NCBI RefSeq assembly: GCF_002355595.1
Contig: NZ_AP017422.1
Coordinates: 3,534,001-3,598,000, forward strand
DNA length: 64,000 nucleotides
DNA from: Filimonas lacunae
Lineage (GTDB): Bacteria; Bacteroidota; Bacteroidia; Chitinophagales; Chitinophagaceae
Direction of reading: 5' to 3'
Of the stretch, positions 1-64,000 are shown piece after piece. Position numbers and translations under genes: made by a program. Position 1 is the first letter of the stretch. Each line of letters opens with the position of its first letter. The notes beneath the pieces were generated by a model that was given only the letters and a program-made list of their open reading frames with translations, was not told the origin of the DNA and did not search any database.

Positions 1-567
1 CTGCACAAATTTTTCGGGCTGTGCAAACAACCCTTTATGCTCTTCAATAGCACCGGTACAGTCGGCCCCCACCAACTGCTCAGGGGTGGCCTGTATGCCA
101 AACATATCGCAAAACACCTGGTTGGTTAACACGATATGCCTGTCTTCATCCCCTACCAGTATTCCGGTTTGCATGTTGCTGATAAGGAAGGCCAGCCGGT
201 TGGCGGTGGTGGTGAGGGTATCTTCTGCTTCTTTCCGCAGCTGTATCTGCACTTTCAAAAACTGTACAATATCCAGCAGGTTATCGCTTTCTAACGACAA
301 CCCTTCTTCTGCCATACCCAGTATAGCGCCTTTTAACTGTTCAATGGAAAGGCGCTTTACGGATAGTTCTTCTGTAAGCTGATTGTTCACTGCAATAAAT
401 TCCTCTTCACTTATTTTAAAAGCCCGTTCTGATAAATCGTGATCGCGCTCATACGAGTGATAGGAAGCATTTACCGCCTGTAAAAAAGCAAGCAATTGTT
501 CATCGGCGTGCATAGCAGCGGGCAGATGTTTTTGCATCTGGCGCTCCAGTAATTTATTCCACTTCAT
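1..567 (-). CDS. PAS-domain sensor protein, probably histidine kinase (3' end outside window)
   Basis: Only the first 189 codons are present; the gene continues past the left edge. The N-terminal ~90 residues are charged and probably coiled-coil (HSYERDHDLSERAFKISEEE). They are followed by a PAS-like segment with LVGDEDRHIVLTNQVFCDMF, typical of the PAS core in hybrid or histidine kinases. The start codon overlaps the end of the upstream FIST gene by 14 bp, so the two are very probably co-transcribed and act together: FIST as ligand sensor, this protein as signalling partner. The kinase catalytic domains are not visible, so the histidine kinase call is inference from family architecture. Confidence 0.7.
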   Translation of the reverse strand, partial: MKWNKLLERQMQKHLPAAMHADEQLLAFLQAVNASYHSYERDHDLSERAFKISEEEFIAVNNQLTEELSVKRLSIEQLKGAILGMAEEGLSLESDNLLDIVQFLKVQIQLRKEAEDTLTTTANRLAFLISNMQTGILVGDEDRHIVLTNQVFCDMFGIQATPEQLVGADCTGAIEEHKGLFAQPEKFVQ

Positions 568-1693
568 GGAAGGTAGTTATAGTCATGGTTTGATTGTGCA
601 ACTGGCAGGAACCGCCAGCCACCAGTGGCGACAGCTCGCCATAAGAATAAAATCCCGCCAGCGCTGCCTGGTGTTTGAACACTTCATCTACAGCCTCTAC
701 TTCTTCTTCGGTACGGGATTGCAACACCAGCTTGCGACCCACACAACTGATCAGTAATGCAAATTCCGGCACCACTTCTTTTCGCATCAGTGATTGCTGC
801 GCAGCACCAGAGGCGGCGTTGGTAAGCCTGTCAAAATTTGCCTTCATTAAGCGGATACGGGCGCCTTCGGGTATATCCCCGGCAAACGTCATACTGCCTG
901 CCGCTTCATCAATAGAAAGAATGGTACGCACCACCGATTCCTGCGTGCCCGGAACAGTCACTGACAAGGGAAACAACAAAGCTGCCCAGGGCAGCGCTGC
1001 GGCCTCGGGGCCCAGGTAATGCTTATACATTTCCAATGCGTTCTTCCCTTCTATTTCGTACAGTACGTTCACAGAGGAACGGGTCACTGTTTTTTCCAGG
1101 CCAAATGTTTCCCAGCCTCCTTTTGAGCCATGCCCTACTTTTATACTCTCTCCATAAAATCCAATACCGGCAATCACTCCGGGCGCGGGGTTGGCATTTA
1201 GCCCCACCAGCGTACTGCGAAAGCGATTCCCATCGCCTGCCAGTCCGCCTGTTACCAGCACCGAACCACTTTCCACATTCATACCCTTTACCAGTGCAGT
1301 GCCATTTACCAGTTCGCCATCCGAAAGCACCAGCACATTTTGCAAACCCTGCTGGTTAAAACTATGCATCAAAGCCCTGCCCGCTTCAAAGCTGCCCGCG
1401 TAATCAGCCACATTTACCGTATGTGCCTCCACGGGCGTGTTGTTAAATGTAAGGGCAGCCACAGATACGCCTTCCTCCATTACACTGGTATGGCATATTT
1501 CGCCCGCCGTAGAACAAATAACTATTTCTGCTATAGGAAACCTGTTGCGCAACAGCGGGTACCATTCTTCTTTCTGTAAACGCGATTTGGCTGCAAAACA
1601 TAAAACAAGCGCCACTTTGGCGTCATCCCCGCCTTCTCTTACCTGGATAAGTCCGTTGCCATCAGGCCTGGAGCAATAGAGTGCAGTTTTCAT
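554..1693 (-). CDS. FIST N/C-domain sensory protein
   Basis: About 379 residues with the FIST_N plus FIST_C arrangement. The N-terminal half has the family pattern VALVLCFAAKSRLQ, CSTAGEI and VLVTGGLAGDG. The C-terminal half has ALEMYKHYLGPEAA, PEGARIRLMKANFD and LISCVGRK near the end. FIST proteins are thought to bind small ligands such as amino acids and to pass signals to attached or neighbouring kinases or cyclases. I chose the ATG at 1693 (MKTALYCSRPDG); an upstream in-frame ATG would add nine atypical residues. The 3' end overlaps the PAS protein, suggesting a two-gene signalling unit. It lies downstream of the polysaccharide cluster on the same strand, but no direct link is shown. Confidence 0.85.
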   Translation of the reverse strand: MKTALYCSRPDGNGLIQVREGGDDAKVALVLCFAAKSRLQKEEWYPLLRNRFPIAEIVICSTAGEICHTSVMEEGVSVAALTFNNTPVEAHTVNVADYAGSFEAGRALMHSFNQQGLQNVLVLSDGELVNGTALVKGMNVESGSVLVTGGLAGDGNRFRSTLVGLNANPAPGVIAGIGFYGESIKVGHGSKGGWETFGLEKTVTRSSVNVLYEIEGKNALEMYKHYLGPEAAALPWAALLFPLSVTVPGTQESVVRTILSIDEAAGSMTFAGDIPEGARIRLMKANFDRLTNAASGAAQQSLMRKEVVPEFALLISCVGRKLVLQSRTEEEVEAVDEVFKHQAALAGFYSYGELSPLVAGGSCQLHNQTMTITTFHEVE

Positions 1694-1767
1694 AAAGCAT
1701 CGTTTTGTACTATAAAACACCCAATCGTATAGTGCTGATACAAGATAAACATTTTTTTATTATCTTT

Positions 1768-2856
1768 TTATCCAACAGCCAACTCCCTTTTTTTAATAAA
1801 GCGATACCAACGTTGAAAACACGACATGGTATTCACTACCCATACAAAAAACAATACCCATATTGCCTGCGCTACAATAATCCATTGCACACTGATGAAG
1901 CGGGAAGCCAGCGCCGATAATAACACCATCCCTAAATGCATGAACAATAATTTAGTGGTTGCCCTGGAATGCAGCAGGTGATGTTTTAGTAACAAGTGAT
2001 GCAAATGCGTTCTATCGGCCTGGAAAGGCGAAACCCCATTTTTTATTCTTCCGTAAAAAACGCGCAGGGCATCCATCACCGGTATCATGCAATACCCTGT
2101 AACCACTACCGTAAACAGCTTACAGGTGGCTATATTCACCGACTGCGCTTCTTTAATAAAATGCACTCCCATAGTAGCGATAAAAAAGCCAAACAGCAGC
2201 GAACCGCTATCGCCCATAAACACTTTTGCGGGCCGCCAGTTGTATTGTAAAAAAACAAGCAAAGCGGCTATCAGGGGCAGTAATAACAGCAACCAGTTTA
2301 AACGGTGCATTACCAGGCTCATTACACTTAGCAACACCATGTTGGCCAGTGATAAGCTGCCTGCCAGGCCATCAATACCATCAATAAGATTAAACGCATT
2401 GGTTACACCTGTAATAATGAATATGGTCATTAGCCAGGATGCCACCGGCGGCAACTGTTGTATGCCCAGTAAACCATGTAACGATTCCAGCCGTATGCCT
2501 GTAGCCGCCATGGCAACAGCGCATCCCACCTGTATCAGCAGGCGCAGCATTGCCGGAAGGTTGCAGCGGTCATCTACCATACCTGTAACAGCTAACACAA
2601 ACATGGAAGTCACCATCGCTGCCTGGCTCATCATAAAACTACGCAGCGCACTGCTACACAAAGCCGCTACTACCAGAACGCTTGCTATTACCAATCCTCC
2701 TACAGCAGGCACCGGTTTCCGGTGAATTTTCCGGTAATCGGGTTTATCTACCAACCCCAGCGGGGCACTTATTTTAATGAATAAAGGAAACAATATCAAC
2801 GCTGCTATTAAACTACAGCCGGCAGCTAACAGCACTTGTATCAATTCGGGTTTCAT
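1768..2856 (-). CDS. WecA/TagO-type undecaprenyl-phosphate sugar-1-phosphate transferase
   Basis: A 362-residue polytopic membrane protein of glycosyltransferase family 4 (MraY/WecA/TagO). Family motifs are visible in order: DKPDYRKIH near residue 38, the DD pair in VDDRCNLP, NAFNLIDGIDGLAGS, MGDSGSLLFGF and the cytoplasmic HLHH of the C-terminal loop. The enzyme transfers a sugar-1-phosphate from a UDP-sugar to undecaprenyl phosphate at the inner membrane, so it is the likely initiating enzyme of the adjacent polysaccharide pathway. The substrate sugar cannot be told from sequence. It starts 17 bp after the upstream glycosyltransferase and is probably the last gene of that operon. Confidence 0.9.
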   Translation of the reverse strand: MKPELIQVLLAAGCSLIAALILFPLFIKISAPLGLVDKPDYRKIHRKPVPAVGGLVIASVLVVAALCSSALRSFMMSQAAMVTSMFVLAVTGMVDDRCNLPAMLRLLIQVGCAVAMAATGIRLESLHGLLGIQQLPPVASWLMTIFIITGVTNAFNLIDGIDGLAGSLSLANMVLLSVMSLVMHRLNWLLLLLPLIAALLVFLQYNWRPAKVFMGDSGSLLFGFFIATMGVHFIKEAQSVNIATCKLFTVVVTGYCMIPVMDALRVFYGRIKNGVSPFQADRTHLHHLLLKHHLLHSRATTKLLFMHLGMVLLSALASRFISVQWIIVAQAIWVLFFVWVVNTMSCFQRWYRFIKKRELAVG

Positions 2857-2873
2857 ACAGTATATTTTACGGG

Positions 2874-4088
2874 TTATCGTTTTTCATAAAAGAGCGCAGA
2901 GGTTTGCAAATGCCCCATCCCGTGGGCCAGCAATTGAGCAGTATGCAGCTTCCAGGCAATCTCCGGCATTAAGGTTTTTTTAGCCGGGTTATATAGCACA
3001 TGGTTAATTAACCAGGCATATTTATCCGCTACCAGCTTCCAGGTATAACGCCTGTTGGCTATCTCTTTCATAGCTATGGCCACCTCGTTTAATTCGTTTC
3101 TTTTTTTAGCATCAATGAGCTTTAGCAGGTCGGCCGCATTATTAAAATAAAGTGCTTTTCCTTCTGTAGTAGCTTTGTTATAAGAGACGCCGTAGGCCAT
3201 AATGGGCAGGCCCAGGTACATGGCTTCTACCAGCGAAGGGTTGGTGCCACCCGCACTATGCCCATGCACATACACATAACAATTTCCTCTTAACATATCC
3301 AGCTCACGCTGGTTGTATATGGGATCCAGCATTATGATATTCGGATACTTCCCATATTTCTCTCTCAGCTTTTTGCCATAGTCGCTGTTGTTCCAGTTAC
3401 CTACCAGCACCAGCAAATGACCCGGACGTTGTGAAAAGGCAGCCAGCACCATATCCAGGTTATTCTCTGGCTCTATCCTGCACACTTTAAAAGCATACGG
3501 GCGGTGCAAGAAAGGATATTTCTTTACATCCTCTTTTTCCGGCTTTACCGCCAGGCAGTGATCAGCACCATATTCTACTATATTGCTGAGCGTTTTGTAC
3601 CGGATGGCGGTATAATCCTGTATCGCTTCGTTATCAGAAATATCGGCATGTGAAAATTTCACTGCCATCCATTCTGCCGCCCACAGGTAAAGGCGTGCTG
3701 CTTTGCTCCACTTATTTCTTTTCCATTCAATGCCATCAATGGATATGATAATTTTCTTGCGGCTGAACAGCTTTATAAAAGGCAGCAGAAAACCACCGCT
3801 TACCCCCAGTATCAACAACACATCGGCATACCATAAAGCATGTAATATGCTAATGCTGTCGTACACTATACTTTGAATACCATTGGCCTCCCAGGGCAGG
3901 TAAATAAGGCGGGCCCCTTTATAACTGCCGGTTCTTTTTTCTTTCGGATATTTTTTACCGGAACAGTAAACGGATAAGTTACAGGTGGCGCTTAATTGTT
4001 CCACCAAATGCTCGGCAAGCGTTTCAAAACCACCATAATTTGCCGGCAATCCCACAGTGCCTATAATGGCTACATTTTTCTTTTTCAT
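2874..4088 (-). CDS. DUF1972/GT4 glycosyltransferase (rhamnosyltransferase-like)
   Basis: About 404 residues. The N-terminus carries the DUF1972 signature IGTVGLPANYGGFETLAEHL, found in rhamnosyltransferase-like enzymes of capsule and O-antigen loci. The C-terminal GT-B half has GGTNPSLVEAMYLGLP, the nucleotide-sugar site of GT4. It probably adds an early sugar to the lipid-linked oligosaccharide on the cytoplasmic face of the membrane. The ATG at 4088 (MKKKNVAIIGT) is preferred because the family starts right before the first beta strand; upstream in-frame codons run through the putative promoter at 4112-4127. It is the first gene of the operon that ends with the WecA-like gene. Confidence 0.88.
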   Translation of the reverse strand: MKKKNVAIIGTVGLPANYGGFETLAEHLVEQLSATCNLSVYCSGKKYPKEKRTGSYKGARLIYLPWEANGIQSIVYDSISILHALWYADVLLILGVSGGFLLPFIKLFSRKKIIISIDGIEWKRNKWSKAARLYLWAAEWMAVKFSHADISDNEAIQDYTAIRYKTLSNIVEYGADHCLAVKPEKEDVKKYPFLHRPYAFKVCRIEPENNLDMVLAAFSQRPGHLLVLVGNWNNSDYGKKLREKYGKYPNIIMLDPIYNQRELDMLRGNCYVYVHGHSAGGTNPSLVEAMYLGLPIMAYGVSYNKATTEGKALYFNNAADLLKLIDAKKRNELNEVAIAMKEIANRRYTWKLVADKYAWLINHVLYNPAKKTLMPEIAWKLHTAQLLAHGMGHLQTSALFYEKR

Positions 4089-4111
4089 TTCAGCAGCATT
4101 TGATATAAGCA

Positions 4112-4127
4112 TTCTATCTACATGCCA
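4112..4127 (-). promoter_or_regulatory. Sigma-54-like -24/-12 element
   Basis: On the minus strand the sequence reads TGGCA-TGTAGA-TAGAA and ends 23 nt before the start codon at 4088. TGGCA matches the -24 box and the spacing to the second block equals that of TGGCAC-N5-TTGCA promoters. The second block (TAGAA) deviates from TTGCA. The same element recurs before the other two operons of the cluster. Sigma-54 use is inferred from spacing and shared layout, not proven. Confidence 0.5.
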
Positions 4128-4180
4128 GAATAAAAACAACTGATAATCAATTCTTTTACAGCGCATCCGCTGTTACGCTC

Positions 4181-4195
4181 TTCCACCTGGTGGAA
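4181..4195. promoter_or_regulatory. Inverted repeat TTCCACC-T-GGTGGAA, putative activator-binding site
   Basis: A perfect 7-1-7 inverted repeat in the gap between two polysaccharide operons, 92 bp upstream of the glycosyltransferase start at 4088. A second half site, TTCCACC, begins exactly 21 bp further on (4202). Near-identical repeats occur at 9864 and 16964, each before another operon of the same cluster. Position and tandem 21-bp spacing suit an enhancer-binding regulator. Confidence 0.6.
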
Positions 4196-4215
4196 TACCG
4201 CTTCCACCCCATACA

Positions 4216-5319
4216 CTAGCAGGCTACTCCTTCACTATGCCCCAGTAACTGCCTGATAGCACTGCTAAACCTTTGTTGCGAGAAATGTTGTGCCCTTTCA
4301 CGGGCTGCAGATGCCAGGGTATAGTACAGGCTATCACTGGTGGCCAGCAAGGCTATATAACGGGTAAGGCTATAGCAGTCGCGAGCATCTGCATAAATAC
4401 CTTGTTCTCCATTCTGCACCAGTTCTGTAACGCCACCCACGGGGGGCACTATAGCAGGCAAACCGCAATACATGCCTTCTAATATTGTCATTCCAAAGGT
4501 TTCTATCCAGGTATCGGGTAGCGAAAAATTTACTACCAGGTGTGCCCTGCTATAAAAGGGAAGCGGATTGGCCTGCACCGGGTATATTTCGCAGTTAGCC
4601 GGCGCTGCGGTAGCCTGGCGGAATGCCTGCACTTCGGCCGCCTGCGCATTCAGCACCAGCATAAAATGTATATGGGGCATTTGCTGCGCCACTGTTATAA
4701 ACTGGTAAACTCCTTTGTATTTTTTTAAGGAACACAGCATTACTACGGTAAACGGCTCTTTTGCTTTACCTTGCTGCATTTGCATGGCTTGGCTTGTAAA
4801 CCTTTCGGGTAAAGCATTATAGATCACCGTTGTTTTGTGTTCGGGAAAGCGGAACTGCTGTTTTACATATTCCGACACAAATACCAGCATATCGGCGGTT
4901 ATGCGTGCTACGGTTACCAGCAATTGCTTTAACAGGCGTGGCTGTATGCTTACTTCATGTACATGGTAAATAATACGGCATCGCCGGCAAACGGCAGCCA
5001 GTGCTGCCCCAAAAGGCAGCAGCGTGTTGATGTATACCGTATCGCTGGCACGCAAAAAACATAACAGCCTGCCAAACAGGGTAACCTGTGCCCACATAAA
5101 ATACAGCAGGGTTAGCCACTTACGGGCATGCCACCGGTAATAAACACTATGGTATTGCACCCCTGGTATATTGCTTAATACACCTGTGCCGGATGGGGTG
5201 GCAGTAAACACATGTACCTGGCTATGTTCGCTGGCTACTTCCAGTATTTGCTGTAACACCAGCGGACTGCCACTAAAATCGTTAAGCAGGTGTACGGCTA
5301 CTATTCTTTTCAATTGCAT
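4216..5319 (-). CDS. GT4-type glycosyltransferase
   Basis: A 367-residue GT-B glycosyltransferase. Visible are an N-terminal Rossmann start (LKRIVAVHLLNDFSGSP), the linker FTVVMLCSLKKYKGVYQF and the C-terminal donor-binding block WIETFGMTILEGMYCGLP followed by VPPVGGVTELV. It should transfer a sugar from a nucleotide donor during assembly of the repeat unit; donor and linkage cannot be predicted. Its start overlaps the end of the preceding glycosyltransferase by 38 bp, indicating tight co-translation. It is the last gene of the middle operon and ends just before the regulatory gap at 4112-4215. Confidence 0.87.
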   Translation of the reverse strand: MQLKRIVAVHLLNDFSGSPLVLQQILEVASEHSQVHVFTATPSGTGVLSNIPGVQYHSVYYRWHARKWLTLLYFMWAQVTLFGRLLCFLRASDTVYINTLLPFGAALAAVCRRCRIIYHVHEVSIQPRLLKQLLVTVARITADMLVFVSEYVKQQFRFPEHKTTVIYNALPERFTSQAMQMQQGKAKEPFTVVMLCSLKKYKGVYQFITVAQQMPHIHFMLVLNAQAAEVQAFRQATAAPANCEIYPVQANPLPFYSRAHLVVNFSLPDTWIETFGMTILEGMYCGLPAIVPPVGGVTELVQNGEQGIYADARDCYSLTRYIALLATSDSLYYTLASAARERAQHFSQQRFSSAIRQLLGHSEGVAC

Positions 5320-6541
5320 AATGGTAAATATTTTTTAACATCTCGCCTCTTACACTCCACCGGAATAACTGGCAATACCGGGCTGCCGACAGTTGTTTTT
5401 CGTTTGCAGCAAAGGCTTTGTCCTGTAATAACTGTTGCAGCCTGTTGGCCAGCTTGCGGGTGGTGCACCAATAGCTTCCATGCTTTACTATCAACTGCGA
5501 ATCGGGGTGAACCAATTGCCCCGGCCCACTATTTCGTAAACAAACCACCGGTATGGCATAACGCATTACTTCCGGCACCACCATACCTGCCCCTTCATGC
5601 GAAGGATATAATAACACCGAAGCCTGTTTGTAAACGGCATCTACCTGTTCGCGGGGTAGCCAGGGTATAAATTGCACGGCATGGCTGACACCTTCGTCCT
5701 GCACCATTTTTCTTAGCAACGGCTCTAAGGGGCCACTACCCAGCAGCGTTAATTTTACCTGGCTTTGTTGCTCCGGAGGTAGAGAACGGTAAAAAAGGGC
5801 AAAACTCAACACGGTAATATCAAATCCTTTTAAAGTCACAAACCGGCCTACGGATAGTATATGAAAAGCAGCCCCTGTAAGGGGTGATGTATCTGCCAGC
5901 GTTTCTCCTGCAGCTACGGATGGATGAATAATATAATTATTTTTTAATCGTAGCTTTTGCACGGCATCTCCGTTCATACAAATAACAGCATCGGCTTTTT
6001 TCCGGCACAGGTATAAAAAAGGATCGGCATACCAGCTCACATGCTTAATAACCCATAATAACCTGTCTTTCAGGTAAGCCCTTTTTCCATACACGGGTAA
6101 CAGGTATTGCCGGGGAATTTTGGAATGATGTCCTACATGCCCCCATACAAAAGGCTTTCCCAGCAGCCACAAAAAAGAAGGCGTCCAGTCGTTATGAAAA
6201 TTCAGGTTATGCACCACATCTACCGGCAACCTGCGGTGAAGTAACCACAATGCCAGTGTAAACTGCCATCCATAGTAATACACCATACTTAACAAAGGGC
6301 CTTTTTTCCAGAACAGCATCCACAAAGGCCAATCGAAATACAGGAATCGCAGGCGTGCAAAATCGGCTTCATTTTCCGGATGTGCCTGTATATACTGTTC
6401 AATAGCAGCCCGGTTATTTTTCCTGGTTACCGCAATCACACAGTGATGGCGGAGGGCCTGCATAATCATATTCCATCCCATCGCATCTTCCGATCCCTTA
6501 TAGGGATGTACCGCGTAGGCCGTTATTAACACAGTTTTCAT
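5282..6541 (-). CDS. GT4-type glycosyltransferase
   Basis: A 419-residue GT-B enzyme beginning MKTVLITAYAVHPYKGSED, a typical open N-terminal domain of GT4 enzymes with the G-S/T loop. The C-terminal half contains ILSVGRFVTLKGFD and YPSHEGAGMVVPEVMRY, the E-x7-E donor site. It likely acts on the cytoplasmic face of the inner membrane in polysaccharide repeat-unit assembly. It lies 21 bp after the hexapeptide acyltransferase gene and overlaps the next glycosyltransferase. Substrate is unknown. Confidence 0.87.
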   Translation of the reverse strand: MKTVLITAYAVHPYKGSEDAMGWNMIMQALRHHCVIAVTRKNNRAAIEQYIQAHPENEADFARLRFLYFDWPLWMLFWKKGPLLSMVYYYGWQFTLALWLLHRRLPVDVVHNLNFHNDWTPSFLWLLGKPFVWGHVGHHSKIPRQYLLPVYGKRAYLKDRLLWVIKHVSWYADPFLYLCRKKADAVICMNGDAVQKLRLKNNYIIHPSVAAGETLADTSPLTGAAFHILSVGRFVTLKGFDITVLSFALFYRSLPPEQQSQVKLTLLGSGPLEPLLRKMVQDEGVSHAVQFIPWLPREQVDAVYKQASVLLYPSHEGAGMVVPEVMRYAIPVVCLRNSGPGQLVHPDSQLIVKHGSYWCTTRKLANRLQQLLQDKAFAANEKQLSAARYCQLFRWSVRGEMLKNIYHYAIEKNSSRTPA

Positions 6542-6562
6542 ATTATTCCTTTTCAGGGTAAA

Positions 6563-7279
6563 TCAGGCTGCTATATCCTTTACAGACTTTTCACCACGCT
6601 TTCTTAATAAACGGGCCGGCACACCTCCTATAATGCTATCCGGCGGAAAAGAGCGGTTTACTACAGCGCCGGCTGCTATTACACATCCCTCACCTATGGC
6701 AACCCCGTCTAAAATGGTAACCTTGCTGCCTATCCAGCAGTTGCGGCCTATTACAATACCGCGCCGGCTTACTCCCTGGTTTCTGATAAGCGCGGCAGTA
6801 TCATCGCAATGGTGGTTTTCGGGATGGCAGCTGAAATACTGGCCTACAATGCAATCATCGCCTATGGTAAGTCCGCCCGCTCCACCCAGGTAAGCATATT
6901 CACCAATACCTACATTGTTGCCTATGGTTATAGCATGCCCTATGTTATTGCAGGAGGTAGCCACTACCAGCCTGCTGAATGCTCCGATTCCTACATTGTT
7001 GCCTAATTGAATGCCTTGCCTGCCTAAAGCGCTCAGGGTTACATGGTCGCCCAGTTTTACAAAACGGCCCCAGCCTATCCTGCGGATATAGTGAAAACGA
7101 ACAGCACAACCCAGCATTATGTTTTTAGGGTTACGGCCACGCCCTACCACCTTACATCCCCGCAGCCATGCTTTTACCTGCATGCTAAAAAATACCAGTA
7201 TGTCAGCAGCCTGCATATCCTTATCAAATACAAATGCAGGATTACGCTGCTGCACCAGTTTTTCAATCCACTTTTTCAT
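6563..7279 (-). CDS. Hexapeptide-repeat (LbH) acyltransferase
   Basis: A 238-residue protein whose C-terminal two thirds are imperfect hexapeptide repeats such as IQLGNNVGIG, ITIGNNVGIGE, LTIGDDCIVGQ and IVIGRNCWIGS, forming a left-handed beta helix. The HPENHH segment supplies the histidines expected near the active site of the xenobiotic/sugar acetyltransferase group. It probably O-acetylates a sugar of the polysaccharide using acetyl-CoA. Its start overlaps the end of the large fusion gene upstream by 17 bp, placing it in the same operon. Confidence 0.85.
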   Translation of the reverse strand: MKKWIEKLVQQRNPAFVFDKDMQAADILVFFSMQVKAWLRGCKVVGRGRNPKNIMLGCAVRFHYIRRIGWGRFVKLGDHVTLSALGRQGIQLGNNVGIGAFSRLVVATSCNNIGHAITIGNNVGIGEYAYLGGAGGLTIGDDCIVGQYFSCHPENHHCDDTAALIRNQGVSRRGIVIGRNCWIGSKVTILDGVAIGEGCVIAAGAVVNRSFPPDSIIGGVPARLLRKRGEKSVKDIAA

Positions 7280-9758
7280 GATGCATCATTTTTATGTAAC
7301 GGAATACTATATGCAGTGTATTGGCCAGCACAATGTTTTCGAGCGGCACATATAAAGCTTTACCCGAAGCTGCTTCCAGCTGCCGGAACAGGTGCAGGTA
7401 ACTGCCGGTTAACGCACGGATGGTTTCAGGCTCCAGTTCGCGCTTCCTGCTACTGATGAGGTTTTCATCGGCGTATAAAAAAAAGTTCAGGCGGGGTTTT
7501 AGTAATAACCGGTAGCCTAGCTGCATCAGGGAAGGCGGAAGCTGAATATTGCTGCGTTTGCTATCGTTGATAAAATCGAAATAATACCGGTCGTACAATA
7601 CCACATAGCCCCTGTCAATATATTTCCATTGCACATACCACTGCCCTAGCAGGTAATCGGTATAGTAATACACAAAACGCAGCAATGACGATAACCGGTT
7701 GTGGTTGCTTCCCTGGCGTGGTAGCCTTTCAACCGACAGTTGCTCCGCTTTTTGCCTGCCGTGTTTCCAGGCACTTAAAATAGGCAGCAAGGAAGGCCTG
7801 TGCCGCAGCACCACCACTTTACGTCTTAATTGTTTGCTTATCAGTTCCCGGGTATTTTCTATCACGGTGGTTTTGCCGGCCCCGTCAACCCCGCTGAAAG
7901 TAATAACAAAGCCCCTGCGCGGAAACAGGTGTTGGAGGGTATCCCAGATATAATACACCTGGTTAAGCAGCATAGACACCCCCAAATTGTAATGTTTGGT
8001 ATGCAGCAACAGGTGAACATCTTTTTCCCACGCCGCATTGTATTCAAACACTTGTGTAAAATCCTGCACCGGCAATAAGTATTTATGCTGCAACAGCCAG
8101 GTTATTTTTCCTCCGGATGCGTTTCGTTTATCTTCAAAATGCTTCCGGTAATGCAGCGGCACACTGGCTTTATTTAACCAGTAAAACAACCAGGTATACA
8201 TAAAATCATCTGCTACAGCAGGCACTTTCAGGCCATATTCATTTACCTGAGCATACAACAACACCCGGGATGCATTCATAAACTGCAAGTGCTTACGCTT
8301 AAAAGCATGTATCAGATCCAGGTGCAGCAAACTTCCATCTGTAAGCACCATTGCCACCTGGCACATAAAGCTTTTACGCTGCACCTGCATCACCGTTACC
8401 AGGGGATGCCGTTTTAATTGTATCAGCAAATCGTTACAGCCTGCTTTACTGATACATATATCCGCATCGGCATTTTCGGGCAGGCTATCCAGCGCCTGGT
8501 ATCGCCATTTTAAAAGCGCATACCGGTAATCGGATAACATATCCTGTAATTCCTGCAACAACAGCTTTCTGGCAGCTACTTCCTTATTGCGGCAAAGGTG
8601 CCAGCCCAGTGCTTCATTCCAGGTTTGCAACAGCCACAGCACCTGTATGTGCCAGTATTGCTGCATACGGTATACCTGCATATAGTGGCTGATTTGATAG
8701 AGCAAATAATATTTTTCCAGCGTGGCAAAATCGCAGCCACTTTCACGGATAAGCCCCTTCCATTCCGGCATCTCCTGCAACGCATCCAGCTCGGCCCTGA
8801 TGGCACGATAACCACGATTACCCACAAGTATGTTAGATTGGTACACGAAATGAAAAAGATCGAACAGAAAAGGCATGCTGTTTTTACTTTGCTCCCAGTC
8901 AATCATCAACAGCTTGTCCTTTTTAAACATCACATTCCAGGGAGTAAAATCACCATGAGCGGCGGTTACAGGCAGCAGGCCATCCTGCTGTATACCCTCG
9001 TGTAACAAAACCAGTTTCTTTAGCAGTGAAGCTGGTATGCGTTCATCTTCTCCGCAGGCAAGTTTTTGCAGATTATTTTCTATGGCAGCGGCAAAGTCAG
9101 TTGCGCCATACGGCATGTGTTGCAAATGCGTTTGCAGCCATTGTTGTACAGCAGCAGCCGGCAGCTTACTAAACCGGTTGGTTCGCCGGGCATGCTGCCC
9201 TATATCTTCCAGGTAACAATTGCTGCCCGTAAAGGCTACTCCAGGCAGCTGAACAGAAGTAAAGTGCATGGCATGAAAAGCCTGTAATTGCTGATATTCT
9301 GTTGCCAGGTTTCTTTTTGCCCGCGCGGTAAGCGCTGTTTTTATAAAAGTACCCTGTTCATTGTCCGCATGTGTCATATACAGAATCGACTTACGATCGG
9401 GGCCTGTGGTACCTGAAAACCAGGCCCACTGTACATTTCTCAGCACCGCATCCGGCTCATCCAACTCTTTATGTGTAAAAAAATGAAAGCTGCCATGGGC
9501 CAGGTATCGCAGGCAGCCCAACCAGGCAGCTATTTTCACTGTTATGCTAAACAACCACGCCCTGAAACCCGCAGTATGATAAAATTTCAGGAAACAGGGT
9601 TTTCGGCTGCAGGCAGGCCAAACCCAACGAATGCTACCATCGGGATTATTTCTATAATAACAATGTATTGCCTGATCATTTATTATACCTTCCTGTAAGG
9701 AGGCTGGTATACCTGCTTTGGTAATCGACTGTATAAAAAGCAATATATCTTTATGCAT
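7263..9758 (-). CDS. Fusion: aminoglycoside-phosphotransferase-like kinase + thymidylate-kinase-like domain
   Basis: An unusual 831-residue protein. The N-terminal half contains the APH/choline-kinase catalytic signature HGDFTPWN (H268-G-D270) and the metal-binding MIDWEQ (D287), so it is a small-molecule or sugar kinase fold. A middle segment of about 230 residues is not recognised. The C-terminal ~215 residues carry a P-loop, SGVDGAGKTT (G623-T631), and YDRYYFDF, matching the thymidylate-kinase-like fold. In context the kinases probably phosphorylate a sugar or polysaccharide intermediate rather than an antibiotic or dTMP, but the substrate is unknown. It is the first gene of the middle operon, preceded by the element at 9783-9798. 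Confidence 0.75.
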   Translation of the reverse strand: MHKDILLFIQSITKAGIPASLQEGIINDQAIHCYYRNNPDGSIRWVWPACSRKPCFLKFYHTAGFRAWLFSITVKIAAWLGCLRYLAHGSFHFFTHKELDEPDAVLRNVQWAWFSGTTGPDRKSILYMTHADNEQGTFIKTALTARAKRNLATEYQQLQAFHAMHFTSVQLPGVAFTGSNCYLEDIGQHARRTNRFSKLPAAAVQQWLQTHLQHMPYGATDFAAAIENNLQKLACGEDERIPASLLKKLVLLHEGIQQDGLLPVTAAHGDFTPWNVMFKKDKLLMIDWEQSKNSMPFLFDLFHFVYQSNILVGNRGYRAIRAELDALQEMPEWKGLIRESGCDFATLEKYYLLYQISHYMQVYRMQQYWHIQVLWLLQTWNEALGWHLCRNKEVAARKLLLQELQDMLSDYRYALLKWRYQALDSLPENADADICISKAGCNDLLIQLKRHPLVTVMQVQRKSFMCQVAMVLTDGSLLHLDLIHAFKRKHLQFMNASRVLLYAQVNEYGLKVPAVADDFMYTWLFYWLNKASVPLHYRKHFEDKRNASGGKITWLLQHKYLLPVQDFTQVFEYNAAWEKDVHLLLHTKHYNLGVSMLLNQVYYIWDTLQHLFPRRGFVITFSGVDGAGKTTVIENTRELISKQLRRKVVVLRHRPSLLPILSAWKHGRQKAEQLSVERLPRQGSNHNRLSSLLRFVYYYTDYLLGQWYVQWKYIDRGYVVLYDRYYFDFINDSKRSNIQLPPSLMQLGYRLLLKPRLNFFLYADENLISSRKRELEPETIRALTGSYLHLFRQLEAASGKALYVPLENIVLANTLHIVFRYIKMMHHEKVD

Positions 9759-9782
9759 GGCAAACTGGTTTGTATATTATTT

Positions 9783-9798
9783 TTCCAGAATAATGCCA
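9783..9798 (-). promoter_or_regulatory. Sigma-54-like -24/-12 element
   Basis: The minus strand reads TGGCA-TTATTC-TGGAA and ends 24 nt before the start codon at 9758. It has the same spacing and position as the elements at 4112 and 16875. The -12 half (TGGAA) is not the textbook TTGCA, so the sigma factor assignment is tentative; the three-way conservation is what supports function. Confidence 0.5.
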
Positions 9799-9863
9799 GC
9801 CAGAAAAAGCGTCCGTAATAGCTGATAATAAACAGGTTATACAAACCACCTTCTTTTCGGTTT

Positions 9864-9878
9864 TTCCACCTGGCGGAA
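9864..9878. promoter_or_regulatory. Inverted repeat TTCCACC-T-GGCGGAA, putative activator-binding site
   Basis: A 7-1-7 inverted repeat with one mismatch, 105 bp upstream of the start at 9758. A second, weaker copy (11 of 15 matches) begins exactly 21 bp further on at 9885 and overlaps the stop codon of the polymerase gene. The pair is arranged like the one at 4181/4202, suggesting two dimers bound on the same face of the helix. Confidence 0.6.
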
Positions 9879-9886
9879 AAACCGCT

Positions 9887-11197
9887 CTACGTGGTAGAAG
9901 GCTTAACAGCAAACGCGCCCGCACGCTTTCTTTGCAGATATAATAGTTCGCGGGTAGTGCAACGCTGGTGTGGTTGCAGGCTGATAGAGAAGATAAGCAT
10001 CTGGTAAAACAGGATGCCGTAATTGGTTTCGCCAAAGATGCCAAACTCTGTAAATGAGTTTATTATTACCGGTATTAAAATACCCATCAACATCAGTTTC
10101 TTTTCTTCGGATTCGCGTAAAAAACCACGTATGGTAAAATACATCTGTACGCCTACCAGGCAAAGCCCTACAAATCCCAGGTTCATAAGCACCTGCATAA
10201 AAGTATTATGCGTCATATGCCCGGCATAAGTATGTACACTTTCAAATTTGTCCTTATAATCAATACGCATAAAACCAAAACCCAGCAAGGGTTCGCGCGG
10301 CAATCCTTCATTAATCAGCGCTTTCCAGAAGGGCATGCGTCCTGTCATAGATAATACATCATCCAGCCCTCCTTTGCGCATCACCAGTTTTTCAATGGCA
10401 ACTGGTATCACAGCTGCCACTGCGGCATAGATACTGTAAATGATCACTTTGTTTTGTAAACGCCGCACATGAAAAAACACAATTAACAGCAACCCTATCA
10501 GTGACGAACGCGACTTGGTCATGATAAGCACATAGGCCATCATTACTATCTTTACTATCGTCCACACTTTTTTCCGCAGGCGGTATAAGTCAAATATCAG
10601 GCAGGAAATACCTAAACCGCTGATCATTCCCAATTCATTCGGGTTCATAATATACCCACCCAGCCGCTTGTCTTCCCCGCCTTCTACCAGCCTGAAAAAA
10701 TCATCCGGATCGGCAAACATGCCTATCACAAACACACTTAACAACAAAAAAACGGTATTGCCCATCAGGTTATAAAAACGGATAGTATTGCCGGGGAAAT
10801 AGATGTCAAGCATCATCAGACATTTGATATAATAGAAGGCGAACAACAATCCTTCTATATCCATAAACCATTGCAGTGCGCTATAGCCAACATCTGTACT
10901 CCACAAAAAAGAGATAAAACCCAATACCAGGTACCCGAAATACAGGAAGGGCGAAAGATGGTTTTTCCATTGAAAAGAAGCCAACGCGCCCCGCTTCACA
11001 ATGCGGTGGTGTATTACAATGGCGGCAAGCGTCATACCCATTCTTCCCACCACTTTAATCAGCCTTGTAATAACCACATTCTCACTCCAGGTAAAATACC
11101 CACCCACCATTACCACCAACACCAGCAGCAGCATCCAGCCGGTTCTTTTTAAAAACAGCTGATGGGTATTCTCTGCCAGTGGTGTGTTGGCTAACAT
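9887..11197 (-). CDS. O-antigen ligase/polymerase (Wzy/WaaL-type) membrane protein
   Basis: A 436-residue polytopic protein with about ten hydrophobic segments. The Wzy_C-like block includes MTKSRSSLIGLLLIVFF and a large periplasmic loop with GLPREPLLGFGF and HTYAGHMTHNTFMQ. The loop histidines and arginines (GHMTHNTFMQVL) are characteristic of the ligase/polymerase family. It probably polymerises lipid-linked repeat units in the periplasm in a Wzx/Wzy-dependent pathway. It overlaps the upstream glycosyltransferase by 7 bp and is the last gene of the first operon. Confidence 0.85.
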   Translation of the reverse strand: MLANTPLAENTHQLFLKRTGWMLLLVLVVMVGGYFTWSENVVITRLIKVVGRMGMTLAAIVIHHRIVKRGALASFQWKNHLSPFLYFGYLVLGFISFLWSTDVGYSALQWFMDIEGLLFAFYYIKCLMMLDIYFPGNTIRFYNLMGNTVFLLLSVFVIGMFADPDDFFRLVEGGEDKRLGGYIMNPNELGMISGLGISCLIFDLYRLRKKVWTIVKIVMMAYVLIMTKSRSSLIGLLLIVFFHVRRLQNKVIIYSIYAAVAAVIPVAIEKLVMRKGGLDDVLSMTGRMPFWKALINEGLPREPLLGFGFMRIDYKDKFESVHTYAGHMTHNTFMQVLMNLGFVGLCLVGVQMYFTIRGFLRESEEKKLMLMGILIPVIINSFTEFGIFGETNYGILFYQMLIFSISLQPHQRCTTRELLYLQRKRAGAFAVKPSTT

Positions 11198-12297
11198 TGG
11201 TATAAGGCATTAAAATCCATTACAATTTTTTCCCAGTTAAAAGCTTCTGCCACCATACGCCTGGCATTATGGCAAAATGCGGCTACTGCTTCCGGTTCCC
11301 GCATGCGCTGGTATAACTGTGTTAACGCATTTTGTATCTGCTCGCCACAGGTATCCTGTATCACTATGCCGGCTTCAAACTGCCGTATGTAATTACCGGT
11401 ATTGGTGGCTTCTGTTACCATACAGGGAATACCCAGAGAGGCGGCTTCCAGCACTGCGGTTGGCAGTCCTTCGTTACGGCTGGGTGCAGCAAATACCTGG
11501 CATTGCTGCAACAGGTTGTTTTTATCTTTACCATATACAGCACCCCAGAAAACCACCTTATCTGTGATGCCCAGCATAGCAGCAATACTGGTTAATCGAT
11601 TACGTTCTGCACCATCCCCTATCATCCATAACCTTGCGCCGGGATGTGTAACAGCAAAAGCGGCAAAGCCTTCCAGCAATTCTTTCAATCCTTTGGTGTA
11701 GATATCTATCCTGCCACAATACCCTATAATAAACTGGCCGGTAACCGGGCCAATCAGCGGCAGGCATTCCAGGTCGTACCCATAGGGTATCAGCACCGAT
11801 TTACTATTGGGAAACACTTCCTGCAAACCATCCATTTCCGATTTTCCCAGCAGGTGCACTGCTTTGGCAGCCTGCAACAGCCTGCTTTCAAACCATTGAA
11901 AATACAGCTTCTTCTGCCATCTGCTTTTATGCATGGCAAGGGTATTATAACTTCCATGGGGTGTAAATACGAACGGGATGCCATGGCGCTTCAGCAACCG
12001 GGCCGCCATATACATCTGGGGCACAAAACCACCATGCAAATGAAATACGGCGTGTTGCCGGCTTTGGATAGCCGCTTGTAATGCGGGATGTAAACAAAAC
12101 GGATTGGCCGGCCTGGCAAACAACCGGGTAGTGTAATTACGCGCCGGATAATTATGCACGGGCACTTTTGTAATGCCCCATACCTCTACCTGTTTGCCAG
12201 CGCCGCATTGCCTGCCAGCCAGTTCATGCACTACCCGGTTAACGCCGTTCATACGGTCAGGATTGGCTTTGCCCAGTATCAGGTGTATGATTTCCAT
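11191..12297 (-). CDS. GT4-type glycosyltransferase
   Basis: A 368-residue GT-B glycosyltransferase. It begins MEIIHLILGKANPDRMNGVN, with acceptor-domain features HLHGGF and TPHGSYNTLA, and ends with a donor domain containing IGYCGRIDIYTKGL, APSRNEGLPTAVLEAASLG and a conserved E-x7-E pair. It should add a sugar to the growing lipid-linked unit. It overlaps both neighbours (19 bp with the flippase gene, 7 bp with the polymerase gene), so translation is probably coupled through this stretch. Confidence 0.88.
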   Translation of the reverse strand: MEIIHLILGKANPDRMNGVNRVVHELAGRQCGAGKQVEVWGITKVPVHNYPARNYTTRLFARPANPFCLHPALQAAIQSRQHAVFHLHGGFVPQMYMAARLLKRHGIPFVFTPHGSYNTLAMHKSRWQKKLYFQWFESRLLQAAKAVHLLGKSEMDGLQEVFPNSKSVLIPYGYDLECLPLIGPVTGQFIIGYCGRIDIYTKGLKELLEGFAAFAVTHPGARLWMIGDGAERNRLTSIAAMLGITDKVVFWGAVYGKDKNNLLQQCQVFAAPSRNEGLPTAVLEAASLGIPCMVTEATNTGNYIRQFEAGIVIQDTCGEQIQNALTQLYQRMREPEAVAAFCHNARRMVAEAFNWEKIVMDFNALYQC

Positions 12298-13529
12298 AAC
12301 AATGATTTTTTACGTTGCAGAATGATGAGCCAGTAAGTGATACAAATGAATTGAGAAAGAAAAAGGCCGCACAACACACCATATAGCTGCCAGTGCTGCA
12401 ATAACCAGGGTGCTACGGCAACACTCACCGCCACAGCCAGTATATAGGCCATAAAATAGGCTTTATCCAGGTGCAGGGAGCGGATGGCTATACGCACGGG
12501 ATAACCAATGGTAATTAACACATACACCAGGCTAAGGCCATACATGACAAAAGCATATTGTGCATATTGCACACCTCCCGCCAGCGTTAGCACAGGACGT
12601 GCAAAAACAGACAAGGCTATTAAAACGGGCAACATCAGCAACAGGCTTTTCTGTAACAGCACCCGCCAATAGTGCTGCAGGTGAGCGGTATGGGCGGCTG
12701 CCCTTGGCAGGGCATAACTTTCTATAGCCTGTAGCAAAACATTTAAAATACCAAAAATATATTGCGCCAAACGCAACGCACCTAAGGCGGCGGCACCTAT
12801 GTACCAGCCTGCTGCCATTACAAAAAAATACCCCGCCCCCCACTGCAATAAGGAAGAACCGAGCAACCAGCCACTTTTACTTTTTTGCACTTTCCACGTA
12901 AAGCCGGCTGCTGCTTTGGTAAGTTTGCCGGCATTTAACAGCACCATGCCTGTTGCTACTGCCGGCAGATATGACAAAGCGATAATAGCCCAGGCTACAC
13001 ACAAGGTAAGCTGGTGATAATACCAGGCCCAGCACAGGCCTGCCAGTTGCAGTGCATTGTTGAGCACATCTATTATTAGCGCATGACTGGTTTTATTACA
13101 GGTGATAAAAACCCGGCGCAAAAAATCCTGCAGCAGGTATAATACTGTAGCTACTCCCGCCCATAACACCGTAGCCTGTGCATGGCCCCCCAGCCTGTTT
13201 ACTGATAAAGGAAAAGCGAAACAGGCTGCCAGCACCACCAGCAACAACAACGCTGCAAAACCTATCTGCTGGCCCAACAGCCCTTTGGTAAACAACCGGG
13301 CATCGCCCTCGTTTAACGAAGGCTGCACCACCTGGTATACCTGCGTGGTAAAGGCCATGGTAATGGATAATATAAAAAGCTGTATCATCACTATACCTGA
13401 AAACCTGCCAAACTCCACTATTCCTAATGCCCTAGCCAGCAACAGGCTGGTACAAAAGCCTGCGCCGCTTACTACCAGCTGATCGGCCATTACCTGGTAC
13501 TTTGCCTGTATGGGAATTGCTATTTTCAT
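12279..13529 (-). CDS. Polysaccharide flippase (Wzx-like)
   Basis: About 416 residues, almost entirely hydrophobic, with 10-12 predicted membrane segments. It starts MKIAIPIQAKYQVMADQLVV and continues with FCTSLLLARALGIVEFGRF, a pattern typical of the first helices of oligosaccharide flippases (MATE/MOP superfamily). It should translocate undecaprenyl-linked repeat units across the inner membrane. The ATG at 13529 overlaps the stop of the co-polymerase gene as ATGA; longer in-frame starts would run antisense-like low-complexity sequence into the gene upstream and are not credible. It fits a Wzx/Wzy pathway with the neighbouring polymerase. Confidence 0.85.
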   Translation of the reverse strand: MKIAIPIQAKYQVMADQLVVSGAGFCTSLLLARALGIVEFGRFSGIVMIQLFILSITMAFTTQVYQVVQPSLNEGDARLFTKGLLGQQIGFAALLLLVVLAACFAFPLSVNRLGGHAQATVLWAGVATVLYLLQDFLRRVFITCNKTSHALIIDVLNNALQLAGLCWAWYYHQLTLCVAWAIIALSYLPAVATGMVLLNAGKLTKAAAGFTWKVQKSKSGWLLGSSLLQWGAGYFFVMAAGWYIGAAALGALRLAQYIFGILNVLLQAIESYALPRAAAHTAHLQHYWRVLLQKSLLLMLPVLIALSVFARPVLTLAGGVQYAQYAFVMYGLSLVYVLITIGYPVRIAIRSLHLDKAYFMAYILAVAVSVAVAPWLLQHWQLYGVLCGLFLSQFICITYWLIILQRKKSLLWKSYT

Positions 13530-15625
13530 CTGCGTATTTTTTGCACCAGCTGCAGCAGGTAATTTTTCAATTGCACCAGCAGGCTGGGTGTATAACCTGC
13601 CCTGTTCAATACAAACTGCATGGCAGGAATTTGTAATTGCTGCTTCAATACATCTGCTTCTGTAATACAGCGCTGTGGCGTGCGCCGGCTGTCTAACACA
13701 AACAGGTTGCTGGTAGCTGCCGACATCAGCACCAGCGAGGAGGCATGTGCATGAACCGGAAAATTGACTATGATCACAATATCGTATTGTAACTGCTGTT
13801 CGCGTAAATACCTGCACCATCCTTCGGGGTTTTGCAACATACCTGTAACGGTTTCTCCTGCCTGTATCAGCAATACTTTTTCGTGCAGCGTGGCTATCGC
13901 CTGGTGAAGCGCTGATGCGATATAATGCTTTCCTTCCAACGCTTTAAAGGAAGAGATGCAAATAACAGTGCCGGGAAGCAGTTGTTTTTTCAACTCCAGT
14001 TCCACCGCCCATTTTCTGAAAAAAGTGATGCGTTGCTCTGCCTTGCGGCAAAGGGGAACCGCGGCGGATAGCGGCGTTGCCGATAAACGCTGAATAGTGT
14101 CTTCGTTATTTACTTTGGCTTTTAGCGAATGCACCAAATAGATGAGCACCACACCTGCCGCTATACCCAGTATGGCTGCCAGCACCGTAATAATAGTGTA
14201 ATTGGGCGATACCGGCTTTTCCGGCACCTCGCCTTCGGAAATAATACGGTGAAAAGAAAGGGTGGCCGCTTTGGCTATTTCCGCTTCTGTTTTTTTCCCG
14301 TGTAAGAAACGGTAAATAGATTCATTCATGCTGAAGTTGCGTTCCAGTATGGTCATATTCTTTTCCCGCTCCGGCAACCCGATAAACACTTTTTCCGATT
14401 CGTTAATGGTATTTTCCAGGTCGGTATATTGAATGTGCAAACTGCGCCCGGTGTTTTGTACACTTTCCTGCAGGTAACTGAAAATATCATTCAGTTTATC
14501 ATCTATCACTTTCACTTTCTCATGCTCGGGTGTATACTTTACCAGCAGGTCGTGCTTATCTCTTTGCAGTTCTTTTATTTTTTTTACCAGCTCGGTACTG
14601 AGCAAATCGGTAAAAGCTTCAAAATTGGGAGCCAGATCCAGGAAGTGATCTTTTCCCAAACTTATATAGTGGTTAAGACTATCCATGGCATTGAGGCTCA
14701 TTTGCACACTGGCCAGTTGCTTTTTTAAATCTGCAATTTTGCGCAGGTCGGTTTCTGTTTCCTGCCGGATATTGATAATGCGTTTACGATTGCGGTAGCT
14801 TTCTATATCCCCTTCGCTGGTACTTAGTTTATGGCTGAATGTATCCAGTTGCTTGGTTAAAAACTGCTCGGTAGTATCGGCCGATTTATATTTCTGCTCA
14901 ATATAATCGGCAATATAAGTGGCTGCCAGTGCATTTACCACATCTGCCGACTTTTGCGGAACAGCCGATTTATAACTGATGCGCAGCACCGGCACATCTT
15001 TATCTACGGCCATAATATCCAATCCATCTATTACACTGTTCACCAGCTTGTCTTCTGCATGTACTATACATTCGTAACGGTCGTTCACCGGTAACCCCGG
15101 CCGTTGCTGTAACAGCACCTGGTTGCGCTGCAATAAAAACGTAGCCCCCTTTACGGATAGCACATGATTGAGCGTTGTGTGAAATATATCGCCAGTGGGT
15201 GCCTGTAAGGTTACCAGCGAATCGCTGGCAATTTGTATGGCAAATGGCCGGTTGTACCACCTGGCGTTGTCTATACTGGCCTGCACTATAAACGGCGCCT
15301 GGTTATACAATTCTGTTTTATGAATTTCGCCCACGCGGTAAACAGAGATGCGCAAATCAAGATGTTCCAGCATTTTCCGCACCAACACTTTCGATTTCAG
15401 CAGTTCTACTTCTGCGCTGATTTTGGTGGTGTTTACAAACACATCAAAATCTTTAAACAGGTTGCTGTTAGGCACACCTTCGTGTATATCGGCCAGCTTT
15501 ATTTTGGAAGTGCTTTCATACATAGGTGTAGCATATTTCAGGTATTTTTTAGCCAGACCTACACCTGCCATCATTGTAATGATTACAATGGGCAATCCAC
15601 GATATAACGGTTGCAGTAAATTCAT
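13526..15625 (-). CDS. Wzc-like polysaccharide co-polymerase with degenerate BY-kinase domain
   Basis: A 699-residue chain-length determinant protein: an N-terminal membrane helix (IVIITMMAGVGLA), a long periplasmic coiled-coil region, a second helix near residue 475 (VLAAILGIAAGVVLIYLV) and a cytoplasmic domain. The cytoplasmic domain aligns with bacterial tyrosine kinases but key residues are gone. The Walker A is ALEGKHY with His567 instead of Ser/Thr, the Walker A' aspartate is Gln588 (VLLIQAG) and the Walker B aspartate is Val620 (YDIVIIV). There is no C-terminal tyrosine cluster. It probably controls chain length and export through the Wza-like neighbour but is unlikely to be an active kinase. 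Confidence 0.85.
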   Translation of the reverse strand: MNLLQPLYRGLPIVIITMMAGVGLAKKYLKYATPMYESTSKIKLADIHEGVPNSNLFKDFDVFVNTTKISAEVELLKSKVLVRKMLEHLDLRISVYRVGEIHKTELYNQAPFIVQASIDNARWYNRPFAIQIASDSLVTLQAPTGDIFHTTLNHVLSVKGATFLLQRNQVLLQQRPGLPVNDRYECIVHAEDKLVNSVIDGLDIMAVDKDVPVLRISYKSAVPQKSADVVNALAATYIADYIEQKYKSADTTEQFLTKQLDTFSHKLSTSEGDIESYRNRKRIINIRQETETDLRKIADLKKQLASVQMSLNAMDSLNHYISLGKDHFLDLAPNFEAFTDLLSTELVKKIKELQRDKHDLLVKYTPEHEKVKVIDDKLNDIFSYLQESVQNTGRSLHIQYTDLENTINESEKVFIGLPEREKNMTILERNFSMNESIYRFLHGKKTEAEIAKAATLSFHRIISEGEVPEKPVSPNYTIITVLAAILGIAAGVVLIYLVHSLKAKVNNEDTIQRLSATPLSAAVPLCRKAEQRITFFRKWAVELELKKQLLPGTVICISSFKALEGKHYIASALHQAIATLHEKVLLIQAGETVTGMLQNPEGWCRYLREQQLQYDIVIIVNFPVHAHASSLVLMSAATSNLFVLDSRRTPQRCITEADVLKQQLQIPAMQFVLNRAGYTPSLLVQLKNYLLQLVQKIRR

Positions 15626-15651
15626 GATGACGGCAGGATTAATACGTTTTT

Positions 15652-16407
15652 TTAAAACACTTTCCCTAACAGCACAGCCGAGCTGATAGCAGAAGCAATA
15701 GGCACAATGGTTGAGCCGGCCCGTTTATCCCAATGCTTTCCCCGGCGGCTGGGCACATATACAATATCCCCGGGATGAATCTGCACGTTGGCGGTAGTAA
15801 ACTGCTGCATATCGGTAAGGTTTACGGTGTAGGCCACTGGCAAACTATCTACCATTCTAATCACCTGTATCTTCTTCTTGTTGGCATAAAAATCAAAATC
15901 ACCGGCCTTGCCTATCACCTCCAATAAGGTATTGTTTTCCTTATCTAAGGTGTACTTACCCGGTGTTTTTAATTCACCCAACACCGTTACTTCTTTATTC
16001 AGCACTTTTACATCTATCACGGGGTTAACGATCCACTTTTTAAAAGCGTTTTGCAGCTTCACTTTCACCTGCGCTACTGTAAGGCCCAACAGGTTTACAT
16101 TACCCAGTTTAGGTATGGCCACATAGCCTGAGTCGTCCAGCATCAGCCATTTACCGTACACTTCATTGGAGTTATATATACCGTAAACAGACCCCACACT
16201 GATGTCATCGTTATCCCAAACGCTGATGTTTATTTTATCATCTTTACGCAGTTGATAAGCATAATGCGGATTATAAGCAAATACCGTATCCTCGCGGGAA
16301 GTATTTACCTCCTGCTGCCTGCTTTGGGTTAACAGGTTTTGTGTGGCACAGGAAGTAAACAGCAGGCTGCAAAGTATTACCGGAACAAGACTGTGTATGA
16401 TTTTCAT
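15652..16407 (-). CDS. Wza-type polysaccharide export lipoprotein
   Basis: A 251-residue outer-membrane auxiliary protein. The lipoprotein signal peptide ends in LLFTSC (lipobox, Cys19). It is followed by the Poly_export domain (YQLRKDDKINISVWDNDD), a SLBB-type segment (VTVLGELKTPGKYTL) and VQIHPGDIVYVPSRRG. It should form the outer-membrane exit channel with the Wzc-like protein. The C-terminal end is hydrophobic (IASAISSAVLLGKVF). It lies 10 bp after the response regulator gene and 26 bp before the co-polymerase gene, in the same operon. Confidence 0.9.
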   Translation of the reverse strand: MKIIHSLVPVILCSLLFTSCATQNLLTQSRQQEVNTSREDTVFAYNPHYAYQLRKDDKINISVWDNDDISVGSVYGIYNSNEVYGKWLMLDDSGYVAIPKLGNVNLLGLTVAQVKVKLQNAFKKWIVNPVIDVKVLNKEVTVLGELKTPGKYTLDKENNTLLEVIGKAGDFDFYANKKKIQVIRMVDSLPVAYTVNLTDMQQFTTANVQIHPGDIVYVPSRRGKHWDKRAGSTIVPIASAISSAVLLGKVF

Positions 16408-16417
16408 AGCAGTGTTA

Positions 16418-16852
16418 TTATATTAAAGAGAAGAAGCGCCGGAATGAATTGGGATTATTCTTCCGTAACATTTCGCGTACCTCGGCTATTTTAGCCAGCA
16501 CTTTGGTCATGTTTTCCAGGTCCAGCTCGCCCTTTACTATATAATCAAAGGCCCCGTACTTTAATGCGCTCACGGCTGTTTCAATATGCTCCTGGCCCGA
16601 TAAAAAAACAACGTAAATATCCGGGTTAAAGCGCTTGATCTTTTTGAGTACATCAATGCCCGTTAATTCACGCATGCCATGATCGAGAAAGATGATATCA
16701 GGGTTTTCGGTGAGGTGATGCAGACAGTCGGCCCCACTCTCAAACAAAGAAAGATTGCTATAGCCTAATTTAGTCAGGTGCTGCTGGTAAACATGTAAAC
16801 AAAAAGCATCATCGTCTACCAGGAAAATTTTTACAGGATTGGATGTTTCCAT
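16418..16852 (-). CDS. Single-domain response regulator (REC only)
   Basis: A 144-residue protein made of one receiver domain: acidic pocket DDD at residues 13-15, phospho-acceptor Asp57 in IIFLDHGM, the switch serine in VVFLSGQ and the conserved lysine in DYIVKGE. There is no output domain; after about residue 125 only a short basic tail follows. It heads the polysaccharide export operon and so may adjust synthesis or export by protein-protein contact, like CheY-type regulators. The cognate kinase is not adjacent; the FIST/PAS pair at the left edge is one candidate. The promoter-like element at 16875 and inverted repeat at 16964 precede it. Confidence 0.88.
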   Translation of the reverse strand: METSNPVKIFLVDDDAFCLHVYQQHLTKLGYSNLSLFESGADCLHHLTENPDIIFLDHGMRELTGIDVLKKIKRFNPDIYVVFLSGQEHIETAVSALKYGAFDYIVKGELDLENMTKVLAKIAEVREMLRKNNPNSFRRFFSLI

Positions 16853-16874
16853 TGTATGTTGTTTACAGGTAGTC

Positions 16875-16890
16875 TTCCATTATGTTGCCA
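16875..16890 (-). promoter_or_regulatory. Sigma-54-like -24/-12 element
   Basis: The minus strand reads TTTTGGCA-ACATAA-TGGAA and ends 22 nt before the start codon at 16852. It is the third member of the TGGCA-N6-T(G/A)GAA set. No TAnnTTTG -7 element of the housekeeping Bacteroidota type is seen in this gap. Confidence 0.5.
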
Positions 16891-16963
16891 AAACATAATA
16901 CACTCATATTCAATGCACTAATTGAGGATTGCTGAAATAGTTATTCCATAACACGGACTGATA

Positions 16964-16978
16964 TTCCACCTGACGGAA
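16964..16978. promoter_or_regulatory. Inverted repeat TTCCACC-T-GACGGAA, putative activator-binding site
   Basis: The third copy of the cluster-specific inverted repeat, 111 bp upstream of the response regulator start and 73 bp beyond the -24-like block. The right arm differs at two positions from the perfect copy at 4181. No clear second copy is seen at +21 here. Confidence 0.5.
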
Positions 16979-17034
16979 ATCATTATCTGTTCCCGCATCC
17001 TGTAGTAGCTTTAGCAACACCTACTTTGAACCTG

Positions 17035-17471
17035 ATGAAAAAAGCAATAGGGATATACCTGGCAGTTTGCTTTGCCACCTCCTGGCTACTGTGGCTGCCT
17101 TTTGTGCTTAACCATATTTGTAACACACAATGGCCAACGCTTCCTTACCAGTTTTTTATGGCATCGGCCGGCCCTTTTCTGGCAGCCATAAGTGCCCAAT
17201 GGTATGCTACTGGTTTTCGCTGCATGCTTCGTTCACCAGCATGGGTTGGGGTATTATTGGCTGGGGCATTAGTTTAACCTATGGCTCTGTGCTGCTAAGC
17301 TGGTTGTATATAAAAAGTAACTATAGCATTATACCGGTTGTAATATGGCACGGCGGGTTTGATTTACTTACTGCCGGGGATTATGTAGCGGCTGCGGTTC
17401 CGGCCACCTGCAGCATGCTGGTGATCATTCAGGGTATTTTTTTATTCCGTCGTATTCCCCAACTGTACTAA
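17035..17471 (+). pseudogene. CPBP-type intramembrane protease remnant (frameshift and internal deletion)
   Basis: The first frame encodes MKKAIGIYLAVCFATSWLLW and ASAGPFLAAISAQW, a typical N-terminus of CPBP (CAAX protease/bacteriocin-processing) membrane proteins, then stops at 17277. A second frame continues with GISLTYGSVLLSWLYIKSN and VVIWHGGFDLL, typical of the last conserved helices with the terminal histidine motif. The central EExxxR and FxxxH blocks are missing. The whole stretch is about 145 codons against a usual 220-280. I read it as a gene inactivated by an internal deletion plus frameshift. It lies directly beside the repeat island at 17.5-18.1 kb, which may have favoured rearrangement. 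Confidence 0.65.
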
Positions 17472-17527
17472 TATGAATGGAATCCTATTTCCTAATAGCC
17501 CCCATTATTAATAAATCCCTCCATTTC

Positions 17528-18110
17528 TCCCACCTGCTGGCTCCTTCCAGCGTACTGCTGCGTCTTTCGTCCGTACGGATGGAGCATCCATCCGTACGGA
17601 CGAGTGCCGGGAAAGTAAAAATGGCTCCTTGTTGTGTACTTTTTGCTTATTGGTTAGTACTACTCCATGCTTCTATTAAGAGGTTTTGTCTCCACTTTTT
17701 ACCCTCCCGTTCTTCATTCGTACGCACGAATCACTCAGCAAAACGGATGAGTCATTGGACAGAATGCACTTGACTCTCCTCCTATGGAAGCAAACTCCCG
17801 GCGGTATGCTGGAAGGAGTCAGCAGATGGGATGAATGACTCATCCGTACTACTCAGAGCCTCCTCCCATGGAAGCAAACTCCCGGCGGTACACCGGAAGG
17901 AGCCAGCAGGTGGGATGAATAACTCATCCCACCTGCCGAGTCATTCATTCCATGGGAGCGAACTACTGGCTGTACGTACGAATGTGTAAGCAGGTGGGAT
18001 GGATGAGTCAACAGTACGGACAGGCCCTTCATCCCATGGGAGCCGCCATCCATCTGTACTGCTGAGTGATCCATCCGTTCGGATGAGCTGTGGGAAAGTA
18101 GTTTTCTTGA
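17528..18110. repeat. Island of 84-bp-period direct repeats with inverted copies
   Basis: The anchor CYATGGRAG occurs at 17782, 17866, 17950 and 18034, exactly 84 bp apart. A second anchor, TGGGATGRAT, occurs at 17827, 17911 and 17995 with the same period. Units have diverged but share CAAACTCCCGGCGGTA and GGAAGGAGCCAGCAGG-like blocks. A reverse-complement copy lies at 17528-17548, matching 17895-17915 over 21 bases without mismatch. The period is a multiple of three, so one minus-strand frame shows a 28-residue repeat, but it is interrupted and not gene-like. Confidence 0.85.
17567..17603. repeat. Perfect 17-bp inverted repeat, 3-nt loop
   Basis: Arms 17567-17583 and 17587-17603 are exact reverse complements around GCA, containing the self-complementary CCGTACGG twice. 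It could form a long cruciform or hairpin. There is no T-run on either side, so it is not a standard terminator. Confidence 0.9.
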
Positions 18111-18249
18111 CCACTGACACATAAAAAAATGGGTGCTACCCTGTCCTATCTGCTGTTTTGAAAGCATTGATCTCAGGTAACACCCACGTCTTTATTATAG
18201 ACGCTTTTAGAAAGGAATCTTTCATTCCACTTGCGCGATCATACAAAAA

Positions 18250-18438
18250 TTATTTTCGGCAATTCAAATACGTCATTATTTCATCTTTATATGGCCCTGC
18301 TTCTTCAATGGCTTCCACAATGAGTTCATACTGCATCAGCGGAAACTGGCGGTGCATATAGGCAACTTCCTCTGGATCATCTTTGTTGATCTTTACGCGC
18401 TCTTCAGTGGTGGCGGCGGTGTTTGTACAGTCTGACAT
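18250..18438 (-). CDS. DUF3606-like small protein
   Basis: A 62-residue protein. After a short N-terminal tail it shows KINKDDPEEVAYMHRQFPL, then YELIVEAIEEAGPYKDEIMTYL. This matches the helix pattern of DUF3606 proteins (R/K-I-N-x-D-D/E-E...W/Y...F...L-x-E-A-V-x-x-V-G...V-x-x-Y-L). The function of the family is unknown. It stands alone, read towards the repeat island, with no operon partner. The match is from memory of the family pattern, so moderate confidence. Confidence 0.65.
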   Translation of the reverse strand: MSDCTNTAATTEERVKINKDDPEEVAYMHRQFPLMQYELIVEAIEEAGPYKDEIMTYLNCRK

Positions 18439-18702
18439 AGTGTTTGTTTTAGGTTATATAGTATACCTATCTATTCCCGTGCCAGAACGTTATCAGTTGA
18501 ATGTCAACACATCGTTTGCCTTAACCAGACTTGTGGCGGCTATAATTGTGTTTTTTTGGGGTGTGTAAGGGGCTGGTAATATAGTGGCCGGTAGTCGCTC
18601 TCCCTATCGTGAGTATACCCTGCGTTCACCTTTAAAGCGTTCAGATTTTTTAAGGTAGTAAATATTTTGAAGACATTATTTTCGTAGAAAGAGACGATTG
18701 TT

Positions 18703-19224
18703 ATGGCAAAATACGTATGTGAAAATCCGCCTGCTCCAGGTATGTATGGAAAATTACAGGTATATATACGAGAAGGAATTACCCTTGGACGTATACCCAG
18801 CCCATTGTGCAGGAAACGTGTGAAAACCGCCCCGGAATTTGCTAAAACACGTAAGTATGCGGAATTGCTGGCTACTGCTTCTCCATTGGCTTCTGAGGTA
18901 CATAAGATGCTGCCGGTAAACCGGGAACGCAAGCATTATCAATTGCTGGCGGGGAAGGCTATTCAGTGGTTGAAGGAAGGTAGAACGGTGGAGGAAGTGC
19001 GGGTGTTGTTGGTGGAAGCGGGGGAAATGGTGCGCAGGGAGTTGGAGCCCAAAAACATAAAGACATCGTTGAGAAGAAGGATAACTTGCAGAAAATCATC
19101 AATGCATATTCATTTAAAAATTGACTCAGCAGTAAGAAAAAGACCTATAAAACAACACATTCTACTATATGATATTTTTTCCATTAGATATTTTGTTCAT
19201 AAGCCAACCTTAGTACCACTATAA
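18703..19224 (+). CDS. Small hypothetical protein of a Bacteroidota-type family
   Basis: 173 residues, no signal peptide or membrane segment. The N-terminal part (MAKYVCENPPAPGMYGKLQV, then RIPSPLCRKRVKTAPEFAKT) is rich in Lys/Arg/Pro and followed by helical segments with ASPLASEVHKMLP and AIQWLKEGRTVEEVRVLL. I recall similar short basic proteins scattered in Chitinophagaceae genomes but cannot name a function. The last ~55 residues (after ELEPKNIKTS) look unlike the rest and may be a run-on past an ancestral stop. It stands alone between gene-poor stretches. Confidence 0.55.
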   Translation: MAKYVCENPPAPGMYGKLQVYIREGITLGRIPSPLCRKRVKTAPEFAKTRKYAELLATASPLASEVHKMLPVNRERKHYQLLAGKAIQWLKEGRTVEEVRVLLVEAGEMVRRELEPKNIKTSLRRRITCRKSSMHIHLKIDSAVRKRPIKQHILLYDIFSIRYFVHKPTLVPL

Positions 19225-19748
19225 CAATATAATGGAAGTCTATCATTAATAAAGTACTTGCACAATTATACATACAACATAAGGATTATTACCAGAAGAA
19301 AGGTTATTTCCATCTTCTGACAGTGGAAGTCATATGCATATAGAAGTTAATGGCATGTCGCAGGATGAAATCGAAGCTTTCATATATGATGTGCAAAACG
19401 CACAATTAAACAGATTAGACAAAACAATAATGGCCTAAAATGACATGTGCCCATAACATCAAACGTCAACTTATAGAAGTTTATGATCCTGTTATCCCTC
19501 ACATCCACAGCGCTGATGCATACCTGCCCTACGGCGGCATAAAAACGGCCTTCGTGTTTCAATGCACCCAACTGCTGGGTTTTCCGTTATGTAGAAATAC
19601 ATAAACACTTCTTTAAATCCCGCCGGTGCGGCTATTGCTTTTTACATAGCAATAAAGCATACATCACTAAAACAAGCAACACTACAGCTAATGGCAGCTG
19701 TAAATAATTCCCGGCACAATTAGTGATTTCCAATGGAAAACACCACAG
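19225..19748. other. Gene-poor stretch with small reading-frame remnants
   Basis: About 520 bp. It holds an open frame at 19283-19438 ending MSQDEIEAFIYDVQNAQLNR and the 54-codon frame listed separately at 19440. Both read protein-like and on the plus strand, so they may be debris of one or two older genes. The region is AT-rich compared with its flanks. No repeats or RNA genes were recognised. Confidence 0.4.
19440..19604 (+). CDS. Candidate small ORF, 54 residues, unknown
   Basis: An ATG-started frame encoding MTCAHNIKRQLIEVYDPVIP, then SADAYLPYGGIKTAFVFQCT, then LLGFPLCRNT. The composition is protein-like and codon use resembles neighbouring genes, but there is no recognisable family and no clear ribosome site. 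It could equally be a fragment of a decayed gene. It begins immediately after another short plus-strand frame. Confidence 0.3.
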   Translation: MTCAHNIKRQLIEVYDPVIPHIHSADAYLPYGGIKTAFVFQCTQLLGFPLCRNT

Positions 19749-21161
19749 ATGAGAATTGCTTTTCATGGAGCGGCACAAACTGTCACAGGCTCTAAACACT
19801 TGATTACTTTAGAAGATGGAACCGCTATATTGCTCGATTGCGGAATGTTCCAGGGCATGGGCGCACAAACGGAAAGCCTGAACCAGTCTTTCGGGTTTGA
19901 TGCAGCGCAGGTAAGCTTTGTAATACTGTCCCATGCGCATATTGACCATAGCGGGTTGTTGCCTAAGCTGGTGAAAGAAGGGTTTAAGGGTAAAATTTAT
20001 TGTACCGCCCCTACGAGACAGTTAGCCAGCATTCTGTTGCTTGACTCAGCTAATATTCAGAAAAACACAGCGCATACACCACATGGCAGCAAAGAAGAAA
20101 TACCCTCCGATCCGTTTTACGATGTAGACGACGTAATAGCCACCTTGCCCTTACTGGAAGTAGTGGACTATAATACCTGGACGGTGTTGCAGCCAGGTGT
20201 GGAGCTGTTGCTAACCGATGCCGGCCATTTGCTGGGCAGTGCAGCCGTACACCTGAAAATTACAGAAGACGATATTACCCAACAGGTAACCTTCAGCGGC
20301 GATATTGGCCGGTACCGCCATCCCCTGCTTTGTCCGCCACAGGAGTTTCCGCAGGCAGACTATATCATTATGGAAAGCACCTATGGCGCCAGTCTGCACG
20401 ATCCCTTGTTCAGCACTACCGACGAACTGATGAAGCTGATACAGGATACCTGCATCCGTAAAAAAGGAAAATTAGTGATACCCGCATTCAGCCTGGGACG
20501 TACACAAGAGCTATTGGTGTACCTGAAACAATTAACCCTGGAAAACAGGCTGGGCGATATCCCGGTAATTGTAGACAGTCCGCTGAGCCTGGCTGCAACG
20601 GAGATATTTACCGAGTACACCAACTGCTTTAACGAGCGTATTGCCGCACTGGCACAAGCCAATGAAAATCCGTTTGAGTTTCCGGGCCTGCATTGGACAC
20701 GATGTGTAGAAGACAGCATTAAGATCAAAGGCATTACCGAACCCGCTATTATCATTGCGGCAAGCGGCATGGCCGATGCCGGACGCATTCGCCATCATAT
20801 AGCAGACACCATACAGGATGCCAATAACACGATATTGCTGGTAGGCTATTGCGCTCCCGGTTCGCTGGGCGGACAGCTATTGTCAGGCGCACAGGAAGTA
20901 GTGATTAACGGTCAGGAATACCCCGTGATGGCTTCTGTTAAAAGTATGAGTAGCATGAGCGCTCATGGCGATTATGAAAACCTTTGTCAATTCCTTGCCT
21001 GCCAGGAACCGGCAGCCGTGAAAAAGATCTTCCTGGTACATGGCGAGCCGAAAGTGCAGGAAGAATTACAGAAACGATTACAGCATAAAGGCTTTATGCA
21101 GGTACATATACCAGAGCTGCACGAAGTATGCGCGTTATCCCAGGTGCCGGTAGCCGTGTAA
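19749..21161 (+). CDS. Beta-CASP metallo-beta-lactamase-fold hydrolase (RNase-like)
   Basis: A 470-residue protein of the CPSF/YSH1-type beta-CASP group. It shows the metal-binding motif SHAHIDHSG, DAGHLLGSA and GDIGRYRHPLL in the MBL core, then MESTYGASLH opening the beta-CASP domain, and C-terminal RMMBL-type motifs SAHGDYENL and VHGEPKVQEEL. Such enzymes are predicted endo- or exoribonucleases acting on RNA in the cytoplasm. It is monocistronic. An inverted-repeat terminator follows at 21167-21211. Confidence 0.9.
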   Translation: MRIAFHGAAQTVTGSKHLITLEDGTAILLDCGMFQGMGAQTESLNQSFGFDAAQVSFVILSHAHIDHSGLLPKLVKEGFKGKIYCTAPTRQLASILLLDSANIQKNTAHTPHGSKEEIPSDPFYDVDDVIATLPLLEVVDYNTWTVLQPGVELLLTDAGHLLGSAAVHLKITEDDITQQVTFSGDIGRYRHPLLCPPQEFPQADYIIMESTYGASLHDPLFSTTDELMKLIQDTCIRKKGKLVIPAFSLGRTQELLVYLKQLTLENRLGDIPVIVDSPLSLAATEIFTEYTNCFNERIAALAQANENPFEFPGLHWTRCVEDSIKIKGITEPAIIIAASGMADAGRIRHHIADTIQDANNTILLVGYCAPGSLGGQLLSGAQEVVINGQEYPVMASVKSMSSMSAHGDYENLCQFLACQEPAAVKKIFLVHGEPKVQEELQKRLQHKGFMQVHIPELHEVCALSQVPVAV

Positions 21162-21166
21162 ATATA

Positions 21167-21211
21167 CATGCCTGCTGTCATCGCATTTTCACGGCGCTGC
21201 CAGCAGGCATG
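21167..21211. terminator. Bidirectional hairpin between convergent genes
   Basis: Arms CATGCCTGCTG (21167-21177) and CAGCAGGCATG (21201-21211) are exact complements in the 60-bp gap between the convergent beta-CASP and GH2 genes. The loop is long (23 nt) and the T-run weak. Confidence 0.55.
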
Positions 21212-21221
21212 CTCCTTTCGC

Positions 21222-22997
21222 TTATTTACCAGATGCCAGCAATCCTGCCGGCACTTTTAATGCACCCGATGCAAAATCAATTAACCCGTTGCGCTCTTCT
21301 TCAATATCGGTAGCCTGTGTGTATACATCACCGGCAATAGGTCTTTTTCGCAATTCCGCTTTAAAAAGCGTTATCTGTTTACTACGTTCATTGTTATCAT
21401 TTGGGCCGCCATAATCGGCAAAACCAAATCCACCCCATTCGCTCACCATCAATGGCACCTGTTTTCTGAAAAAGAACGGATCGCCCACTACCAGCGGAAA
21501 AGCCACTACGCCCGATTGTTTACCAATGGTAAGCAAGTCCAGCAGCTCGGCCCATTTGGTAATATTGGCAGTATACATATGTGCAGTAAGCAGATCGCTT
21601 TTTAAGCGCCCTTCAAAGGAAATATGCTGCCAGCCGTCGTTGTCTACCACCAGGAATTCGGGATGCGCCAACTGCATAAAATGATACATATCGGTTATGT
21701 ACTGGCGCGTTTCGGGATTAGTAGCAATATCCTGCGCGCCCCAGTCTTCATTGTATAAACTCCATATAATAATAGAAGGATGCGTACCCGTTAAGGCCAG
21801 CATACGCAGCAACTCGGCCCGGTGGTTTTCGCGGCTTTTAGGAGACGACCGGTGCGGACTGGGCACTTCTACCCACAACAGCATACCCAGCTTATCGGCC
21901 AGGTCATAAATACGCGGATCAACACCGGCTATATGTATACGCACCAGGTTACACCCCAGCGCTTTCATTGCATACATATGTTGTTTAATGAGCTCATACC
22001 CGGCCACACCGGGCTGGTACAATATGCCATCCAGGTACACCGGTGTATTATTCAGGTAAATATGTCCTCCCCTGGCTTCTATCTTCCTTAGCCCAAAAAG
22101 CGTTTCAATTTCTGCACTGTATCCCGCTGCATCCTGTAACAGTGCTACCAGCCTGTATAAATGCGGGCTTTCCGGCGTCCAGTGCAGCGCATTGGGTATG
22201 GCAATTACCAGGCGTTGTTTTTTCTGCCCGGCTTCTATCAGCATCGAATATTCATCTGTAGCAACAGGCAGGTCGGGCAACTGCCCCTGTTTAAACACCT
22301 GTAGCCTGATCGTATACATTCCTGCATCGTGAATGCGCGTGGTAAAGTTGAACCGTACCAGGTTATCTTCAATAGTGCTTACTACGCCCATGCGCGAGCG
22401 CAGGCGGTTGCGTTCTACGGTTTCCAGCCAGATGCTGCGTACGCCGCCGGTATAGGTCTGGTACCAGATGCCGCCCCGTTTGTATACCAATGATTCCTGT
22501 TTACCCCTGGGCGTATCAGCATCCATCGAACTTTCAATACGAATGGTCAACCGGCTTACTGCCTGTAGCAGACTATCATCCAGCTCGTACGAAAAGGAAG
22601 TATACTCTCCCCTATGCACCTCTTCCCCTTCTATGGTGCTTAGTAAAACACCATTTAACCAAACGCGCGTTTCGTATCCACAGGCACCCAGGGTTAATTG
22701 CAGCAGCGAATAAGGATCTCTGTTGGCACCGTGCTGTTCCGGAACGGGAAACTCCCTTTCGTACCAGGCCACAATGGAACCGCTCCAATATCCCTGGGCA
22801 GGCTGTAGCCTGGCCATATGGGTTTCTACACTGCCCGGCCAATGGGCAGTATGTGTGTAAGTATGTGCCAGTTGCCACTGTTCCGTTAATCCTTTATTAT
22901 CCGTATCTGGTTGAAACTTCCATTCGCCGTCCAGCAATACAAATGAGTTGGGACGGATAACCGCCCTGGGCAGCGGATTGTTATCATCTATATACAT
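21222..22997 (-). CDS. Glycoside hydrolase family 2 (beta-glucuronidase/galactosidase-like)
   Basis: About 591 residues with the GH2 layout: an N-terminal sugar-binding jelly roll (FVLLDGEWKF, WLNGVLL), an immunoglobulin-like domain and a TIM barrel. The acid/base pair lies in IIIWSLYNEDWG (Asn-Glu) and the nucleophile in MVSEWGGFGFADYGG. There is no signal peptide, so it is likely cytoplasmic. I chose the ATG at 22997; an in-frame ATG at 23015 is possible. It is transcribed divergently from the ECF sigma/PUL genes and may process oligosaccharides released by that locus, although the substrate (beta-glucuronide, galactoside or mannoside) is not clear from sequence. Confidence 0.87.
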   Translation of the reverse strand: MYIDDNNPLPRAVIRPNSFVLLDGEWKFQPDTDNKGLTEQWQLAHTYTHTAHWPGSVETHMARLQPAQGYWSGSIVAWYEREFPVPEQHGANRDPYSLLQLTLGACGYETRVWLNGVLLSTIEGEEVHRGEYTSFSYELDDSLLQAVSRLTIRIESSMDADTPRGKQESLVYKRGGIWYQTYTGGVRSIWLETVERNRLRSRMGVVSTIEDNLVRFNFTTRIHDAGMYTIRLQVFKQGQLPDLPVATDEYSMLIEAGQKKQRLVIAIPNALHWTPESPHLYRLVALLQDAAGYSAEIETLFGLRKIEARGGHIYLNNTPVYLDGILYQPGVAGYELIKQHMYAMKALGCNLVRIHIAGVDPRIYDLADKLGMLLWVEVPSPHRSSPKSRENHRAELLRMLALTGTHPSIIIWSLYNEDWGAQDIATNPETRQYITDMYHFMQLAHPEFLVVDNDGWQHISFEGRLKSDLLTAHMYTANITKWAELLDLLTIGKQSGVVAFPLVVGDPFFFRKQVPLMVSEWGGFGFADYGGPNDNNERSKQITLFKAELRKRPIAGDVYTQATDIEEERNGLIDFASGALKVPAGLLASGK

Positions 22998-23151
22998 TAT
23001 TAAAAAACGCAACAAAATCGTACCGTGGCAATAAGGACGCTACAAAGCAACACTTTGTGAAGAATGGGGAAAATGCGCCTGAGTAAATAGAAGTAAGTGT
23101 AACAGATATATCCTTTTTTTTCCTACTTTAGAAGCCTAACGATGCCACGCT

Positions 23152-23751
23152 TTGCCATTTGTTCCACCATATAACGAACCGGAACTGCTATTGTGCCTTT
23201 CCAAAGGTGATCCCGATGCTTACCGCGCCCTTTTTGAGCAGTATTGGGATGCCGTATATGCCATTGCCCTGAAACTGTGCAAACAGCCCGAACTGGCGAA
23301 AGACCTGGCGCAGGAATCATTTATCAAAATATGGAACCATCGCGATAAACTTACCGGGGTTACGCATTTTACACCTTTCCTGTTTACGTTGACGCGCCAC
23401 CTGGTAATTGACCACCTGCGCCGCAAAGTGTTTACCGTAGGCAACGAAGCGTATTTAACCGCCTATTTCAGCGATGATGCCGGTACACCGCAGGAGAAAG
23501 CAGAATATAAAGAACTGGAACACCTGCTGAACCGGGCGGTAAACAGCCTGCCCCCGCAAATGCAGCAGGTGTTCCGGCTTAGTCGTTTTGAAGGATTAAG
23601 CCATGCCGAAATAGCCCTGCGGATGAACATTACCCGTGTTACCTCCAAATCGTACATGGTGCGGGCTCTCAACGGCATACGGCAGTATTTAAGCCAGTAT
23701 AGCGATGAACAATACCTGCTGCCGCTGCTGCTGTGTTTACTGCTGGGATAA
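23152..23751 (+). CDS. ECF sigma factor (FecI-like)
   Basis: A 199-residue sigma-70 family protein. Region 2 is visible as DPDAYRALFEQYWDAVYAIA, then LAKDLAQESFIKIWNHRDKL; region 4 as LPPQMQQVFRLSRFEGLSHA, with HAEIALRMNIT as helix-turn-helix. With the following FecR gene it forms the sigma/anti-sigma pair that typically controls a SusC/SusD locus in response to substrate at the receptor. The only plausible start is TTG at 23152: a stop lies 13 bp upstream and no ATG or GTG occurs before the conserved region. The C-terminus is unusually hydrophobic (YLLPLLLCLLLG). A TACTTTA sequence at 23122 may be part of its promoter. Confidence 0.92.
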   Translation: MPFVPPYNEPELLLCLSKGDPDAYRALFEQYWDAVYAIALKLCKQPELAKDLAQESFIKIWNHRDKLTGVTHFTPFLFTLTRHLVIDHLRRKVFTVGNEAYLTAYFSDDAGTPQEKAEYKELEHLLNRAVNSLPPQMQQVFRLSRFEGLSHAEIALRMNITRVTSKSYMVRALNGIRQYLSQYSDEQYLLPLLLCLLLG

Positions 23752-23850
23752 AAATATTTTTACACCCACGCATTCCCCCGCTTCTAAATTACGTCTTGTT
23801 AGTAACAGCCCGTTTTACAGGTAGCCAATACGGGTGCTTTAACAAGCCAT

Positions 23851-25059
23851 ATGAACAATCAGGAACTGCTGAACCAGCTATGGGAGAAATACCTGTCTGA
23901 TCAGAAAATGACGGAAGGCGAACTGGCGCAATTGCGCGCACTGGTGCAAAACACACAATACCAGCCCCAGCTGGAACAACTGCTGCACACCTTATATTCC
24001 GAAAAACAACAGGATTACCCGGCTGCCGACACCAGCGCCCGGGAAGCTTTTACAGAAGTATGGGCACGCCTGCAAACCACCACCCCACAAGCAACACCTG
24101 CCCCCGTGGCCGGCATGCCTCCGCGCCGGTGGTGGCGTTATGCTGCCGCTGCTATACTGGCACTCAGCGCCGCAGCCACCGTTTATTACGGATTACAGCG
24201 GGATAAAGCCCCTACACCACTGGCACGGCATGGTGCCGACAGCAGCCAGCCTATACAACCCGGTAGCAACAAAGCACTGCTTACACTGGCCGATGGTTCT
24301 GTGATTGCCTTAAACGATGCACAGAACGGCACACTGGCCCGGCAAGGCAATACACAGGTGGTAAAACTGGCCAATGGTCAACTCGCTTATCAAAACAAGC
24401 AGGGCGCAGGCACAGCAGGCTTATATAATACCATACATACGCCCCGTGGCGGCAAGTATCATATCACCCTGCCCGATGGCAGCCAGGTATGGCTCAACGC
24501 CGCCAGCAGCCTGTATTACCCTACCACGTTTGCCGGTGCCGCCCGGGAGGTTACGCTTACCGGCGAAGCTTATTTTGAAATAGCCCCTAACAGCGCCATG
24601 CCTTTTCGCGTAAAGGTGGGCGATATGCAGGTGAATGTATTGGGCACACAATTTAACATCAATGCCTACGAGGAGGAAGCCGCCATACACACCACCCTGC
24701 TACAGGGCAGTGTGCAGGTGAAAGCCGGCGCAGCGCAACAACTGCTAAAGCCCGCCCAGCGCGCCAGCCTGCAACGCAGCAACGGCAGTTTACAGGTACA
24801 AAACAACGTGGACACAGAAGAAGCCATTGCCTGGAAGAATGGCCTGGTGCAGTTTGCCGGCACCGACATACATGCTGCCATGCGTATGATTGCACGCTGG
24901 TACGATGTGGAGGTGGAATACAAAGGCGATATACCCAACGCCCATTTCAGAGGAGCCTTATCCAGTAATGCAGCCGTAACAGAAGTGTTGCACATGATGC
25001 AACAAACAGGCGAAGTACATTTTGAAATAAGCGGGCGAAAGATTATAGTATTACCCTGA
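23851..25059 (+). CDS. FecR-type anti-sigma factor
   Basis: 402 residues: a cytoplasmic N-terminal helical segment (residues 1-90), one membrane helix (WWRYAAAAILALSAAATVYY), a periplasmic FecR domain (GGKYHITLPDGSQVWLNAAS and LTGEAYFEIA) and a C-terminal DUF4974-like domain ending EISGRKIIVLP. It should hold the upstream ECF sigma factor inactive until the SusC-type receptor signals through its STN domain. It is encoded 99 bp after the sigma gene and 163 bp before the SusC gene. Confidence 0.93.
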   Translation: MNNQELLNQLWEKYLSDQKMTEGELAQLRALVQNTQYQPQLEQLLHTLYSEKQQDYPAADTSAREAFTEVWARLQTTTPQATPAPVAGMPPRRWWRYAAAAILALSAAATVYYGLQRDKAPTPLARHGADSSQPIQPGSNKALLTLADGSVIALNDAQNGTLARQGNTQVVKLANGQLAYQNKQGAGTAGLYNTIHTPRGGKYHITLPDGSQVWLNAASSLYYPTTFAGAAREVTLTGEAYFEIAPNSAMPFRVKVGDMQVNVLGTQFNINAYEEEAAIHTTLLQGSVQVKAGAAQQLLKPAQRASLQRSNGSLQVQNNVDTEEAIAWKNGLVQFAGTDIHAAMRMIARWYDVEVEYKGDIPNAHFRGALSSNAAVTEVLHMMQQTGEVHFEISGRKIIVLP

Positions 25060-25139
25060 TCAATGATTAATAAAAATTAATACCAAAGCTATGAGTCCCT
25101 GATAACGATATACACGCTTGCCGCCGGAGCCTAAAAAAA

Positions 25140-25164
25140 CCGGAAGTGTTCGTACCACTTCCGG
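25140..25164 (+). promoter_or_regulatory. Hairpin in the FecR-SusC gap
   Basis: Arms CCGGAAGTG (25140-25148) and CACTTCCGG (25156-25164) with a 7-nt loop, 59 nt before the SusC start. There is no T-run, so it is not a strong intrinsic terminator. It may stabilise or process the mRNA between regulatory and structural genes. Confidence 0.4.
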
Positions 25165-25222
25165 CTAACTATCAGGCTCACTAACTGATACTCCATTTAG
25201 TAACGCCGACTATAACAAATGT

Positions 25223-28200
25223 ATGCCATTCAAGATTGTTTGCCAAAGAGGGCCGCTGCGTGCTGCCCTCCACACCCGCTATTCATTACAATTACCCGCC
25301 AAATGGTTACTGATGATGAAACTAACCATGCTAATGCTATTAATAGCCACACTACAGGTGCATGCCAGGGGCCATGCACAGAACATTACCTTATCGATGC
25401 GCAACACGCCTTTAGACAAAGTGTTTAAAGAGATACGGAAGCAAACCGGCTACCTGTTCCTGTATACCGATGAGCAGATAGCCACTGCCAGAACGGTTAC
25501 GCTGGAAGTGCAGAACCAGCCGCTGGACAAAGTGCTGGAACAATGCTTTCGCTCGCAACCACTGGTGTATGACATCACCGGCAAAACCGTTATCATCAAA
25601 CGTAAACCACTGACCACTACCCTGCTGAATGCCACGTTCGACGGCACCGTAAAGGGCCGCATTACCGACGACAAAGGCAATGCTGTAGCTGGCGCCGCTG
25701 TGCAGGAAAAAGGCACCAGCAATGGCGCACTTACCAACGAGAGCGGCAACTTTGAAATAAAGGTGGCCGGCACTGATGCCATACTGGTGATTACCTCGCT
25801 GGGGTTTGACCGGCAGGAGATTGCCCTGAAAGGCAGAAGCAACATAGATATTAGCCTGGTAGCCGTTGCCGCCGACATGAAAGAACTGATAGTGATAGGC
25901 TATGGCGAACAGCGCCGTGGTGCCGTAAGCAGCGCTATCACTACCGTAAGTTCCAGCACGTTTAAAGAGCAACCTGTAAACCGACTTGACCAGGTGTTAC
26001 AAGGCCGTGCCGCCGGCGTGCAGGTAACCAATTCCACCGGCGCACCCGGTGGTGCCGTGCGCATACGCATACGCGGCTCTAACTCCATCAATGGTGATAA
26101 CAGTCCCCTGTACGTGGTAGATGGCTTTGTAGGGGCCGATTTCAGCGCTATTAACCCCGACGACCTGGAAAGCATACAGATACTCAAAGATGCCGCTGCT
26201 ACGGCTATCTATGGCAGTCGTGGTGCCAATGGCGTGGTGATACTCACCACCAAAAAAGGTGCTAAAGGCGCAGCCCGTGTCAATGCCACGGCACGCGCAT
26301 CTACCTCCGGTGTATTGAAAAAGCTGTCGCTGCTCAATGCCGGTGATTTTGCCGAAACAGCCAATGCCCATGCAGTAGCTACCGGGGCCGCTTCGCCTTT
26401 TACACAGGCGCAGGTAGATTCGTTTAAACGTGTAGGTGGCACCAACTGGCAGGACGAGATCTTTCGCCAGGCAAGCGGTAAAGAGTACCTGCTGAATGTT
26501 TCGGGTGGCACGGAAAAAGGCGGATACTTTATATCGGGCGATTACCTGGATCAGGATGGCGTTATCAACAACTCCTTCTTTAAACGGTATAACCTGCGCT
26601 CGAACATCAACGCTAAACTCAACGACTGGGTAACCGCATCGCTGAACATACAGGGCAGTTACAGCAGCTCGCAAAATATAGATATACCGGCCGATGGGCC
26701 GCACAGTCCGCTGGCACAGGCCATCACCTGGTCGCCCACCGTACCGGTGCGCAACAGCGTAGGCGGTTATACCGCTACCGATCCCGTTAGCTCGGTATTC
26801 TTTAACCCTGTAGCGCTCACTACGGAACAGCTGACCGTTACAGAAAGAATGCTGGCCAATATGATCGGCGGTTTTAAGTTCAGACTGCTTACCGGGCTGT
26901 CGCTGAATGTACAGTATGGCGTCAACTACCTCGGTTACGAAAACAAAAGCTTTGCCGGCAAAGTGGTCAACTCCGGCAGCTCTATAGCCAGCCTGCGTTC
27001 TAATAAAGAAATTCGTTTACAAAGCACCAACACGCTTAACTACCACAAGCTGCTGCACAACGTACACAGCCTGGATGCCACGGCGGTGATGGAATACCAG
27101 CAGAACACCTATAACTATATGAGTGCCGGCGCCTCCAACCTCAACTACGAATCGTTTATGTGGAACAATATTGCCCTGGGCACACCCGGCACGCCCGGCT
27201 CCGGTACCAGCAAGTCTTCGCTGTTTTCGTTGATGGGCCGCGTGAACTATGGTTATAAAGATAAATACCTGTTATCTGCCGGGTTACGCAGGGATGGTTC
27301 GTCTAAATTCGCAGGCAGCAACAAATACAGCTACTTCCCTTCTGTATCGGCCGCCTGGGTATTATCCGAAGAATCGTTCCTGCGGCATATGCCCGTGTTC
27401 AGTAACCTGAAGCTGCGTGGCAGCTGGGGCCTTACCGGCAACCAGGGTATTGATGCGTACAGCACCTATTCTACTTATTCTAACCGCGTGGCTTCCTTTA
27501 CCAGCACCTCCTCCCAAACCGGCATTGTACTGGGCAATATTGGCAACCCCGACCTGAAATGGGAAACCACTGAACAAAAAGACATAGGTATAGAACTGGG
27601 ATTAGGCAAAGGCCGTGTAGCCGTTACCGCTGATTATTTTATCAAAGACACGCGCGACCTGCTGCTGACAGAAACACTGCCGCTGTACCTGGGTGGTAAT
27701 CCCATTACCCGCAATGCTGGTGCAGTGCAGAACAAAGGTTTTGAAATAGGCATTGAAGCCACGGTGATTGATAAAGAAGCGCTGCGGTGGACAAGTTTGT
27801 TCAATGCCAGCTTTGTAAAAACCCGCGTGATCTCTACCGGTCAGAACAAGATCATCTTCGACCCTAACAATCGCAAAATAGGCGGCGGCATGTCGCCCCA
27901 GAGTGAATTTGTAGTGACAGCCGGTCAGCCCCTGGGCGCTATTTGGGGACTCACCTACCTGGGTACCTGGAAACCCGGCGATACCAAAGCGGGCGATTTT
28001 GGGGCCAAAGCTGGCGACTCACGCTACCTGGATAAAACCGGTGACAATGTAATAGACGCGAGTGATTATGGTGTAATAGGCACCGGCGTACCCACTACCA
28101 GCCTGGGCTTTAACAACACCGTTAGCTACAAAGGTTTTACCCTGAACATCTTTATACATGCCCTGCTGCACTTTGATAAACTCAACTATAACAAAGCAGC

Positions 28201-28585
28201 CGCTATGTATCATGGCGGTGATGCACGCGAAGCCACTTATGTGGATATTAAAAACCGGTATATCCCCGGTGTGAACGAATCGTCGGATATACCTGCTTTC
28301 AGCACCACCAACCGCAACTTTACGCAGAGTACCCGCTTTTTGGAGAAAGCCGATTTTATGCGGTTGAAAAACCTGAGCCTGAGCTACGATCTGCCACGCA
28401 GCGTGCTGAAAGGCAAGGCAGGACTGAAACTGTTTATCAGCGCCACCAACGTGTTTACCGTTACCAGCTACAGCGGCATCGACCCCGAGTCGAACTCCGC
28501 ATCGGGCGATATACGGCAGGGTATTGACTATGGCTCGTACCCTAATGTAAGAACCTTTACCGGTGGCTGCACCCTTAGTTTTTAA
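25223..28585 (+). CDS. susC: SusC/RagA-type TonB-dependent receptor with STN domain
   Basis: A 1120-residue outer-membrane importer. After an extended signal region (MMKLTMLMLLIATLQVHA) come an STN domain (LSMRNTPLDKVFKEIRKQTG), a CarboxypepD_reg-like domain (VKGRITDDKGNAVAGA), a TonB box/plug segment (IVIGYGEQRRGAVSSAI, IRIRGSNSINGDNSPLYVVD) and a 22-strand barrel ending in an aromatic-Phe pattern (FTGGCTLSF). The plug contains the SusC-type GANGVVILTTKKG. It should import oligosaccharides with the downstream SusD protein and signal to the FecR/ECF pair through the STN domain. The start at 25223 gives the long pre-signal region common in Chitinophagaceae SusC proteins; the ATG at 25316 is an alternative. 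Confidence 0.95.
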   Translation: MPFKIVCQRGPLRAALHTRYSLQLPAKWLLMMKLTMLMLLIATLQVHARGHAQNITLSMRNTPLDKVFKEIRKQTGYLFLYTDEQIATARTVTLEVQNQPLDKVLEQCFRSQPLVYDITGKTVIIKRKPLTTTLLNATFDGTVKGRITDDKGNAVAGAAVQEKGTSNGALTNESGNFEIKVAGTDAILVITSLGFDRQEIALKGRSNIDISLVAVAADMKELIVIGYGEQRRGAVSSAITTVSSSTFKEQPVNRLDQVLQGRAAGVQVTNSTGAPGGAVRIRIRGSNSINGDNSPLYVVDGFVGADFSAINPDDLESIQILKDAAATAIYGSRGANGVVILTTKKGAKGAARVNATARASTSGVLKKLSLLNAGDFAETANAHAVATGAASPFTQAQVDSFKRVGGTNWQDEIFRQASGKEYLLNVSGGTEKGGYFISGDYLDQDGVINNSFFKRYNLRSNINAKLNDWVTASLNIQGSYSSSQNIDIPADGPHSPLAQAITWSPTVPVRNSVGGYTATDPVSSVFFNPVALTTEQLTVTERMLANMIGGFKFRLLTGLSLNVQYGVNYLGYENKSFAGKVVNSGSSIASLRSNKEIRLQSTNTLNYHKLLHNVHSLDATAVMEYQQNTYNYMSAGASNLNYESFMWNNIALGTPGTPGSGTSKSSLFSLMGRVNYGYKDKYLLSAGLRRDGSSKFAGSNKYSYFPSVSAAWVLSEESFLRHMPVFSNLKLRGSWGLTGNQGIDAYSTYSTYSNRVASFTSTSSQTGIVLGNIGNPDLKWETTEQKDIGIELGLGKGRVAVTADYFIKDTRDLLLTETLPLYLGGNPITRNAGAVQNKGFEIGIEATVIDKEALRWTSLFNASFVKTRVISTGQNKIIFDPNNRKIGGGMSPQSEFVVTAGQPLGAIWGLTYLGTWKPGDTKAGDFGAKAGDSRYLDKTGDNVIDASDYGVIGTGVPTTSLGFNNTVSYKGFTLNIFIHALLHFDKLNYNKAAAMYHGGDAREATYVDIKNRYIPGVNESSDIPAFSTTNRNFTQSTRFLEKADFMRLKNLSLSYDLPRSVLKGKAGLKLFISATNVFTVTSYSGIDPESNSASGDIRQGIDYGSYPNVRTFTGGCTLSF

Positions 28586-28603
28586 CCATTCAAACAGTAC
28601 ACG

Positions 28604-30046
28604 ATGCGCAACATCTATTTTATTTTGATATGTTTTTTTACCGTTTCCTGTAGCAAGCAGCTGACAGAAGACCCGGAAGGACTGGTAATAGGCTCGGAAG
28701 GCATCAGCAACCTGGCCGGACTGGAAGCAGCCCTTACCGGAGCCTATGGCAGCCTGATGGTGCCCTGGGAAAGCGGCTTTACCACTGTATCGCAGATAGC
28801 CATGACCATGGGCGGCGACGACCTTACCACCCACCCCGGCAGCAACAAAGAAGAGTTTCGCGAGTTTGACCGCTTTAGCGTGGCCGACCTCAACAGCCGC
28901 ATGACGCCCATCTGGCGCGGCTGTTATAAAACCATACAAAGCACTACCAACATCATCAACAACTACACCGCCGTAACAGATGGCACCGAAGCCACCGTAC
29001 AGCCCATTGTAGCCGAAGCCTATTTCTTGCGTGGCCTGTGTTATTACTGGCTTACCCGCTTCTGGGGCGATATACCTGTTATACCATCGGAAAAGTTTAG
29101 CAACAGTATGCTTACCCTCACCAAAACGGCCCCTGCCGAAGTGTATAAGCTGATAGAAGCCGACCTGCAAAAAGCAGAAGCCTGGATGCCCAATACGCGC
29201 CGCAGCGCCGGCAGGCCCAACAAAGGTTCGGTAAAAGCACTGCTGGCTGATGTATACCTTACCGAAGGCGGATGGCCGGTAAAAGATGCTTCGCGCTATG
29301 CACTGGCAGCTGCCAAAGCCAAAGAAGTGATAGACAACAAAACCACCTACGGCATAGACCTGTACCAGGGCGGCTTCCTGAAGATATTTGCCGGCGGCAC
29401 CATAGAAGATGTATTTGCCCTGTACACGCGCGGACAATGGATCACCTACAACTCCTTCTACGGCTTGAGCACCATGCCCGAAGATGAAGGCGGCTGGAGT
29501 GACTTCTTCCCGGAACTCAACTTCTTTTACAACTTTCCCGAAGGTAGCCGTAAAGACGCCACCTTCTCTACCCGCTTTGCGGTGAATGGCGATTCCATCC
29601 CCTGGCAAAGCACCACCACCAAACATCCGTATTATAAAAAGTTCACCATACAATCGGGCACCAAAGCCACTTATATGTCGGCCAACCCGGTGATTATGAT
29701 ACGCTATGCCCATGTGCTGCTGACATACGCCGAAGCACAGGCCCACAGCGGCACCGTAAGCACCGAAGCCTATGCCGCCATTAACGCCGTGCGCACCCGT
29801 GCCGGGTTGGGCAACCTGCCCACGGGACTAAGCTCCGATGCGTTTATCAACGCCGTAGTGGATGAAAGGGCCTGGGAGTTTGCCGGTGAATGGAACCGCT
29901 GGTTTGACCTGGTGCGACTGGAAAAGGTAGAAGCCGCCAACGCCAATAAAAACCCGGACGATTTACAGCCTAACGGCACCATTACTAAAAAGAATTATTT
30001 ATTACCTATTCCTGGCGCAGATGCCTTAATGAATCCCAATTTATAA
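28604..30046 (+). CDS. susD: SusD/RagB-type glycan-binding lipoprotein
   Basis: A 480-residue surface lipoprotein. The signal peptide ends FFTVSC (lipobox). SusD-like TPR-type helices follow (AEAYFLRGLCYYWLTRFWGD, VYKLIEADLQKAE, GSVKALLADVYL). The SusD C-terminal block has RYAHVLLTYAEAQA, then INAVRTRAGL and DERAWEFAGEWNRWFDLVRL. It should bind glycan at the cell surface and cap the SusC channel. It follows SusC by 18 bp and precedes the GH16 genes, so the operon is SusC-SusD-GH16-(GH16). Confidence 0.95.
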   Translation: MRNIYFILICFFTVSCSKQLTEDPEGLVIGSEGISNLAGLEAALTGAYGSLMVPWESGFTTVSQIAMTMGGDDLTTHPGSNKEEFREFDRFSVADLNSRMTPIWRGCYKTIQSTTNIINNYTAVTDGTEATVQPIVAEAYFLRGLCYYWLTRFWGDIPVIPSEKFSNSMLTLTKTAPAEVYKLIEADLQKAEAWMPNTRRSAGRPNKGSVKALLADVYLTEGGWPVKDASRYALAAAKAKEVIDNKTTYGIDLYQGGFLKIFAGGTIEDVFALYTRGQWITYNSFYGLSTMPEDEGGWSDFFPELNFFYNFPEGSRKDATFSTRFAVNGDSIPWQSTTTKHPYYKKFTIQSGTKATYMSANPVIMIRYAHVLLTYAEAQAHSGTVSTEAYAAINAVRTRAGLGNLPTGLSSDAFINAVVDERAWEFAGEWNRWFDLVRLEKVEAANANKNPDDLQPNGTITKKNYLLPIPGADALMNPNL

Positions 30047-30073
30047 CGGCTTTTCGATTTTAAATGCAGCTAT

Positions 30074-33000
30074 ATGAAACCAATGACAACGCAGCCCAAC
30101 GGGCGTAACCTTGTTATGCCCCGGCTTATCCCGATAGTACTACTAATGATACTCACCACCCTGTTCCACAGTTCGTTACACGCGCAGTTTTTACTGCTGG
30201 ATGATATGGAAGGCAACGGCCCCTGCGCCGGCAAATGGGATTATTACGCAGGCAACACCACCACCGGCAAAGTATTGTATGGTGTAAACAACCCCGCACC
30301 CGGCGGTTTAAACACCAGCCCCAAAGTGGCCCAGTTTATTAAAGACACTACCAGCTTTGAATGGATGAGCGCCGGATGCAGCCTGCCCGATAGCTTTGAC
30401 CTGCACGGCAACACCGTATTTAAACTACTGGTGTATAGTAATGTAAAAGAAGCCGTGCTGTTTAAACTACAACCCGGCACCAACTATAACAAAGCCGTAT
30501 ACTTCACCTATACCATTAAAAATATCAACACCTGGGAAGAAGCCAGCTTCGACTTCCAGAGTGTGCGCACCCGCACCGACCTCAACCGCATAGAAGTGCA
30601 TTATGCCGATGGTAAAAAAGCCAACGGCATCCTGTATTTCGACCTGGTGCAAGGCCCAGACCCTGTTTCCATTACCGTAGCCAACACCCGCATTACCATG
30701 GGGCAGGAACAAGGTACCGTGCTGCAAGCCACTGTACACGGCAACACCTTTACACATGCCCTCAACAAAAACAGCTGGACAGCCCGCTGGCCCTCCGGCG
30801 TAAGCATCGACAGCCTGCAACGCGTAAACGATTCTGTAGTGAACATTGTACTGGCCGGCAACTCCACCGAAGTATATTCCCGCTACGAAGCTAAACTCAC
30901 TATTGCAGGCAATCAGCTGGATAGTTCCGGCGCAGCACAGTACACGGCCAAAGGCACTGTAGTGTTCGCCGGCAACCCCAGCTACACACTCATTTTTGCC
31001 GACGAGTTCAACGGCACCGGCAAACCCGATTATACCAAATGGACAATAGACCCACGCCCCAAAGGCTGGATCAATGGCGAACAACAGGTATACACCGATA
31101 GCAGTTACGATAACGCCCGCATGCGCAACGGCTGCCTGGTGATCACCGGCCGAAAAGACTATCCCAACTACAACACCACCGAACCGTGGAGCAGTGGCCG
31201 CGTCATTACCCAAAACAAAGTAGACTTCAAATACGGCAAAGTAGAAGTACGCGCTCGCCTGCCCCGCGCACGTGGTTCATGGCCCGCTATCTGGCTGATG
31301 CCCACCACCAGCGCCTATGGCGACTGGCCCAAAAGCGGCGAGCTGGATGTAATGGAGCATGTAGGCAATAACTTCGGCACCGTGTTAAGCACCGTGCATA
31401 CACAGAACAACAACTGGATGAACGGCAGCCACACCTCTGCCAGTAAAGTGCTGGCCAATGTAGATAGCGTGTTTCATGTATACGCGATGGAGTGGAATGA
31501 AGACAGTATACGCTTCACCTACGATGGCGTAAAATGCTACACCTATGTAAACCCGAAAACCGACTGGAAAGACTGGCCCTTTGATCAGAAATTTCATATC
31601 ATATTAAACGTAGCCATCGGCGGTGGTATGGGTGGCGCTATTACCGAAGCAGACTGGCCCGATAGTATGCTGGTAGATTATGTGCGCGTATACCAACAGG
31701 GCATAGGCACACCCGTACTGGACAGCATTAGCCTTACCCCTGCCAACCGCGCTTATATATCCGGCAAAAGCTACCAGTATACCAGCAAAGTATTTGATCA
31801 GAACGACTTTCCTCTGCCCGTAACACCCGTGTACAGCATTACCGGCACCGGCAACAGCATTACTACCGGCGGACGCGCCACAGTAGCACAGCCCGGCACC
31901 ATTACCGCCACCGCTATCTACAATGGCGATACCATACGTGCCACTGCCAACGCCACCCTACGCGCCGCCAACTATAAACCCGTGCCCGCCCGTATAGAAG
32001 CCGAAGCATTCGACTACAGCAACACCTGCTGTACCGAAACCGCGCAGGACACCAGCGGCGTGCTGGACGTAAGCTATATAGCCAATACCAGTTTTATGGA
32101 ATACGATATACAAACCCCATGGGCCGGCAGCTACCGCCTGCAACTGCGCGTGGCCGTAAACACCGCCAGCAGCGTGCGCATACTACTGGGCGATAGCCTG
32201 CTTACCACCCTGCAACTACCTGCCAGTGGTGGCTGGCAAAACTGGATAACCGTAACTACCCCGCCCCTGCAACTACCCGGCGGCAATCAAACACTGGTGC
32301 TGCAAAGCGCCACCAGCGGCTGGAATTTTAACTGGCTGAAAGTGATACGCGCCACCGATGTTACCCTGGCCCGCATAGCCGTAACGCCCGACAGCACCAG
32401 CGTATTCATCAATGCCCGCAAGCCCTTTAAAGCCGCCGCCTACGCCAGCGACAGCAGCCGTATAGACCTGCCCTTTACCTGGTCGGTACCCACCAAAGCC
32501 GGTGTAATAGACACCAAAGGCGTGATCACCGCCAGCGACACACCCGGCGTTTACTATGTAAAAGCCCACTACAACAGTATGTTCGGAAAAGCGAAAATAA
32601 ACGTGCTGGCCCTACCCAAACTGGCGCGCATAAAAGTGGTACCCGATAGCCTTACCCTACCCTTAGGCGCATCGCAACAATACACCACACAAGGCTTTGA
32701 CCAGTATGGCAGCGCGTTTGCCTTTACCGGCGCTACATGGAGTGTAACCGGCACCGGCAACACCGTTAGCAGCACCGGCGTGGTTACCGCTACCACCAAC
32801 ACCGGCAGCTATACCGTTACCGCCACTAAAGACAGCATCAGCGGCACCGCCCTGTTTACCACCGGCTATGGCTGCACCTTTAAAAAACGCATAGAAGCCG
32901 AAAGCAGCACCAGCCGCAGCACCGTGCCTACCCTGGAAACCACTACCGACACCAGCGGCGGCCAAAACTTCACCGGCATAGGCTACAATCACTGGTTTGG

Positions 33001-33562
33001 TTATAGCACCCTGGGCATTCCCGTAAAAGGCAGATACAACGTCAGTTTCCGTGTGCTTACCACCGCACCCGCACAGGTAAAACTGGCCAACACCGGCGTG
33101 GTATACGGCATCATCAACCTGCCCAACACCAACGGACAATGGGCCACTATCACCGATACCATGACCATACCTGCCATCAGCTATGCCAATGTGATACAGC
33201 ATTCCGGCACCTTTAAGTTTAACTGGTTTGCCATTGACAACTGCGCCAACGCCCCTGCCCCCGACAGCAGCAGCCTGCGTGCAAACACACTGGCCACCTT
33301 GCCGGGCAAAACCGCACCAGCAACCAACACCTTGCAGGTGTATCCTAACCCGGTAAACGAAACCATCACCATAGAAACCGGCAACCGCCCCTACAAAACC
33401 ATGCAGTTACTGGACATGAGCGGCCGCCTGCTGCAACAATGGCCCGTGCCCGCAGGAGCCACCCGGTTCACCACCCACCTGGGTAATATACCCGTGGGTA
33501 ATTATATCATACGACTACAGGGCAACACCGCCCCGGCGTCAGTTAAAATCATCAAACAATAA
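30074..33562 (+). CDS. Multidomain GH16 beta-glucanase with CBM6-like modules and T9SS sorting domain
   Basis: An 1162-residue secreted enzyme. In order: signal peptide (to about residue 37); a jelly-roll domain (40-195); GH16 catalytic domain (about 304-537) with the motif GELDVMEH (E423, D425, E428); an Ig-like domain (540-630); a CBM6-like module (634-757); two Big-type Ig-like domains (760-930); a second CBM6-like module (945-1060); and a C-terminal type IX sorting domain (YPNPVNETITIE...IIKQ). The ExDxxE form with an extra Met (bulge) is typical of laminarinases and mixed-linkage glucanases. It should act on beta-1,3/1,4-glucan outside the cell. It starts 27 bp after SusD. Confidence 0.92.
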   Translation: MKPMTTQPNGRNLVMPRLIPIVLLMILTTLFHSSLHAQFLLLDDMEGNGPCAGKWDYYAGNTTTGKVLYGVNNPAPGGLNTSPKVAQFIKDTTSFEWMSAGCSLPDSFDLHGNTVFKLLVYSNVKEAVLFKLQPGTNYNKAVYFTYTIKNINTWEEASFDFQSVRTRTDLNRIEVHYADGKKANGILYFDLVQGPDPVSITVANTRITMGQEQGTVLQATVHGNTFTHALNKNSWTARWPSGVSIDSLQRVNDSVVNIVLAGNSTEVYSRYEAKLTIAGNQLDSSGAAQYTAKGTVVFAGNPSYTLIFADEFNGTGKPDYTKWTIDPRPKGWINGEQQVYTDSSYDNARMRNGCLVITGRKDYPNYNTTEPWSSGRVITQNKVDFKYGKVEVRARLPRARGSWPAIWLMPTTSAYGDWPKSGELDVMEHVGNNFGTVLSTVHTQNNNWMNGSHTSASKVLANVDSVFHVYAMEWNEDSIRFTYDGVKCYTYVNPKTDWKDWPFDQKFHIILNVAIGGGMGGAITEADWPDSMLVDYVRVYQQGIGTPVLDSISLTPANRAYISGKSYQYTSKVFDQNDFPLPVTPVYSITGTGNSITTGGRATVAQPGTITATAIYNGDTIRATANATLRAANYKPVPARIEAEAFDYSNTCCTETAQDTSGVLDVSYIANTSFMEYDIQTPWAGSYRLQLRVAVNTASSVRILLGDSLLTTLQLPASGGWQNWITVTTPPLQLPGGNQTLVLQSATSGWNFNWLKVIRATDVTLARIAVTPDSTSVFINARKPFKAAAYASDSSRIDLPFTWSVPTKAGVIDTKGVITASDTPGVYYVKAHYNSMFGKAKINVLALPKLARIKVVPDSLTLPLGASQQYTTQGFDQYGSAFAFTGATWSVTGTGNTVSSTGVVTATTNTGSYTVTATKDSISGTALFTTGYGCTFKKRIEAESSTSRSTVPTLETTTDTSGGQNFTGIGYNHWFGYSTLGIPVKGRYNVSFRVLTTAPAQVKLANTGVVYGIINLPNTNGQWATITDTMTIPAISYANVIQHSGTFKFNWFAIDNCANAPAPDSSSLRANTLATLPGKTAPATNTLQVYPNPVNETITIETGNRPYKTMQLLDMSGRLLQQWPVPAGATRFTTHLGNIPVGNYIIRLQGNTAPASVKIIKQ

Positions 33563-33572
33563 CCATTCCCCC

Positions 33573-33610
33573 GCAAGCGGCGGTTCTTCCCAGGAAACAC
33601 CGCCGCTTGC
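33573..33610 (+). terminator. Hairpin between the two GH16 genes
   Basis: A perfect 12-bp stem, GCAAGCGGCGGT (33573-33584) and ACCGCCGCTTGC (33599-33610), 10 bp after the stop of the large GH16 gene, followed by a weak T-rich stretch. It may end most transcripts before the second GH16 gene. Confidence 0.65.
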
Positions 33611-33667
33611 CTTTATCTTTATAACACCGGTTTACATTATTACCATACTTAAAACGTGATTGCTATT

Positions 33668-34549
33668 ATGAATCAACTGACAGCACCCCATCCCCCACAT
33701 GGACGTTTCTTTACATTGGCCCTGCTACTACTCACACAACTGCTACCTGCAAAGCAGGCACATGCCCGCTTTCAGCAGCAGCAAAAGCCCAAAGCCCCCA
33801 CCGGCTACCACCTGGTATACGCCGATGAGTTTAACGGCACCGGCAAACCCGACACCACCAAATGGACATGGGAAGCCCGCCCCAAAGGCGCTACCAACAA
33901 CGAAGAACAGGTATACACCGATAACACCCGCGACAACGCCACACTTCGCAACGGCTGCCTGATCATCACCGGTAAAAAAGACTACCCCACCAAAGACACC
34001 GCCGCCCCGTGGAGCAGCGCCCGCTTAGTAAGCCGCCACAAAATGGACTTCCTCTATGGCAAAGTAGAAGTACGCGCCAAACTACCCCGCGCCCGCGGCT
34101 CGTGGCCTGCCATCTGGCTGATGCCCACCGAAAGTCTGTACGGCCGTTGGCCCCGCAGCGGCGAAATAGATATTATGGAACATACCGGCAACAACTACGG
34201 CACCGTACTCAGCAGCGTACACACCGAAAACAGGAACTGGATGAACGGCGGCAACCTCACCCGTGACAAACACCTCATCAACGTAGATACCACCTTTCAC
34301 ATATACGCACTGGAATGGACAGCCGACTCCCTGCGCTTCACCTACGATGATATACACTGCTACACTTTTGTAAACCCAAACACCCGGAGCCCCAAAGACT
34401 GGCCCTTTGATCAGAAATTTTATGTGATACTCAATGTAGCCATTGGCGGCATGATGGGTGGCGCTATAACAGATGCAGACTGGCCGGATAGCATGGTAGT
34501 GGATTATGTGCGGGTGTATCAAAAACGCAGTAGCCAACACAAACGATAG
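33668..34549 (+). CDS. Secreted single-domain GH16 beta-glucanase
   Basis: About 293 residues: signal peptide (FTLALLLLTQLLPAKQAHA) followed by one GH16 domain. The catalytic motif is GEIDIMEH (E166, D168, E171). It is very similar to the catalytic domain of the upstream 1162-residue enzyme (shared WPAIWLMPT, VEVRAKLPRARGSW, WPFDQKF), so the pair arose by duplication. It lacks binding modules and the T9SS sorting domain, so it is probably periplasmic or exported differently. The ATG at 33668 is preferred over the in-frame GTG at 33656. It probably cleaves oligosaccharides imported by SusC/SusD. Confidence 0.92.
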   Translation: MNQLTAPHPPHGRFFTLALLLLTQLLPAKQAHARFQQQQKPKAPTGYHLVYADEFNGTGKPDTTKWTWEARPKGATNNEEQVYTDNTRDNATLRNGCLIITGKKDYPTKDTAAPWSSARLVSRHKMDFLYGKVEVRAKLPRARGSWPAIWLMPTESLYGRWPRSGEIDIMEHTGNNYGTVLSSVHTENRNWMNGGNLTRDKHLINVDTTFHIYALEWTADSLRFTYDDIHCYTFVNPNTRSPKDWPFDQKFYVILNVAIGGMMGGAITDADWPDSMVVDYVRVYQKRSSQHKR

Positions 34550-34565
34550 CCTGTTACCTGTCAGG

Positions 34566-34590
34566 GCCGGCATTGTACGCCAGCCCTGCT
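34566..34590. terminator. Weak hairpin between convergent genes
   Basis: CAGGGC and GCCCTG arms flank a loop of about 15 nt in the gap between the second GH16 gene and the convergent membrane-protein gene. There is no clear T-run. Confidence 0.3.
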
Positions 34591-34639
34591 GGTAATCCGT
34601 TGTTTACAGCTTTCAAAGAAAAGTGCTACCGATACGCCG

Positions 34640-35605
34640 TCAGCTGTCCTTCTTCTGTTCCGCACATCTTTGCGCAATCAGGCTTAACTCACTTTGCAAC
34701 ACATCATTCATCAGCCAATGCGCCCAGATGGAAGCATACCAGTTGAAAGGCGTACAAATTACAAACCGGCTGGATAAGGTGATTTTACATTTGCCACCGG
34801 GCATAGATTGCAGCTCATACACATCCCCCAGCATATTCAGGTGCTTGCCACCGATCACAATATGTTCATCCAGCACGTCTGCTGCAATCTGATCAGGCAA
34901 TGTTTTAATAGATAGTGCCAATTGCTTTTCCGGAATACACTGCGTTACCTTCTCGTAAAACACAAGTCCCTTTTCAAAAGTGGCCACCCGGCTACCTCCT
35001 ACAGCAACGTTATCTAAACGGGTGCTTTGGTGCGTAGGAAAACCCAGCAGACCGGTGACACCCCCGTGGTGTTCATTCGCTTTAATACTATCAATATGTG
35101 TAAGCTGATGCCATACTTCCTGTGGCGTTGCATCAATCACAAGCTCACAGGCAATAACACATTCCCTGCTTACAGAGGTACGATCACCTTCCGCAAAACC
35201 CAGGCATATAGGAAGCAAGGCCAATAAGGATATTTGCAACTTATTAGGCGACTGATCTTTTTCTTTCCGGGAGCGCTTTATGCTATAAGCAATAATACCA
35301 CCCAGGCCTGCCAATGAAGAATAAATGGGAAAGATCATCAGCCAACATATGGTGCCTTCTATCTCAAAATAAATAGTAAGAATTAGCAGACCAATGCATG
35401 GATACCATGGTAAAAAAAATGCACGGGAACGACTCCTTATCTTTTCATAAGGGATTAGTATGATGGTAATAAAGCCTATCAGCGCCGGCACCAGAAACAG
35501 GAAAGAAAGGCTCATAATTTCCAGTATAGAACTGAGCGAGCCATAAAGCAGTCTTATCACAAGCCCATACACTACAGTACCTAAAAGTGAAAGAGATAGT
35601 TTCAT
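34640..35605 (-). CDS. Membrane protein with C-terminal SRPBCC-like domain
   Basis: 321 residues. The first ~130 residues contain four hydrophobic segments. After a further hydrophobic stretch (LLALLPICLGFA) comes a soluble domain with CELVIDATPQEVWHQLTHID, the usual opening of SRPBCC/polyketide-cyclase (START-like) domains, which bind hydrophobic ligands. Function is unknown. It is the last gene of a four-gene operon (membrane protein, membrane protein, metallophosphoesterase, this gene), 4 bp after the phosphoesterase. Confidence 0.65.
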   Translation of the reverse strand: MKLSLSLLGTVVYGLVIRLLYGSLSSILEIMSLSFLFLVPALIGFITIILIPYEKIRSRSRAFFLPWYPCIGLLILTIYFEIEGTICWLMIFPIYSSLAGLGGIIAYSIKRSRKEKDQSPNKLQISLLALLPICLGFAEGDRTSVSRECVIACELVIDATPQEVWHQLTHIDSIKANEHHGGVTGLLGFPTHQSTRLDNVAVGGSRVATFEKGLVFYEKVTQCIPEKQLALSIKTLPDQIAADVLDEHIVIGGKHLNMLGDVYELQSMPGGKCKITLSSRFVICTPFNWYASIWAHWLMNDVLQSELSLIAQRCAEQKKDS

Positions 35606-35609
35606 ATAG

Positions 35610-36329
35610 TTAAGGTTGAGAGTTTACGTTTACTAAAATAATATCCTTAGTACAATTGAACCGGACAGGCAAAGTATCACCCAGCCCCTTGCTCACGAGG
35701 TACAAACACCGTCCCATAATCATTTTCAAAAAATTCTGTTGATACAGCCAACGACCGGGATACAACCCTTTATCGTTTTGCCATAACACGAACTGCGTAC
35801 CGTGCAAATGCCCACCAAACACCAGGTGGTAATGTTTGATTGCTACAGACGGCCGAACAGGCTTATGCAAACAGAGTATATAAAAATTAGCCGGAGCCGC
35901 ATGCCCATACGCCTGACCACCATCTATACGAACAGTAAAGCGGGCAGTCAGCGGAACATAAGCCGGCTCCTTTTCCAGCCAGCACACTCCATTGCGTCGC
36001 ATAATTGTTTGTATGGTATCAATGCTTCTCCAATAGTCATGATTACCTGCGATGGCAAATACATTTTTGCGATGCCTGATAGTTTGTAAGAAATACTCCA
36101 GCCACTTTCTGCCGCTGCTGCTATCGGCATAATCACCACCGAGCAACAGAATATCCGGATTTACCGCTTCAATAGTTTGCAGCAACCGGAGTACCAGACT
36201 TTGGCTATACCGGGTAAAATGAAAGTCGGATAAATAGAGTACACAAAAAGCCGGACCATCCCCCATGGAGTAGCGCTCTTGCCTTACTTCAAAAGCATCA
36301 TTATACCCTATGTTCCATTTCTTTTTCAT
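35610..36329 (-). CDS. Calcineurin-like metallophosphoesterase
   Basis: A 239-residue enzyme with all metal-binding motifs of the family in order: YLSDFHF (D-x-H), LLGGDYAD (GD), IAGNHDYW (GNHD), LCLHKP (H) and VFGGHLHGTQF (GHxH). It resembles YaeI/YkuE-type phosphohydrolases that act on lipid-linked substrates, although no membrane anchor is present. It overlaps the upstream membrane-protein gene by 29 bp. Given membrane proteins on both sides, a phospholipid or lipid-linked substrate is plausible but unproven. Confidence 0.85.
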   Translation of the reverse strand: MKKKWNIGYNDAFEVRQERYSMGDGPAFCVLYLSDFHFTRYSQSLVLRLLQTIEAVNPDILLLGGDYADSSSGRKWLEYFLQTIRHRKNVFAIAGNHDYWRSIDTIQTIMRRNGVCWLEKEPAYVPLTARFTVRIDGGQAYGHAAPANFYILCLHKPVRPSVAIKHYHLVFGGHLHGTQFVLWQNDKGLYPGRWLYQQNFLKMIMGRCLYLVSKGLGDTLPVRFNCTKDIILVNVNSQP

Positions 36330-36831
36330 ACCATATTAATATAGCCAGGCAGCCAATAAACCAGTTTTTAAGCCGTTCTTCCCTATTGAATAATCCCAGT
36401 AACATAAAAGCAGCAACAGGCATCACCGTTGTTACGGCTTTTATAACACCTATCTTATAAGTGAGCCGCACACTTGCCAATAGCGGATACTTTGCCTGGT
36501 CTATTAACAAAGGAAACAGGAACAGAAAATGTACCTCCGCCACGTAAAACAGAACAATAGCCAGCGGTGACAATAAAAAATGTATACGATAAAAGATCAC
36601 CAGCGCAAGGATAAAAACCGCTACACTCAAACCGTATTTCATCACTCCATAAAGACCAAAAGGCGGGGTAACAGTTGATTGGCGACCATACCCTCCCCGC
36701 ATAAAACAGAGCTGTTGTTGCATCCAGGCACCTCCGCCCGAAAACCATTGATCCGGCCACGGCGCCGCATCCGGCTGCAGATACAGCTGGTATTGCGCTG
36801 TAGCCAATTGAATCAATGCTTTGCTATTCAT
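36301..36831 (-). CDS. Hypothetical membrane protein
   Basis: About 176 residues with roughly four hydrophobic segments in the C-terminal two thirds (SVAVFILALVIFYRI, LAIVLFYVAEVHFLFLFPLL, VTTVMPVAAFMLLGLF). The N-terminus is soluble and rich in Gln and Trp. I do not recognise a family. The ATG at 36831 overlaps the stop of the upstream gene as ATGA, which decides the start and shows translational coupling. Confidence 0.6.
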   Translation of the reverse strand: MNSKALIQLATAQYQLYLQPDAAPWPDQWFSGGGAWMQQQLCFMRGGYGRQSTVTPPFGLYGVMKYGLSVAVFILALVIFYRIHFLLSPLAIVLFYVAEVHFLFLFPLLIDQAKYPLLASVRLTYKIGVIKAVTTVMPVAAFMLLGLFNREERLKNWFIGCLAILIWYEKEMEHRV

Positions 36832-37358
36832 GCACAGTAAATAAGATGAAAACACGCCAGCCATGCAATACCATTGCCTAATACCAGCATACGATGGTAG
36901 ATATTCTCCAGCCGCTTACACCGTTTAATATGAAACACAAACTCATCATAACTGATAGCCACTACTGTATAAATCAGCACGATCATAATAGGAATCAGGA
37001 ACTTAGTAGGGCTACCACTCATCATAGCAAACCACATCAGCAGGAACATGGGCACACCACCCAAACCAAGCGCAGCCGCTTCGGCGTCCCTTTCTTTTTT
37101 AGGTATTTTCAGCTTAAGCGGATCGCGGTGAAACTGCCAGTCCAGCACACCACCTATAGTAGCCACAACCCCACAAACAGCCATTATACAATATTGCCAG
37201 GGCAGAAAAGGAAAATGATCCAGCATATGCGCATTAGGATTATCCCTGTAAATCAGCAGCAGCAAGGCAAACAGGATAGCAGGCATAAACAGTAACACAA
37301 GCGACAGGTATTGCCTGAAGCCTTTTGGGGCTGGAGCCGCCGTAACACGAGTGTTCAT
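36828..37358 (-). CDS. Hypothetical membrane protein
   Basis: 176 residues with about five hydrophobic segments (LSLVLLFMPAILFALLLLIY, YCIMAVCGVVATIGGVL, VPMFLLMWFAMM, FLIPIMIVLIYTVVAISY, MLVLGNGIAWLACFHLIY). A conserved-looking cytoplasmic loop contains DWQFHRDPLKLKIPKKERDA. No family recognised. It is the first gene of the four-gene operon. Confidence 0.6.
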   Translation of the reverse strand: MNTRVTAAPAPKGFRQYLSLVLLFMPAILFALLLLIYRDNPNAHMLDHFPFLPWQYCIMAVCGVVATIGGVLDWQFHRDPLKLKIPKKERDAEAAALGLGGVPMFLLMWFAMMSGSPTKFLIPIMIVLIYTVVAISYDEFVFHIKRCKRLENIYHRMLVLGNGIAWLACFHLIYCA

Positions 37359-37619
37359 AATAAAGGGCAGAGGTTTGTTTTATGGGTAAATATTGTTGCA
37401 AAGCACATATGCAACGCTAAGGTCGGAAACAACTTTGAATTTCAAAGCGATTTGAGATATTTTATTTTCCCTTAATCTGACCACCCAAAACAGGTGATTT
37501 TTCTGGTACAATTATGGTGTTCCATCTTACAAGAGAAATGTTATTTTGGTGCGCAGAAAGATAATGCTACCTTGCTCCACCACTCTCTATAAAAATCACA
37601 TATATAATAGGGTTCACTT

Positions 37620-38399
37620 ATGTTATTACAGGCTTCTTCTTTTTTTGAGATGTACGCAGACGCGCCCGTTACCAGCATTTTCATGCTACGCTCCCAAAGC
37701 GGGCCTGCGCAGCTGATCAGGCAGGAAGCATTCGTCACGTCCCCACAAGTAGCCGTTAATGAGTATGTGGATGGGTATGGCAACCTTTGCCAACGCCTGG
37801 TGATACCCGGCGGCACTTTTACTTTAGAAAGCAGTGTGGTGGCGGAATGCAGCCCAACCATAGACGTGTATAGCGATGCTACGTATACGCCCGTAGAATT
37901 TCTGCCCGATAATGTGTTACAGTTTTTATTGCCCAGCAGATATTGCGAATCGGACAAAGTAACCGACCTGGCCACCCAGATCACCATGGGGGCCGCACCT
38001 GGATATGCCCAAGTAGAAGCCATACGCCACTGGGTGCATACGCATTTTACACGACAGTATGGTACCACCAACAGCTCTACCTCCGCGTTAGATGTGCTGC
38101 AAAGTAAAAACGGGGTTTGCCGGGATTTTACCCATGCAGCCATAGCCCTTTGCCGCAACCTGGATATACCGGCACGCATGGTAGTGGGTTACCTGCACCA
38201 GTTGAACCCTATGGACTTACACGCTTGGTTTGAAGCATTTGTGGGTAATCGCTGGTACACTTTTGATGCGCTGATGCCCGAGCCTATGGGTGGACGTATT
38301 ATTATGGCTTTCGGGCGTGACGCTGCTGACGTTGCTTTTGCCAGTCATTTTGGAAATGTACAGTTACAACGCATGGAAGTAACTGTAAAAGAAATATAG
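37620..38399 (+). CDS. Transglutaminase-like domain protein
   Basis: A 259-residue protein with an N-terminal beta-rich domain and a transglutaminase-like core. The catalytic triad is visible as NGVCRDFTH (Cys), DLHAWFEAF (His) and WYTFDAL (Asp). Bacterial members are thought to be cysteine proteases or amidases acting on peptides or cell-wall material. No signal peptide is seen. It stands alone between a divergent operon and a TonB-dependent receptor. Confidence 0.87.
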   Translation: MLLQASSFFEMYADAPVTSIFMLRSQSGPAQLIRQEAFVTSPQVAVNEYVDGYGNLCQRLVIPGGTFTLESSVVAECSPTIDVYSDATYTPVEFLPDNVLQFLLPSRYCESDKVTDLATQITMGAAPGYAQVEAIRHWVHTHFTRQYGTTNSSTSALDVLQSKNGVCRDFTHAAIALCRNLDIPARMVVGYLHQLNPMDLHAWFEAFVGNRWYTFDALMPEPMGGRIIMAFGRDAADVAFASHFGNVQLQRMEVTVKEI

Positions 38400-38522
38400 C
38401 TTTTCCAGGCAACCGGTATTTTTCCGCTTTGCGTAAACGCTTTTCCCTTTACAGGTAGGTACACCGGTAAAACCGCGCCAGCTTTGCATCCTCTAATCAT
38501 ACCCCATTATTAATAGATAGAC

Positions 38523-40898
38523 ATGCAAAACTTACTCGCATATTACAGGCATTTCCTGCTTGTATTTACTCTTTTTCTATGCAGTACTATTTCCCTGGCC
38601 CGCGATAACGACCACCGTCCCGCAGTAAAAGGCAGTGTGGTTACCAGCGATGGCAAACCTGTTGACGGCGCTTCTGTTCGCCTTAAAGGCACACATGCCG
38701 AGGCAATTACGGAAGAAGATGGCACATTTACCTTATGGGATGTACATCCCGGCCAATACGAGCTGGAAGTGCTGTATTTAGGTTACGCCCCGGTTACTGA
38801 ACATATAGAAGTGCATCCGCACCACGTAGCCGCTGTAACAGTAAAATTGTCTGTTACCCAGCAGCAGTTAACAGAGGTGACCATTACCACGGGCTTTAAC
38901 CGGTTTAATAAAAAGGAAACGGACGATGTGGCCCGTTTACCTTTAAAGAACATGGAAAACCCGCAGGTATATACCGTGGTAACAAAAGAACTGATGAAAG
39001 AGCAGCTGATTACCGATTACAACAGCGCTTTTAAAAATATTCCCGGTGCAGGTGTGCCGGTAGTGTACAATCAGGGCCGTAGCGCCATGTTATCCCGCGG
39101 ATTTACCACTGCCAACCTGATACGCAACAGTATTTCCGGCTTTGTATATACCAATATTGACCCCGCCAACCTGGAAGCGCTGGAAGCCATTAAAGGCCCA
39201 TCCGGCACCCTGTTCAACAGCAGCCAGATTTCGTTTGGTGGCTTGTTTAACCGTGTTACCAAAAAGCCTAACGAAAACAGGAAAACAGAGATCAGCTATT
39301 CCGGCGGCAGCTACAACCTCAACCGTCTTACCTGGGATATCAACACCCCTATCAAAAGCGACAACAGCGTGTTGATGCGTATTAACGGCGCCCTGCATAC
39401 CGAGCAAAGCTTCCAGGATTATGGCTTTACCCGCAGCGCTATGATAGCCCCCAGCTTTATTTACAAAGCCAACGACAAGCTGAGTTTCCTCATTGATATG
39501 GAAGCCTCTATGTACAATGCTACTTCGCCTATCCGCCTGGCTCCTTATGCCAGCGGCAAGGCTACCAACATTAAAGATATGGGCATTGATTATTTCAAAT
39601 CCTTCACCAATAATTCACTGGACTACAAAACTCAGCAACTGAACTTTTACGGCCAGATCAACTACCAGCTGAACAGCAACTGGAAGCTGCAAACCTTCTT
39701 TACCCGCACCTATTCGGCTACCAAAGGCTATGTATCTTCCCTGACAGCAGTTACCGACAGCACGCTGCGCCCTACTTTTCAGCGCGAGAACTTTCCCTAT
39801 AATGGTACCGAATTGCAGCAAAACATTGTGGGCGACTTTCACATAGCCGGTATCCGTAACCGCATGGTGGCAGGTATTGATTTTTACAACCAGCGCAGCG
39901 ACAGGAACACCCCTACTATTGTGCTGCCTACTATCAACTACCAGCATGTAAAACCCAGCGAATATTATTTTCTGAATGTGGACAAGGTAGATTCTATTGC
40001 GGCACGATTACCTATCAGAAGTTTCTCTAACTATCGCACCAACCAATATACTTATAGTGCCTATGTATCAGATGTAGTAAACATCACCGATCAGTTAAGC
40101 GCTATGTTAAGCCTGCGTGTAGATCACTTCGAGGACAAAGGCAACTACGCCCCTTATTACGACACTTCTACCCTGGCCTACCAGCAAAACGCTTTATCGC
40201 CCAAGCTTGGTTTAGTGTACCAGGTAGTGAAAGACCAGGTAAGCCTTTTCGGTAACTATATGAATGGCTTCAACAACCAGGGTGGCACGGACTTTTCGGG
40301 TAACAGCTTTAAACCACAGCACGCCAACCAGTGGGAAGCAGGCATTAAACTGGACGCCTTTCACCACCGTTTAAGCAGCACCATCAGCTACTACCATATT
40401 AAAGTAGAAAATACCCTGCGCGACGATCCTGACCACGCAAACTTTAGCCTGCAGGACGGTACCCAACTGAGCAAGGGTGTAGAAGCAGAAGTAATTGCCA
40501 ATCCTTTTGGCGGTCTGAACATTGTGGCTGGGTACACTTATAACGACAACAAGTACATCCAGGCAAAAGCCAACATGATAGGCTTACGTCCCGCAGAAGC
40601 CGGCCCGCAACACCTGGCCAACCTGTGGATGAGCTATCATATTATGAACGGCGGCGCTAAAGGTTTAGGTTTTGGTGTAGGTGGAAACTACGGAAGCTCC
40701 GCTTTCCAAACCAACACTTCCACCTTTACATTTACTATTCCTTCGTACAAAGTACTGGATGCTACGGTTTATTACGATCGTCCAACCTTCCGTGTAGGTG
40801 TGAAAGTGGATAATATTATGAATGAAAGATACTGGTCGTTCCGTTTGGCCCCGCAAATGCCAACAAGGGTAACTGCTAACATCACTTTACGCTTTTAA
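38523..40898 (+). CDS. TonB-dependent siderophore-type receptor
   Basis: A 791-residue outer-membrane receptor: signal peptide (FLLVFTLFLCSTISLA), a CarboxypepD_reg-like domain (VKGSVVTSDGKPVDGASVRL), plug (VYTVVTKELMKEQLITDYNS, then SRGFTTANLIRNSISGF) and a beta barrel ending PTRVTANITLRF with terminal Phe. It lacks the SusC-specific features and a SusD partner, and the plug pattern with IKGPSGTLF resembles ferric-siderophore receptors (FhuA/FpvA-like). It probably imports an iron chelate. It is monocistronic, with a strong terminator at 40921. Confidence 0.88.
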   Translation: MQNLLAYYRHFLLVFTLFLCSTISLARDNDHRPAVKGSVVTSDGKPVDGASVRLKGTHAEAITEEDGTFTLWDVHPGQYELEVLYLGYAPVTEHIEVHPHHVAAVTVKLSVTQQQLTEVTITTGFNRFNKKETDDVARLPLKNMENPQVYTVVTKELMKEQLITDYNSAFKNIPGAGVPVVYNQGRSAMLSRGFTTANLIRNSISGFVYTNIDPANLEALEAIKGPSGTLFNSSQISFGGLFNRVTKKPNENRKTEISYSGGSYNLNRLTWDINTPIKSDNSVLMRINGALHTEQSFQDYGFTRSAMIAPSFIYKANDKLSFLIDMEASMYNATSPIRLAPYASGKATNIKDMGIDYFKSFTNNSLDYKTQQLNFYGQINYQLNSNWKLQTFFTRTYSATKGYVSSLTAVTDSTLRPTFQRENFPYNGTELQQNIVGDFHIAGIRNRMVAGIDFYNQRSDRNTPTIVLPTINYQHVKPSEYYFLNVDKVDSIAARLPIRSFSNYRTNQYTYSAYVSDVVNITDQLSAMLSLRVDHFEDKGNYAPYYDTSTLAYQQNALSPKLGLVYQVVKDQVSLFGNYMNGFNNQGGTDFSGNSFKPQHANQWEAGIKLDAFHHRLSSTISYYHIKVENTLRDDPDHANFSLQDGTQLSKGVEAEVIANPFGGLNIVAGYTYNDNKYIQAKANMIGLRPAEAGPQHLANLWMSYHIMNGGAKGLGFGVGGNYGSSAFQTNTSTFTFTIPSYKVLDATVYYDRPTFRVGVKVDNIMNERYWSFRLAPQMPTRVTANITLRF

Positions 40899-40920
40899 TG
40901 ATAACCGTAAAAGCTTTTAA

Positions 40921-40959
40921 ACAAACAGGCATCACAGAAGTGATGCCTGTTTGTTTTTA
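40921..40959 (+). terminator. Intrinsic terminator after the TonB-dependent receptor
   Basis: A perfect 15-bp stem, ACAAACAGGCATCAC (40921-40935) and GTGATGCCTGTTTGT (40940-40954), 4-nt loop, followed by a run of T. It sits between convergent genes and may work in both directions. Confidence 0.9.
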
Positions 40960-40964
40960 CATAC

Positions 40965-41453
40965 TTACCGGGGAGAAGCCGCCATTCTCAGGCGAAGAAT
41001 AGCAGACAGCCGTAAACTATCCGCACCATTAACAGCCACCTTTTTTAAAGGACTGCCTGTATACAGGGTATACACCGGCATACCGGCAGCATCGATAGCT
41101 ACACGCTCTACAGTCGTAATTGCTGCGGGAATATTGCCACCGGCCCATTGTTCATCCGGCTGCTGCTTCCAGGCTACGTTATATAATACAGCTCCGACCG
41201 GATAGCGGCCATCACTATGTTTGGCAGCATAGGCAAAGGCTGCATCATTACCATAAAGAATGCACATGATGCTGTCTTTAGGTTGCAGGCTGCTGGTAAG
41301 CGCGTGCAGCAACAATGGATTTTCGGGTAACTCATCTGCCGGTTGTACAGATGCCTGCTCATTCAAACCCAGCGGTTGCTGGCTATGACAACCTGCCATC
41401 AGCAGGCATAGCATTGCCAGAGTATATAAGGATAAATAGTATTGCTTTTTCAT
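40965..41453 (-). CDS. Lipoprotein with cytochrome P460-like fold but no heme motif
   Basis: 162 residues; the signal peptide ends LLMAGC (lipobox). The rest resembles part of the P460 domain of the upstream protein: YGNDAAFAYAAKHSDGRYPV, then GAVLYNVAWKQQPDEQWAGG, against ANDIAVKAIEEHHTKEWPDG, then AVFAKAAWKEQ. No CxxCH is present, so it cannot bind c-type heme. It is 2 bp after the di-CxxCH protein and is probably its partner. Relation to P460 is inferred by eye. Confidence 0.6.
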   Translation of the reverse strand: MKKQYYLSLYTLAMLCLLMAGCHSQQPLGLNEQASVQPADELPENPLLLHALTSSLQPKDSIMCILYGNDAAFAYAAKHSDGRYPVGAVLYNVAWKQQPDEQWAGGNIPAAITTVERVAIDAAGMPVYTLYTGSPLKKVAVNGADSLRLSAILRLRMAASPR

Positions 41454-41455
41454 AA

Positions 41456-42418
41456 CTATCTTTTTTGTTGTAAGGCACGGAAAAGGTTCAACGGTTTGGT
41501 AAAAACATAATCATTGCCTTTCATAGGCTGGTGACACGAAACACATTCCTGGGTAAAGGCCGCATTGGCTCCATAAGGCTTTAAATCATCCCCACGCCAC
41601 CGGGCCCAACCCCATCCCGCTGTTTGCGCATATTTTCCGGCATCTTTTATCATAAACTCTACCTGCCAGAAAGCACCTGCTGTAACGCTACCATCGGCAT
41701 TCACCTGCTCTTTCCAGGCTGCTTTGGCAAAAACAGCGCCGTCGGGCCACTCTTTCGTATGATGCTCTTCTATGGCTTTTACAGCTATATCATTGGCATA
41801 GATCATACGCACAGTACCATTATCAAACCTGTCCGTAGTACTCATCATTTTCCAGTTTCTATAGTCCGGTATATATGCTATTTCATTAGGTGCAGGCTTC
41901 ACTTTACCTGTTGCTTGTAAAGTACCATTTACAAAGGCTTCATATTGCTTATCAGCCACGTGGAGCTGCGTTGTATCCGTCGTTTTCCGGGGTGTGCGGG
42001 AAAAGATGTATTGCTTCAAAAGCGCCTTATCTTCTGCCGATAAACTGGCGCTACCATGTACCATGGTATAGGAAGGCAGCGGCATTTCATTGGCCAGCGC
42101 CTGGTTTAAGGCATAATACAACATATTGTTTTGCGCAGGCGTAGGCAGCGAATCCCAGCCCGAAAAGTTAAACGCCTTACGCCCCTCCAGCACATGTTTA
42201 TTCACCAGGAAACTGGCAGGACTCAACTGATCGTACCAACGCAGGTTTACCTCAGAGGAGTGACAATCAAAACAGGAAGTGCGCAAAATGCGGTTCACCT
42301 CCGGCGGCACACCGGCTAAATTAGCGGCGGGCGTGCTGGGTACTTTTTCAGGCCGGAACAGTTGCAGCACACCTGTTGCCACAATCAGCCCTATCACTAT
42401 CATCATTGCTTTTTTCAT
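41456..42418 (-). CDS. Di-heme protein: Haem_bd domain plus cytochrome P460
   Basis: A 320-residue exported or membrane-anchored protein. After an N-terminal hydrophobic segment (MMIVIGLIVATGVLQLF) comes a heme-binding domain of the Haem_bd type (PPEVNRILRTSCFDCHSSEV; motif CFDCH). The C-terminal half is a cytochrome P460-like domain ending in a second c-type heme motif, ECVSCHQPMKGNDYVF. P460 proteins oxidise hydroxylamine or detoxify nitrogen oxides; a similar role is possible here. It is preceded by a VOC-like gene with an FNR-type box at 42946, so oxygen- or nitrosative-stress control would fit. Confidence 0.82.
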   Translation of the reverse strand: MKKAMMIVIGLIVATGVLQLFRPEKVPSTPAANLAGVPPEVNRILRTSCFDCHSSEVNLRWYDQLSPASFLVNKHVLEGRKAFNFSGWDSLPTPAQNNMLYYALNQALANEMPLPSYTMVHGSASLSAEDKALLKQYIFSRTPRKTTDTTQLHVADKQYEAFVNGTLQATGKVKPAPNEIAYIPDYRNWKMMSTTDRFDNGTVRMIYANDIAVKAIEEHHTKEWPDGAVFAKAAWKEQVNADGSVTAGAFWQVEFMIKDAGKYAQTAGWGWARWRGDDLKPYGANAAFTQECVSCHQPMKGNDYVFTKPLNLFRALQQKR

Positions 42419-42470
42419 CGTCTTATTCTTTTAATAGCAAATTGGTATATATAATGCCCAACATCTTAGC

Positions 42471-42857
42471 TCAGGAAACAGCAGCAGACAACTGGTATAA
42501 CCCCACTACGCCGCCCTCATTCATCTCCATAAAGCAGTAACAGTTGTCTGCACTCAAATCCACTACCTCCCCCAACATCCTGCCACCGGAAGCCGTTAAC
42601 TCCTCCATTGACTGTTGCAGATTATGCACACGGTAACCGATCACCACATCGCCATGCGCAAATAAATAAGGCGGATAGCACGACCCGGCACAATATAATT
42701 CTACCGTACAGCCATCAGGCAGCTGATACACGGTAAGCCCTGGATCTACCAGCACCTTTTTTGCTGCCATGCCATTTTCCAACAGCGCAGCCATGCCTTG
42801 CCGTTGCTGTCCGTTTGTCCTTATAAGAATTGTTTTTATACCTAAAGAACGTTTCAT
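42471..42857 (-). CDS. VOC (glyoxalase-fold) protein
   Basis: About 128 residues. The pattern MKRSLGIKTILIRT...LPDGCTVELYCAG...VIGYRVHNLQQSMEELTASG...YCFMEMNEGGVVGLYQ is that of a single vicinal-oxygen-chelate unit with a terminal glutamate/tyrosine strand. Function is not predictable: members include glyoxalases, dioxygenases and resistance proteins. I chose the ATG at 42857. It is the first gene of a probable operon with the di-heme protein (52 bp gap) and follows the FNR-type box at 42946-42959. Confidence 0.65.
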   Translation of the reverse strand: MKRSLGIKTILIRTNGQQRQGMAALLENGMAAKKVLVDPGLTVYQLPDGCTVELYCAGSCYPPYLFAHGDVVIGYRVHNLQQSMEELTASGGRMLGEVVDLSADNCYCFMEMNEGGVVGLYQLSAAVS

Positions 42858-42945
42858 ATGCTTGTAGGGTGGCTGTAAGTAAAACCACGGATACAAAGAT
42901 GAAACAGACCGGAAGCGCTACCATTGATGTATCATAAAATCAAAA

Positions 42946-42959
42946 TTGACATAGATCAA
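42946..42959. promoter_or_regulatory. FNR-type box TTGACATAGATCAA
   Basis: Matches TTGAY-N4-RTCAA, with half sites as in FNR boxes. It lies 88 bp upstream of the VOC/P460 operon, just downstream of the Crp/Fnr gene stop. One of five such boxes in 42.9-48.0 kb. Confidence 0.6.
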
Positions 42960-42965
42960 AATTGG

Positions 42966-43556
42966 TTAAGAAGAACGTTGATTTTTGGCGGTTTGTTTGC
43001 GAACACGGCTTAACGTTTCGGCAGTAATGCCCAGATAAGAAGCAATCATGCCCTGCGGAACACGCGTAGCCAGCTGCGGGTACTTTTCCAGGAACTTCAG
43101 ATATTTCTCCTCTGCCCCCAGGCTTAAAAACGTGTGTATGCGGCTTTGCGATGCAACAAAGCTTCTTTGCAAAATGGCATTCACCATATCATTAAAAGCC
43201 GGAATGGTGCTGCACAGCTGATCGAAATTGGCTTTGGTAATCAGGATCACCTCCGCATCTTCCAGTGTATCTATGTTGTACATAGAAGGATTTCCCGTTT
43301 GCAAACTTTCCCGGTCGCCCGTCCACCAGTTTTCAATGGCAAAATTCAGGATATGTTCCGTGCCTTTATCATCAATAGTGTAGGTACGTAAACATCCTTT
43401 TACAATAAAAGCATTGTATTTCCACACATCCCCTTCCTGTAACAAAAACTGCCGTTTACGCAGCTTTTTATACTGGCACACCGCTTCAATCTTTTCCAGG
43501 TCGGCTTCTGTAACGTTGGCTTTTTCGAGAATATATTTTTTAAATGCTTCAAACAC
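42966..43556 (-). CDS. Crp/Fnr family regulator (FNR-type recognition helix)
   Basis: About 196 residues: a cyclic-nucleotide-binding-like beta roll (RQFLLQEGDVWKYNAFIVKG) and a C-terminal winged helix-turn-helix (QGMIASYLGITAETLSRVRK). The recognition helix has E-x-x-S-R (ETLSR), as in FNR, which reads TTGAT half sites. This fits the boxes nearby. The N-terminal four-cysteine iron-sulfur motif of FNR is absent, so the inducer is unknown. The start is most likely the GTG at 43556 (GTG-F-E-A-F-K-K-Y); an earlier GTG at 43658 gives an atypical hydrophobic extension. It is transcribed divergently from the outer-membrane transporter gene, with one box between. Confidence 0.87.
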   Translation of the reverse strand: MFEAFKKYILEKANVTEADLEKIEAVCQYKKLRKRQFLLQEGDVWKYNAFIVKGCLRTYTIDDKGTEHILNFAIENWWTGDRESLQTGNPSMYNIDTLEDAEVILITKANFDQLCSTIPAFNDMVNAILQRSFVASQSRIHTFLSLGAEEKYLKFLEKYPQLATRVPQGMIASYLGITAETLSRVRKQTAKNQRSS

Positions 43557-43667
43557 AGGAATAGATTTAGTTGGTGTCAGCTGTTTACTACATAAAGCTA
43601 TAAAAAACCAACCACAAATATGAGTTATCAGCCTCACTTGCACCTTGACAATTGCCACTCAACAGCA

Positions 43668-43681
43668 TTGATATTTGTCAA
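43668..43681. promoter_or_regulatory. FNR-type box TTGATATTTGTCAA
   Basis: Lies in the divergent gap between the Crp/Fnr gene (start 43556) and the outer-membrane transporter (start 43738), 56 bp before the latter. It could serve auto-control and activation at once. Confidence 0.6.
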
Positions 43682-43737
43682 GTTATTTTTTAGCTTTTGT
43701 CATCTTCCGGCCATAGCCTGCCCACTAGGTTTGCAAC

Positions 43738-44733
43738 ATGCAAGCAACTACTCTTGCCGGCAATTCCGGCCCTCACAACACAAGACCGCTTTTTTATTCT
43801 TTGCTACAGTTAACACTACTGTTGGCGCTATTCACCGGCAAGCCCCATAACGCACAGGCGCAAGACCCCACTTTGCCCCCTACCAACCTGGGGTTAGCCA
43901 ACGTGTTCGATGGCATAGCAGGCAAACCGGGTTTCCTGTACCAGGGCTATGCCCAGCTATTTCAAACCAGGGCCATCTACGATCAAAACGGACACAAAGC
44001 GCCTACCGATTTGAAAATAAACTCCCTCGTTACCCTGCACCAATTCATCTACCTGAGTAAAATAAAGGTGGGGAGTGGCAACCTGGGCTTTACCACCATT
44101 ATACCTGTAGCACAGGTAAGTGCTTCTTCCACCACCGGCAATGCACCCTCCACCAATCCCAAAGCATGGGGCGATATCATTACAGGCACCGCCATTCAAT
44201 GGAGTGACAAAAAACTGTTTGGCAAGCCATTCTCGCATCGTACAGAGCTGGACATCAGCTGGCCGGTAGGCGCTTACACCAAGAGTTACGCTATCAACCC
44301 TTCGGCACATTTATACTCCTTCGGCCTGTATCATGCTTTTACCTTACAGCTCAACAAACAGTTTAGCATCAGCGCCCGCAACCAGTTTAACTACAATACC
44401 CATATCATCGGCACAAAGGCAAGGCCCGGCGCTTTTTACAATGGCAACTACTCCGTGGATTATGCCTTGCTGCCATCGCTACGAATAGAAGCAGCAGCCT
44501 ATTTCCTCGGCCAGCTGCAACAGGATAGCTATGATGGACATAGCGATTACTACGCTACACAATACGGCATTAACAATACCCGCGAACGGGTGCTGGGCTA
44601 TGGCCCGGGACTGGCTTATTTTTTCCCCGGTGGCGGCTTAATGGAAGTGAAAGGCTTTTTTGAAACAGCGGTGAAAAACAGGCCCGCCGGCTTTAGATCA
44701 ACAGTACGCGTTGCTATTCCTTTAAGTAAATAA
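43738..44733 (+). CDS. Outer-membrane transporter, phenol-degradation MetA/SphA-like
   Basis: A 331-residue protein with a signal peptide (LLQLTLLLALFTGKPHNAQA) and a beta-rich body. The body has family features of the COG4313 Phenol_MetA_deg/SphA group: LGLANVFDGIAGKPGFLYQG near the start, repeated amphipathic strands, VKGFFETAVKNRPAGFRSTV and the terminal strand RVAIPLSK. Such proteins form outer-membrane channels for hydrophobic or aromatic substrates. Its place in a regulon of alpha/beta hydrolase and SnoaL/VOC proteins suggests uptake of the compound they process. A strong terminator follows. Confidence 0.78.
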   Translation: MQATTLAGNSGPHNTRPLFYSLLQLTLLLALFTGKPHNAQAQDPTLPPTNLGLANVFDGIAGKPGFLYQGYAQLFQTRAIYDQNGHKAPTDLKINSLVTLHQFIYLSKIKVGSGNLGFTTIIPVAQVSASSTTGNAPSTNPKAWGDIITGTAIQWSDKKLFGKPFSHRTELDISWPVGAYTKSYAINPSAHLYSFGLYHAFTLQLNKQFSISARNQFNYNTHIIGTKARPGAFYNGNYSVDYALLPSLRIEAAAYFLGQLQQDSYDGHSDYYATQYGINNTRERVLGYGPGLAYFFPGGGLMEVKGFFETAVKNRPAGFRSTVRVAIPLSK

Positions 44734-44783
44734 AAGCACCTATAAAACGAAATACTAAGGCCGGATTAGCTCGTCCGGTCTAT

Positions 44784-44809
44784 GCCCCGCTATAACGGCG
44801 GGGCTTTTT
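44784..44809 (+). terminator. Intrinsic terminator
   Basis: GCCCCGC (44784-44790) pairs with GCGGGGC (44798-44804), 7-nt loop, followed by TTTTT. Confidence 0.85.
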
Positions 44810-44834
44810 ACAGGCATACACAGCGGGCATTCTA

Positions 44835-44848
44835 TTGACATTTATCAA
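44835..44848. promoter_or_regulatory. FNR-type box TTGACATTTATCAA
   Basis: Upstream of the SnoaL-like gene that starts at 44936, 87 bp away. Two further half sites (GTCAA) follow at 44868 and 44877. A weak TAn4TTTG-like -7 sequence lies at 44892-44901. Confidence 0.6.
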
Positions 44849-44935
44849 TACCGTTTTTTATTAAATGTCAATGTTCGTCAACACGCTGTGATACAACTTT
44901 GTGGTATCAAAACAGTAACACATAATCTATACAAT

Positions 44936-45379
44936 ATGGCAACACAGCAATCTAATGAACAAATTGTTCGCGCACTCTATGAAGCAGCAGAGGTACAGGA
45001 CTCCAAACTATTCACCTCTATGTTTACACCTGATGGTTATTTCTGGGATGTAAGTGCAGGAAAGAAATATTATGGTGAAGACATTGGCAACACCGTAGAT
45101 ATCTATGCCAAAGCCTTCCCCAACATGCACCGCGAACTATTGAAGGTGTATGTGAAAGATGAAGAGAATATGGTTATGGTGGAATTAACTTTAAACGGCA
45201 CCCACAATGGCCCGCTGGAATTGCCGCTGGGAACCATTCCTCCAACAGGTAAAACCATCAATACCCCTTGTGCAGATTTCTTTTTACTGGAAAACGGTAA
45301 GATAAAACAGTTCCATTGTTATACTGCCGCCACTATCCTGTTTGCACAAATTGGCTTACTGGACAAGATTCAGTTATAA
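44936..45379 (+). CDS. SnoaL-like (NTF2-fold) protein
   Basis: 147 residues. The pattern EQIVRALYEAAEVQDSKLFT, then SMFTPDGYFWDVSAGKKYYG, then GTIPPTGKTINTPCADFFLL is that of the ester-cyclase/SnoaL branch of the NTF2 superfamily. Members bind or isomerise small hydrophobic compounds. The ATG at 44936 is chosen, as upstream residues overlap the putative promoter. It is closely related to the protein at 51874-52311 (shared GYFWDV, AFPN-HREL, EL-LNGT--GPL-LP). A strong terminator follows. Confidence 0.82.
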   Translation: MATQQSNEQIVRALYEAAEVQDSKLFTSMFTPDGYFWDVSAGKKYYGEDIGNTVDIYAKAFPNMHRELLKVYVKDEENMVMVELTLNGTHNGPLELPLGTIPPTGKTINTPCADFFLLENGKIKQFHCYTAATILFAQIGLLDKIQL

Positions 45380-45389
45380 TTCTTACTAC

Positions 45390-45426
45390 ACACAAAGGCA
45401 TGGCCTTATTCATGCCTTTGTGTTTT
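45390..45426 (+). terminator. Intrinsic terminator
   Basis: 13-bp stem ACACAAAGGCATG (45390-45402) and CATGCCTTTGTGT (45411-45423), 8-nt loop, then a short T-run. Confidence 0.85.
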
Positions 45427-45450
45427 CCTTCCTCCCCAAAATAATACAAC

Positions 45451-46461
45451 ATGAACAATCTGATAAAACAGGCAGCCAAAGCCATCACCCTTTTTACACT
45501 GGTGGGCTTTAGCTCCGCCACCATAGCGCAACCAAAGCAACATCTACCGGTTTCTATAAACAACTCCTCATTATCGGATGAAGCGCTGGTAAAGCAATTA
45601 CCTGGCTTTGCCAATGGCTATGCTACCGTTAACGGCATACGCATACACTATGTAAAGGGCGGCACAGGCAAACCACTGGTATTGCTTTCCGGCTGGCCCC
45701 AAACCTGGTGGTCGTTTCATAAAATGATGCCGGAGCTGCAAAAAAGCTATACCGTTATTGCCGTTGATTACAGGGGCATGGGCAGTTCTGCACATCCCGA
45801 TAGCGGCTACGATAAAAAAACAGTATCCAACGATGTGTACGAACTGCTGAAACAGTTAGGCTATGAAAAAGCCTACGTGGCAGGACACGACATTGGCGCA
45901 CAGGTGGCATTTAGTTTAGCGGCCAATCATCCTGGAATGGTAGAGAAGCTGGTGATGATAGATGTACCCCACCCGGACGAAACCTTTGCCGCTATGCCTA
46001 TGTTACCCGCTTTAGGCACACCTACCGACAAGCTGGATCCGGCCCGCCCTTATGTATGGTGGTTTGCCTTTAACCAGATAAATGGCTTACCGGAAGAACT
46101 GATAGCAGGCCGTGCTGCTGTTTTTCAAAAAACAATATTCCATTACCTGTTAAACAACGACAGTTCTCTGTCCACACTGGATCGCGCTGTATATGCAGCC
46201 GCTTATAACAGCAAAGAAACCATTCGCGCAGGCAACAACTGGTACCGCACGTTTATGCAGGACATAGAAGATTATAAACAGTACGCTCCTTTAAACATGC
46301 CCGTGCTGGGATTGGGCGGCCCCGGGTATGGCTGGTTAAACTATACCCTGCCTAAAAAAGCAACGAATGTAAAAGTGGTGAAAGTAGAAAACTCCGGCCA
46401 CTTTGTACCGGAAGAGCAACCCGCCGTTGCAGTAGCAGAGATAAAACGCTTTTTGAATTAA
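45451..46461 (+). CDS. Exported alpha/beta hydrolase, epoxide hydrolase/dehalogenase type
   Basis: 336 residues with a signal peptide (AITLFTLVGFSSATIAQ). The alpha/beta fold is clear: LLSGWPQTWWSFHKMMPELQ carries the oxyanion region, VAGHDIGAQVAF the nucleophile elbow with Asp rather than Ser, and VENSGHFVPEEQP the catalytic His. Asp nucleophiles are used by epoxide hydrolases and haloalkane dehalogenases. It probably acts in the periplasm on a small hydrophobic substrate. It precedes the VOC/SnoaL fusion by 30 bp and is likely co-transcribed with it. Confidence 0.85.
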   Translation: MNNLIKQAAKAITLFTLVGFSSATIAQPKQHLPVSINNSSLSDEALVKQLPGFANGYATVNGIRIHYVKGGTGKPLVLLSGWPQTWWSFHKMMPELQKSYTVIAVDYRGMGSSAHPDSGYDKKTVSNDVYELLKQLGYEKAYVAGHDIGAQVAFSLAANHPGMVEKLVMIDVPHPDETFAAMPMLPALGTPTDKLDPARPYVWWFAFNQINGLPEELIAGRAAVFQKTIFHYLLNNDSSLSTLDRAVYAAAYNSKETIRAGNNWYRTFMQDIEDYKQYAPLNMPVLGLGGPGYGWLNYTLPKKATNVKVVKVENSGHFVPEEQPAVAVAEIKRFLN

Positions 46462-46491
46462 TACATCGATAACAATATAAAATTTATCACC

Positions 46492-47493
46492 ATGAAAATG
46501 ATCAATAACATCAGCCGTAATATCGTTAGCGGCATAGTGGCTCCCCTGGCTTTAACCGTAGGCGGCTTCAACACATCTGCCAAAGCACAAGCGCCCGGCA
46601 TTGTAGGCATAGACCACGTTGGCATTAACGTGCCCAACTTAGAACAGGGCGTTCAGTTTTTTCACGACCTGTTTGGCTTTGAGCAGGTAACCAAATTAGG
46701 CCCCTTTGCTATGGATGCCAACTGGAAGAAAAACTTCCATATTCATGATAATGCTGGTGCAGTAACTGTAGTGATGATGCGTGCAGGCGATGGCTCTAAC
46801 ATAGAGTTATTTGGCTATACACCGCCGGTAGGCAGCACCGTGCAGCCTTACCGCGATGATATCAGCGCCACCCACATTTCGCTGTACACCACAGACATCA
46901 AAGCCACCAAAGCCTTCCTGGAATCCAAAGGCATTCAATTCCTTACAGACATTAATGCAGGTATGTTTGATACAGAAGGCGAAAGCTGGGTATACTTTGA
47001 AACTCCCTGGGGCGCTTCTATTGAGCTGAACAGCTATCCTAACGGAAAAGGATACGAGAAACAAAAGCCCGCTGTAAAACTGTGGAATCCCGCTACCGCT
47101 GCACAGCTCACTACCGAAACCTACAACAAAGCATTTCTGCAATCCTTTGCTGTAAAACAGGTAGCTGTATGGAACGAAACAGATTCGGTGGCAAGGTTAC
47201 CCAAACTCAAAGAAATATATCAGAACGATATAGCTTTCTTTGATGAAGAAGGCAGCACTAATGGCATTGCCAGCTTAAACGCCCGCATCAGCAAACTGCA
47301 ACAACAGAACGCCCGTTTCAAATTCAGCCTTATTAAAATAGACAACAGCAATAACATGGTAAGATATTACTGGAACTACGGCCCGGCTTCCAAACCCAAC
47401 CTCATTTCCGGAATGGATCTGATTATACTGGAAGGTGGCAAAATACGCACCCTGAATGTATTCCTGGATAAGTTACCGCCTGCTGCCAAATAA
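46492..47493 (+). CDS. Exported fusion: VOC domain plus SnoaL-like domain
   Basis: 333 residues. A signal peptide (MKMINNISRNIVSGIVAPLA, ending near AKA) is followed by a VOC domain (GIDHVGINVPNLEQGVQFFH...VYFETPWGASIELNSYPNG) with typical metal-site spacing (HVG, ELF, E-L). The C-terminal ~140 residues are SnoaL/NTF2-like (VKQVAVWNETDSVARLPKLK, ending RTLNVFLDKLPPAAK). The two folds are usually separate proteins; here they are joined, presumably acting on one substrate in the periplasm. Function unknown. Confidence 0.72.
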   Translation: MKMINNISRNIVSGIVAPLALTVGGFNTSAKAQAPGIVGIDHVGINVPNLEQGVQFFHDLFGFEQVTKLGPFAMDANWKKNFHIHDNAGAVTVVMMRAGDGSNIELFGYTPPVGSTVQPYRDDISATHISLYTTDIKATKAFLESKGIQFLTDINAGMFDTEGESWVYFETPWGASIELNSYPNGKGYEKQKPAVKLWNPATAAQLTTETYNKAFLQSFAVKQVAVWNETDSVARLPKLKEIYQNDIAFFDEEGSTNGIASLNARISKLQQQNARFKFSLIKIDNSNNMVRYYWNYGPASKPNLISGMDLIILEGGKIRTLNVFLDKLPPAAK

Positions 47494-47515
47494 GCGACAT
47501 AAGCTGTAAACACAC

Positions 47516-47529
47516 TTGATCTATATCAA
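47516..47529. promoter_or_regulatory. FNR-type box TTGATCTATATCAA (perfect)
   Basis: An exact match to TTGAT-N4-ATCAA, 72 bp before the SnoaL-like gene at 47602. It is the best of the five boxes and lies in the 108-bp gap after the VOC/SnoaL fusion gene. Confidence 0.7.
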
Positions 47530-47549
47530 ATAATAACTTACCAAATATC

Positions 47550-47587
47550 ATAGCTCAAAGCGCCTGTTCGCAGGAACTTTGAGCTAT
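47550..47587 (+). promoter_or_regulatory. Leader hairpin with inner stem closed by TTCG
   Basis: Outer arms ATAGCTCAAAG (47550-47560) and CTTTGAGCTAT (47577-47587), inner stem CCTG-TTCG-CAGG (47563-47574). It ends 14 nt before the ATG at 47602. There is no T-run, so it is not a normal terminator; in RNA it would make a very stable stem-loop at the ribosome site. Confidence 0.6.
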
Positions 47588-47601
47588 TAAAACGATATAA
47601 C

Positions 47602-48000
47602 ATGTCAACTCCATCACAATTACTACAGGATTACCTACGCTTTGTTAGCGAAGGCAAAGCACAACAGGCTTTTGAATTATTTGCCGAAGACGGCGCAATA
47701 GAGCTGCCTTATCTTAACAGCATTGGCGCTCCTCATCGCTGGGCGGGCAAAGAAACCCTGCAAGCCTTTTTCAAGGGATTTCCAGCCAGTTTTCCCAATT
47801 TCCACTTTAAAGATATCGTCATCCATATAGAAACCGATACTCAGGCATTTGGCGAATACCACGCAGAAGCCACCCGCAACGGGCAGCCTTACCAACAACA
47901 CTACATGGGCCGACTGGTAGCAGAAAATGGCAAAATAAAGCTGCTGCGCGAAGCGTTAGATATGTCGCAGGTGATTAACACCGCGCCAAAAGCAAAATAA
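47602..48000 (+). CDS. SnoaL-like (NTF2-fold) protein
   Basis: A 132-residue cytoplasmic protein. LLQDYLRFVSEGKAQQAFEL, then FAEDGAIELPYLNSIGAPHR, then WAGKETLQAFFKGFPASFPN is the typical N-terminal half of a SnoaL_3-like domain with the conserved D/E and Trp. It probably binds a small hydrophobic molecule. Expression may depend on the perfect FNR-type box and the leader hairpin just upstream. Confidence 0.8.
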   Translation: MSTPSQLLQDYLRFVSEGKAQQAFELFAEDGAIELPYLNSIGAPHRWAGKETLQAFFKGFPASFPNFHFKDIVIHIETDTQAFGEYHAEATRNGQPYQQHYMGRLVAENGKIKLLREALDMSQVINTAPKAK

Positions 48001-48010
48001 GTGGCTGTAA

Positions 48011-48024
48011 TTGACATTTGTCAA
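48011..48024. promoter_or_regulatory. FNR-type box TTGACATTTGTCAA
   Basis: A symmetrical box 10 bp after the SnoaL-like gene and 240 bp before the sensor kinase gene. The distance is long, so control of the kinase is possible but unsure. A TATCTTTA sequence at 48237 could be the kinase gene's -7. Confidence 0.45.
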
Positions 48025-48264
48025 TGCACAATTTGTTCTCTTGCGCCAAATTTGGGATATGCAACAGAATCCCATTTTCATCATACCTCTTTTGTCACAT
48101 GGGATAACACAGGCGTTATCCCATGCTGGCAACAGCCACCCGGCCAATAGTGCCCGGGCTTTCCCCTATCCCCGCCAGGTATCCTGCACCACGTACACCG
48201 CAGGCAATCACCTGCATCAACAGCAACAATTCTGGTTATCTTTACCGCGTTAGCACTACTGCAT

Positions 48265-50499
48265 ATGGGGAAACGTTTGATGATATTGTTATTGGGTATA
48301 TCCTGTTTTTTTACCAGCAACGCACAGATGTCGGGCCTGGCATCGGGAACGCCTGCCCTCCTGCAACAGATTCCACGCCTTTCCACCGACACCGCCCGGA
48401 TAACTGCCCTGCTTAAAGCAGCGGACTATTATCTTTTTAAAGCGGATATTATCGGGCAGGACGATTCTGCACAACATTACCTGGAGCAGGCACGCCTGCT
48501 GAATTTCGCCCATCATATCCCCTATGCCGAAAATCATATTCAGCTGTTAAAAACCTTTATCAACGGCAATAGCGGCACGCTGTCCCCTACCACCTACCAG
48601 GCACATATTGCACGCTTTCAGCAAACAGGCGATAAAGCCAATGAACGACTGGCCTGGCAGCTGCTGGGCGAAAGCATCCGAAACCAGCAAATGGATTCTC
48701 TCGAGCTTTCCGCTTATACCCATGCCCGGCTTTTGGCACAACAGCAGGGCGATAAGGAGCAGGAACTACACAGCCGCGCTTCCATTGCCCAAATGTACCT
48801 GGATGCACACAAAGGAGACACTGCGCAAATACTGCTGCAAAAGATCATTACAGAAGCCACCCCTTACCCGGGCCCGTTAACCAACGCCTACGACCACCTG
48901 GCCACCTATTTTCTCAACAGCGGTAAAATAGATAGCGCCCTCTTCTACTCCCTCCGGTCAGAGCACATTAAAGTAAGCACAGGCGACACCACTTATATCA
49001 CCAATTCGTACAACCTGCTATGCCGGATATACTATGTGCTGAAAGAACATGAACAAGCTATTATATGGAACAGAAAAGCCCTGAACCATTGTTTGTGGAC
49101 CAAAAAATACGGCATAGTAATGCCCATTCTGAGTTCCATAGTAGCCGATATGCTGGAACTGAAAAAAGCCCCGGCGGCCTTGCGCATGATGGACAGCATT
49201 GTACCCCATATACCCATTACAACTGCCGAAGACAAACGCCTGTATCATAAAACATACGGGAAAATATATTTTACACTCGGCAACTATAAGCAGGCAGAAA
49301 CCCAATATTACCAGGCCATTCATTATGGCATAGCGGAAGGATTGAAATATTCCACCGATGCCAAAGGATCGGACTACCGGGCGCTGGGCATCATCTATTA
49401 CCATACAGGCCAATACGCACGCTCTCACCTGTACCTGGATAGCGCCTTGCAAACCTGGCAACCATCCGGGCGGCAGGATTTTCTGTTACAGATACATAAA
49501 GATCTTTGCCAAACCGATTCTGCCCTGGGCGATTTCCGGTCGGCCATGCTGCATTTACGCTCCGCCAATGAAATTTCCCTGATCCTGTACGATAAAGACC
49601 GCGACAAAACGATTGAACAACTCAATTTCCAGTATAAGACCGAGGAACGCGAGAAAGATGTGCAGCTGCTACAGAAAGAGCAGTTACTGGATCACCAGCA
49701 GTTGTCAAGCGCCCGCACTATACGTAACTGGATAATAGCCGCATCGCTGCTATTAATGCTATTGGCCATTCTTCTCTATCGCCAAAGCAGGCACAGACGC
49801 AACACCAATGCAGTGATCACCCAAAAGAACGCCTTACTGGAAAAGCTGCTGGAAGAAAAGAAATGGTTATTAAAAGAAGTACACCACCGCGTAAAAAACA
49901 ACCTGCACACCATTGTAAGCCTGCTGGAATCGCAGGCCGCATTTTTAGATAAAGAAGCCTTGCAAGCGGTGGAAAAAAGCCAGCACCGCGTATATGCCAT
50001 GAGCCTGGTACACCAAAAGCTGTACCGGCAGGATGAGTTACGCACCATTGACATGAGTGTGTACATGCGTGAATTTGTGCAGTACCTTGCAGAGAGTTTT
50101 GGCAATCCATCACATATCCATTTCTCCACCCATACCGAAAACATAGCGCTGGATGTAACCCGCGCCATTGCCGTAGGCATGATCACCAATGAAGCAGTTA
50201 CCAATGCGATGAAATATGCTTTCCCCGATCATACACGGGGTGAGATCAATGTAACGTTGGTACAAAAGGCACAAACCATCATCCTTACCATAGCCGACAA
50301 TGGCATTGGTATGATGCTACAGGGCAGCAATGCAGAGATTAACTCGCTGGGAATGGAATTGATGAAAGGCTTTGCCCGCGACCTGGATGGCAGCATTCAG
50401 TTTGATAACCGGTTGGGTACCGTCATCACCTTATCCTTTCAGGCCGAAGATGCAGCAATAGCAGCACCATTGCCAAAGATGGATATAGATAAAATGTAG
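48265..50499 (+). CDS. TPR-containing sensor histidine kinase (HisKA_2 type)
   Basis: A 744-residue protein. A signal peptide (LLLGISCFFTSNAQ) is followed by a periplasmic region of TPR-like repeats (about residues 40-460), one membrane helix (WIIAASLLLMLLAILLYR), then a dimerisation segment with KEVHHRVKNNLHTIVSLLES (phospho-acceptor His540, HisKA_2/HWE type) and a HATPase domain (NEAVTNAMKYAF, ADNGIGM). It should sense a periplasmic signal through the TPRs and phosphorylate the NtrC-type regulator encoded 2 bp downstream. Confidence 0.9.
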   Translation: MGKRLMILLLGISCFFTSNAQMSGLASGTPALLQQIPRLSTDTARITALLKAADYYLFKADIIGQDDSAQHYLEQARLLNFAHHIPYAENHIQLLKTFINGNSGTLSPTTYQAHIARFQQTGDKANERLAWQLLGESIRNQQMDSLELSAYTHARLLAQQQGDKEQELHSRASIAQMYLDAHKGDTAQILLQKIITEATPYPGPLTNAYDHLATYFLNSGKIDSALFYSLRSEHIKVSTGDTTYITNSYNLLCRIYYVLKEHEQAIIWNRKALNHCLWTKKYGIVMPILSSIVADMLELKKAPAALRMMDSIVPHIPITTAEDKRLYHKTYGKIYFTLGNYKQAETQYYQAIHYGIAEGLKYSTDAKGSDYRALGIIYYHTGQYARSHLYLDSALQTWQPSGRQDFLLQIHKDLCQTDSALGDFRSAMLHLRSANEISLILYDKDRDKTIEQLNFQYKTEEREKDVQLLQKEQLLDHQQLSSARTIRNWIIAASLLLMLLAILLYRQSRHRRNTNAVITQKNALLEKLLEEKKWLLKEVHHRVKNNLHTIVSLLESQAAFLDKEALQAVEKSQHRVYAMSLVHQKLYRQDELRTIDMSVYMREFVQYLAESFGNPSHIHFSTHTENIALDVTRAIAVGMITNEAVTNAMKYAFPDHTRGEINVTLVQKAQTIILTIADNGIGMMLQGSNAEINSLGMELMKGFARDLDGSIQFDNRLGTVITLSFQAEDAAIAAPLPKMDIDKM

Positions 50500-50501
50500 A
50501 C

Positions 50502-51869
50502 ATGAAAACAAGAATCCTTATCGTTGAAGACCAATCCGTAGAAGCCAATAATCTAAAAATCATCCTGCAAAAAGCAGGCTATCATGTTTGCAGCATTGCC
50601 ATATCTGTAGCTCAGGCATTGGTGATACTGGAAAATGAAAAGCCCGACCTGGCCCTGCTGGACATCCAGTTAAAAGGAAACCAGACGGGCATTGACCTGG
50701 CACATATGCTTGCCGCGCGCAACATCGCTTTTATATTCCTCTCCGCCAATTCTGATGCCGCTACTTTAAAACTCGCTAAAGAAAGCTGTCCCTACGGCTT
50801 TCTGTTAAAACCCTTTCGCCAGAAGGAAGTGCTGGTAATGATGGATGTGGCCTTTTACCTGCACCAGCAAAAGCAGGAACAGTCACTTACCGCCCCACGC
50901 AGGCAACCTGCCCGCACCAAACCCGGCTACGAAAACATACTGGGCGAAAGCGCTGCGATGAAATCGGTGTTCAGTCAATTGGAAATTGTGTCGCAAACAG
51001 ATACCTCTGTGCTTATCCTGGGCGAAAGCGGCACGGGCAAGGAATTAATAGCCAATGCCATACACCGCCTGAGTAAACGCAGCCATAAGCCTTTTGTCAT
51101 TGTCAACTGCGGCACGCTTCCAGCCAATCTGATTGAGTCGCAATTGTTCGGCCATGAAAAGGGAGCATTTACAGGTGCTTACGAAAAACAGATAGGAAAG
51201 TTTGAGCAGGCAGATGGCGGCACTATCTTCCTGGATGAAGTGGGCGAGCTACCTGTAGACCTGCAGGTAAAGTTTCTGCGGGTATTGCAGGAAAGGGAAA
51301 TAGAACCTATTGGTGGCAAACGCAAGCCCATTCATGTGCGTGTGATAGCTGCCACCAACCGCAACCTGGAAGAGGAAATGGCAGCCGGCCGGTTCCGGAT
51401 GGATCTGTATTACCGCTTAAACATCTTCCCCATCCACATGCCCCCTTTGCGGGAAAGGCGCGAAGACATTATTGCCTTAGCCGAACATTTTGTAGCACAG
51501 CTGGCAGCCCGCGAAAGAAAGCACATTGAAGGCCTTTCTGATGCCGCTAAAGAATCCCTGCTATCTTACCACTGGCCCGGCAATATCCGCGAACTGCAAA
51601 ACATGATGGAACGCAGTGTGCTGTTATGTACCAGCACCCTTATCCCCTCTATCCCTTTGGCAGCTACGCATTCCTCAAGGATAAAATCATCCGATACGCT
51701 AAAAACCTTTTCCGAAAACGAGCGGGATCATATACTGGCCGTATTGGAAAAAACACAATGGAAGATATTTGGCCCCGGTGGCGCGGCAGAGTTATTGGAA
51801 TTAAACGGTTCTACCCTGCAATCAAAAATGAAAAAGCTGGGCATTGAAAAACGCATTACGCAAAAGTAA
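50502..51869 (+). CDS. NtrC-type response regulator (sigma-54 activator)
   Basis: 455 residues: receiver domain (residues 1-125; phospho-acceptor Asp54 in LALLDIQL), AAA+ sigma-54 interaction domain (about 145-375; Walker A GESGTGKELI near 173; GAFTGA at 221-226; Walker B GGTIFLDEVGE) and a C-terminal HTH (NGSTLQSKMKKLGI). The intact GAFTGA means it can contact sigma-54. It pairs with the TPR kinase. It is a candidate activator of sigma-54-like promoters, possibly including those of the polysaccharide cluster at 4-17 kb, but no direct evidence connects them. Confidence 0.93.
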   Translation: MKTRILIVEDQSVEANNLKIILQKAGYHVCSIAISVAQALVILENEKPDLALLDIQLKGNQTGIDLAHMLAARNIAFIFLSANSDAATLKLAKESCPYGFLLKPFRQKEVLVMMDVAFYLHQQKQEQSLTAPRRQPARTKPGYENILGESAAMKSVFSQLEIVSQTDTSVLILGESGTGKELIANAIHRLSKRSHKPFVIVNCGTLPANLIESQLFGHEKGAFTGAYEKQIGKFEQADGGTIFLDEVGELPVDLQVKFLRVLQEREIEPIGGKRKPIHVRVIAATNRNLEEEMAAGRFRMDLYYRLNIFPIHMPPLRERREDIIALAEHFVAQLAARERKHIEGLSDAAKESLLSYHWPGNIRELQNMMERSVLLCTSTLIPSIPLAATHSSRIKSSDTLKTFSENERDHILAVLEKTQWKIFGPGGAAELLELNGSTLQSKMKKLGIEKRITQK

Positions 51870-51873
51870 CATC

Positions 51874-52311
51874 CTACTTTCCCAGTTGCCTGAGTAGCAT
51901 GCTATAGGGAATGTAGCAATGATAGGAGATAATTTTTCCATCTTCCAGCGACAATATTTCGCAACACGGCACATGAATGTTTTTCCCTGCAGGTTCTATA
52001 ATACCCCAGGGCAACACCAATGGCCCCTGTTGCGTTCCATTTAACGACAGCTCTACCACCACCACTGCTTTATGTGCACCCGACACATGCATTTCGTACA
52101 ACTCCCGGTGTGCATTGGGAAAGGCCGTAAAATATACGGCAACCCCTTCTGCAATTTCCCGCCCTCCGCGGTAACGCCTGGATAGCTCCACATCCCAGAA
52201 ATAGCCCTCTTCTGCAAAACATTCCACTACAGCAGGCAGGTTCTGATCTTCCAGTAACCGGTAAAAATTTTTGACAAGTGTTTTGTAAATGACAGACAAT
52301 CGCTCATCCAT
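51874..52311 (-). CDS. SnoaL-like (NTF2-fold) protein, paralogue
   Basis: 145 residues, close paralogue of the protein at 44936-45379: both have GYFWDV, a YRGG/YYGE segment, AFPNAHRELYE/AFPNMHRELLK and ELSLNGTQQGPLVLPWG. The ATG at 52311 (MDERLSVIYK) matches the paralogue start; upstream in-frame codons give a basic Cys-rich tail overlapping the preceding gene and are rejected. It lies 5 bp from the convergent NtrC-type gene, without room for a terminator. Confidence 0.8.
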   Translation of the reverse strand: MDERLSVIYKTLVKNFYRLLEDQNLPAVVECFAEEGYFWDVELSRRYRGGREIAEGVAVYFTAFPNAHRELYEMHVSGAHKAVVVVELSLNGTQQGPLVLPWGIIEPAGKNIHVPCCEILSLEDGKIISYHCYIPYSMLLRQLGK

Positions 52312-52357
52312 TGTACAAAGAAAGGTTAGAGTATATAATGTTTTTATGGCAGGTTGG

Positions 52358-52993
52358 TTATAATAATGCAGGTACCGGCATCTTTTTCTTCCGGCGCACG
52401 CGACACAATGTTTCGGCCGACACACCCAAAAAAGATGCAATCATGGTTTGTGGAAAACGATGAATATAGCCGGGATGCGTGTTGTGGAAGTCCTCATAAC
52501 GTTCCGCCGCAGACAGTTTAATAGCCATATGCAAACGGCTGCGGCACGCAAAATGCCGGGCCAGTTCTGCCATGCGCAAAGCCTTACCCACTACCGGAAA
52601 TTCAGCCATCAGCACACCCAGGTCAGCATAATTCAATAACAACACCCGGCTATCTTCCATCATCTCAATGTTATAAATGCTACTGGTTTGCAGGTAAAAA
52701 CTCTCTTCCTCCATCATCCAATCTCCCTCTACCCAAAACCCCATGGTATGCTCTAACCCATTTTCATCCACCGAAAACATCCTGGCTGCTCCCCTTAACA
52801 GGAAAGCCATATACCTGCACACATCTCCCTCCTGCAAAAAGTACTGGCGACGGCGCAGCCTTTTCTCCTGCAACTTTTCACGAATACACAGACGCTCTTC
52901 CGGATACAATACACTGCCCGCCTTTGCTTCCCAGTGCCGGAACAGTAACTCAAAGCCATCTATGTCCTGTGAAAATGATAGTACAGCACCCAT
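52358..52993 (-). CDS. Crp/Fnr family regulator, second paralogue
   Basis: 211 residues: cNMP-binding-like beta roll (RRQYFLQEGDVCRYMAFLLR) and winged HTH (QTMIASFLGVSAETLCRVRR). It is paralogous to the regulator at 42966-43556, but the recognition helix reads E-x-x-C-R in place of E-x-x-S-R, so the preferred half site may differ. Inducer unknown. It lies directly upstream of the SnoaL-like paralogue and probably controls it. The gap before it (52994-53100) contains TTGAC-GTAT-TCAAA, a loose relative of the FNR-type boxes. Confidence 0.85.
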   Translation of the reverse strand: MGAVLSFSQDIDGFELLFRHWEAKAGSVLYPEERLCIREKLQEKRLRRRQYFLQEGDVCRYMAFLLRGAARMFSVDENGLEHTMGFWVEGDWMMEEESFYLQTSSIYNIEMMEDSRVLLLNYADLGVLMAEFPVVGKALRMAELARHFACRSRLHMAIKLSAAERYEDFHNTHPGYIHRFPQTMIASFLGVSAETLCRVRRKKKMPVPALL

Positions 52994-53130
52994 CTTTGTT
53001 ATTTACAGCGTGGTAAACCAATTTAGGGCCAGCCTATTGACGTATTCAAAATCAAGCAGTTAGTAAATAAAATGGCAACACATTCGGATATTTCGTAATC
53101 GTTGTTGATATATCAGTAACAACCGGCTGG

Positions 53131-53934
53131 CTACTGATGCTGCGCTTTCAGCTTTGTGGGAGCAAAACCAAACTGCTTTTTAAAGGCGAAGGAAAAATGC
53201 GATAAGTCTTCAAACCCCACTTCCAGGTACACATCAGAAGCACTTCGCCCCTTTTTATCCATGAGAAAATAAGCTTCCTGCAACCTTTTTTGCACCAGCC
53301 ACCTGCTCGGCGTAGTGTTGAAAATTTGCTCAAACTCCTTTTTAAAGCTGGTAAGACTACGGCCTGTGAGATAAGCAAAACGCTGAACAGCCACGTTAAA
53401 CCGGAAGTTGCGGTTCATAAAAGCTTCCAGGTCTATTTTCTCAGGCGCGCCAAAATCGAATAGTGTATGCGCTAAAGCAGGGTGATATTTCAATAGTATC
53501 AGCAATAACTCTTCGCGTTTTACATTCGCAAAAACAGGATCTATCTTTCCGTCCTTATCCAGGTAAGCACTAAGCGACTGCAGGAAGGCAGGCAGCATTT
53601 CATTTTTAGAAATAGGTACAAATGCTGCGTGGGAAGTGTTACTAACAGGTTGTTGCGGATGCCGTTGCGCAAACTGTTGCAAAAATGTTTTGTCCAATAT
53701 CACCACTGTTTTTTCAAAGTGGTCATTCTCCGGCAGCTTATTATACCGCACTAAATGATTCTTCTTTACCACGCAGCACTCCCCAGCCTTTAATGTATAA
53801 TGTTTATGCCCATCATAGCCATGCATAGTTCCTTTTATCAGGTATAAAAAGAAATGCTCTTCCACAAATTGCTCCGGCGAAATTTGTGGCCCAATATAAC
53901 AGGATACTATTTTATCGGCTTTCATTAACATCAT
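53131..53934 (-). CDS. AraC family transcriptional regulator
   Basis: 267 residues. The N-terminal half is a cupin-like ligand-binding domain (LYLIKGTMHGYDGHKHYTLK, then AGECCVVKKNHLVRYNKL). The C-terminal ~100 residues are an AraC HTH pair with FAYLTGRSLTSFKKEFEQIF, then VQKRLQEAYFLMD and VGFEDLSHFSFAFKKQFG. It probably regulates the adjacent NAD(P)-dependent reductase (35 bp further along the strand) in response to a small molecule. Confidence 0.9.
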   Translation of the reverse strand: MMLMKADKIVSCYIGPQISPEQFVEEHFFLYLIKGTMHGYDGHKHYTLKAGECCVVKKNHLVRYNKLPENDHFEKTVVILDKTFLQQFAQRHPQQPVSNTSHAAFVPISKNEMLPAFLQSLSAYLDKDGKIDPVFANVKREELLLILLKYHPALAHTLFDFGAPEKIDLEAFMNRNFRFNVAVQRFAYLTGRSLTSFKKEFEQIFNTTPSRWLVQKRLQEAYFLMDKKGRSASDVYLEVGFEDLSHFSFAFKKQFGFAPTKLKAQHQ

Positions 53935-53969
53935 TCAAATATAATTCATTCATCAGGGTTATTGATCCA

Positions 53970-55019
53970 TTACGGCTTATGTACTGTTTTAATAGCGCCA
54001 TATTTTATCAGGCTTCCGGCAGATGCCAGCAAAGCTTCTTCCTTACTACGCGGCTGCCAGCCTAACACGCTTTTAGCCTTCGCATTGCTGGCTTTGCGGT
54101 TAATACCCAACATAGGAGCCAGCGCTTTGGCTTTTGCATTGAACAAAGCCGCCACACGCACCACCCAATCCGGTAATGTTTTAGAAGAAATACCAGCACC
54201 TATTTCCGGCATTCTCGCTTTTAGTAACCCGGCTATTTCCGGCAAGGTGATGGTACCACCCGATAAGGCCAGAAAGCGTTGTCCTTTTGCACCAGGGGCT
54301 TCCATAGCACGTATATGTAAATCCGCCAGATCCCGCACATCTACAATGGCTAATTCCAGTTTGGGTATCGCTTTCATAGTACCATCCATCACGTTTTTAA
54401 GCAACTCAAAACCAGCAGACAACTTGCCCGAAAGGGATGGTCCGAAAATACCTACCGGGTTTACTACAGTAAGCTCCAACTGGCGGCCTTCTCTTTCTAT
54501 AAAATCCCAGGCAGCCCGTTCGGCCAATACTTTAGATTTGTTATAAGCTGATAAGCCTTTTTCGTTGGGGTTTGTCCAGCTGTCTTCGGTGATGAGTGTG
54601 GAGGGGTCTTTATGGCTATATCCTACCGCGCCAAAATTAGAGGTCATCACCACCCGCTTTACACCTGCATCCCTGGCAGCCTTCAACACACGCAACGTAC
54701 CCTCTACCGCCGGGCGTATCATTTCATCCTCATGCGTGGGCAGATGCAAGTGTATAGGTGAAGCCACATGCAATACATACGCACAATCTTTCACCGCTTC
54801 GGCCCAGTTGTTATCGCTGGTAAGATCTGCTTCTATAAACTGAATATTCCGGAAGGAAGTAATGCCACCTGTGGTAAGCATATCCAACACCTCCTGCTTC
54901 CGGTTCAAAGAGCGAACCGTAGTTTTTACCTGGTACCCCTTTTGCAAAAGCTGCAAAAGGCAATGAGAAGCCACAAAACCAGTTCCACCCGTAACTAATA
55001 CATATTTATCGCCTGTCAT
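53970..55019 (-). CDS. NAD(P)-dependent epimerase/dihydroflavonol-reductase-like
   Basis: About 349 residues of the extended SDR superfamily. It shows the cofactor loop TGGTGFVASHCL, VLHVASPIH, and the catalytic YNKSK (Tyr-x-x-x-Lys) in GLSAYNKSKVLAERAAW. It most resembles dihydroflavonol-4-reductase/aldehyde-reductase types. The ATG at 55019 (MTGDKYVLVTGG) is preferred; upstream codons add a promoter-like tail. It is transcribed towards the AraC gene. Confidence 0.88.
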   Translation of the reverse strand: MTGDKYVLVTGGTGFVASHCLLQLLQKGYQVKTTVRSLNRKQEVLDMLTTGGITSFRNIQFIEADLTSDNNWAEAVKDCAYVLHVASPIHLHLPTHEDEMIRPAVEGTLRVLKAARDAGVKRVVMTSNFGAVGYSHKDPSTLITEDSWTNPNEKGLSAYNKSKVLAERAAWDFIEREGRQLELTVVNPVGIFGPSLSGKLSAGFELLKNVMDGTMKAIPKLELAIVDVRDLADLHIRAMEAPGAKGQRFLALSGGTITLPEIAGLLKARMPEIGAGISSKTLPDWVVRVAALFNAKAKALAPMLGINRKASNAKAKSVLGWQPRSKEEALLASAGSLIKYGAIKTVHKP

Positions 55020-55178
55020 ATCCTTGAATTTTATACCACAAAATTCTATCAGGATGGCTCCGGGCACTTTGTTGTACGGTCTTATTTTACTTTGTTGAAA
55101 AGACGGGGATGGGATGCTATACGTATTTCTGTTCAATTCTTTCGCTCAAATGGACAATTTAAGGGTAATCACACCGTC

Positions 55179-55198
55179 TAACTTTGATCTATCAAATC
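55179..55198 (+). promoter_or_regulatory. TAACTTTG -7 element overlapping TTTGATCTATCAAA palindrome
   Basis: TAACTTTG (55179-55186) fits the Bacteroidota -7 consensus TAnnTTTG, and the 14-bp palindrome TTTGAT-CT-ATCAAA starts inside it (55183-55196), followed by another ATCAA. The start codon of the AhpD-like gene is 45 bp on. A repressor bound here would block transcription initiation. The half site equals that of FNR boxes but with 2-bp spacing. Confidence 0.5.
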
Positions 55199-55231
55199 AA
55201 AGGACCAATAACAATAATAAAATTTACGATC

Positions 55232-55768
55232 ATGAAAACTATCCATGTACCTACAAAAGAACAGGTAAGTGAACCCGCCCAGCAGTTATTTGCAGCTATT
55301 AGTAAAAAAATGGGTAAAGTACCTAACCTGTATGCCACTATAGGATATTCAGCACCGGCCCTTAAAGGACTTCTTGAATTTGAAGAAGCATTTAGCCATA
55401 GCACCTTTACCGCCAAAGAACGCGAAGGCATTAACCTGGTTGTTTCGCAGGTGAACAGTTGTGATTATTGTCTTGCTGCTCACACCATGCTTGCAACTCT
55501 TAAAGGATTTAACAGCGAGGAAATCATAAACATGAGAAAAGGATTCTCGACAAACACCCAATTCCAAACCGTGTTACAGCTGGCACAATCAATAGCAGAA
55601 AACAAAGGCACAGCAGACACTGCCATTAAAAACGCTTTTTTTGATGCCGGTTATACAGAGACTGACCTTATAGATCTTATTGGCCTTATCACCGTGCGTA
55701 CCTTCACCAATTATGTGTATGCCCTTACGGAAATACCAATCGACTTTCCACAGGCACCGGCACTTTAA
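55232..55768 (+). CDS. Carboxymuconolactone decarboxylase/AhpD-like protein
   Basis: About 178 residues. The AhpD-type redox motif is present as NSCDYCLAAH (Cys-x-x-Cys-x-x-x-His), with KEREGINLVVSQVN before it and the helical YTETDLIDLIGLITVRTFTN after. Such proteins act as peroxidase partners or alkylhydroperoxidase-like enzymes. The ATG at 55232 (MKTIHVPTKEQV) is chosen; an earlier in-frame ATG overlaps the putative promoter. Its divergent neighbour is the epimerase-like gene. Confidence 0.88.
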   Translation: MKTIHVPTKEQVSEPAQQLFAAISKKMGKVPNLYATIGYSAPALKGLLEFEEAFSHSTFTAKEREGINLVVSQVNSCDYCLAAHTMLATLKGFNSEEIINMRKGFSTNTQFQTVLQLAQSIAENKGTADTAIKNAFFDAGYTETDLIDLIGLITVRTFTNYVYALTEIPIDFPQAPAL

Positions 55769-55782
55769 AACAAAAGACAAAA

Positions 55783-55809
55783 AAGATAATCGCTACCGGT
55801 TATCTTCTT
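55783..55809 (+). terminator. Weak hairpin terminator
   Basis: AAGATAA (55783-55789) pairs with TTATCTT (55800-55806), loop 10 nt, followed by CTTT; 15 nt after the AhpD-like stop. Confidence 0.5.
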
Positions 55810-55965
55810 TCCTATATGCACGTTAACGAACCACAAACATCTACCATTTTATAGCAAGAAAATACCAAAAGCAGCCCTGCACTTGGGTATAGCTTTGCTG
55901 TAGCATTATCAACAAAACGATACACCAACAATGCTACTTATTCAACATAATGAAATAACAAAACA

Positions 55966-57105
55966 ATGAAACGTACATATTTAGCAGGTATAACATCAAT
56001 AGTATTATTACTCATCTCCTGCCATAATCCAACAGCAACCAATACCCTTGAGCAAAAAAAGGCACAGGACACTATTAAAACCACACCAACCTCCGCAACA
56101 CTAGAGCAGGTGTTTGCAGATAGCACCTATCAGTTAACTGGTGTGGCTGTAGCACCTGGCGGCAGATTATTTACCAACTATCCTTACTGGCTTGACACAC
56201 ACAGTTACTCCGTTGCAGAAGTTGTGAACGGACAACCTGTTCCCTACCCTGATGCCACATGGAACAGTTTTAAAAAAGGAGATAATGGACAAAACAAGTT
56301 TGTATGCGTACAGTCTGTTGTAGCAGACGACAAAGGATACCTGTGGGTAGTAGACGCGGCAGGCATTGGTTTAAGCAGTGTATATGCCCATAGCAATAAA
56401 GTAGTTAAAATAAATCTGGCTACTAATGTGGTAGAAAAGATATACCGCTTTCCAGAAAATGTAGCAGGTGCCAATGTTTACTTAAACGATATAAGAATAG
56501 ACAATACCAACGGCTTTGCCTATATGACCAGTTCTTCCGGCGGTGGCATTGTAGTATTGAATATCCAAACCGGAACTTCACGCTTCGTACTGGGTAATTC
56601 ATCCACAGTAAAATCAGATACCTCCTATCACTTTTCACCCAATGGCAAAGCGTTACTGAAAGCAGACGGCACCGCATTAACGGTAAATTCTGATGGCATT
56701 GCCCTTACACCAGACAACCAATGGCTTTACTTTAAACCACTTACCGATAACAAATTGTACCGGATAAGCACTACGCTGTTGCGTGATTTTACCACGCCAT
56801 TCAAAACACTGGACGAAAAAGTAGAAGACCTGGGAAAATTTGTAACCACTGACGGGATGATATTTGACAAAGCCGGCAACCTGTACCTTGGCGATCTGGA
56901 ACAAAACAGCATTATAAAAATTACACCCGACCTCACCATGCACACATTGCTACAAGACAACAACAATCTGCGCTGGCCCGACAGTTATAGCATTTCAGAA
57001 GACGGGTACCTATACATATCCTGTTCGCAAATACAATACATGCCCTGGTTTCATCAACAGGATGAAATAAAAAGACCCTTTAAAATTTTCCGTTTAAAAA
57101 TCTAA
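55966..57105 (+). CDS. MRJP/yellow-type lipoprotein
   Basis: 379 residues; the signal peptide ends LLLISC (lipobox). The body is a six-bladed propeller of the major-royal-jelly/yellow family (L-dopachrome tautomerase-related in bacteria): VAVAPGGRLFTNYPYW near the start, VVADDKGYLWVVDAAG, VYLNDIRIDNTNGFAYMTSS, DGIALTPDNQWLYFKPL and DSYSISEDGYLYISCSQ. Function in bacteria is unclear; it may act on catechol- or quinone-like compounds in the periplasm. It is in tandem with a related gene 2 bp downstream. Confidence 0.87.
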   Translation: MKRTYLAGITSIVLLLISCHNPTATNTLEQKKAQDTIKTTPTSATLEQVFADSTYQLTGVAVAPGGRLFTNYPYWLDTHSYSVAEVVNGQPVPYPDATWNSFKKGDNGQNKFVCVQSVVADDKGYLWVVDAAGIGLSSVYAHSNKVVKINLATNVVEKIYRFPENVAGANVYLNDIRIDNTNGFAYMTSSSGGGIVVLNIQTGTSRFVLGNSSTVKSDTSYHFSPNGKALLKADGTALTVNSDGIALTPDNQWLYFKPLTDNKLYRISTTLLRDFTTPFKTLDEKVEDLGKFVTTDGMIFDKAGNLYLGDLEQNSIIKITPDLTMHTLLQDNNNLRWPDSYSISEDGYLYISCSQIQYMPWFHQQDEIKRPFKIFRLKI

Positions 57106-57107
57106 TC

Positions 57108-58595
57108 ATGAAGAATATAATAACAAGCTTTGGATTACTGTTTATGCAGGTTGCCGGGGCGCAAAATGTTCAGCATTTTAACTTACAAAGTTTGCCAGCT
57201 AAGCAAATGAACGAGTTACTTACCCGAAGCACTATCTCCGGCCAGTCTGGCACTATTGGTTACTTTACTTATCAAAAAGGTGCGGTAGTGCCCACACACC
57301 AGCACACTAACGAGCAGTACTCCCTTATTACCCAGGGTAGTGTCAGCGTATTAGTCAATGGAAAAGAAACTATTGTAAAAGCCGGAGAAGGCATTATTAT
57401 ACCGCCCAACATTGCACACAGCTTTACAGCCCTGGAAGACAACACTATTGACATTGACTTTTTCACACCGGCACGTATGGATTGGCTGGCAGGAACCGAT
57501 AATTATTATACGGCAACGCCGGTAAAAAAAGATACGCTGCCATGGAATGGTAAAATCACCCGCCCCGAAGTGTATGCCACCGTAAACAATGCTGTTGGCA
57601 ATATCACTTTTACACCGCAGGGCGAACTGGTTTACAGCCACCACCCCTTTTTCAATCCTGACATCCGGGTAATGAAATATAACGCCCAAAGCAAAAGCAG
57701 CGTGCCCTTCCCTAACCTGGAATGGAACACTCCCCGCAGCACAGACGACCAGTATTTGAGCAGTGTACTAGGCATACGCAATGATGCCAACGGCATTATC
57801 TGGATGCTGGACATGGGGCAGCGTAATAACATCACTCCTAAAATGGTGGGCTGGAATACCCGCACCAATCAACTGGAACGCATCTATTATATCCCGGCAT
57901 CTGCACTGGTTCCGGAATCGCAGCCGAATGATATGATGGTAGACACTAAACATGGCGTGTTTGTAATTGCCGATGAAGGTATAGGCAACGGCGGCGATGG
58001 CTCTAAAGCAGCGTTGATTATTATAGATATGAAAACAGGGGCTGCCAAACGTTTGCTGCAAGGCACCCGAACTACCATGCCCGAAAACACGCCCACCATC
58101 ATCAACGGAAAACACCTGGCCATCAATAATAAAGACCTGCTGGTGGGTTGCGATGGCATTACCGCCGATGCCAATTTTCAATGGCTGTATTATGCGCCGC
58201 TCAACGGCACAAAAGTATACCGTGTGCAAATGAGCGACCTGCTGAATACACAACTCAACAGTAACACACTGGATGCAAAAGTGGAAACCTATGCCAGCAA
58301 ACCCAACAATGGCGGCCTGAGCATTGACATTAACGGAAACTTATATCTCACCAGCATGGAAACCAACAGCGTTACCGTAATATTAGCCAAAGACCGCAGC
58401 GTACATGAACTGGTAGCAGATGATAACCTGCTTTGGCCTGATGGCGTTAGCTACAACGCTGTTGACGGCTACATGTATGTATCTGCCGCACAGGTGCATT
58501 TAGGCGCTGTATTTAATAACGGACAAAACAAAGCCAAAGCCCCGTTTTACATCTACCGTTTTCATCCACTGGCTGCCGGCGTGCCTTTTAAATAA
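57108..58595 (+). CDS. Cupin plus MRJP/yellow-type fusion protein
   Basis: 495 residues. A signal peptide (to about residue 18) is followed by a cupin domain (HQHTNEQYSLITQGSVSVLV, KAGEGIIIPPNIAHSF) at about 40-120, then an MRJP/yellow propeller (YSHHPFFNPDIRV, NGIIWMLDMGQR, DGITADANFQWLYYAPLNG, LWPDGVSYNAVDGYMYVSAA). The propeller is paralogous to that of the upstream lipoprotein. The cupin histidines suggest a metal site, so a two-step reaction on an exported small molecule is plausible. Cupin-MRJP fusion is uncommon. Confidence 0.85.
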   Translation: MKNIITSFGLLFMQVAGAQNVQHFNLQSLPAKQMNELLTRSTISGQSGTIGYFTYQKGAVVPTHQHTNEQYSLITQGSVSVLVNGKETIVKAGEGIIIPPNIAHSFTALEDNTIDIDFFTPARMDWLAGTDNYYTATPVKKDTLPWNGKITRPEVYATVNNAVGNITFTPQGELVYSHHPFFNPDIRVMKYNAQSKSSVPFPNLEWNTPRSTDDQYLSSVLGIRNDANGIIWMLDMGQRNNITPKMVGWNTRTNQLERIYYIPASALVPESQPNDMMVDTKHGVFVIADEGIGNGGDGSKAALIIIDMKTGAAKRLLQGTRTTMPENTPTIINGKHLAINNKDLLVGCDGITADANFQWLYYAPLNGTKVYRVQMSDLLNTQLNSNTLDAKVETYASKPNNGGLSIDINGNLYLTSMETNSVTVILAKDRSVHELVADDNLLWPDGVSYNAVDGYMYVSAAQVHLGAVFNNGQNKAKAPFYIYRFHPLAAGVPFK

Positions 58596-58662
58596 TATAG
58601 CATACAAACAACCGGGCAAACGCTTCCGCTACAACATACCGTTTCCCGGCTACTATTTCAGC

Positions 58663-58694
58663 AACAGGCATCACCTCACGGGATGCCTGTTTTA
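58663..58694 (+). terminator. Intrinsic terminator
   Basis: AACAGGCATC (58663-58672) pairs with GATGCCTGTT (58682-58691), 9-nt loop, then TT and a weak T-rich tail. It ends the MRJP operon; the remainder of the gap to 58868 has no recognised feature apart from AT-rich sequence. Confidence 0.75.
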
Positions 58695-58868
58695 CATTCC
58701 CCTAATCCGTGAAAAGTACAAGTGTTTTTACAATAGAGTCAACCCCTCCCATCAGCCCGCTACTAACTTTAACCTCATAAAAAGAAAAGCCTGTTACTAC
58801 CACATAAGTAGCCGGTGATAATCGCTATTAAATTGATCCGTTACATTTTATAAAACAAATGATATCGT

Positions 58869-59672
58869 ATGATTTTTACAACCAATAAAATAAGCAACGC
58901 TTATTGGAAAATCAGCATTAATAATCCACCTATCAACCTGTTTGACACAGAATTCTCCAAACAACTGATGGTATTGATGGATGAAATGGAGAACAACGAA
59001 AACCTAAAGGCGGTGGTTTTTGAAACTGCTAACCCTGATTTTTTTGTAGCGCATGTGGAGCTGATACACGCCAATGAATTTCCTAAAGGCACAGGGAAAA
59101 CAGGGCTTTCTATTGCCTGGCCCGATATGGCCAAACGGCTTGAGCAGGCTCCTTTTGTAAGCATTGCTTCTATCAGGGGAAGAGCCAGAGGGTTAGGCAG
59201 CGAATTTATACAGGCTTTTGATATCCGATTTGCCAGTAAAGAAAAAGCCTTCTTTGGTCAACCCGAAATAGGCATTGGTGCGTTTCCCGGCGGTGGCGGA
59301 TTAGAGCGTCTGCATCTGCTTACAGGTAAAGCACGGGCGTTGGAAATAATACTAAGTGGCGAAGACTACCCTGCGGAACTGGCGGCTCAATATGGCTGGG
59401 TAAACCGTGCTATCCCCGACGCGGAACTGGATAGCTTTGTGGATCATTTTGCTGCCAGAATAGCTTCCTTTGATAAACAAGCTATCACTGCTATCAAGTC
59501 TATCATGAACCGCAATGCAACGCTGCCCGTGAACGACCATATTATGGATACGCAAACACAATTCTTTGCCGCGCTGCAATGGCCGGAAGCCCACCAAAGA
59601 ATTAAAACCTTGTTTGGAAAGGGTTTGCAACAACATGGAGAGGTGGAATTAAACCTGGGAAAATATCTCTGA
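58869..59672 (+). CDS. Enoyl-CoA hydratase/isomerase family protein
   Basis: A 267-residue crotonase-fold protein. SIRGRARGLGSEFIQAFDIR forms the first oxyanion segment and FGQPEIGIGAFPGGGGLERL the second, with the Glu of QPEIGIG at the catalytic position. AQYGWVNRAIPDAELDSF and the C-terminal helices complete the fold. The glutamate in the first loop is shifted relative to classical hydratases, so hydratase activity is not certain; it may be an isomerase-like or degradative member. A terminator follows at 59700. Confidence 0.85.
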   Translation: MIFTTNKISNAYWKISINNPPINLFDTEFSKQLMVLMDEMENNENLKAVVFETANPDFFVAHVELIHANEFPKGTGKTGLSIAWPDMAKRLEQAPFVSIASIRGRARGLGSEFIQAFDIRFASKEKAFFGQPEIGIGAFPGGGGLERLHLLTGKARALEIILSGEDYPAELAAQYGWVNRAIPDAELDSFVDHFAARIASFDKQAITAIKSIMNRNATLPVNDHIMDTQTQFFAALQWPEAHQRIKTLFGKGLQQHGEVELNLGKYL

Positions 59673-59699
59673 CAAGCTAATAGCATATACTACTTTATT

Positions 59700-59734
59700 C
59701 TTTCCGGCACACATTCCTGCCGGAAAGTTTGTTT
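59700..59734 (+). terminator. Intrinsic terminator
   Basis: CTTTCCGGCA (59700-59709) pairs with TGCCGGAAAG (59718-59727), 8-nt loop, followed by TTTGTTT; between the crotonase-fold gene and the oxidoreductase gene. Confidence 0.85.
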
Positions 59735-59753
59735 ACACAAGAAAATACATCAA

Positions 59754-60689
59754 ATGAAAGCAATTGTATTAAAAGGCCCGGGAGGAACTGATCAATTAGA
59801 ATACCGCGAGCTGGACATTCCGGCCATCCAACCCGGTGAAGTGCTGGTAAAAGTAAAGGCCATCAGTATTAACCCGGTAGACATTAAAGTGCGCGAAGGA
59901 CATGGTGTGTATGCCGCTTTAAAAAGCGCCAATCCTTTAATTCTCGGCTGGGACATTTCAGGCGTAGTAACGGAAAGTAAAAGCGAGTTATATAAAGCAG
60001 GGGACGAAGTATTTGGCATGGTAAACTTTCCGGGACATGGCAAAGCTTATGCGGAATATGTAGCAGCACCTGCCGAACACCTGGCGCTGAAACCCGCCAA
60101 CATTTCTTTTGAAGAAGCCGCCGCCGCTACCCTGGTAGCTTTAACAGCCTGGCAGGCTTTGGTTACCTACGGCAAAGTACAGAAAGGACAAAAAGTGCTG
60201 ATACATGCAGCTGCCGGTGGTGTAGGCCATATTGCCGTGCAGATAGCCAAACACCTGGGCGCTACCGTAACCGGCACTTCGTCGCAGGCAAATAAAGCCT
60301 TTGTACTAAGCATTGGCGCTGACTATCATATTGACTACAAAGGCTATAACTGGATGGCGCAGCAACCTGAATACGATTTTGTATTGGATACGGTAGGTGG
60401 CGATAACATCCATAATTCCATAGCTGTAGCCCAAAACGGCGGTACTGTTATCAGCATTCCTACCGGCCTGCATGAAGATGTAACCAGTAAAGCAAAAGAA
60501 AGAAACATACATGCCCAGTTTATGCTGGTAAAATCGAATGGTGCAGAGATGCAACAGATTGCTGCGTTATTAACGCAAGGCATTTTAAAACCGCATGTAT
60601 CGCAAACGTTTTCTTTTGATCAGATGAAAGAAGCGCACTTGCAGATTGCAACCGGCAAAACCATTGGCAAAATACTGGTAAAGCCTTAA
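59754..60689 (+). CDS. NADP-dependent medium-chain oxidoreductase (quinone oxidoreductase-like)
   Basis: A 311-residue protein of the MDR superfamily without the zinc-binding cysteine cluster, so of the quinone-oxidoreductase branch. Visible are the N-terminal GroES-like fold (GEVLVKVKAISINPVDIKVR, LGWDISGVVTES), the nucleotide-binding motif AAAGGVGHIAVQIAKHLGA, and a C-terminal substrate loop ending ATGKTIGKILVKP. It likely reduces quinones or enals with NADPH in the cytoplasm. It is followed by a bidirectional terminator. Confidence 0.9.
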   Translation: MKAIVLKGPGGTDQLEYRELDIPAIQPGEVLVKVKAISINPVDIKVREGHGVYAALKSANPLILGWDISGVVTESKSELYKAGDEVFGMVNFPGHGKAYAEYVAAPAEHLALKPANISFEEAAAATLVALTAWQALVTYGKVQKGQKVLIHAAAGGVGHIAVQIAKHLGATVTGTSSQANKAFVLSIGADYHIDYKGYNWMAQQPEYDFVLDTVGGDNIHNSIAVAQNGGTVISIPTGLHEDVTSKAKERNIHAQFMLVKSNGAEMQQIAALLTQGILKPHVSQTFSFDQMKEAHLQIATGKTIGKILVKP

Positions 60690-60713
60690 ACAACACCTAC
60701 CACTAAAAAAGAT

Positions 60714-60737
60714 AACGGCAGCTCAACAGCTGCCGTT
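60714..60737. terminator. Bidirectional terminator between convergent genes
   Basis: AACGGCAGCT (60714-60723) and AGCTGCCGTT (60728-60737) form a 10-bp stem with a 4-nt loop. T-rich tails follow on the plus strand (CTTCTT) and, more strongly, on the minus strand (ATCTTTTTT). Confidence 0.85.
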
Positions 60738-60786
60738 CTTCTTAAAACACATCATAGAGTACAGCTAAACAGATAACTTCTTTCTA

Positions 60787-61611
60787 TTAATGGCCGTGAG
60801 CAGCTATACTCACCTGCTTCCAGGCCTCAATTTCCTGCAAGCGCCAGGTATAAAACCGGTATACACTTTCATAGGCCACACGCCCTAACAATAATCTTTC
60901 GGGTGGGTGTGGATGGTCAATTATTTTTAGCAACGGCTCTACAGTAGCAGCAGGCTTTCCCCAAAAAGAGGGATCACCACCCGAATCTTCCGAAGAAGCA
61001 CGCACCACATCATAATCCGTTATATCACCGCTGATTACAGCAGCGGATGCCCCTGCCCAGTCTGTGGCAAAACCATTCGGCTCAATCAGCGTGGTTCTGA
61101 TGCCCAGGTGGCCCACCTCTTTACTGATAGTTTCTATCATGCCCTCCACAGCAAACTTAGATGCATTGTACAGCCCCAGCATAGGCAAAGTGGTAATGCC
61201 CAGGTAACTGGATACCTGTATAATATGGCCACTTCTTTGCTTGCGCATGATAGGTAGTATAGCCTGCACCACCCATAGCGAGCCAAAGAAATTGGTATCC
61301 ATCTGCTGCCTGGCTTGCTGTTCGGTAGCTTCTTCCGTTATGCCAAACAAACCAAACCCGGCATTATTAATCACCACATCTATACGCCCAAACCACCCAA
61401 TAGCTTCGGCCACCGTAGCAAAAACATCCTCGCGTTTGTCTACATCCAGGCGCAGCGGCAATAAGTTATCCGGGTATTTATCCACCAGTTCTTTCAACGC
61501 TGCTATATTGCGCACGGCGGCTACTACTTTATCGCCGCGTTTCAGCAACGCTTCTGTCCACAGCCTTCCAAAACCTTTGGAAGCGCCGGTTATAAAAACA
61601 ACTTTCGACAT
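60787..61611 (-). CDS. Short-chain dehydrogenase/reductase
   Basis: About 274 residues with the classical SDR signatures: VVFITGASKGFGRLW (cofactor loop), VVINNAGFGLFG (NNAG) and LYNASKFAVEG (catalytic Tyr-x-x-x-Lys). I chose the ATG at 61611 (MSKVVFITGASKG); longer in-frame starts extend into the upstream hydrolase gene. The 3' end is followed by the bidirectional terminator. It lies 10 bp after the alpha/beta hydrolase gene and is probably co-transcribed with it. Confidence 0.9.
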   Translation of the reverse strand: MSKVVFITGASKGFGRLWTEALLKRGDKVVAAVRNIAALKELVDKYPDNLLPLRLDVDKREDVFATVAEAIGWFGRIDVVINNAGFGLFGITEEATEQQARQQMDTNFFGSLWVVQAILPIMRKQRSGHIIQVSSYLGITTLPMLGLYNASKFAVEGMIETISKEVGHLGIRTTLIEPNGFATDWAGASAAVISGDITDYDVVRASSEDSGGDPSFWGKPAATVEPLLKIIDHPHPPERLLLGRVAYESVYRFYTWRLQEIEAWKQVSIAAHGH

Positions 61612-61621
61612 TATCATCAGT

Positions 61622-62452
61622 TTAATAGTGATCGAGAAAATAAAGCGCTTCATGTACAAACAAGTGCGGATACTGGAAAAAAGATCCATGCGCCGCATCC
61701 GGATAACAACTCAACAGCGCATTGGGCAACTGCTGAAACAACGTATAAGAACTACTGCTATCCATCATATCATCATTGCTGCCCTGCACTACCAATACCG
61801 GGTGCTTAATGCGCGTAACATCAATGCTTACCGCATCTGTGCCCCAGGCCGTGATGGCCTTCAGCTGCGCCATCACTGCCGCATCGGAAGTGGCCTTGTC
61901 CCGGTCTTCCACGCGCCACTGTAAACGTGCCAGCGCAGCCCTGCCCTTTTCACGGCTGGCTTCTGTAGGCGTGAAGAAAATAAACAGGAAACGTTCTGCC
62001 GGCGCTAATTGCATAGCCCTTTGTATCAGGTCAGGAAAAGAATGCAATGCCTTAGCCCCCTGCGGAGCAGCACCAACGATCATTATTTTACGAATAAGCG
62101 CCGGACGCAATACCGCCAGCTGCTGTGCTATAAAACCACCCAGCGAAAAGCCCAGCACATCCATTTGCGTAATGCCCAGTTGTTCAATAAAACGGATAGC
62201 ATCCTGTGTCATAGCATATACACTGTCCGGCGTTACGCCACCCGAATTACCTACCCCTTTGTTATCAAAAACAATCACCTCCCGTTGTTTAGCCAGGCCA
62301 TTCATAATAATAGGATCCCAGTTATCCAGCGTGCCTGTAAAATGCTGAAAACCTACTACCGGAACACCACCCAGCTTACCAAACCGGCGGTAGGCAAATG
62401 ATACGCCGTCCACTTCTATATATTGGGTAGGCGCAGAAACAAATAAATCCAT
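61622..62452 (-). CDS. Alpha/beta hydrolase
   Basis: 276 residues. VVGFQHFTGTLDNWDPIIMN gives the oxyanion region, VLGFSLGGFIAQQLA the nucleophile elbow (Ser), VVQGSNDDMMD the acid strand and DAAHGSFFQYPHLF the catalytic His. No signal peptide, so cytoplasmic. It could be an esterase or carbon-carbon hydrolase; substrate unknown. It is the first gene of the pair with the SDR and is divergent from the TetR gene. Confidence 0.88.
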   Translation of the reverse strand: MDLFVSAPTQYIEVDGVSFAYRRFGKLGGVPVVGFQHFTGTLDNWDPIIMNGLAKQREVIVFDNKGVGNSGGVTPDSVYAMTQDAIRFIEQLGITQMDVLGFSLGGFIAQQLAVLRPALIRKIMIVGAAPQGAKALHSFPDLIQRAMQLAPAERFLFIFFTPTEASREKGRAALARLQWRVEDRDKATSDAAVMAQLKAITAWGTDAVSIDVTRIKHPVLVVQGSNDDMMDSSSSYTLFQQLPNALLSCYPDAAHGSFFQYPHLFVHEALYFLDHY

Positions 62453-62499
62453 AGTTGCTGACTTTATCGGATGATTAAATAGTTATATTTTTTATGATA

Positions 62500-62507
62500 C
62501 AAAGCTA
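62500..62507 (-). promoter_or_regulatory. TAGCTTTG -7 element for the hydrolase/SDR pair
   Basis: On the minus strand TAGCTTTG matches TAnnTTTG, 47 bp before the hydrolase start codon. No clear -33 TTTG is visible at the expected distance. Confidence 0.45.
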
Positions 62508-62647
62508 TACCGGTTAAAACCCGCAGGGTTGACTCTATGCTATAAACTGTGGCACGATACCACGAAAACATCGCCCACCCATCCCCACCAGGCCCATACC
62601 CCTTAAAACTGTAATGGAAAATAAAATCACCGGAAATGCACAAAACT

Positions 62648-62668
62648 GACCGATCGGTCTTATTTTTG
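62648..62668 (+). promoter_or_regulatory. TetR-type operator GACCGATCGGTC next to TATTTTTG -7 element
   Basis: A perfect 12-bp palindrome (62648-62659), typical of TetR-family operators, ends one base before TATTTTTG (62661-62668), a match to TAnnTTTG. The TetR start codon follows 19 bp later. A repressor here would cover the promoter, so autoregulation is expected; the divergent hydrolase/SDR promoter is 140 bp away and could also be affected. Confidence 0.65.
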
Positions 62669-62687
62669 TTTTCTCAAACATATACCG

Positions 62688-63278
62688 ATGTCTAAAGGAG
62701 ATGCTACACGACAGATGATTGTGGAGAAAGCTGCCCCTATATTTAATATAAAAGGGATGGCAGCCACCGCCATGAGCGACATTATGGAAGTGACCGGCTT
62801 ATCTAAAGGCAGCATGTATAACCACTTCCAGGACAAAGAAATGCTGGTGTCGGCAGTAGTAGATTATAACCTGCATTCTTATGCAGGCAAAATAAGAGCA
62901 GCCATTGGCCCTGAGAAAACGGCAGTTAAAAAACTGTTCGCTTTTATAGATCTGCTCGGCACCCCGCTGTCACCCATTATAGAGGGCGGATGCCCGGTAC
63001 TCAATTTTGGAACAGAAGCTGACGACACCCACCCCAGCGTTGCAACTAAGCTAAATGCCATGATAGAGTTGTGTGAAAATGCATTGGCAGGCATTATTAA
63101 AGAAGGGATACAGCAGAAAGAATTTGATGCGGATTGGAACTATAAAGAGTTTGCTGTTATAATGTTTTCTATGATGGAAGGCGGGCATATATTAAGCAGG
63201 ATTGCCGGTAATAATAACCGGATGAAACTGATAAGCAAAACACTGAAAGCAATGATTAAACAACATGTAATACAATAA
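62688..63278 (+). CDS. TetR/AcrR family transcriptional regulator
   Basis: 196 residues. The HTH is clear: TRQMIVEKAAPIFNIKGMAA, then TAMSDIMEVTGLSKGSMYNH, with the FQDKEMLVSAVV helix. The ligand-binding half contains GGCPVLNFGTEADDTHP, characteristic of a TetR subgroup whose regulators often control nearby reductases. It is divergent from the hydrolase/SDR genes and has a palindromic operator over its own promoter. Confidence 0.9.
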   Translation: MSKGDATRQMIVEKAAPIFNIKGMAATAMSDIMEVTGLSKGSMYNHFQDKEMLVSAVVDYNLHSYAGKIRAAIGPEKTAVKKLFAFIDLLGTPLSPIIEGGCPVLNFGTEADDTHPSVATKLNAMIELCENALAGIIKEGIQQKEFDADWNYKEFAVIMFSMMEGGHILSRIAGNNNRMKLISKTLKAMIKQHVIQ

Positions 63279-63313
63279 CAGTCGCTATTATCCGGCAGGC
63301 GCAGTAAACGTGT

Positions 63314-64000
63314 ATGATAACAGGTACCATTTTAATTGTAGAAGATGAGTTCATCGTAGCAACTGACCTCACCCGCAAATTAACCAAAGCGGGTTACGAG
63401 GTTTGCGCGGTAGCTACTTCCGTTGCAGAAGCCACGGAGCTGATACAATTGCATCAGCCGGCCTGGGCTATATTGGATATCTTTTTAATGGACGGCTCAT
63501 TGGGCACACAGCTGGCAGAACAGCTGGTGGCAAAAAACATAGGCTTCCTGTACCTTTCGGCCAGTCAGGATATACACATCATAGAAAAAGCCCGGCTTAC
63601 CAATCCCTACGGCTTCCTGGTAAAACCTTTTAAAGAGCAGGATTTGCTGATGATGCTGGAAATAGCCATACAAAAACACCAGCACCAACTGCAACTGGCA
63701 GCACAGCGCGAAATGTTCTGGCAACAAAACCTGCAACTGCTGAACGGGGAACAAACCCCGGTTTGTGAAAAAATAAAACAGGTGCCGGGTTTCTTTCAAA
63801 GCGCCATACCGTTTGATTATATGCACATCAGCACCACCACACCCAATAGCACCCATAGCCACCGGTATGGTTTTCTGCGCAAAGATTTTAACCATTACCA
63901 GGTGCTGGAACAGGCGGATATATTGACTATCATTGATGAACAGGCCCCGCTACACTGGCAGGAACAGTTCATGCATTATTATAACTTTTGTTCACACACC
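63314..64000 (+). CDS. Response regulator, 5' part only (3' end outside window)
   Basis: 229 codons are present. The receiver domain has the acidic pair in LIVEDEFIVA, phospho-acceptor Asp in WAILDIFLMDG and the lysine in GFLVKPFKEQD. It is related to the receiver of the NtrC-type regulator at 50502 (both show SPYGFL/NPYGFLVKPF-R/K-QE/D and LLMMLE/LVMMDV). After residue 125 comes a poorly conserved segment with FDYMHISTTT that may open a GAF-like domain. The output domain lies beyond the window; a sigma-54 activator is plausible but not seen. Confidence 0.82.
   Translation, partial: MITGTILIVEDEFIVATDLTRKLTKAGYEVCAVATSVAEATELIQLHQPAWAILDIFLMDGSLGTQLAEQLVAKNIGFLYLSASQDIHIIEKARLTNPYGFLVKPFKEQDLLMMLEIAIQKHQHQLQLAAQREMFWQQNLQLLNGEQTPVCEKIKQVPGFFQSAIPFDYMHISTTTPNSTHSHRYGFLRKDFNHYQVLEQADILTIIDEQAPLHWQEQFMHYYNFCSHT

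Follow-up and report, generated by a model that had tools for sequence, protein, structure and literature searches.

The window analysed here, a 64,000 nucleotide stretch of the Filimonas lacunae genome (contig NZ_AP017422.1, positions 3,534,001 to 3,598,000), carries a polysaccharide gene cluster that lies entirely on the minus strand and is predicted to form three operons. Operon 3 opens with a receiver-only response regulator (16418..16852), followed by a Wza-type polysaccharide export protein with SLBB domain (15652..16407), a Wzz/Wzc-like chain length protein with GNVR and Wzz domains (13526..15625), a flippase-like membrane protein (12279..13529), a GT4-type glycosyltransferase (11191..12297), and a Wzy-type polymerase/ligase (9887..11197). 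The first gene of operon 2 encodes an 831-aa protein with APH-like and thymidylate-kinase-like parts (7263..9758), for which no relatives were found in the genome contigs searched, and the operon continues with a hexapeptide acyltransferase-like protein (6563..7279) and two glycosyltransferases (5282..6541 and 4216..5319). Operon 1 would comprise a Cps2T-like glycosyltransferase (DUF1972, 2874..4088) as its first gene, a WecA-like glycosyl-1-phosphate transferase (1768..2856), a FIST-domain protein (554..1720), and the 5' part of a hybrid sensor kinase (PAS-HisKA-HATPase-REC-Hpt, 1..567) whose gene runs out of the window. The flippase-like protein has no Pfam match (its longest ORF extends to 13820) and is named by position only; it matches a protein at the equivalent place in another genome of the order (G302) at 34%. 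With Wza, Wzz, Wzy and glycosyltransferases found together, and a flippase by place only, the cluster has the composition of a Wzx/Wzy system. The FIST-domain protein is distantly NosP-like, its score of 58.5 bits being far below the NosP equivalog cut-off (NF041558, 450 bits). Some relatives have an H-NOX protein in place of the FIST sensor.

The gaps preceding the three operons share a layout on the minus strand, namely a TTCC-N7-GGAA inverted repeat and a TGGCA-N6-T(A/G)GAA element, and all coordinates that the initial annotation had given for them are correct. The -24/-12-like elements of promoter 1 (TGGCATGTAGATAGAA, 4112..4127), promoter 2 (TGGCATTATTCTGGAA, 9783..9798), and promoter 3 (TGGCAACATAATGGAA, 16875..16890) end at distances of 23, 24 and 22 nt, as had been stated, from the start codons that follow them (4088, 9758 and 16852). 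Sigma-54 geometry would place the transcription starts at approximately 4101, 9772 and 16864, with a leader of ~13 nt for operon 1. The description of the repeats as 7-1-7 palindromes holds in full for gap 1 (TTCCACCTGGTGGAA, 4181..4195, 53 bp from TGGCA), whereas one arm pair is unmatched in gap 2 (TTCCACCTGGCGGAA, 9864..9878, 65 bp from TGGCA) and two in gap 3 (TTCCACCTGACGGAA, 16964..16978, 73 bp from TGGCA). Second copies had been proposed 21 bp beyond the first at 4202 and 9885; the spacing is right, but both copies are degenerate, that of gap 1 (4202..4216) having one good half-site and that of gap 2 reading CTCTACGTGGTAGAA (9885..9899). Gap 3 also contains a second copy (GTCCGTGTTATGGAA on the coding strand, 16944..16958), missed earlier, which lies 20 bp from palindrome 3 on the promoter side and 53 bp from TGGCA. 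Inverted repeats that are often paired and lie 50-150 bp upstream are arranged like NtrC-type upstream activation sites, and we regard them as putative enhancers. An IHF-consensus-like site with one mismatch is located 30 bp before TGGCA in gap 1 (AAAAGAATTGATT, 4145..4157) and 41 bp before it in gap 2 (TAACCTGTTTATT, 9827..9839), and the best match in gap 3 has two mismatches. The element TANNTTTG, which we take to be that of Bacteroidota sigma-A, is absent from the sequences of all three gaps.

Within the window, these three places are the sole occurrences of TGGCAN6TRGAA (shuffle mean 0.39, with three reached in 1 of 100 shuffles). For the palindrome TTCCACCTGRYGGAA with up to three mismatches, each palindrome being counted once per strand, there are 18 matches where shuffles average 3.76, a number that none of 100 shuffles reaches. 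Genome-wide, neither half is special by itself. TTCCACCN4GGAA yields eight rows versus six for the reversed control, and its four places outside the three gaps are all within ORFs. TGGCAN6TRGAA yields 80 matches versus 31 for the control; seven sit 11-60 nt 5' of a gene in the sense direction, taking 4088 as the true start for gap 1, and the remaining 73 fall at least partly in ORFs that a script had selected, in a few cases just at the possible 5' end, for which reason this half alone was rejected as a genome-wide marker of the regulon. The full composite is specific: in the 7.8 Mb genome its strict form is confined to these three gaps, one copy in each, and the reversed control does not occur at all. 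Because these same three sites defined the pattern, independent evidence has to come from other genomes.

The joint search of the genome and related Chitinophagaceae that the initial annotation had called for returned 26 rows of a relaxed composite in 17 of 394 genomes, compared with two control rows. Twenty of the 26, representing 19 promoters, are classed as upstream of genes and six as in-gene. The strict composite occurs once in the 293 other genomes of the family, 52 nt before a NusG-domain gene, and a search for palindrome plus TGGCA across 396 genomes of the order gave 18 genomes, the matches checked singly being those of F. lacunae and G034. In other genera the genes behind the sites differ and include response regulator, NusG-type, secreted and FIST proteins. 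The palindrome is separated from TGGCA by 52-55 or 72-74 bp in 15 of the 19 upstream promoters, yet also in four of the six in-gene rows, which makes this spacing weak as proof; the 65 bp of gap 2 falls outside both ranges. In G302, which belongs to another family of the order, a single contig carries the sigma-54 activator gene described below and a response regulator-Wza-Wzz-flippase-like-glycosyltransferase-Wzy series, with TGGCATGTCCTTGGCA before the response regulator gene and TTCC-N7-AGAA repeats 54 and 72 bp away.

The composition of the elements was tallied over 24 sites, many of which are not independent (G031 supplies eight, the majority of them paralogous units). The search patterns fixed TGGCA and left position 6 free; this position is C or T in 23 of the 24, in 15 of the 16 outside genus g31, and in two of the three F. 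lacunae sites (gap 3 is without it). At position 7, 12 of the 24 have G. These free positions agree with the TGGCAY(G) of a sigma-54 -24 element. At the -12 half, all three F. lacunae sites have GA in place of the GC expected 10 nt after GG, and the 24 sites comprise 13 with GC, six with GA and five with GT, the general form being T(A/G)G followed by C, A or T. The relaxed composite pattern admitted only C or A in this half and no TTG, and a loose scan that permitted TTG found none there. The initial annotation had left it between a lineage variant and another sigma factor; the recurrence of T(A/G)G(C/A/T) throughout the 24 sites leans toward the former. In both RpoN proteins of F. lacunae, the helix-turn-helix position corresponding to E378 is Ile. 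The canonical TGGCAYGN4TTGCW has no match in this genome (control, four), so no canonical reference site is available there. The IHF consensus, with at most one mismatch, is found in 12 of 16 spacers (three G191 orthologues having been dropped from the set) versus 3.64 expected from shuffles, and exactly in four versus 0.25 expected; none of six in-gene spacers has it. Seven of the IHF-like sites are at 30-32 bp, and their orientation is not usable, since the scan favoured one strand on ties.

The F. lacunae genome has two copies of rpoN, and 16 strong domains of sigma-54 activators are encoded in it. One activator gene (G000:C1:3530528-3531895) is located outside the window, 2.1 kb to its left and ~6 kb away from the closest of the three sites, and converges on the polysaccharide cluster and the hybrid kinase. 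Its product has 455 aa with a REC-AAA architecture and a short C-terminal part resembling an HTH, in which Pfam HTH_8 was not reached at E 0.001. A look for the motif near NtrC-type regulators, also suggested at the outset, was fruitful: six relatives have a composite site within 0.75 kb of an activator orthologue with 61-65% identity, at distances of 28 bp (G146), 94 bp (G031 and G191), 211 bp (G013), 662 bp (G240), and 714 bp (G126), and G202 has a looser site ~350 bp from the activator ORF. Relatives of the receiver-only regulator (41-51%) are found near the activator in G202, G126, G631, G013 and G302. The composite is absent from two genomes of the same genus with activator relatives of 56% identity (G015, G114) and from G006 (60%). 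Few close relatives were among the matches listed by a scan of genome contigs with the activator alignment. Loci L271-L276 have activators that are 50-59% identical, and the promoter pattern applied to them had no match. At L273, in Rufibacter, the genes after the activator encode an OEP-type outer membrane protein and a weakly Wzz-like protein, below cut-off.

Recurrence, activator linkage, TGGCAY and the IHF-like site all favour the original proposal of enhancer sites plus a -24/-12 promoter. We consider it likely that the three gaps hold RpoN (sigma-54) promoters whose -12 half is peculiar to the lineage, and that the adjacent activator drives them as one regulon. It is unlikely that the promoters depend on sigma-54 but are served by another of the 16 activators, such as the paralogue at 5968542 (55% identity to the adjacent activator) or those at 3584937-3603424. 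Several activators do lie within 60 kb of the cluster, and the closest orthologues of the adjacent one (G034 and G118, 68%) are away from the sites of their genomes; against this, it is the orthologues of the adjacent activator that sit beside composite sites in six genomes and beside the looser one in G202, and the 8 kb around the 5968542 paralogue contain neither palindrome nor promoter pattern.

Quite improbable, in our judgement, is a scheme in which the palindromes bind another dimeric regulator, TGGCA-N6-T(A/G)GAA is an ECF or other sigma-70-family promoter or a second binding site, and the activator is unrelated. The -12 half without GC in all three F. lacunae sites, the ~6 kb to the activator and the spacing preference shared by in-gene rows are all compatible with it, as is the poor tracking of sites by activator presence alone: the activator is found in seven of eight genomes with upstream sites versus four of eight comparison genomes, two of which have looser sites, and as a predictor it was set aside as weak. 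G079 has sites and no activator was found in its assembly, which is 89% complete in 850 contigs. This scheme is opposed by the 13 of 24 sites that show GG-N10-GC spacing, by the fit of the free positions to TGGCAY(G), by the adjacency of sites to activator orthologues in six genomes, and by an IHF-like site such as a sigma-54 promoter would be expected to have; to our knowledge, ECF promoters require no distant tandem palindromes. Chance or shared ancestry, in which duplication of a single upstream region gave rise to the gaps and the motif is functionless, is very improbable. All three gaps are in one cluster, and either half by itself is frequent in the genome; against this, the gaps look dissimilar outside the elements, and in other genera the layout is retained ahead of genes of different kinds, in 26 rows versus two for the control.

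If the gaps are sigma-54 promoters of the adjacent activator, its binding sites would be the two TTCC-N7-GGAA repeats, ~53 and ~74 bp ahead of the -24 element. Bending of the intervening DNA by an IHF- or HU-like protein would then carry the activator to the closed complex of RpoN polymerase at TGGCAY-N5-T(A/G)G(C/A)A, and the activator's ATPase would open the promoter. The signal would pass from the hybrid kinase to the activator, perhaps originating at the FIST (NosP-like) sensor, and the output would be the export, chain length and flippase-like proteins, polymerase and glycosyltransferases of one extracellular polysaccharide. Promoter 1 is followed on its own strand by the FIST and kinase genes, so the circuit might regulate itself.

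Sigma-54 control in Bacteroidota appears little worked out, and the canonical promoter consensus is -24 TGGCAY and -12 TTGC(A/T), according to the parts of PMC12316311 consulted. The sites described here resemble canonical NtrC-type promoters in the -24 TGGCAY, the GG-N10 spacing, the paired upstream sites and the IHF-like site, but differ in a -12 half of T(A/G)G(C/A/T)A. If this alteration is real, sigma-54 promoter searches based on TTGCA would miss the promoters of this lineage. In the titles, abstract openings and some passages of the open-access literature we found no described regulon with this motif, in line with the initial annotation. A close parallel in those passages is PrsK-PrsR, which with RpoN controls PEP-CTERM and floc exopolysaccharide genes in Aquincola and Zoogloea; the transcription start of an RpoN promoter was mapped there, and an enhancer sequence was predicted upstream of it (PMC9850573). 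Both systems have a two-component sigma-54 activator near exopolysaccharide genes, with the same proposed working; PrsK-PrsR as described there is proteobacterial, however, and here the -12 half and enhancer differ, the kinase is accompanied by FIST or H-NOX genes, no exosortase is named among the cluster genes scanned, and the activator scores 345.4 bits against the PrsR model (TIGR02915), below its equivalog cut-off of 502.6. NosP-NahK and H-NOX-kinase nitric oxide signalling act in biofilm control. The likeness to these lies in a FIST or H-NOX gene adjoining a hybrid or multi-domain kinase beside polymer genes, and the difference in the partner, here a sigma-54 activator, and in a FIST protein so far from NosP. 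The enhancer pair, IHF-like site, -24 and altered -12 elements, together with a candidate activator, offer a concrete, testable circuit through which exopolysaccharide may be regulated in this lineage.

More tentatively, these features may belong to a so far unnamed sigma-54 circuit, in which interchangeable haem-gas sensors (NosP-like FIST or H-NOX) would signal through a kinase to one activator clade acting on promoters with a lineage-specific -12 half, perhaps resulting from the Ile at RpoN E378. It would control exopolysaccharide operons, the gene of a NusG-type antiterminator, secreted proteins and, in genus g31, a tandem sRNA array that would represent a second, independent invention resembling LuxO-Qrr, the small RNA circuit of Vibrio. 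As in that circuit, the g31 sigma-54 activator gene faces several similar sRNA-like units in tandem, and every unit has an enhancer, a -24/-12-like promoter and a terminator-like hairpin of its own; their sequence and predicted structure are unlike Qrr, and none of the 11 loci searched has an Rfam match at gathering score. An equivalent sRNA in F. lacunae was rejected, the one weak model match (E 0.004) being at a 3.1 kb locus without the promoter/enhancer pattern. Under strict filters, strong matches to the model of the g31 unit are confined to two g31 genomes among 394.

Re-reading of the sequence confirmed the coordinates that the initial annotation assigned to the palindromes and promoter-like elements in the three gaps, the intergenic regions before three minus-strand polysaccharide operons. 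These gaps hold the only TGGCAN6TRGAA places in the 64 kb window (shuffle mean 0.39; three reached by 1 of 100 shuffles). Neither pattern alone is special in the F. lacunae genome, with 8 rows against 6 in the reversed control for the palindrome and 80 against 31 for TGGCAN6TRGAA; 7 of the 80 are in sense orientation 11-60 nt 5' of a gene and 73 overlap ORFs. Sought together, as the annotation had suggested, in a strict composite (TTCCNNCNGGNGGAA-N45-75-TGGCAN6TRGAA), the two occur exactly three times in this genome, all in the three gaps, and the reversed form gave no match there. The real test lies in other genomes, because the strict pattern was drawn from these three sites.

The paired-motif finding is real. 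A search of 293 other family genomes gave the strict composite once more, in G034, where it stands 52 nt 5' of a NusG-domain gene; genes of this type come first in polysaccharide operons of Bacteroidota. With a relaxed composite, TTCCRN5TGGAA-N45-75-TGGCAN6TRGMA, the scan of 394 family genomes gave 26 rows, spread over 17 of them, versus 2 control rows, and sorting by ORF picking and reading placed 20 rows (19 promoters) upstream of genes and 6 in or overlapping genes. Sites of the upstream class precede response-regulator relatives of the window's first gene (G126, G013), a FIST gene (G146), genes for secreted proteins that end in a T9SS tail (G118, and G240 with the tail under the Pfam threshold), and units that look like sRNAs.

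The sigma-54 reading of the three gaps, as a reading of sequence, is well supported by this comparative evidence. Spacing, measured from the palindrome end to TGGCA, is 52-55 or 72-74 bp in 15 of 19 upstream promoters, a count that by itself proves little because 4 of 6 in-gene rows fit too; exceptions are gap 2 (65), G079 (67) and G146 (61). Paired sites at single promoters are more telling: 73 and 53 in gap 3, 72 and 52 in G118, 72 and 54 in G302, and 73-74 and 53-54 in units of g31, the genus of G031 and G191. The IHF consensus is YAANNNNTTGATW. After removal of three orthologous G191 rows, 12 of the 16 spacers in the upstream class contain it with one mismatch or none, versus 3.64 expected from shuffles (exact in 4, versus 0.25); none of the 6 in-gene spacers does. 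Seven of the 12 sites, four of them in G031, lie 30-32 bp 5' of TGGCA.

Over 24 sites, position 6, which the searches did not constrain, reads C or T in 23 (15 of 16 once g31 is set aside), and 12 sites have G at position 7; this matches the sigma-54 -24 element. At position 13 every site has G or A, a choice required by the relaxed search, with T permitted in the looser scan described below; at position 15, 13 sites have C, 6 have A and 5 have T. The relatives' T(A/G)GCA retains GG-N10-GC and departs from the canonical form at position 13 only; the F. lacunae cluster, G034 and G240 have, in addition, A for C. The canonical TGGCAYGN4TTGCW has no match in the F. lacunae genome (control 4). The annotation had left the -12 half between a lineage variant and another sigma factor; comparison across relatives points to the former, probably. 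The genome has two rpoN genes, whose products both retain the RpoN box (ARRTVAKYRE, ARRTVTKYRE) as well as the STxSR arginine and carry Ile where, in alignments, the compared solved sigma-54 chains have Glu. On our reading of the alignments, these positions would be E378 and R383. Passages of one report (PMC5505868) term both highly conserved and describe their cross-linking to promoter DNA. The altered -12 half may be tied to the Ile substitution. At C1:2553599-2559149 the second rpoN gene is followed immediately by a gene for an activator of NtrC type and by genes for two sensor kinases.

The F. lacunae genome encodes 16 strong sigma-54 activator domains. The candidate driver of the three promoters (C1:3530528-3531895, 455 aa) has REC and AAA domains and an HTH-like C-terminal part, to which Pfam gives no match; its best named relatives among the matches listed are Bacteroidota records. 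The annotation's suggestion to look for the motif near NtrC-type regulator genes was borne out, with an activator orthologue (61-65%) 28-714 bp from a composite site in G146, G031, G191, G013, G240 and G126. The nearest orthologues (68% each), in G034 and G118, do not lie near their genomes' sites. A looser scan of activator neighbourhoods added a response-regulator gene in G202, a DUF4402 protein in G631 and the G031 and G191 arrays. Activator presence alone is poor evidence: it is found in 7 of the 8 genomes that carry upstream sites versus 4 of 8 comparison genomes, and two of the latter, G202 and G631, showed looser sites on the later scan. G302 belongs to a different family; there, an H-NOX gene and a kinase come after the activator, and then a response regulator-Wza-Wzz-flippase-like-GT-Wzy series 34-52% identical to the window's genes. 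As far as the excerpted source goes, PrsK-PrsR/RpoN control of flocculation genes (PMC9850573) is the closest known system in way of working; unlike PrsR, our activator fails the PrsR family cut-off. Sections of a 2025 sigma-54 regulon survey give polysaccharide functions for Myxococcia and gamma-Proteobacteria and name none for Bacteroidota (PMC12316311).

The activator gene is convergent, across 17 bp, with the gene for a hybrid kinase, which in turn overlaps a FIST gene. The kinase and FIST genes share the strand of the cluster and stand 3' of promoter 1, with gaps of 17 and 47 bp among the genes ahead of them. The FIST protein weakly resembles NosP (58.5 bits, cut-off 450), and the activator gene has an H-NOX neighbour (PF07700, E 8.5e-46 to 5.3e-52) in G302, in G202 and in L275, a MAG of the Flavobacteriia. 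Gas sensing thus counts as a lead rather than a result.

In g31, tandem sRNA-like units with sigma-54-type promoters face the activator gene, five each in G031 and G191, with one extra copy on another contig in each; the units of the two genomes are located at L258 7502-9625 (minus), L259 10543-12720 (plus), L268 4540-4737 and L269 3813-4003. Every unit has its own putative enhancer, -24/-12-like promoter and terminator-like hairpin, and the conserved sequence, cut from the predicted start, is 182-198 nt. The predicted fold has both-sided changes in 6 of 27 pairs, five of them in the terminator-like hairpin, and a GAGGAGTAAATG stretch pairs in part with an upstream TTCTTCT stretch. Rfam gave no family at gathering score. 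Strong covariance-model matches in 394 genomes are these 12 units only; at E 0.01 with strict filters 6 of the 394 have any match, the four weak ones, F. lacunae among them, probably by chance. The same enhancer-promoter type lies about 345 nt 5' of secreted-looking protein genes (L267 from 4027, L270 from 3979), with a leader that starts like these units.

Elsewhere in the F. lacunae genome, genes for two small proteins that resemble each other and look secreted (VNVNIGVGAP, VNLNVGA; C1:6435663 and C1:2750322) have TGGCAT-N5-T(A/T)GAA 23 or 27 nt 5' of the start codon and lack the TTCC palindrome over the 90 bp inspected; these elements perhaps belong to another activator's regulon. The TGGCACATTATTGGA string occurs at C1:3599308 (L024 4308-4323), 5' of a gene of AraC type that neighbours two sigma-54 activators, and in G302 (L067 1746-1761), 40 nt 5' of the H-NOX gene. 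Within the window, the frame at 17035-17900, which diverges from promoter 3 and resembles a membrane protein, is interrupted by stops and frame changes, and at 48265-51869 a gene for a sensor kinase with HisKA_2 and TPRs lies immediately 5' of another sigma-54 activator gene.
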